DNA from: a virus
DNA length: 22,367 nucleotides
Virus record (IMG/VR): IMGVR_UViG_3300027782_000394
Span: 1 to 22,367 of that record
Direction: 5' to 3' (one strand)
The position numbers were made by a program, and so were the translations under genes. The notes below the pieces were generated by a model. It was not told where the DNA came from, searched no databases, and saw only the letters and a list, made by a program, of their open reading frames with translations. Of this stretch, positions 1 through 22,367 are shown piece by piece. Numbering within the stretch: the first letter of the stretch is position 1; each line of letters opens with the position of its first letter.

Positions 1-2
1 CT

Positions 3-2030
3 ACAAGCACAGGCGGTACAAGTTATTATACTACATCAACTGGAGTATTTACTGGCACCAGTGTTGTACACATATTCACAGCAAGTGGAATATTTACGGT
101 TACTCAGGCTATTACAGTATCTTATCTAGTAGTAGCCGGTGGTGGTGCAGGTGGTAGTAATAATCAACCAGACGGTAGAGCAGGTGGTGGTGGTGCAGGT
201 GGTATGACAACCGGAACTTCTGTACTTTCTATAGGCACTTATACAATTACTATAGGCAGCGGCGGCGCTCAATCCAGCGGAACTAGCCCTGGATCAGATG
301 GTGGATTCAGTTCAATTACTTCAGGAACTGCTGTAATCAGTACAGCAACAGGTGGCGGTGGTGGTGGCGGATGGTCTGCTACTGGTCGGCCTGGCGGAAG
401 TGGTGGTGGTGGTGGAGCCGCTCCTACTGGAGGAACGTATCCTGGTGGTACAGGTGTTCCTGGACAAGGTAATAATGGTGGTGCTGGTACTACAGATAGC
501 GCAACATTCCGTGCCAGCGGTGGTGGAGGTGGCGCTGGTGCTGTTGGCGGAACTGCTGGCGGTGCGCCAACAGCAACCACAGCAGGCGGGGTTGGACGTC
601 AATATTCAATTTCAGGGACTGCAACATATTATTCTGGCGGTGGTGGCGGAAATGGCGGTCCTGGTGGATTAGGTGGTGGTGGACCTGCTCCCGGAACAGC
701 TGGAACGCCAGGAACAGGCGGTGGTGGTGGTGGTGGAGTTGTGTTAATGGTTGGCGGGGCGGGCGGTCCTGGTATTATAGTTTTAAGCTATGTTTATACA
801 GCATCAACTATAGTTACTACTATAAATTCAAGTTCAGCCATAGCATATGCTTATGGAGGTGTTGTCGGTACTACAGGAGGTGGATCAAGCGGTGGTGGAT
901 ATACAGGTCAAGGATATTCAGTTCCACCAGGCAGTGTTGTTACTACAGGAACAGGTGGTACGTATTTAACTACTTCAACTGGATTATTTCCTGGTACTAG
1001 TGCAGTACACAGATTTACAGGTCCTGGTAGTTTTGTTGCAGGATCAACTGTTTCAGCGGCTTATTTGGTAGTAGGTGGAGGCGGCGGAGGCGGAGCATTA
1101 GGCGGTGGTGGTGGTGCTGGCGGTATGCTTACTGGAACTACAACTTTATCTGCCGGTGTTACATATACTGTAACTGTAGGTACTGGTGGAGGAGGCGGTC
1201 CAAATGCCGCTCCAGGTTCAGACGGTAATCCAAGTAGTGTAATAGGAACCGGAGTTAGTATTACTGCTACAGGTGGTGGTGGTGGAGCTAGTTATGAAGG
1301 GGCTGTTGGTCGCCCAGGGGGATCTGGTGGCGGAGCTGGGGCTGGCATGACTGCCGGTTCTGGAACCCCCGGACAAGGTAATCCTGGTGGTGCATCTCAA
1401 TCTTCACCTTTTTCACCAGGCGGTGGTGGTGGTGCTGGTGGTGCTGGAACTGCTGGTGTTACTGGACAATCAGGACCCGGTGGTATTGGATTAGCCAGTA
1501 GTATTACAGGGGCATCGGTAACATATGCAGGTGGTGGTGGTGCCGGTGCGGCAAATGCCGGAATACCACCGTTATCTGCAGGAACTGGTGGTCCTGGTGG
1601 AGGTGGTCCTGGTGGTGTACCAACAGGTACTCCCGGCACAACTAATACAGGTGGTGGTGGCGGTGGTGGTGGTTATAATCCTTGGGGAACAGGTGGTTCA
1701 GGCGGTCCTGGTGTAATTGTTATTAGTTATGCATTAATTTGCTCATCAGTACAAACAACAGGAGCTGGAGCCTACTCATCAACCGGAACAGGAATATTCA
1801 GTCAAGTTACAGGTGCGCAGGTAACCTACGGTGCAGGTGGTGCTGCCACAGGTGGATCACCAGGCGGTACTAATACAGGTAATGGTGGGTCAGCTCCAAA
1901 CGGAACAGGTGCTCCGGGTGTAGCTTATCTAAGATATTTAGGTGGACAACGAGGTAGTGGAGGAACAGTTTCAACCGTGGGCACGTACACTCTGCATACA
2001 TTTATTTCAACAGGAACATATATAGCATGA
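3..2030 (+). CDS. Glycine-rich tail-fibre/adhesin protein, 5' partial
   Basis: The frame is open from the first complete codon at position 3, so the gene begins upstream; the ATG at 204 lies inside a glycine-rich module and is not a credible start. The visible 675 residues hold two full glycine-rich modules. Each opens with a motif like GTSxVHxFTASGxFT, then a beta-strand such as SYLVVAGGG, then long runs of GG/GGA/GGP, and closes with GGPGIIVLSY or GGPGVIVISY. A short third glycine-rich stretch follows. This architecture is known from phage tail-fibre tips; some adhesins, such as gp38 of Salmonella phage S16, pack glycine-rich loops as polyglycine-II helices, and a similar fold here is inference. 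The C-terminus ends with a motif (TYTLHTFISTGTY) that normally opens a module, so the protein stops mid-module. Its stop overlaps the next start in ATGA. Confidence 0.85.
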   Translation, partial: TSTGGTSYYTTSTGVFTGTSVVHIFTASGIFTVTQAITVSYLVVAGGGAGGSNNQPDGRAGGGGAGGMTTGTSVLSIGTYTITIGSGGAQSSGTSPGSDGGFSSITSGTAVISTATGGGGGGGWSATGRPGGSGGGGGAAPTGGTYPGGTGVPGQGNNGGAGTTDSATFRASGGGGGAGAVGGTAGGAPTATTAGGVGRQYSISGTATYYSGGGGGNGGPGGLGGGGPAPGTAGTPGTGGGGGGGVVLMVGGAGGPGIIVLSYVYTASTIVTTINSSSAIAYAYGGVVGTTGGGSSGGGYTGQGYSVPPGSVVTTGTGGTYLTTSTGLFPGTSAVHRFTGPGSFVAGSTVSAAYLVVGGGGGGGALGGGGGAGGMLTGTTTLSAGVTYTVTVGTGGGGGPNAAPGSDGNPSSVIGTGVSITATGGGGGASYEGAVGRPGGSGGGAGAGMTAGSGTPGQGNPGGASQSSPFSPGGGGGAGGAGTAGVTGQSGPGGIGLASSITGASVTYAGGGGAGAANAGIPPLSAGTGGPGGGGPGGVPTGTPGTTNTGGGGGGGGYNPWGTGGSGGPGVIVISYALICSSVQTTGAGAYSSTGTGIFSQVTGAQVTYGAGGAATGGSPGGTNTGNGGSAPNGTGAPGVAYLRYLGGQRGSGGTVSTVGTYTLHTFISTGTYIA

Positions 2031-3253
2031 GTGTAACATTTCCAGCAACTACCACTGTAGGAACTTTTACCGGAACTCAAGCCACGGGTGGTACATCGTT
2101 ATATACAACTTCGACTGGTTTATATACTGGAACAAGTGCCGTGCATGTGTTTACAGCAAGTGGATTTTTTACGTCTACACAAACCTTACCAGTTACAATT
2201 CTTATTGTTGCGGGTGGTGGTACTGGTGGGCAGGGAGTTCCGGGTACAACAGAAGGAGCTGGAGGAGGTGCTGGAGGAATGGTTGTAGCCACAACCAGTA
2301 CTGTAGCCGGCCAAACATATACCGTCACAGTAGGTGCCGGTGGAGGTCTTTATTCAGCTGCCAACGGTAGTCCCAGTGTTTTTTCCGGAACAGGTATTAC
2401 TTTAACAGCCCTAGGCGGTGGCGCTGGTGCTAATGCTCCGGGAAATGCTAATCTAAATCCAAACGGTAGTGATGCTCGAAAAGCTGGAGCCAATGGTGGA
2501 TCAGGTGGAGGTGGTGGAACATGGACAGGGTCAAATGGCGGCATTGGCACTCAACCTGGACAAAATCCTGGCAGTCCTTGGGTAACACAATATGGTAATC
2601 CAGGTTATGGTAACCCGGGTGTAAACGGTGCCGCGGGTGGTGGAGGTGGTGCTGGAGGATCTGGTGGGCCAGACGTAGGTAACGTAGGTGGTCCCGGTGG
2701 TGTTGGTATAGCATCAACTATTACAGGTGTAGTCACTTATTACGCAGGTGGTGGCGGTGGTTCTTCCGGGGGTTCTCCAGGAAGCGGAGTTGGTGGTGCC
2801 GGTAGTGGATATCCTGGAGCTCCAAGTTTAGGCGGTAGTGCGCTGTCTTACACCGGAGGTGGTGGAGGTGGTGCTAGCAATGGAGGCAACGGCGGTGGCG
2901 GTGCTGGTGGTCCAGGAATAGTGGTTATTTCTTATAATGCTGTATACACAGCTACAACTACACTAGCCAACGGTTATACTTTTACCACGGGATCATATGT
3001 TTGGGTGTATAATACATCTACAAGCCGCTGGTGGAGTACACAAGAACCTACACAAACGTATACCTTAACACCAAACCTAATACAAGATCAAGGTACTACA
3101 TCAACAGGTTATATTGATTTTCCTTACGGTACTACACTTCAACGACCTACTACGCCTACTCTAGGTTATATGCGATTCAATACTGATTTAGGTTATATGG
3201 AATACTATAATACTGCCAGTATCTGGGTACAAATCCCCAATCAAAACACTTAA
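2027..3253 (+). CDS. Glycine-rich tail-fibre/adhesin protein
   Basis: This 408-residue protein starts inside the stop of the preceding gene (ATGA at 2027-2030), which implies translational coupling. It carries the linker also seen twice in the upstream protein (LYTTSTGLYTGTSAVHVFTA), one glycine-rich module at about residues 60-305 that closes with GGPGIVVISY, and a different C-terminal part. The C-terminus holds tail-fibre motifs: VWVYNTSTSRWWST, then QRPTTPTLGYMRFNTD and YYNTASIWVQIP. The 'RP..P..G.iRfNtd.g..E.yn...W..i' pattern is common near the ends of phage fibre and virion proteins. It is most likely a virion surface component that acts with the upstream glycine-rich protein. The receptor is unknown, and the exact place in the fibre cannot be read from sequence. 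Confidence 0.85.
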   Translation: MSVTFPATTTVGTFTGTQATGGTSLYTTSTGLYTGTSAVHVFTASGFFTSTQTLPVTILIVAGGGTGGQGVPGTTEGAGGGAGGMVVATTSTVAGQTYTVTVGAGGGLYSAANGSPSVFSGTGITLTALGGGAGANAPGNANLNPNGSDARKAGANGGSGGGGGTWTGSNGGIGTQPGQNPGSPWVTQYGNPGYGNPGVNGAAGGGGGAGGSGGPDVGNVGGPGGVGIASTITGVVTYYAGGGGGSSGGSPGSGVGGAGSGYPGAPSLGGSALSYTGGGGGGASNGGNGGGGAGGPGIVVISYNAVYTATTTLANGYTFTTGSYVWVYNTSTSRWWSTQEPTQTYTLTPNLIQDQGTTSTGYIDFPYGTTLQRPTTPTLGYMRFNTDLGYMEYYNTASIWVQIPNQNT

Positions 3254-3284
3254 TTTATAGCAGTTATCCTAAACAGCGGATTTG

Positions 3285-3293
3285 CATAAATAA
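3285..3293 (+). promoter_or_regulatory. T4-like late promoter motif (CATAAATAA)
   Basis: CATAAATAA lies in the short intergenic gap upstream of the LamG fibre gene. The T4 late promoter is a single -10-like box, TATAAATA, and related marine phages use close variants. The same CATAAATA core recurs at 10196 and, on the minus strand, at 21130-21122, each time just upstream of a gene. A start a few bases downstream would give a leader containing the ribosome-binding sites at 3295-3302 and 3332-3335. Confidence 0.6.
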
Positions 3294-3308
3294 TAGGAAA
3301 GGCCAATA

Positions 3309-3356
3309 ATGCATAATCAATTACCACATCTGGAGCTAAATTTTGAGTCTAGCTAG
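3309..3356 (+). CDS. Possible 15-residue leader peptide overlapping the next start
   Basis: An ATG at 3309 has a strong Shine-Dalgarno stretch (AGGAAAGG, 3295-3302) at good spacing and opens a 15-codon frame (MHNQLPHLELNFESS) that stops at 3354-3356, eleven bases past the TTG start of the large fibre gene. It may be a short upstream peptide coupled to the fibre gene, or the true N-terminus of that gene joined by a +1 shift near 3343-3345. It may also be chance. The frame of the fibre gene is closed by a TAA at 3337, so the two are not simply in-frame extensions. Confidence 0.3.
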   Translation: MHNQLPHLELNFESS

Positions 3357-6300
3357 TCAACTATCGTTTTTTTATTCCTCAACAGGAACAGTACTACTTT
3401 CTAGTACAGCAACATCTACTAGTACAACAACAGGTGCGTTGGTAGTTCCTGGTGGGGTTGGTATATCAAAAGATTTATATGTTGGCGGGACAATTTATGG
3501 AACTATTGACGAAACTAGTTTATCGGGTATATTAGCCAGCACATCCACTGATGCTATGAATGTGCTGATCAATAATAGCGTATCAGCAACAACCTATTAT
3601 ATAGCATTAACGGAACAAAAAGACGGAAATTATTCACCACTCGATGCCGATACAAATGTTTATTACGACACAGAAACTCAAACATTAACATCGACAAAAT
3701 TTAATACTCTTGGAGCAACTAATAGTACTAGCACAACTACAGGCGATATAGTTGTTGCAGGCGGAATTGGTGTTGGTAAAGATTTATATGTTGGTGGAAC
3801 AGTAACTGGTGGCGGTATACGCTCGACCACAACATCAACCCCACCCCCAAATCCTACAGTAGGTGACATTTGGTATAACACAGCTGATGACACATTCTAT
3901 AGATATACTTCAGATGGTGTAACTAATGCTTGGTTAGACTATGCAGGTCCTGCAGTAGGTAATGCTGTTAACGGTTCTAACGTGGCGGCCAGCTTAATAC
4001 CTACATCTAGTGGAGTTTACGATCTAGGTTCAAATACAAATAGATTCCGTACATTATATGTAACGTCTAGCACCATAGATATTGGCGGAGTTGCTCTCAG
4101 TGCCACCGGTGGATCATTGGCTGTAGGTGGGGTAGCATTGGCTACTACTGCATCAGTGGCAGCTTCTGTGGCTGTAGGCGGTGGACCAAAAATAACCAGT
4201 GTTCAACTAACCACAGGATCAAGCTACACAGTTACAACAGCCACAGCGATATCAACCAGTGGCGGATACATATTAATTAATGGAACAGGATTTGTAGCAA
4301 CACCACAAGTAACTATTGGTGCACAACTGGCTACCAGTATTGGTTTTGTCAGTGCAACACAGCTACAGGTACAGGTACCTGCACAGGCCGCTGGTACTTA
4401 TCCAGTATATGTTACTAACTCAGACGGTGGGGTGGCAATTAATGTTCCAGGATTAACTTATAATCAATCTCCTGTATGGGCCACAGGATCAACATTGACT
4501 CCCGGTGTTAATGGAAACGCAATCAGCATACAATTATCTGCAACAGATGACGGTTCAGTAACTTACTCTGTGTCTTCTGGTAGTAGTTTACCCAGTGGAT
4601 TATCTTTAAGTTCCGGTGGATTATTATCGGGTACAGTCACTGGGTTAAGTGTAGAGACTACTTATAATTTTAGTATTGATGCTATTGACAGTTATACACA
4701 AAAAGTTACACAATCGTTCTCTATAACTATTACCGTTGGTGATGCTTATTTCCCTTATGTTAGTTTATTATTAAATGGTAATGGAACTAACGGTGCACAG
4801 AACAATACATTTTTAGATGGTAGTACAAACAACTTTACTATTACCCGTAATGGTAATACAACACAAGGTACGTTTAGTCCTTATGGTGCAAATTGGAGTA
4901 ATTACTTTGGAACAGCACAGCACAAGTTATCTACAACTGGAATGACTGCATTTGGTTCTGACTTTACCTTGGAACTTTGGATATTCCCAACATCGTTTAA
5001 TGACTACAACACTATTTTTGATAGCAGGGGCGGTGATGGTGATGCAAATGGCGTAGTTCTTGGATTAAATTCTGCGGCTAAAGTATATATTTATACCAAT
5101 GGGGGATTTCTACTTACAACCACTACAGCTATATCTTTAAACACATGGACTCACATAGCTTTAGTGCGAAGCGGCTCTGGCTCTGGTAATGTAAAAGTTT
5201 ACATTAATGGGGTTGCTGACGCTACAACAGCAACATATACAACAAGTTTTACAAGCACAGCACCATCAATTGGTGACGATTGGAACACTCGTGGGTTCTT
5301 GCAATACTTTGGCTACTTGTCAAATCTTCGTGCAGTAACTTCTGCTTTATACACAAGCACATTTACACCAAGTACAACGCCATTGACTACAATAAGCGGA
5401 ACAGTATTGTTAACTTGTCAGTCCAACAGATTTAAAGATAACAGCAGTAGCAACCTTACCATTACAGTAACAGGCTCACCAACTATACAACGTTTCAGTC
5501 CATTCAGTCCTAGTGCAGTTTACTCTACTAGTACAATTGGTGGGTCAGGATACTTTGATGGTGCAGGTGATAGCCTACAAGCACCAAGTGGTGCAAGTAT
5601 TTCGGGAACCGGAGACTTTACGGCTGAATGCTGGATATACCCAACCACTATTCCAGGATCCTATAATATTATTGTATGTAGTGATACATCCGGTGGCCTG
5701 ACAATGTTTGGATTAAATTCAAACGGAACTATTTTTATGGGACGCTCTTTAATAGATGTGCAAGCCACAACAAGTAATAGTCTTATTTACAACACATGGA
5801 ATCATATTGCGATCTCTCGTAGTAGCGGAACGGTAAGACTTTTTATAAATGGAGTCCAAGGATACTCAGGAAGTATCACCACAAATTACAACGCAGGCAC
5901 AGTTCGGTTAGGAACCGACGGTGGTGGCTCATCATTGCCCTACACAGGCTATATTTCTAATTTTAGAATTATTTCAAATTCAGCAGTTTACACATCAAAC
6001 TTTACTCCACCAACAGCACCAGTTACTGCAATTAGTGGAACTTCACTATTATTAAATTACACCAACGCTGGTATTATTGATAACACAATGATAAACAATT
6101 TAGAAACAGTTGGCAATGCACAAATATCTACTGTACAAAGTAAATTTGGTGGAAGTAGTATGTACTTTGATGGTACTGGGGATTATTTGAAATCTGTCCC
6201 TTCTGCTGGTAATATATTAAGAGCCGGCAACTTTACTATTGAATTTTGGTTATACCCAAGCGATACCAACTCTGCATATAGAGCATTAGTTTCAAGCGAA

Positions 6301-6657
6301 AATTATGCTAATACAACCGGTGGATGGAGTTTATATCAATACGGCACATCAATTGAGTTTTGGATATCTCCGGGGGTGTCTGTTACAATCAACGCTACTT
6401 CAGCAATAACAGCAAGCACTTGGCAACATTTGGCTCTTTGCCGTGCTTCTGGAACATTGCGTTTGTTTATAAATGGAACAAGCGTAGCCTCTGTGTCAAA
6501 CAGCACAGAATTAACAGGTCAAGAAATTTGGATTGGGGATAATAATAGTGGAAGCTACTTCTACAATGGGTACATAGATGACCTCCGAATAACAAAAGGT
6601 TATGCACGTTATACCACAACCTTTACACCGCCCGCCTCGGCATTACTAGGACAGTAA
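3343..6657 (+). CDS. Large tail fibre with TIG-like, Ig-like and three LamG lectin-like domains
   Basis: This 1104-residue virion protein appears built for binding glycans or surface structures. Near the N-terminus are two copies of the fibre module 'STTTGALVVpGGVGIsKDLYVGGT' (about residues 20-50 and 125-155). A TIG/IPT-like domain follows at about 284-375 (YILINGTGF, then VSATQLQVQVP). Next is a putative Ig-like domain at about 376-465 (SSLPSGLSLSSGGLLSGTV). Three LamG/concanavalin-like domains occupy about 470-685, 690-895 and 900-1104. Each shows F-T-x-E-x-W near 541, 759 and 964, then 'TWxHIALxR', a 'vkvyINGv' strand, and an 'YxGYIsNLRi...YT..FTPp' end. The start is TTG at 3343 with GGAG seven bases upstream; no in-frame ATG exists upstream because of the TAA at 3337. 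The next gene follows after seven bases. Unlike the downstream fibre, it lacks the usual 'SFPxxPxNGQ' N-terminus. Confidence 0.88.
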   Translation: MSLASQLSFFYSSTGTVLLSSTATSTSTTTGALVVPGGVGISKDLYVGGTIYGTIDETSLSGILASTSTDAMNVLINNSVSATTYYIALTEQKDGNYSPLDADTNVYYDTETQTLTSTKFNTLGATNSTSTTTGDIVVAGGIGVGKDLYVGGTVTGGGIRSTTTSTPPPNPTVGDIWYNTADDTFYRYTSDGVTNAWLDYAGPAVGNAVNGSNVAASLIPTSSGVYDLGSNTNRFRTLYVTSSTIDIGGVALSATGGSLAVGGVALATTASVAASVAVGGGPKITSVQLTTGSSYTVTTATAISTSGGYILINGTGFVATPQVTIGAQLATSIGFVSATQLQVQVPAQAAGTYPVYVTNSDGGVAINVPGLTYNQSPVWATGSTLTPGVNGNAISIQLSATDDGSVTYSVSSGSSLPSGLSLSSGGLLSGTVTGLSVETTYNFSIDAIDSYTQKVTQSFSITITVGDAYFPYVSLLLNGNGTNGAQNNTFLDGSTNNFTITRNGNTTQGTFSPYGANWSNYFGTAQHKLSTTGMTAFGSDFTLELWIFPTSFNDYNTIFDSRGGDGDANGVVLGLNSAAKVYIYTNGGFLLTTTTAISLNTWTHIALVRSGSGSGNVKVYINGVADATTATYTTSFTSTAPSIGDDWNTRGFLQYFGYLSNLRAVTSALYTSTFTPSTTPLTTISGTVLLTCQSNRFKDNSSSNLTITVTGSPTIQRFSPFSPSAVYSTSTIGGSGYFDGAGDSLQAPSGASISGTGDFTAECWIYPTTIPGSYNIIVCSDTSGGLTMFGLNSNGTIFMGRSLIDVQATTSNSLIYNTWNHIAISRSSGTVRLFINGVQGYSGSITTNYNAGTVRLGTDGGGSSLPYTGYISNFRIISNSAVYTSNFTPPTAPVTAISGTSLLLNYTNAGIIDNTMINNLETVGNAQISTVQSKFGGSSMYFDGTGDYLKSVPSAGNILRAGNFTIEFWLYPSDTNSAYRALVSSENYANTTGGWSLYQYGTSIEFWISPGVSVTINATSAITASTWQHLALCRASGTLRLFINGTSVASVSNSTELTGQEIWIGDNNSGSYFYNGYIDDLRITKGYARYTTTFTPPASALLGQ

Positions 6658-6661
6658 ATAC
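6655..6661 (+). promoter_or_regulatory. Candidate late promoter motif (TAAATAC)
   Basis: AGTAAATACACT directly precedes the ATG at 6665. The 11-mer TAAATACACTA (6655-6665) is identical to the one upstream of the divergent gp14-like gene on the minus strand, where it sits in CATAAATACACTA. The motif overlaps the stop codon of the upstream gene, and the downstream gene has no well-placed Shine-Dalgarno sequence. It is weaker than the CATAAATA sites because the base before TAAATA is G. Confidence 0.35.
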
Positions 6662-6664
6662 ACT

Positions 6665-9600
6665 ATGAGCTTCCCAATTTCACCCACAAACGGACAAACG
6701 GCAGTACTTAATGGTATAACTTATACTTACAGTACTAGTACCACAGCTTGGAAAAGACTACAGAGTACTGTTACTGGTACTACAACGCTTTCTATAACTG
6801 GCACTACATCAGCAACATCAACTACAACTGGCGCATTACAAGTAGCTGGCGGTGTTGGAATACAAGGTTCTGTTTATATTGCCAATACATCATATATTAA
6901 TGGTGCACAGATTGTTACAACTGCTACAATAGGTAATATTGGAGGCGGTACTGGATACACTGGTTCAATTGGATATACAGGTAGTGCTGGTGGATTAGGT
7001 TATACAGGTAGTTTAGGCTATACAGGTAGTGCCGGTGATCTTGGTTATACAGGTAGTTTAGGATACACAGGTAGTGCTGGCGGTCTTGGTTATACTGGCA
7101 GTTTAGGTTATACTGGTAGTGCTGGCGGATTAGGGTATACAGGTAGTTTAGGTTATACTGGTAGTTTAGGATACACAGGTAGTCAAGGATACACAGGTAG
7201 TCAAGGATACACTGGTAGTTTAGGATACACAGGTAGTGCCGGATCATTTACCGGAACCACATCACTACAGATTATCACTTCAAATACATCGGCTTCTACT
7301 AGCACCACAACAGGTGCACTACAGATAGCCGGTGGTGCCGGAATTGGCGGTGCAGTTAATATTGGACAAACCAGTACTATACGTGGTTCTGAAATTATTA
7401 CTACGGCCACTATTGGATTATATTCATCTGTATCTGCAACAACATCAACTAGCAGTATCGTTACTATTTCAGATGTTGCCCCAACTAGTCCTGCAAATGG
7501 ACAACTTTGGTGGGACAGCAGTGTTGGAGATTTAAGTGTATTTTACATTGACAATAATGGCGGTCATTGGGTCGATGCCGTAGCACAGAATCAGTTTACC
7601 GGCGGAACTGTAATTAACGCCTTAGTTGTAGCTAATACAGCAAGTTCTTTCTCGACTGTAACTGGCGCACTGCAAGTAGCAGGTGGTGCAGGAATTGGCG
7701 GTAATTTATATGTTGGCGGTATCAGCTATGTTGGGGGATCTTTAGTAATAACAGCGGCAAATGTTTCAACATATGTTGCTAGTTCTATTGCTGCCGGAAT
7801 TGCTCTTCCAGGAACAACCTCAACATTTGTTATAACAAATAATACTAGTGCAACTTCGACTGCAACAGGTGCATTGACTGTAACAGGCGGTCTAGGAGTA
7901 GGCAAAGATGCATACATTGGCGGAAATTTAAATATTGGCGGTGAGATCGTTGCCAGTAAATTAACAATTGAATATACAACGGTTACAACCACGTTGATTA
8001 AAACAGATGATATTATCAGCACTAGTAATTCAACATCAGCTACATCAACTACAACAGGCGCTTTAATAATTACAGGTGGAGTTGGAGTTGGAGGAACGGT
8101 ATACGCAGGCAATGTATATTCAAATGGTTCATTAATTAGTGGTACCACTATATCAGATACGCCTCCCGTAAATCCAGGCAATGGACAAATGTGGTGGGAC
8201 AGTAGTGTTGGCGATCTAAGTATATACTATGTTGATGCTAATGGCGGACATTGGGTTGACGCTGTCGCACAAAATCAATTTACTGGCGGTACTATAATTA
8301 ACGCTTTAATTATATCTACGACAACAAATTCAGTATCAACTACAACTGGTGCATTACAAGTAGCCGGTGGTGCTGGTATTGGCGGGTCTGTTTACATTGG
8401 TAATACTTCATATATAGCTGGTGCACAGATTGTTACAACAGCTACTATGCAATCTCTTGGTGGCACTGGATACACTGGTAGTGCTGGCGGTTTAGGATAT
8501 ACCGGTAGTGCTGGCGGTGCTGGCGGCCTTGGGTACACTGGTAGTTTAGGATATACTGGTAGTGCCGGCGGCCTTGGGTACACTGGTAGTTTAGGATATA
8601 CTGGTAGTGCTGGCGGCCTTGGGTACACTGGTAGTCTTGGGTATACTGGTAGTGCTGGCGGCCTTGGGTACACTGGTAGTTTAGGATATACTGGTAGTGC
8701 TGGCGGCCTTGGGTACACTGGTAGTTTAGGATATACTGGTAGTATTGGGTACACTGGTAGTCTTGGATATACTGGTAGTTTAGGATATACTGGTAGTATT
8801 GGGTACACTGGTAGTCTTGGATATACTGGTAGTGCTGGTGGTGCTGGCGGCCTTGGGTACACTGGTAGTTTAGGATATACTGGTAGTTTGGGATATACTG
8901 GTAGTGCCGGTAGTGATGGTCCAGTTGCTGGATCAGCTAATCAGGTGGTATACAAAAACGCTAGTAATATTGCTTCAGGCAGTGCTAATTTAACGTTTGA
9001 TGGAGTTAGCTTATCTGTATATGGTATTCCTATTGGCCATGGTAGCTACGGATACGGTGCAGTAAATTCTAATAGTATTGCTATTGGCTCAGGAGCACTT
9101 CTTCAAAATTCTGGTGATTATAATACAGCCTTAGGAAATGGCGCAGGTTATATGGTTGGCTCAGGCGGATCTGGTACATATATTGGAGCAAATACCGCCG
9201 CCGGAGGAGGGTCTGGAATTACTGGCGCCAGAAACACAGCAATAGGATATGCGGCTGGGTTTGCCTTGACAAGTACCGCAAATAATAATACATATGTTGG
9301 CGCAGGGTCTGGTTCAGGTATGACTGGCTCTAAAAATAGTATCCTTGGTCAGTTTTATGGCAATAGTGGCGGTCTAGACATTACCTCATTAAGTAACTAT
9401 GTAGTTCTTTCCGACGGGGATGGAAATCCACTTGCTTATGTGGTTAATGGTGGGTCATGGTATCAAAAGAGTAATAGTTCATCTTGGGCCACCACGTCTG
9501 ACATTCGTTTAAAAAACAATATTAAACCATTAACAAGTGCATTAGACCTTATTGAAAAACTGAATCCGGTATCATTTAATTATATTGAAAACAATAAATC

Positions 9601-9778
9601 TGATATTGGGTTTATTGCTCAGGAATATAAACAGGTTCTTCCTGAGCAAGTAATAGTCAAAGAAGATACCAAAGATACTTTAGTGATTCAGCAAAATCTA
9701 ATTCCATATTTGGTAAAATCTATTCAGGAACTTAAAGCAGAAGTAGACTTACTTAAACAACAACTTGCATCTCGATAG
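6665..9778 (+). CDS. Collagen-like tail fibre with C-terminal Peptidase S74 chaperone
   Basis: This 1037-residue fibre starts with the common fibre N-terminus (SFPISPTNGQTAVLNGITY). Six 'STTTGALqVAGGaGIGGsVYIG' modules alternate with two 'NGQlWWDSSVGDLS' modules. Two collagen-like Gly-X-Y arrays lie at residues 97-192 and 602-754. A head-like region with NTALGNGAG and NTAIGYAAG repeats (about 800-900) resembles YadA-type beta-rolls. The C-terminus is the endosialidase-type intramolecular chaperone (Peptidase S74). It has SDIRLKNNI with Ser945 and Lys950 in the S-x4-K spacing of the known catalytic pair, then IGFIAQE, LIPYLVKSIQEL and a short coiled coil. In this family the chaperone trimerises the fibre and cuts itself off before the Ser, which would release the last 93 residues. 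No good Shine-Dalgarno is seen at the ATG. A fibre binding the host surface is the best reading. Confidence 0.95.
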   Translation: MSFPISPTNGQTAVLNGITYTYSTSTTAWKRLQSTVTGTTTLSITGTTSATSTTTGALQVAGGVGIQGSVYIANTSYINGAQIVTTATIGNIGGGTGYTGSIGYTGSAGGLGYTGSLGYTGSAGDLGYTGSLGYTGSAGGLGYTGSLGYTGSAGGLGYTGSLGYTGSLGYTGSQGYTGSQGYTGSLGYTGSAGSFTGTTSLQIITSNTSASTSTTTGALQIAGGAGIGGAVNIGQTSTIRGSEIITTATIGLYSSVSATTSTSSIVTISDVAPTSPANGQLWWDSSVGDLSVFYIDNNGGHWVDAVAQNQFTGGTVINALVVANTASSFSTVTGALQVAGGAGIGGNLYVGGISYVGGSLVITAANVSTYVASSIAAGIALPGTTSTFVITNNTSATSTATGALTVTGGLGVGKDAYIGGNLNIGGEIVASKLTIEYTTVTTTLIKTDDIISTSNSTSATSTTTGALIITGGVGVGGTVYAGNVYSNGSLISGTTISDTPPVNPGNGQMWWDSSVGDLSIYYVDANGGHWVDAVAQNQFTGGTIINALIISTTTNSVSTTTGALQVAGGAGIGGSVYIGNTSYIAGAQIVTTATMQSLGGTGYTGSAGGLGYTGSAGGAGGLGYTGSLGYTGSAGGLGYTGSLGYTGSAGGLGYTGSLGYTGSAGGLGYTGSLGYTGSAGGLGYTGSLGYTGSIGYTGSLGYTGSLGYTGSIGYTGSLGYTGSAGGAGGLGYTGSLGYTGSLGYTGSAGSDGPVAGSANQVVYKNASNIASGSANLTFDGVSLSVYGIPIGHGSYGYGAVNSNSIAIGSGALLQNSGDYNTALGNGAGYMVGSGGSGTYIGANTAAGGGSGITGARNTAIGYAAGFALTSTANNNTYVGAGSGSGMTGSKNSILGQFYGNSGGLDITSLSNYVVLSDGDGNPLAYVVNGGSWYQKSNSSSWATTSDIRLKNNIKPLTSALDLIEKLNPVSFNYIENNKSDIGFIAQEYKQVLPEQVIVKEDTKDTLVIQQNLIPYLVKSIQELKAEVDLLKQQLASR
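6953..7240 (+). repeat. Collagen-like array 1 (14 GYTGS units)
   Basis: Thirty-two uninterrupted Gly-X-Y triplets built from GYT, GSL, GSA, GGL, GDL and GSQ, with 14 occurrences of GYTGS. No proline is present, so any triple helix would be stabilised differently from animal collagen; phage and bacterial collagen-like fibres of this sort are known. Confidence 0.92.
7559..8293 (+). repeat. Duplicated fibre module with synonymous divergence
   Basis: The module running from 'NGQlWWDSSVGDLS' to 'GGHWVDAVAQNQFTGGT' occurs twice, with its 17-residue end encoded at 7559-7609 and 8243-8293. Those 17 residues are identical in both copies while nine of the 17 codons differ synonymously. Each copy is followed by GALQVAGGAGIGG modules, and the second leads into the second collagen array, so a large internal segment seems duplicated. 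Confidence 0.85.
8468..8926 (+). repeat. Collagen-like array 2 (20 GYTGS units, with 45-bp tandem repeats)
   Basis: Fifty-one Gly-X-Y triplets with 20 GYTGS occurrences. Within it a 45-bp DNA unit encoding GGLGYTGSLGYTGSA starts at 8522, 8567, 8612, 8657 and 8702 with few base changes; a further copy of its start is at 8846. Such DNA repeats can expand or contract in frame by slippage or recombination. Confidence 0.92.
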
Positions 9779-9787
9779 GATATTAAA

Positions 9788-10105
9788 ATGTCAACAACAT
9801 TTTCAACAAAAATTACGGTCATGTATACCATACAACAAACTGACCCTAATTATGTAATTAACGCAATCTGGGAATTAACAGGAGTAGACGGCACTTATAC
9901 TGCTTCTGTTGGCGGCAACACACAGTTTGACTCACAGCAATCAGAAACATTTGTACCTTATGACCAACTAACAGAGTCTTTAGTCATTAGTTGGATACCC
10001 GAGAGCCAAATAGACATTGCAAAGGCAAGTGTACAAGGACAAATTGATTCGTTAATTACTCCACCTATTGGCCCTAAAAATACACCACTGCCCTGGTCAG
10101 CCTAA
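9788..10105 (+). CDS. Small DUF7936-like protein associated with fibre genes
   Basis: This 105-residue protein has an AGGAT ribosome-binding site overlapping the stop of the fibre gene (9776-9781), six bases before its ATG. Its pattern matches a small family I recognise from marine phages, DUF7936: an N-terminal beta-strand, 'WELTGVDGTYTASVGG', 'FVPYDQLTESLVISWI', a helix with 'AKASVQGQID' and a proline-rich end 'PLPW'. Function is unknown. These proteins usually lie beside virion genes, and the immediate coupling to the S74 fibre points to a role in the same structure or its assembly. Family identity is from pattern memory and should be tested by profile search. Confidence 0.65.
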   Translation: MSTTFSTKITVMYTIQQTDPNYVINAIWELTGVDGTYTASVGGNTQFDSQQSETFVPYDQLTESLVISWIPESQIDIAKASVQGQIDSLITPPIGPKNTPLPWSA

Positions 10106-10143
10106 CATATCAAATACCCATTATATAGCTTTGGAAAGAAATG

Positions 10144-10166
10144 TCTATTACAGAATAGAACGTTTT
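10144..10166 (+). terminator. Weak possible intrinsic terminator after the fibre genes
   Basis: TCTATT and AATAGA form a 6-bp stem with loop ACAG, followed after three bases by four T. The stem is AT-rich and short, so it is a weak candidate. Its place, after the small DUF7936-like gene and before a late promoter motif, makes sense for an operon boundary. Confidence 0.25.
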
Positions 10167-10195
10167 AATAGATAATTACGCGGTGTTAGTATAAG

Positions 10196-10204
10196 CATAA
10201 ATAC
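10196..10204 (+). promoter_or_regulatory. T4-like late promoter motif (CATAAATAC)
   Basis: CATAAATAC sits 22 bases before the ATG at 10227 in a 121-base gap between genes. The identical 9-mer precedes the divergent gp14-like gene on the minus strand. A start about six bases downstream leaves a leader of roughly 18 bases with only a weak Shine-Dalgarno (AAAGAT). It would drive the three adhesin-like paralogues and perhaps the enzyme cassette behind them. Confidence 0.65.
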
Positions 10205-10226
10205 GAATAACGCAAAGATCTAACCT

Positions 10227-11291
10227 ATGGCTTTTTATACTAACGGAATTCAAAATATTGACAATCAGGGTATTGTAGAATTACCTATTGTTCAGTCACC
10301 TAATTTACCAATTTCCGCGGTAGCAGGGTATCTGTTATATCTTCAAGATCAAAAAGTTCTTACAATAAGTACTGGAAATCCCAGTGACCTATGGAGATCA
10401 TTTCAAGCTGTACCACTCAGTTACAAAAATGAAGTTCCTTTAGAACAGAGTATTATAGCCGGTGGATATAACAGTGACATAGGGTTTGATGGTCGAAATT
10501 CTATGAGTCGGTTACAGTTTTCTTCAGATGCTACTATACAATTATCTACAACCGTACCTTTTAATCTTGCCCGAGGTGCACATCATTCTACTTGGCAATA
10601 TGCCTATTTCCATGGAGGAAATGTTAATTCATCTGCCAAACAAGATTGGTCAACATTTACTATAACCAGCATAACATCTAGGCCTGGGTCAAATTTCTTT
10701 CCTACGGCTTGTTTAAATCCAGGTAAGAAAGGTGAAAATACATTAGGTCTACTTTTTAATCTATTTGCAAGTTACGAAATAAATTTTTCTACGGATTCCT
10801 GGTCCACTGGAAATTACAACAACAATACCAATAATAATTGTGGAACATTTGGAGAGACTAGCGGATATGCTTGGAATCAAAATACAGTTCAAAAATTAAA
10901 CTGGAGTACTAGGGTTTGGTCCGCTACGGGGGCAGGACCCGCTAATGGTAGTAACTTTAGTAAACTTTTAAACTCTAAATGGAACAAGTGGTATCTACCG
11001 GGCAACACAGGAGGAGTCGGCGGTACAGGTGGTACTCCTACAATGGATATTTACAGCAATTCTAGTGATACATTTTCAGCTGGAGCTACTCCAGTAACAA
11101 CCATCCTAGGGTGCGACGGAGTCATGGCGCAAGATTGGGGATATTGGGCAGGTTACTATAATTTTCAAGAAGGATATACTGGGAATGCTTTAAAGATGGA
11201 CTATGCCTCAAATACTATGAGCTCAAGTCTTAGATCATATTTGGCGTATTCTGTTTCTAATGCTTCTACTCCCTCGGGTCCAATCTCATAA
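10227..11291 (+). CDS. Beta-propeller-like virion/adhesin paralogue 1 of 3
   Basis: This 354-residue protein is first of three tandem paralogues. The shared frame is an N-terminal 'VAGYLLYLQDQKVLTISTG', a blade-like unit 'RLQFSSDATIQLSTTVPFN' ending in AYFHGGN, a middle 'FSTDSWSTGNY' unit, 'NSKWNKWYLPGN', and a C-terminal 'MAQDWGYW' signature. Aromatic- and glycine-rich repeats of about 45-50 residues with a 'D-x-W' ending resemble kelch-type beta-propellers, but I do not see the full kelch consensus, so this is a fold guess. There is no signal peptide. Position after the fibre genes and under a late motif suggests a virion protein, perhaps a receptor-binding tip. It may instead be an independent baseplate or head decoration. 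Confidence 0.7.
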   Translation: MAFYTNGIQNIDNQGIVELPIVQSPNLPISAVAGYLLYLQDQKVLTISTGNPSDLWRSFQAVPLSYKNEVPLEQSIIAGGYNSDIGFDGRNSMSRLQFSSDATIQLSTTVPFNLARGAHHSTWQYAYFHGGNVNSSAKQDWSTFTITSITSRPGSNFFPTACLNPGKKGENTLGLLFNLFASYEINFSTDSWSTGNYNNNTNNNCGTFGETSGYAWNQNTVQKLNWSTRVWSATGAGPANGSNFSKLLNSKWNKWYLPGNTGGVGGTGGTPTMDIYSNSSDTFSAGATPVTTILGCDGVMAQDWGYWAGYYNFQEGYTGNALKMDYASNTMSSSLRSYLAYSVSNASTPSGPIS

Positions 11292-11303
11292 TAAAGGTAA
11301 AAA

Positions 11304-12614
11304 ATGGCATTTTATATAGGCACCAACACCGCTAAAATAATAATCAATAATGACGGTATTTTTGAAATAGGAACCTACGGAACCAGAGCCGATTTACCCG
11401 GTTCAGGTGTACGAGGCTACATGGCTTGGGTCTCTGATCAACAAGAACTTGTAATTAATACAGGAAATACAGTACACCCCAGTCCTAACAATACTCAACC
11501 AACACCGGTTGTTTCTTCTGTTTCCCCAGATGAAGGTGTTACTTGGTATAAGATAGTAAATCCCAGTGGTGCTTCAACGCAGAGTGTACGATTAGATCAA
11601 GGAACATTGTGTGGTGGATATAATAGTCAGGTAAATTGGAATACTATACATCGGCTAGATTTTAACACAGATTCTGCAATGTTGCGACCAGAAACTACTC
11701 CGTGGGCCACTAGATATTCCACAGCTATGAGTAGCAAATTATTTGCTTATTATCATGCAGGGTTTACGGGACCAACCCCTGGTCCTGATAGCCCCTCAAA
11801 TCGGCAAACATGCCGACAAAGCTGGACTACATTTGCGTTATCTTTAATAGCCAGTGCTCGACCTAGTGCCATGGGCGAAGGATTTCAAGTTGCACTATAT
11901 TCTACCAGTAACTTAAACAATAACTACGGTCTAATACAATATGGAGGAGAATGTAATTATTTTATTTTTGCCACCGATACTACAACCACAACCGATGAAT
12001 GGTATGCAAACGGTGCAGGACCATATTCTGGAGTAGATCTTCGTGACCCTAATGGGGGTGCTAGTAACGATTACGGGTTATCTGCAAACGGTCCAAATTT
12101 TGGTTATGTAAATCATAGAAACGTTGCTAAATTTAATTGGAATAGTAAAGCCTACATCTTAACTGGACAGGCTTCTCCAAGAACGGCTGGCGGATTTCCT
12201 CGAGGAGGCCATAGTACTCCATACAATAAATTTTATTACGGGGTTGACGATAACATCGACAGTTATAATACTACTCTCGACCAATGGAATTCTTCAACTC
12301 TTCAGTTTCCGTTGTTTACTGACGACAGCAGATTTAGCGATGCCGGCGGAGCACGAAGCAGGTTATTTGAAGGTAGTGCTATTCCAGGACAAGACTGGGG
12401 ATACTGGTATTCAATGTGGGGATATCAAAGATATCAATATCCTGCGGCGTACACATCATTTACGTCTTATACAAATCTTTCTCAAAAAACATTCTATGCT
12501 ACAGATACAACCGTATGGAGTCCAAGTAGCGATCTAGGATCTAGGACAAGTTCTTGGGCCGCTGGGCCTATTAGTGGTAATTCGGCCAGTGGTTGTAGCG
12601 GCCCAACCAGTTAG
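11304..12614 (+). CDS. Beta-propeller-like virion/adhesin paralogue 2 of 3
   Basis: At 436 residues this is the longest paralogue. It starts 12 bases after the previous stop, with AAAGGT about six bases before the ATG. The common landmarks are present: 'VRGYMAWVSDQQELVINTG', 'RLDFNTDSAMLRPETTPW' ending in AYYHAGFT, 'YNKFYYGVDDNIDSYNTT' and 'GQDWGYW'. Compared with paralogues 1 and 3 it has an extra insert after the N-terminal motif (about residues 55-75) and longer middle loops. Sequence similarity between the three is confined to these landmarks, so the copies are old or diversifying fast, as expected for surfaces that contact the host. Function is not known. Confidence 0.7.
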   Translation: MAFYIGTNTAKIIINNDGIFEIGTYGTRADLPGSGVRGYMAWVSDQQELVINTGNTVHPSPNNTQPTPVVSSVSPDEGVTWYKIVNPSGASTQSVRLDQGTLCGGYNSQVNWNTIHRLDFNTDSAMLRPETTPWATRYSTAMSSKLFAYYHAGFTGPTPGPDSPSNRQTCRQSWTTFALSLIASARPSAMGEGFQVALYSTSNLNNNYGLIQYGGECNYFIFATDTTTTTDEWYANGAGPYSGVDLRDPNGGASNDYGLSANGPNFGYVNHRNVAKFNWNSKAYILTGQASPRTAGGFPRGGHSTPYNKFYYGVDDNIDSYNTTLDQWNSSTLQFPLFTDDSRFSDAGGARSRLFEGSAIPGQDWGYWYSMWGYQRYQYPAAYTSFTSYTNLSQKTFYATDTTVWSPSSDLGSRTSSWAAGPISGNSASGCSGPTS

Positions 12615-12622
12615 GAAATAAT

Positions 12623-13747
12623 ATGGGATACTTTATTAACAATCAAAATATCGTTGATAATAGCAGGAATCTTGCCCCTGGAAAATTTACTAATAGAGCT
12701 TCTTTACCGTCACCTAGCACGTTAGGTTATCTTGCCTATATATCAGATCAAAATGATCTTGCTGTAGGGGGGATAGTTAATAGTATGTTACCTGATATAG
12801 GAAATACCTGGTATAAATTTATGATCAGACCTTTAGATTATAAAAACGAAGTTATTTTATCACAGGGCGTTATTGGAGGAGGCGGGGCTGCCGGCGAAGA
12901 CAGAAATACTATACAACAAATGATATATAGTGTTGATACAATTGTTAAACTAGTAACAACATTACCTGTTACTACAGCATACGGTGGCGGCCACGGAAAT
13001 AAGTTGCATGCCTACTATCATCAAGGTCGTGATACAGCTATGGCAACAGCCGGAAAGACAGCTCTTAAAAATGACTGGGCAACGTATTCTATACAAATTC
13101 TTCCTGAAAGACCTAATTGTTTTGGTGCTAATATTAATACTACACAACCAGGCCCTGTTATACAAAATACCTTTGGTGTTGTTATGCAAGGAACTGCCAG
13201 TTGTTATATAACTTTCAGTACAGATACTTGGACTGTAGGTGGATATAATGCTCCTTCTACTGGAACCGGGTGGGCGACATACAGTGGAAATTACGGTTAT
13301 AATTATTCTGGTAGTGGTGATTTATACAGACTAACGTTCCCAAGCGGATCTTGGGCATCCACGGGTGCGGGTGGACCTCCAAATGGCGGTGGGGCCGGTA
13401 AGGTCTTAAATACCAAATGGGGGAAATTTTACAATGGTGGTGGTAAGGTTGATCGATATACCGAAGCATCAAATAGTTGGAGCATAGCCGCCAATTCACC
13501 TAACGGTTCTACCCCAGGATCATGGCAAGAACAAACTACCCTAATGGCACAAGATTGGGGATATTGGTGCGGGTTTTCTGATACTACTAGTGGCACAGCC
13601 TATTACAAAATTACTTACCAGCATCATTATGCCACAGAAACACTGACAGCCAGTATAACAATATCAAATCTACAAGCCACAGCAAACATGGGTGTAGCCA
13701 GCATATCATTTCCTACAGTAGCCGGATGTAGTACACAAGGACCGTAG
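12623..13747 (+). CDS. Beta-propeller-like virion/adhesin paralogue 3 of 3
   Basis: This 374-residue protein has an AGGA site overlapping the preceding stop and six bases before its ATG. Landmarks are 'LGYLAYISDQNDLAVGG', 'MIYSVDTIVKLVTTLP' ending in AYYHQGRD, 'FSTDTWTVGGYNAPS', 'NTKWGKFYNGGGKVDRYT' and 'MAQDWGYW'. The phrase 'PLDYKNEVILSQGVIGGG' matches 'PLSYKNEVPLEQSIIAGG' of paralogue 1, so 1 and 3 are closer to each other there than to 2. It is the last adhesin-like gene before the halogenase. The halogenase's AAGGA ribosome-binding site lies in its last codons, so translation is probably coupled. Confidence 0.7.
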   Translation: MGYFINNQNIVDNSRNLAPGKFTNRASLPSPSTLGYLAYISDQNDLAVGGIVNSMLPDIGNTWYKFMIRPLDYKNEVILSQGVIGGGGAAGEDRNTIQQMIYSVDTIVKLVTTLPVTTAYGGGHGNKLHAYYHQGRDTAMATAGKTALKNDWATYSIQILPERPNCFGANINTTQPGPVIQNTFGVVMQGTASCYITFSTDTWTVGGYNAPSTGTGWATYSGNYGYNYSGSGDLYRLTFPSGSWASTGAGGPPNGGGAGKVLNTKWGKFYNGGGKVDRYTEASNSWSIAANSPNGSTPGSWQEQTTLMAQDWGYWCGFSDTTSGTAYYKITYQHHYATETLTASITISNLQATANMGVASISFPTVAGCSTQGP

Positions 13748-13749
13748 AA

Positions 13750-15138
13750 TTGATAAGTAGTTTCATGAAGTATGATATTACTATTATTGGCGGAGGTACC
13801 TCTGGTTGGTTAGCCGCAGCCTATCTTAAATTTCACAATGTAGAAAAATCTATATGTTTAATCGAAAGCCCTAATATACCCACAATCGGAGTTGGCGAAG
13901 GGACATTCCCAACAACAATGTGGCTGTTAAATAGCATAGGAATACCACACTATAAATTATTAGCAGAAAGCAATGGCGGTATAAAATTAGGCATACAATA
14001 CCGAGATTTTAGTGAACAAACATTTTGGCTTAGCACTTCGGGTCCAGAAGAGTGGGAACGTTGGGGGACAGAAATGACCAAACAAGTAGCATTGTCCAAT
14101 AAAACTGCGGTTGTAAACGAAAATGGATTTGTTGCCTGCCATTTTGTTGCAGGTGATTTGGCAAAATTACTAAAAGATCACGCAATAACTCTGGGAGTTG
14201 TACACTTATCAGAAGAAGTTATATCTTCTACGGTAGAAAATAATCAATGTCAGAGTATAACTTTAAATAATAACAACACAATATCTTCAAATTGGTTTTT
14301 AGACTGCTCGGGGTTTGCTAGACTATTAGTTAAACAGACTAATAGTAAATTTGTTAGCTACAGTGATCATTTATTTGTAGACAGTGCGGTAGTTGGCCCC
14401 ACTCCTTATAAAAATAAAGAAAAAGAATTTGACCCTTATAGCAAAATAACAGCAAGGACAGCAGGGTGGCAATTTAGAATCCCAACATATTCAAGAATTG
14501 GAAACGGATATGTTTATAGTAGTCAATTTACTTCTCCAGAAGATGCTGAAAAAGAACTTCGAAATACAGTACCCGAATTAGACCAAGTTAAACATTTAAA
14601 AATGACTTTGGGCTATTATGATGAATTAATTACAGGTAATATTGTTGCCATAGGACTTAGTGGAGGATTTATTGAACCTATGGAAGCTACTGCAATTCAT
14701 CTTACAGAAAGAACAATCATAGCATTCAACGATTTACTCAAAGGAACTGACACAGTTGATTCAGTAAATCAATATCTTAAAAATAAAATAAAATATATCA
14801 AAACATTAATATTAGCACACTATGCCTTTAGTAAAAGAACAGATCCGTTTTGGAAATTGGCCCAAACAAAGGCATATAACTCTGAAGAAATTCAAGAATT
14901 TTTTAGTAAATTACAAAATGGTAAATTTCCTACCCCACAAGATAAATTAGATATTGCCTACCCATACACACAATGGAATGAATTATTAAAAGGTTTTTTT
15001 CAGCCCCACTACTATCCCGCTATAAATAACAAAGCCAAAGCAGAGATATATATGAGTACATATTATTCTCCCAGCCATTATAATTACATTGAAGAATTAA
15101 GGAAAAAAAATGAACAAAAAAACATACACAGCCACTGA
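13750..15138 (+). CDS. Flavin-dependent halogenase, tryptophan-halogenase family
   Basis: The family oxidises halide with reduced FAD to hypohalous acid, which a conserved lysine hands to an aromatic substrate. Seen here, numbered from the TTG at 13750: the FAD-binding GGGTSGW (14-20), GVGEGTFP (47-54), a lysine in GGIKLGIQY (K79) where the catalytic lysine is expected, and GFIEPMEATA with Glu312, matching the catalytic Glu region ESTG. The diagnostic WxWxIP appears as GWQFRIP (239-245), so its second Trp is Phe. Length (462 residues) is slightly below the usual 500-540. AAGGA lies eight bases before the TTG; a start at ATG 13765 would match family N-termini better, so the start is uncertain. 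Viral members exist, for example VirX1 of a cyanophage, which accepts free substrates and iodinates well. A partner flavin reductase is not in this window. Confidence 0.92.
   Translation: MISSFMKYDITIIGGGTSGWLAAAYLKFHNVEKSICLIESPNIPTIGVGEGTFPTTMWLLNSIGIPHYKLLAESNGGIKLGIQYRDFSEQTFWLSTSGPEEWERWGTEMTKQVALSNKTAVVNENGFVACHFVAGDLAKLLKDHAITLGVVHLSEEVISSTVENNQCQSITLNNNNTISSNWFLDCSGFARLLVKQTNSKFVSYSDHLFVDSAVVGPTPYKNKEKEFDPYSKITARTAGWQFRIPTYSRIGNGYVYSSQFTSPEDAEKELRNTVPELDQVKHLKMTLGYYDELITGNIVAIGLSGGFIEPMEATAIHLTERTIIAFNDLLKGTDTVDSVNQYLKNKIKYIKTLILAHYAFSKRTDPFWKLAQTKAYNSEEIQEFFSKLQNGKFPTPQDKLDIAYPYTQWNELLKGFFQPHYYPAINNKAKAEIYMSTYYSPSHYNYIEELRKKNEQKNIHSH
15021..15029 (+). promoter_or_regulatory. Possible late promoter inside the halogenase gene (TATAAATAA)
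   Basis: A perfect T4-type TATAAATA box lies within the 3' end of the halogenase gene, about 80 bases before the coiled-coil gene. It encodes ordinary residues there and may be chance in AT-rich DNA, but could give separate late expression of the three downstream genes. Confidence 0.3.
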
Positions 15139-15787
15139 TATCCTAGATAACGTTGAAAAGGGTATGAGCGATTTTCAAATTAAAAATTTTGTTGTCAATG
15201 CTCAGCTGACACCATTAAAGCAATTACAACAGGCCGCAATGGAAGCGCAGGTTAGAGAAGATAATTTAAAAAAATCTGAATTTGAAATAACTAAAACTAA
15301 ACTAAAAATTAAAATTTTTGAAGCTCACAAAGAAAAAACCGACGACGAAATAGAAAAAGCACAAGTAGATCTTGATTTAATTATTGCTAACGAAAAACTC
15401 ATTAGTATCGACAAAGAAAAGAAAAGAATAGCAAGAGAATTAAAAAGTTTTCAAGATGTTTTAGATTTTTTTAACGAGAATTATGACATTGAAAAGATGA
15501 TTGAAATGCAGGACACATTAGATATAGACTACTGGGTCAAAAGATTATCTAAACAGGCCAGTATGGATATTATTTCAACTGGTCGCATTGGTACTGGAAA
15601 TCTCAGTGCTATGTTAGATATGCCAGATGATATATTTCAAATATGTGTACAAGAAACTTATGCGTTAACAAACAAATTAGCCAAAGTAATACCCATGCCT
15701 GGATTGAATGGGCCAAATAGTCAAGAAGACTCGCTGTTGAAATTCAATCCTAATGATAAGGATACTCCAAATGCTATTAGTCAATAA
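15110..15787 (+). CDS. Coiled-coil protein of unknown function
   Basis: This 225-residue protein overlaps the end of the halogenase gene by 29 bases; AGGA is six bases before its ATG. Residues about 35-115 are strongly charged and heptad-like, rich in K and E, and predict a long coiled coil. The start (TATDILDNVEKGM, then FVVNAQLTPLKQLQQA) and the later 'MIEMQDTLDIDYWVKRLSKQASMDI' look globular, and the C-terminal 30 residues are polar and probably disordered. I do not recognise a named family. No membrane segment or signal peptide is seen. Its overlap with the halogenase and with the following gene means it is co-expressed with them. It could be a virion rod, an assembly factor or a scaffold for the enzymes. 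Confidence 0.75.
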   Translation: MNKKTYTATDILDNVEKGMSDFQIKNFVVNAQLTPLKQLQQAAMEAQVREDNLKKSEFEITKTKLKIKIFEAHKEKTDDEIEKAQVDLDLIIANEKLISIDKEKKRIARELKSFQDVLDFFNENYDIEKMIEMQDTLDIDYWVKRLSKQASMDIISTGRIGTGNLSAMLDMPDDIFQICVQETYALTNKLAKVIPMPGLNGPNSQEDSLLKFNPNDKDTPNAISQ

Positions 15788-16400
15788 TAAAATTTCTGGG
15801 TTAGGAATTAACTTACCCAGTGGCCAGAGAACAACATTAAGTGTAAATTATTCATTAATAGATACTGATAATACTTGGTGGTATACCATACCAGACATTG
15901 CTGTAAATCGTATTAAACAAATTACAGATACAACCCTCATAGATCAATTGAAACTGTTGACTCGTACTATTCACAAAGATGGCACTGTTAGAATGTACGG
16001 AACCGGTGTAGATTGGTTGGGAGAACCACTTGCAGGTTCTGAATTAGAAAATTTTTTAGAAGGTGCAAAATATATTGCCAAACTAAATGTGGCGATAGCT
16101 TATGATAATAAGGCTAAAACATTAGTTGGAAATGAATCTGTGTTAGAACAAGGTACATGGGCACAGCAGTTATCAGAAGCCCAAGCTGTAATATCTGACT
16201 CTAATGCTAGTACTCCTTTATTAACAGTATTAGCCTCTGCAAGAAATATATCAGTAGCAGACTACGCACAAAATGTTATAACTGCGTCTAATAATTATGC
16301 TCAGGCACAGTCTTCATTGCTTGCAGAACTTAAGACAAATTATCAACTAATTGACACAGCGTCAACAGCACAAGCTCTTAAGGATACTGGGTGGATTTAA
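15771..16400 (+). CDS. Unknown protein, possibly tail-fibre assembly related
   Basis: The start chosen is ATG 15771, which has AAGGA (15758-15762) eight bases upstream; an ATG at 15753 extends the frame six codons but has no ribosome-binding site. The 209-residue product overlaps the coiled-coil gene by 17 bases. The N-terminal half has beta-type features with 'LPSGQRTTLSVNYSLIDTDNTWWY' and a Gly-rich 'YGTGVDWLGEPLAG'; the C-terminal half is helical and Ala-rich, ending 'LIDTASTAQALKDTGWI'. The ending resembles the helical C-termini of some phage tail-fibre assembly or DUF4376-type proteins, but this is weak and I would not assign a function. It is co-transcribed with the halogenase and oxygenase genes. 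Confidence 0.7.
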   Translation: MLLVNNKISGLGINLPSGQRTTLSVNYSLIDTDNTWWYTIPDIAVNRIKQITDTTLIDQLKLLTRTIHKDGTVRMYGTGVDWLGEPLAGSELENFLEGAKYIAKLNVAIAYDNKAKTLVGNESVLEQGTWAQQLSEAQAVISDSNASTPLLTVLASARNISVADYAQNVITASNNYAQAQSSLLAELKTNYQLIDTASTAQALKDTGWI

Positions 16401-16963
16401 AAGAGTATCAGTTGTTTACTAGTCCTGTATGGACTTTTGAAAACACAATTGATCCTGTCACCCTTGATTTATTAATTAAGTTTTCCTACGACACAGTAGA
16501 ACGGTATCCTATGGAAACTCCTATCAGTAAACGTAATGGTAGGAACAGTGAATGGGTATCTATCCCAAATCCTGCGTTGCTGGAAGTATTGCAAGCCGCT
16601 ATACATCAAATTAAATTAGTATATCAACCTACAGTGCCCTTAAACTTAAAAAAATATTGGGTGAATATTAATCCTCCCGGTGCCTACAACGTTCGACACA
16701 ATCATCCCAATACTGTATTGGCCTGCACTCTGTATTTACAAACACCTGAGAATAGTGGCGATTTTGTAGTACACAATCCAAACCCTGCGGCTATGTTTGC
16801 CGCATATAGTAATAAACGAGCCCACTATAACTTTAGTGAATTCCGTATAACACCAACTCCTGGTATGTTTTTAGCTGTTCCTGGTTGGTTAGATCATTCA
16901 GTAGATCTTAATACATCAGACTCTGATCGTATCTCGATCAGTATGAATCTCTCAGCCGGTTGA
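16391..16963 (+). CDS. 2OG-Fe(II) oxygenase family protein
   Basis: This 190-residue protein starts with GTG at 16391, inside the end of the upstream gene, with AAGGA six bases before it. It resembles the short phage and bacterial family of putative 2-oxoglutarate/Fe(II) oxygenases (TIGR02466 type). That family has a double-stranded beta-helix with 'GAYNVRHNHPNTVLACTLYL', a 'SGDFVVHNP' strand, and 'PGMFLAVPGWLDHSV' followed by 'DRISISMNL'. Candidate metal ligands are H103/H105 and H169; R180, eleven residues after H169, fits the 2-oxoglutarate carboxylate anchor. The acidic ligand of the usual HxD/E...H triad is not obvious. Such enzymes hydroxylate proteins, nucleic acids or small molecules; phage copies often sit near fibre genes. 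Here it closes the cassette that starts with the halogenase. Substrate is unknown. Confidence 0.85.
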   Translation: MDLKEYQLFTSPVWTFENTIDPVTLDLLIKFSYDTVERYPMETPISKRNGRNSEWVSIPNPALLEVLQAAIHQIKLVYQPTVPLNLKKYWVNINPPGAYNVRHNHPNTVLACTLYLQTPENSGDFVVHNPNPAAMFAAYSNKRAHYNFSEFRITPTPGMFLAVPGWLDHSVDLNTSDSDRISISMNLSAG

Positions 16964-16987
16964 CTTTTCCAAAAATTCCTGTATAAT
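16960..16987 (+). promoter_or_regulatory. Strong sigma70-type promoter for the membrane permease gene
   Basis: TTGACT (16960-16965) and a perfect TATAAT (16982-16987) are separated by 16 bases. The -35 box overlaps the end of the oxygenase gene. The start codon at 17026 follows a full AGGAG site six bases upstream. This is a host-type promoter, unlike the late motifs of the virion genes, and implies early or constitutive expression. Confidence 0.85.
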
Positions 16988-17025
16988 TGTCAGTGTCCGT
17001 ATGGATATTTTTAAAGGAGAAGTAA

Positions 17026-18066
17026 ATGGACTTCATCACAACCGTCCTGTTAAAGGATATTTCGTATCTATGGATGATATTCTTCATTATGATCACTGCC
17101 GGACTAGCAAAAGAGTACGCTCTATTCGCCCCGGCATTTGCCTATGTAAGAAACACATTCCGTAGCAATAAGTTTGTTGTAGTGCTCCTAAGTGCGATTG
17201 GTGGAATATTGCCAATTGAAGGTCGAGTCACTGTGTCAGCAGGTTTGTTGGACACAGTTGCACCTAAGTGTGGACATGGCCGTGAGAAGTTAGGCATTGT
17301 AGACTATCTAAGTACGCACCACTATTATTTGTGGTCGCCATTAGAGAAAACTGTAATACTACCTATCGCGGCATTTGGAATTACTTACACCGCATGGCTT
17401 GGTCTAGTTGCACCGTTGTTAATTGTCAGTTTAGTATTCATTACTTGGTACATATGGAGTCAGGTAAAGGATGAAGAAATTACAATTACACCCGGGACTT
17501 TTAAACTATCAGCAGTCCTTCGTAATGTTGCACCAATGTTTGTAGCCGTTGGCTTGTACATTTATAACAGTGCATGGATGATTGGTTGTTTTGGTTTCTT
17601 AACTCTATATTACATCTTTATCAGTCAACAATGGAACATTAAGAAATTACTGAGCTATGTTCGCTGGGATGTATTAGCATGGGTTGGTGCAGTTATCGCT
17701 TTAGGGAACTACATGAAATCTTATGATGCCGCATGGCAATCTATGTTAAAGACAAGTGTGCTTGATCCGCATACTTTTGTTGGCATGGTGGCTATTTCAG
17801 CTATTGGTTTTATAGCCAGTTTCTTAATGGGTAGTTCGGGTAAGTTTGTTGCAATCGCTGTATTAATGTCTCAAGTCTTTGGACACGAGTATTTCTTATG
17901 GTTCTTTGCATTAGACTTTGCTGGATATCTCATTAGCCCCACGCATAAGTGTGTTATGATTGGTAATCGTTATTTTGGTACACCAGTTGGCACTTATTAC
18001 CGGGCGTTAGGAGCATGGGGAGTTTTACTGCTTGCAACAGGTGCTATTTTTACATTTTTAATCTAG
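17026..18066 (+). CDS. DUF401-like integral membrane permease
   Basis: This 346-residue, very hydrophobic protein has about ten predicted membrane segments and would sit in the host inner membrane. The C-terminal region 'FAGYLISPTHKCVMIGNRYFG' (SPTHKC at 304-309), preceded by 'MGSSGKFVAIAVLM', matches the pattern I know for DUF401 proteins (PF04165), where 'GyllSPvHlC..l..eYF' is typical. Another conserved-looking stretch is 'GGILPIEGRVTVSAGLLD' (59-76), with glycines in a broken membrane helix. DUF401 belongs to the ion-transporter-like permeases; its substrate is not established. It has its own sigma70 promoter, a strong AGGAG site and a terminator, and is flanked by unrelated operons. This looks like an acquired auxiliary gene. 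I know of no standard T4-like phage gene of this kind; the alternative is another family of permease with similar topology. Confidence 0.75.
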   Translation: MDFITTVLLKDISYLWMIFFIMITAGLAKEYALFAPAFAYVRNTFRSNKFVVVLLSAIGGILPIEGRVTVSAGLLDTVAPKCGHGREKLGIVDYLSTHHYYLWSPLEKTVILPIAAFGITYTAWLGLVAPLLIVSLVFITWYIWSQVKDEEITITPGTFKLSAVLRNVAPMFVAVGLYIYNSAWMIGCFGFLTLYYIFISQQWNIKKLLSYVRWDVLAWVGAVIALGNYMKSYDAAWQSMLKTSVLDPHTFVGMVAISAIGFIASFLMGSSGKFVAIAVLMSQVFGHEYFLWFFALDFAGYLISPTHKCVMIGNRYFGTPVGTYYRALGAWGVLLLATGAIFTFLI

Positions 18067-18501
18067 TAAATCTAACAGTAGTTCTAACTTAGCCTTAACG
18101 ACTCGATTGTTAAGGCTATTTTTTACACCTTGATGTAGGGGTTTAGGCCAAGCATTAAAACTACACCATGCGTAACTAGCATGTTCTTTATTAAGTGTTG
18201 GAATAAATTCTTCGTTAACTATCAACACATATGTATTGTATTGAAAATTTTCATCATTACTGGTGAATAATTCTAAAGGTACTATTTTTTCTATTTTAGG
18301 ATAAGATCCTATTTCTTCTGCAATTTCACGATTTAGTATATCGACTGGAGTTGAATCACCAGGTTCTTTTTTGCCACCCACTAGTCCCCAAGTATTAGCA
18401 GTTTTTCCCTGTGTACGCAATAATAATAAAAATCTACCAGTATTTTTAGCTAGAAATAATCCGCCACTACATATTATTTTATTTACAGAACTAGTCGCCA
18501 T
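18058..18501 (-). CDS. Nudix hydrolase with an unusual Nudix box
   Basis: This 147-residue protein has the Nudix fold pattern: 'GGLFLA' strand, 'FLLLLRT', 'WGLVGGKKEPGDS', then 'REIAEEIG' (58-65). The usual box G-x5-E-x7-REUxEExGU appears as G43-x5-D49-x8-R58-E59-I60-A-E62-E63-I-G65: the first Glu is Asp and one residue is inserted before REU. The metal-binding EE pair is kept. Nudix enzymes cut nucleoside diphosphates linked to X (oxidised dNTPs, ADP-ribose, NADH, capped RNA); the substrate cannot be read here. It overlaps the end of the gp15-like gene by 19 bases, so it is the last gene of that operon, and its own 3' end overlaps the permease gene by nine bases. No clear Shine-Dalgarno sequence is seen. 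Confidence 0.9.
   Translation of the reverse strand: MATSSVNKIICSGGLFLAKNTGRFLLLLRTQGKTANTWGLVGGKKEPGDSTPVDILNREIAEEIGSYPKIEKIVPLELFTSNDENFQYNTYVLIVNEEFIPTLNKEHASYAWCSFNAWPKPLHQGVKNSLNNRVVKAKLELLLDLLD
18090..18124 (+). terminator. Intrinsic terminator after the permease gene
   Basis: TAGCCTTAAC and GTTAAGGCTA form a perfect 10-bp stem with a 9-base loop, followed at once by six T. It is 24 bases after the permease stop and reads on the plus strand only; the minus strand has no T-run after the stem. It lies inside the 3' coding end of the convergent Nudix gene, so its bases are under two constraints. Confidence 0.88.
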
Positions 18502-19904
18502 GTTAATTTATCGTATATACCTTCGAAGCTTTTGCTCCATTGTTGTATATCGGGATCGTACTTATATTGTACCCCGGTATATGTATTAGTTATATACGTA
18601 ATGTCTATGGCTGAACTAGAACTGAATACTGTAACCCATGCTGTCCCAGACCACTCGATAATATCATTTGCATAAAGTACTTGGTCATCTCCACTACTAT
18701 TTTTCCAAGCATCTGGCCCGTCATATCCTGGTGTACCGTATTCTGAGTTGACATTGACATTTTCTAATATTAAATATCTAATCCCAGCAACAGTATTTGA
18801 AGGATTAAATGTTTCAGGATTAACAATAGCATCTACTGTACCCCAATTATTACTATTACGAGATGGTCCTTCTATAACAGTATTTTGAGGAATAGTTTCA
18901 GCGTCAATACTCAATTGCATCTTTGTTTCATCTAATGGATTTAAACTAATATAGGCAATAATTTCGCTACCGGTTGGTTTGGTTAATCTTATCTGACTGA
19001 GTCCTGGACGGAAACTACCTGGATATAAATCTAATATACGATACCAGCTGTTAAGATTATTAGGAGTGGGGATACTTATTGTATCTCCCTGTTGTTGCCC
19101 AAGTATTAACTGAGCAACGTTATCTAATACTAACAAATCATACTCTCCGGGAGTACTTACACTAACGGTAGCTATTTCTCCTAGACTGCTTAATACTGAG
19201 GCACCGTCAGCATACTCACTGCCAATTGTTCCTTGTGGATTAGTAAACACGCTGGCAATAATTTTAGTAATAACACCCAACTGCATTACTTTAGCAGGTG
19301 GAGTAATCCAAACGTGGGTTTCAAATTCTAAATTTGCTATATCGATGTCTTGTTCAACTCCTTGTGGAATTTGTCGACTTCTAAAAGTTTGAGTTTTAAG
19401 AGTTAGAACACTAATGCTGGTCCAATCAATAAAATTGTCTGTGGTCTGTAATTCTAAACTAGGATTGAACAGAACTACTATTTGTTCCCATAACTGCAAT
19501 TTTTGATCTGTATTTGTGGCCCATATGTCTGCACTAAAAGTAGCCAGATAGGGAGTAGGCATTAGTCTCTGTACAGTATAGTTTGATCCTTGCGTGTTTA
19601 AATATTGATTGGAGGCGGCATCAAATTTACGTTCATTAACTGAAACCGTGCTGACAAATGTAGGATCTTGTATTCGACTAGTATCATATTGTAAATCTTT
19701 AATATAACAGGCAATAAAGGGTGCTGTAGGTATTGTATTCTCGCTGTTCTTTCTTAAGATTTGACCTACTTGCCGAGTCATGTCTCCATATCGAACTGGA
19801 ACACGGATGACATCACCTCTAGCATTCTTATAGCTAAAGTTACTCATGATCCGCATAAATTGTGTCAAGTATCTTTTTACTTGCCCATCATAAAAATAAT
19901 CCAA
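18483..19904 (-). CDS. gp15: gp15-like tail sheath stabiliser / tail completion protein
   Basis: The N-terminus 'LDYFYDGQVKRYLTQFMRIM' followed by 'SNFSYKNARGDVIRVPVRYG' matches T4 gp15, which starts with a YFY...RRY motif and has IRVPITY at the same place. Later 'PTPYLATFSADIWATNTDQKL', 'QIVVLFNPSLEL' and 'LEFETHVWITPP' follow the gp15 pattern. In T4, gp15 forms a hexameric ring that caps the tail tube and sheath and joins tail to neck. The start is TTG, two bases after the gp14 stop, chosen because it begins exactly at the conserved YFY motif; the first internal ATG would remove it. At 473 residues it is much longer than T4 gp15 (about 270). The extra C-terminal half holds beta-rich stretches such as 'YRILDLYPGSFRPGLS' and ends 'FEGIYDKLTWRLVL'. 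Confidence 0.87.
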   Translation of the reverse strand: MDYFYDGQVKRYLTQFMRIMSNFSYKNARGDVIRVPVRYGDMTRQVGQILRKNSENTIPTAPFIACYIKDLQYDTSRIQDPTFVSTVSVNERKFDAASNQYLNTQGSNYTVQRLMPTPYLATFSADIWATNTDQKLQLWEQIVVLFNPSLELQTTDNFIDWTSISVLTLKTQTFRSRQIPQGVEQDIDIANLEFETHVWITPPAKVMQLGVITKIIASVFTNPQGTIGSEYADGASVLSSLGEIATVSVSTPGEYDLLVLDNVAQLILGQQQGDTISIPTPNNLNSWYRILDLYPGSFRPGLSQIRLTKPTGSEIIAYISLNPLDETKMQLSIDAETIPQNTVIEGPSRNSNNWGTVDAIVNPETFNPSNTVAGIRYLILENVNVNSEYGTPGYDGPDAWKNSSGDDQVLYANDIIEWSGTAWVTVFSSSSAIDITYITNTYTGVQYKYDPDIQQWSKSFEGIYDKLTWRLVL

Positions 19905-19906
19905 GA

Positions 19907-21115
19907 TTAACCGTCCGTTTTAGGTTTAAGTGCCTTGCTCAAGGCCTGTCTTTCAATCACTACCTGTCCATTAATAGTGGCTGTATTAGTATTATTAATA
20001 AATCCAGTCTTTTGTGTTTGACGTATTTGTTTTCCAGCAAAAGTTCCAGATTGAGTATCCTGACTACCAAAGTTGTTTAATGTCATACGGACATTTTGTT
20101 CAAAGAATATCCAGTTACGTCCATTAAATCTGTATAATCTATTTGGCAAATAATCTGTACGTAAATGAAACTGTCCCGCCACTGCCCCGGTAGGAAAATT
20201 AATTCCAAAGTTATATGGTGACCCGTTAGGAGGTGTACCGTCTCCTGCGATATAACCAACATAAAGATTTTCGTATGGTGTTTGTAATATTACCGAAGCA
20301 TCGGCCACCGCTTGAGATACAGTAGCATCTAACTGTATGGTACTAGCATCTAATATGTTTACTAACCCAGTACCAGTTGTGGTTGGAATAATATACATTC
20401 CAGAAGTATTAAATCCGCTACTAGGAACTTCGGCATCTGCTTCTGCTATAATTTGATCATTAATAAGAATATCATTTTTGTAGGTGCTGAGTAAATCACG
20501 AAGTGTATTACCACTTCCGTCTCCTGTATCTGTATCAAGTATTTCTTTGTATTCTTGACTGTCAACTAACGGAACACATTTAGCACGTATTAGGTGTGGA
20601 TACCAAGTTTGACTAAATCCTGCTGTAGGTCGTGTAACATCTTGCACAACATAAAATCTTTTCAGTGCCACTAAGGCTTGATCTAAAGCATACTCATCTT
20701 TTAAATGTGGTAACTCTATAACATCACCACTCATAATTTTACGCCCAAGATTTTCTACACTGGAATGAAGATGAAAATACATCATAATATTATCATTTTG
20801 TAGAAATAGCCCAAACTGACTAAGGTTAAAATCTAAGTCTTGCATTTGGTGTATTCCACGAATGACATATACATCTGGATCATAATGTCGATCGCGGTTT
20901 TCCATAAAAATTAGATCCTGTATTCCAAGTTCTGGTATATCGTTATTATTAACAGGAACTCCGGGGGTACTGTCTTCTGCACTAGGATTTACTGGTCCTA
21001 AGTACTTGTGAATAAACACATCAGTTCCGCCGACTTGAAATTCTTCATTGATAACACGATCAAGAAACTTAAAATCGTTTCCTTTTTCTGGTCTATAAAG
21101 TGATAAGCGAGGCAT
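19907..21115 (-). CDS. gp14: gp14-like neck protein
   Basis: This 402-residue protein follows the T4-type neck protein gp14 pattern. 'DRVINEEFQVGGTDVFIHKY' is followed by 'IQDLIFMENRDRH', 'LSQFGLFLQNDNIMMYFH', 'SGDVIELPHLKD', 'RFYVVQDVTRPTAGFSQTWY' and 'PHLIRAKCVPL'. T4 gp14 is about 256 residues and forms the neck with gp13 at the head-tail joint. This copy is longer because of a C-terminal extension (about residues 220-402) with 'GQFHLRTDYLPNRLYRFNGR' and a polar, Thr/Asn-rich tail. The gp15-like gene follows after two bases. The ATG lies only a few bases after the late motif CATAAATAC, so a leaderless message is likely. It is divergent from the gp13-like gene. Confidence 0.85.
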   Translation of the reverse strand: MPRLSLYRPEKGNDFKFLDRVINEEFQVGGTDVFIHKYLGPVNPSAEDSTPGVPVNNNDIPELGIQDLIFMENRDRHYDPDVYVIRGIHQMQDLDFNLSQFGLFLQNDNIMMYFHLHSSVENLGRKIMSGDVIELPHLKDEYALDQALVALKRFYVVQDVTRPTAGFSQTWYPHLIRAKCVPLVDSQEYKEILDTDTGDGSGNTLRDLLSTYKNDILINDQIIAEADAEVPSSGFNTSGMYIIPTTTGTGLVNILDASTIQLDATVSQAVADASVILQTPYENLYVGYIAGDGTPPNGSPYNFGINFPTGAVAGQFHLRTDYLPNRLYRFNGRNWIFFEQNVRMTLNNFGSQDTQSGTFAGKQIRQTQKTGFINNTNTATINGQVVIERQALSKALKPKTDG

Positions 21116-21121
21116 GGTAGT

Positions 21122-21130
21122 GTATTTATG
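21122..21130 (-). promoter_or_regulatory. T4-like late promoter motif for the gp14-gp15-Nudix operon
   Basis: Read on the minus strand the sequence is CATAAATAC, identical to the motif at 10196. Only six bases separate it from the gp14 start codon, so a T4-like start site would fall at or within about two bases of the ATG. No Shine-Dalgarno sequence fits in the gap. Confidence 0.65.
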
Positions 21131-21133
21131 TAG

Positions 21134-21141
21134 CTAAATAA
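21134..21141 (+). promoter_or_regulatory. Candidate late promoter motif (CTAAATAA) for gp13
   Basis: CTAAATAA lies between the divergent late motif and the gp13 ATG at 21146. The same octamer occurs upstream of the dNMP kinase gene at 21923. As with gp14, the expected start site falls at the start codon, and no ribosome-binding site is visible. Confidence 0.45.
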
Positions 21142-21145
21142 TCAT

Positions 21146-21904
21146 ATGAACGACAACGATCAAGAACGCCAAAAAGTTAAAGAGTATGTAAACGCCATGT
21201 TAGGTGGCGGTATGATCGATATTGAGCTCGACCCAATACATTACGATACTGCTATAGATCGCGCACTTAATAAATTCCGCCAGAGAAGTACTAATGCTGT
21301 TGAGGAAAGTTTTGGTTTTTTGACCATAAATGTAGACACTAACGAATATATTATGCCCAAAGAAGTTATGAGCATAAGACAATTATTTCGCCGTAGTATT
21401 GGTTCACGCTCAGGTGGTGGTGATGGCGGCAGTTTGTTTGAGCCGTTTAATCTAGCTTATTCTAACACATATTTGTTGGCCAGCACTAATATGGGTGGAT
21501 TAGCCACATACTATGCTTTTGCAAGTTACCAAAAAATGGTTGGTAAAATGTTCGGTACAGACATTAACTTTACCTTTAACAAAACCACCAAACTTCTAAC
21601 TATTATGCAACGTCCAAGAGGTGGTGAAGAGTTATTAGTATGGATGCACAACCTACGTCCCGACTTTAATCTATTACAAGATGCTTATGCTAGCCAATGG
21701 TTACGTGATTATAGTCTAGCAACCTGTAAAATAATGCTAGGTGAAGCACGTGAAAAATTCCAAACTATCGCTGGTCCGCAAGGCTCAACCAGCTTAAATG
21801 GCACGGCTCTTAAAGCTGAAGGCAAAGCTGAAATTGAGATGCTTGAACAGGATCTCATCAACTATAAAGAAGGCGGCGAGCCTATATCCTTTATTATTGG
21901 CTAA
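21146..21904 (+). CDS. gp13: gp13-like neck protein
   Basis: This 252-residue protein follows the T4-type gp13 neck family of marine phages throughout. Motifs are 'VKEYVNAMLGGGMIDIELD', 'ALNKFRQRSTNAVEESFGFL', 'YIMPKEVMSIRQLFRR', 'FEPFNLAYSNTYLL', 'GGLATYYAFASYQKMVGKMF', 'WLRDYSLATCKIMLGEAREK' and 'IAGPQGSTSLNGTALKAE'. gp13 joins the DNA-filled head to the tail through gp14. T4 gp13 is about 309 residues; marine T4-like copies are often shorter, like this one. The ATG at 21146 fits the family N-terminus although no Shine-Dalgarno sequence precedes it. In T4 and most relatives gene 13 is followed by 14 and 15 on the same strand; here 14 and 15 run the opposite way from a 30-bp shared gap. Confidence 0.9.
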   Translation: MNDNDQERQKVKEYVNAMLGGGMIDIELDPIHYDTAIDRALNKFRQRSTNAVEESFGFLTINVDTNEYIMPKEVMSIRQLFRRSIGSRSGGGDGGSLFEPFNLAYSNTYLLASTNMGGLATYYAFASYQKMVGKMFGTDINFTFNKTTKLLTIMQRPRGGEELLVWMHNLRPDFNLLQDAYASQWLRDYSLATCKIMLGEAREKFQTIAGPQGSTSLNGTALKAEGKAEIEMLEQDLINYKEGGEPISFIIG

Positions 21905-21912
21905 ATTAGCTG

Positions 21913-21941
21913 TTGATAAAATCTAAATAATATTATATAAT
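21913..21941 (+). promoter_or_regulatory. Sigma70-type promoter for the dNMP kinase gene
   Basis: TTGATA (21913-21918) and TATAAT (21936-21941) are separated by 17 bases. The late-like CTAAATAA at 21923-21930 lies in the spacer, so both host-type and late transcription are conceivable. The gene start at 21963 follows GGAG eight bases upstream. Confidence 0.72.
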
Positions 21942-21962
21942 AGTCTAAACGGAGACTATATT

Positions 21963-22367
21963 ATGATCCTTGGAATTTGCGGCCTAATAGGAAGTGGTAA
22001 AGACACTATTGCCGATTATCTTTGTAATTTTGAAGAATTTAGACGTGAAAGTTTTGCATCAACATTGAAAGATGCCTGTGCCTCTGTATTTGGTTGGGAC
22101 AGGACCTTACTAGAAGGTCGTACCAAAGAAGCTCGTGAGTGGCGTGAGCGTGTGGATCCGTGGTGGGCCGAGCGGTTAGGTATGCCACACCTTACTCCAC
22201 GTTGGATCTTACAGTACTGGGGTACTGAAGTATGTCGTAAAGGATTCCACGACGATACATGGATTGCCAGCCTAGAAAATAAACTCCGTAATAGCCAAGA
22301 CAATATAGTAATCAGCGACTGCCGGTTTCCTAATGAAATAAAAGCCATCCGAGCGCAAGGTGGAGAA
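21963..22367 (+). CDS. gp1: Deoxynucleoside monophosphate kinase (T4 gene 1 type), 3' partial
   Basis: The frame runs from ATG 21963 to the end of the window, 135 codons, and is cut there. The P-loop 'GLIGSGKDT' (7-15) is in the form G-x-x-x-S-G-K-D-T typical of phage dNMP kinases. 'ESFASTLKDA' (nucleotide-binding region), 'RWILQYWGTEVCRKGFHDDTW' and 'IVISDCRFPNEIKAIRAQGG' match the known order in T4 gp1 and relatives, including the late D-x-R-F-x-x-E stretch. The enzyme phosphorylates dGMP, dTMP and often hydroxymethyl-dCMP to feed phage DNA synthesis. It has a host-type promoter and a proper ribosome-binding site, which suits earlier expression than the neck genes beside it. A bacterial-type dNMP or dephospho-CoA kinase is a less likely reading because of the phage context. 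Confidence 0.9.
   Translation, partial: MILGICGLIGSGKDTIADYLCNFEEFRRESFASTLKDACASVFGWDRTLLEGRTKEAREWRERVDPWWAERLGMPHLTPRWILQYWGTEVCRKGFHDDTWIASLENKLRNSQDNIVISDCRFPNEIKAIRAQGGE

Follow-up and report, generated by a model that had tools for sequence, protein, structure and literature searches.

Two enzymes encoded within a fibre module

A halogenase-family flavoprotein and a 2OG oxygenase are encoded by genes that overlap, and in relatives adjoin, a conserved fibre module of adhesin, G2 and G3. This arrangement suggests that some phages chemically decorate their host-binding tips. We infer, at about even confidence, that such enzymes were recruited to fibre loci where they would modify receptor-binding proteins. 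The features of the window, by which we mean the whole 22,367-nucleotide stretch of viral DNA analysed, are listed in Table 1.

Table 1. Genes and signals around the overlapping cassette.
Feature	Position	Strand	Evidence or remark
Gly_rich_2 (PF21722) fibre/adhesin-type protein, glycine-rich	204..2030	+	E=6e-25
Second Gly_rich_2 protein	2027..3253	+	E=3e-7
Virion fibre/baseplate-type protein, three LamG-like domains (PF13385)	3343..6657	+	profile match
Collagen-like (G-X-Y)n tail fibre, 'GYTGS' repeats, C-terminal Peptidase_S74 chaperone	6665..9778	+	
DUF7936 small protein, between fibre and adhesins	9788..10105	+	profile match
ADH1, adhesin-like paralogue 1	10227..11291	+	
ADH2, adhesin-like paralogue 2	11304..12614	+	
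ADH3, adhesin-like paralogue 3	12623..13747	+	weak phrog_1417 match, E=1e-5
PF04820 flavin-dependent halogenase-family protein, 457 aa	13765..15138	+	ATG start
G2, helical coiled-coil hairpin protein, phrog_1409	15110..15787	+	E=6e-36
G3, beta N-terminus and helical C-terminal domain, possible DUF4376-like fold	15771..16400	+	ATG start; phrog_1604 E=3e-15
2OG-Fe(II) oxygenase, PF13759/TIGR02466	16391..16963	+	GTG start; E=3e-20
Sigma-70-like promoter TTGACT-16-TATAAT, just past cassette	16960..16987	+	
DUF401-type membrane protein, phrog_14035	17026..18066	+	own promoter-like sequence upstream

As the initial annotation had described, four plus-strand genes overlap end to start (13765-16963) directly behind three adhesin-like paralogues (10227-13747). 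The shared stretches measure 29 nt between the halogenase and G2, 17 nt between G2 and G3, and 10 nt between G3 and the 2OG oxygenase. The ATG starts were used for the halogenase and G3; the alternatives, TTG at 13750 and position 15753, are mechanical first starts only. The cassette reading frames are not chance occurrences, because pN/pS lies at 0.16-0.54 despite near-saturated synonymous sites in comparisons with the three nearest relatives (52-81% protein identity). The fibre upstream carries 34+52 triplets of the collagen-type G-X-Y repeat and a Peptidase_S74 end. Trp makes up 2.7-3.1% of the adhesins, for which a search against solved structures returned none. No terminator-like site turned up within the cassette or where it ends. 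The DUF401 permease was considered as a fifth cassette member and rejected: the sigma-70-like promoter precedes it in the window, similar sequences are present in contigs L001 and L002, and the gene is absent from this place in L161.

Conservation of the cassette through rearrangement

The genes had been proposed to be coupled, and the coupling proves to be conserved together with the adhesins. A search for the four-gene order recovered it behind adhesins in seven more IMG/VR contigs (L001, L002, L003, L053, L160, L161 and L162) and in an eighth, truncated one (L200), with halogenase identity falling to about 48%. Two further arrangements were seen: L175 is rearranged to ADH-G3-HAL-G2-2OG with tight spacing, and L165 and L166 have the order ADH-G2..2OG-HAL-2OG. 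Halogenase, 2OG oxygenase and adhesin/G2/G3 stay together in all three gene orders. Searching phage isolates at the DNA level with the window gave no match, and scanning viral contigs with a single halogenase sequence found no relative; alignments were needed.

The window halogenase belongs to a clade (support 99/96) that stands apart from the VirX1 clade and tracks the adhesin/G2/G3 type. G2 or the adhesin occurs in 13/16 contigs of this clade, the remaining 3/16 beginning <2 kb upstream, versus 0/70 contigs with other viral halogenases. Gly_rich_2/phrog_1787 is found in 0/15 window-clade contigs, and the window itself has its adhesin-like ADH genes upstream of the halogenase.

The initial annotation had suggested, with reserve, that the four genes might form one system; the evidence does not support a single dedicated system. 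Many cyanophages have G2 and G3 as a pair behind fibre genes, in the order G3-G2, and none of the tested records with this pair has a halogenase; conversely, G2 occurs in 0/20 of the halogenase-bearing isolate records tested. G2 and G3 are an old adhesin-linked pair and not enzyme partners by origin. The evidence partly supports a locus composed of an adhesin module with two added enzymes, as opposed to a universal four-gene system.

A second halogenase neighbourhood in cyanophages

VirX1 (6QGM) is CPUG_00131 of Syn10. In that phage two halogenase genes stand in tandem behind a pair of Gly_rich_2 genes, and VirX1 is encoded by the second. S-CREM1, S-WAM1 and S-SZBM1 are further cultured phages with such an arrangement. 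VirX1-type cyanophage halogenases lie mostly 0.5-1.3 kb from Gly_rich_2 (gp38-like) adhesins, and a phrog_1787 gene sits between the two in 9/9 tested. A Gly_rich_2 gene lies no more than 3 kb from the halogenase in 10/14 genomes having one (0.85 expected, p about 5e-5), and a 2OG oxygenase within 5 kb in 16/19 genomes (5.3 expected), both under random-position nulls that ignore phage kinship, late-gene clustering and the build-up of accessory genes near fibres. The placement of halogenase and 2OG oxygenase beside fibre genes, which had drawn attention to the window, is recurrent and statistically non-random in T4-like marine phages. Several phage halogenases do not directly adjoin fibre genes, namely those of P-SSM2, S-B64, S-PM2, S-RIM44 isolate W2, S-SCSM2R and a Campylobacter phage.

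Sequence features of the cassette proteins

The window halogenase matches the PF04820 profile at 271 bits against a cut-off of 21 (E=2e-80). Its FAD-binding motif GxGxxG reads GGGTSG with invariant glycines, and K74 and E307 are invariant across 10 diverse phage members; the catalytic Lys of VirX1 is K79 (PMC8407142). All window-clade members have WxFxIP in place of WxWxIP, a motif typical of flavin-dependent halogenases though not universal, and the F is also found in some sister members. EATA replaces ESTG throughout the clade. The segment from K74 to H126 is about 30 residues shorter, with 50-52 residues from the Lys to the conserved His versus 65-102 elsewhere, and this shortening could open the active site. 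Assignment to the flavin halogenases is by profile only, and halogenation stays unproven because of the WxFxIP motif. None of the window proteins that were scanned was recognisable as a flavin reductase.

The 2OG oxygenase matches TIGR02466 above its cut-off and the structures 3BVC/2RG4, and its candidate metal/2OG residues H103-x-H105 ... H169 ... R180 are invariant. G3 has no Pfam profile above cut-off, DUF4376 included, and a Foldseek comparison gives a tentative structural match to a DUF4376 model (E=4e-3). The best PDB fold matches are coiled coils for G2 (Z 9-11.5) and helical bundles for G3 (Z up to 6), T7 tail-complex chains among them. Common helical arrangements would be expected to score at this level, and we draw no functional conclusion from the matches.

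A model for maturation of receptor-binding proteins

In the model we favour, the flavoprotein and the 2OG enzyme would be made together with the adhesins late in infection. At the fibre tip, G2, as a helical hairpin, and G3, through its putatively DUF4376-like helical domain, may help with the assembly, capping or presentation of the adhesin. The flavoprotein would add a halogen (or hydroxyl) to accessible Trp/Tyr of an adhesin or fibre, and the 2OG enzyme would hydroxylate a side chain either on that virion protein or on one next to it. Stability or receptor binding would be tuned as a result. VirX1-type cyanophage halogenases may follow the same principle with another adhesin type (Gly_rich_2) and another halogenase clade. 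Enzymes of related activity are known. Peptidyl Trp is the target of the RiPP halogenases MibH and SrpI, and for MibH a Pro hydroxylation comes first (PMC12615548); QhpG, a flavoprotein with the halogenase fold, adds two hydroxyl groups to a Trp of a protein (PMC7876137). The fullest version of the model, in which adhesins and fibres are both halogenated and hydroxylated by phage enzymes recruited repeatedly to fibre loci, with tail-fibre tips as the native substrates of VirX1-type enzymes, is held tentatively, at somewhat under even confidence. We found no paper linking halogenases or 2OG oxygenases to tail fibres or virion modification.

The enzymes might instead be hitch-hikers, gathered with other accessory genes in a tolerant fibre-neck stretch and doing host-takeover work that has no functional tie to the adhesin. 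Ferrochelatase- and endonuclease-annotated genes also occur in cyanophage fibre-adjacent stretches, late genes cluster anyway, and vertically inherited neighbours could make the halogenase clade agree with adhesin type. It also weighs against the favoured model that several phage halogenases are not immediate neighbours of fibre genes and that the cyanophage G2/G3 modules tested lack a halogenase. We nevertheless consider hitch-hiking rather unlikely, since halogenase, 2OG oxygenase and adhesin/G2/G3 remain together in three different gene orders, a separate second halogenase clade has a like neighbourhood with another adhesin type, and the overlapping cassette reading frames show purifying selection.

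The remaining alternatives concern chemistry. In a small-molecule pathway, the halogenase would yield halo-tryptophan or halo-indole, which the 2OG enzyme would modify further, and the infected cell would thereby gain a product that acts as a signal or like an antibiotic. This appears improbable: the cassette holds no other biosynthetic or export gene, its conserved companions are adhesin and G2/G3 as opposed to metabolic genes, and the halogenase lacks about 30 residues of the segment that links the catalytic Lys to the conserved His. The pathway would agree with the best PDB sequence matches, which are tryptophan halogenases such as tryptophan 5-halogenase (2WET), and with the many small aromatics that VirX1 accepts in vitro (PMC8407142); 'antibiotic protection' has been put forward, as speculation, for cyanophage prnA (PMC2984593, PMC9964418). 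Alternatively, the flavoprotein may have given up halogenation and work as a peptidyl-Trp/Tyr monooxygenase (QhpG/LodB/GoxB-like) that hydroxylates the adhesin or primes cross-links in it, the 2OG enzyme being a second oxygenase. The invariant Lys and Glu by which halogenases direct and activate hypohalous acid speak against this reading. We regard it as very improbable, although WxFxIP and EATA mark the whole clade, QhpG offers a precedent (PMC7876137), and the GoxB maturase NCBIfam gives a weak match (E=7e-6, far below cut-off).

Viral halogenases, and the many 2OG oxygenases that marine T4-like phages encode, are now filed as auxiliary metabolic genes (AMGs) whose roles are guesses (antibiotic protection, DNA repair). 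Should adhesins be the substrates, a large class of 'AMGs' would be virion-maturation machinery, host range would have a chemical layer that sequence does not reveal, and virion mass spectrometry of Syn10, S-CREM1 and S-WAM1 could directly test what VirX1 naturally acts on.

Comparison with known systems

VirX1 and the cyanophage 'PrnA' halogenases are, like the window protein, phage PF04820 flavoproteins with invariant Lys and Glu, and many of their genes directly follow those for fibres or adhesins and have 2OG oxygenase genes close by. They form a separate clade (about 25-29% identity to the window halogenase), most keep WxWxIP, and their Lys-His segment is longer; they adjoin Gly_rich_2 and phrog_1787, whereas the window halogenase adjoins ADH, G2 and G3. 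Tryptophan 5-halogenase (2WET), PrnA and RebH belong to the same fold family as the window protein and have its FAD motif as well as its Lys and Glu. Their substrate is free Trp and they belong to biosynthetic clusters; their Lys-His segment is longer, and the window gene is instead in a virion-gene operon.

For MibH and SrpI the halogenated Trp is likewise part of a chain made on the ribosome, and MibH needs the earlier Pro hydroxylation (PMC12615548), but their substrates are small peptides outside any phage context; the comparison drawn here is one of function. QhpG, LodB and GoxB are flavoproteins that modify Trp of a partner protein, and QhpG and GoxB structurally resemble FAD-dependent halogenases (PMC7876137). 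They differ in performing monooxygenation for quinone cofactors, and the window protein's profile match is weak. The cyanophage adhesin-G3-G2 module (T4-GC 352/353, for example in P-HM2 and S-RIM2) carries homologues of both G2 and G3 behind fibre genes and lacks a halogenase, whereas the window group has G2-G3 between the halogenase and the 2OG oxygenase.

Layout of the window

The window, a complete 22,367-base virus record in itself, appears to come from the genome of a T4-like tail phage. Its left part is filled with fibre genes; its right part encodes neck-type proteins and a tail sheath stabiliser of the T4 gp15 type. Between them sit three adhesin-like paralogues (ADH) and a cassette of a halogenase-family gene (HAL), two further genes (G2 and G3) and an oxygenase gene (2OG). 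The overlap of these four genes end to start, claimed in the initial annotation, is borne out at 29, 17 and 10 nt with the likely starts taken. The adhesin label of ADH reflects gene position, conservation and a weak match to phrog_1417 rather than a relative of solved structure. The 'GYTGS' fibre is built of G-X-Y repeats of collagen type and ends in an S74 chaperone.

Features of the window and of two other records
Feature	Record	Position	Strand	Assignment
ADH1-3	window	10227-13747		adhesin-like paralogues
HAL	window	13765-15138	+	PF04820 halogenase-family flavoprotein (profile match)
G2	window	15110-15787	+	coiled-coil protein (phrog_1409)
G3	window	15771-16400	+	helical C-terminus, phrog_1604-like
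2OG	window	16391-16963	+	PF13759 2OG-Fe(II) oxygenase (profile match)
DUF401 gene	window	17026-18066		DUF401-type (TIGR00529-like) membrane protein; own sigma-70-like promoter
Nudix gene	window	18058-18501	opposite	Nudix hydrolase; position kept in relatives
Transferase pair	L003	168-2764		carbamoyltransferase (PF02543/PF16861) and sulfotransferase (PF13469), back to back
Oxygenase run	L070 (S-CREM1)	10613-16103		eight genes annotated 2OG-Fe(II) oxygenase, one annotated JmjC

The DUF401 gene is kept in L001-L003 and L053. We rejected it as a cassette member because it begins behind a sigma-70-like sequence of its own and is absent from that place in L161.

Conservation and halogenase lineage

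Alignment-based scans of IMG/VR for the four-gene order, a check proposed with the initial annotation, found ADH-HAL-G2-G3-2OG in seven further contigs (L001, L002, L003, L053, L160, L161 and L162) and in the truncated contig L200. HAL identity across contigs with this order runs from 74% down to ~48%. All genes are under purifying selection (pN/pS 0.16-0.54), with the greatest variability in G3 and the adhesins. In L003, the transferase pair lies immediately 5' of the adhesins and thus adds group-transfer enzymes adjoining the same adhesins; in S-SSM6a a carbamoyltransferase lies ~2 kb from the halogenase.

A careful tree places the window HAL in a clade (99/96 support) whose contigs carry the adhesin and/or G2, or end before that place. 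G2 or ADH occurs in 13 of 16 clade contigs, a count in which L177 was added from an all-sequence FastTree and the fragment L200 by 50% identity and gene order; the other three begin <2 kb upstream of the halogenase. Neither gene was found in 70 viral halogenase contigs outside the clade, as assigned by FastTree or identity, 31 of them with at least 4 kb upstream. Fisher's test gives p = 1e-13 (before L177 was included), not to be read as a true probability. Gene order differs within the clade, being ADH-G3-HAL-G2-2OG in L175 and ADH-G2 ... 2OG-HAL-2OG in L165 and L166. Company kept across such changes of order speaks more for function than for simple inheritance, though the contigs are related. 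Eight contigs (L163, L166, L180, L195, L205, L215, L231 and L239) hold at least two halogenases, tandem or nearby and interleaved with 2OG oxygenases; some of these halogenases are from different clades.

A second adhesin type beside cyanophage halogenases

Cyanophage halogenases have a similar neighbourhood with a second adhesin type, the glycine-rich Gly_rich_2 (PF21722), which we take to be linked to T-even gp38 adhesins. Genes shortly upstream were Gly_rich_2 in 10/10 tested, with a phrog_1787 gene in between in 9/9. Gly_rich_2 lay ≤3 kb from the halogenase in 10 of the 14 genomes having it (0.85 expected), and a 2OG gene ≤5 kb away in 16 of 19 (5.3 expected), or 13 of 16 after dereplication (4.5 expected), the expectations being random-position nulls that ignore kinship and gene clustering. 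Syn10 has two halogenases in tandem in just this kind of setting, and the second, CPUG_00131, is by sequence identity the characterised iodinase VirX1 (6QGM). In freshwater phage S-SRM01 the halogenase has a tail-fibre region on one side and, on the other, a gene carrying the annotation gp37-gp38 adhesin tip. Counter-examples to a fibre-side halogenase are P-SSM2, S-B64, S-PM2, one S-RIM44 isolate, S-SCSM2R and a Campylobacter phage. The S-CREM1 oxygenase run lies directly behind a halogenase and a collagen-like/Gly_rich_2 gene.

Enzyme motifs and possible roles

The window HAL retains the FAD motif as well as K74 and E307, its catalytic Lys and Glu, with WxFxIP replacing WxWxIP and EATA replacing ESTG. 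Compared with the sister clade and most other halogenases, its Lys-to-conserved-His stretch lacks ~30 residues, and this shortening could let a large substrate in more easily. The HxH...H...R set of the window 2OG is common to its PF13759 relatives; their H-x-H takes the place of the H-x-D/E found in most 2OG oxygenases and suggests an unusual metal-binding set. Protein substrates are plausible by analogy: MibH halogenates a lantibiotic Trp once Pro has been hydroxylated, SrpI adds bromine to Trp of a leader-guided peptide (PMC12615548, PMC10858898), and the flavoprotein QhpG, similar in structure to halogenases, dihydroxylates Trp in a protein (PMC7876137).

Given these kept and altered motifs and precedents, we favour modification of adhesin or fibre residues, at roughly even odds; for this model we infer late co-expression and every subsequent step. 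Hitch-hiking of the enzymes at the fibre locus, set beside the company kept across differing gene orders, seems unlikely. A small-molecule pathway is a more doubtful proposition, and a pure monooxygenase version the least probable. Roles discussed in the literature are host antibiotic protection for cyanophage prnA, and DNA repair or general metabolism for 2OG oxygenases (PMC2984593, PMC9964418, PMC9146016). Our search of the open-access literature gave no match linking halogenase/2OG to fibres, adhesins or virion modification.

Comparison with the cyanophage adhesin module

G2 homologues occur in 123 records of T4-like cyanophages, adjoining G3 homologues behind fibre genes, and the two are adjacent in nearly every viral contig of sufficient reach. 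Among 20 halogenase-bearing isolate records, none has phrog_1409. G2 and G3 therefore belong to the adhesin module, with HAL and 2OG as additions in particular lineages. The coupling of the four genes, kept in IMG/VR contigs, is supported, but a dedicated four-gene system is not; in P-HM2 and S-RIM2 the G2/G3 pair stands without a halogenase. AlphaFold models G2 as a hairpin of helices (mean pLDDT 79). For G3 it gives a helical domain, with likeness to DUF4376-type phage proteins, and a minor beta portion (pLDDT 89). These shapes would fit an assembly or capping role. HAL and 2OG are members of known families; the new element is their fibre-tracking arrangement and its implication. The cyanophage module has the order G3-G2, with no PF04820 gene in P-HM2 or S-RIM2, whereas the window has G2-G3 set between HAL and 2OG.
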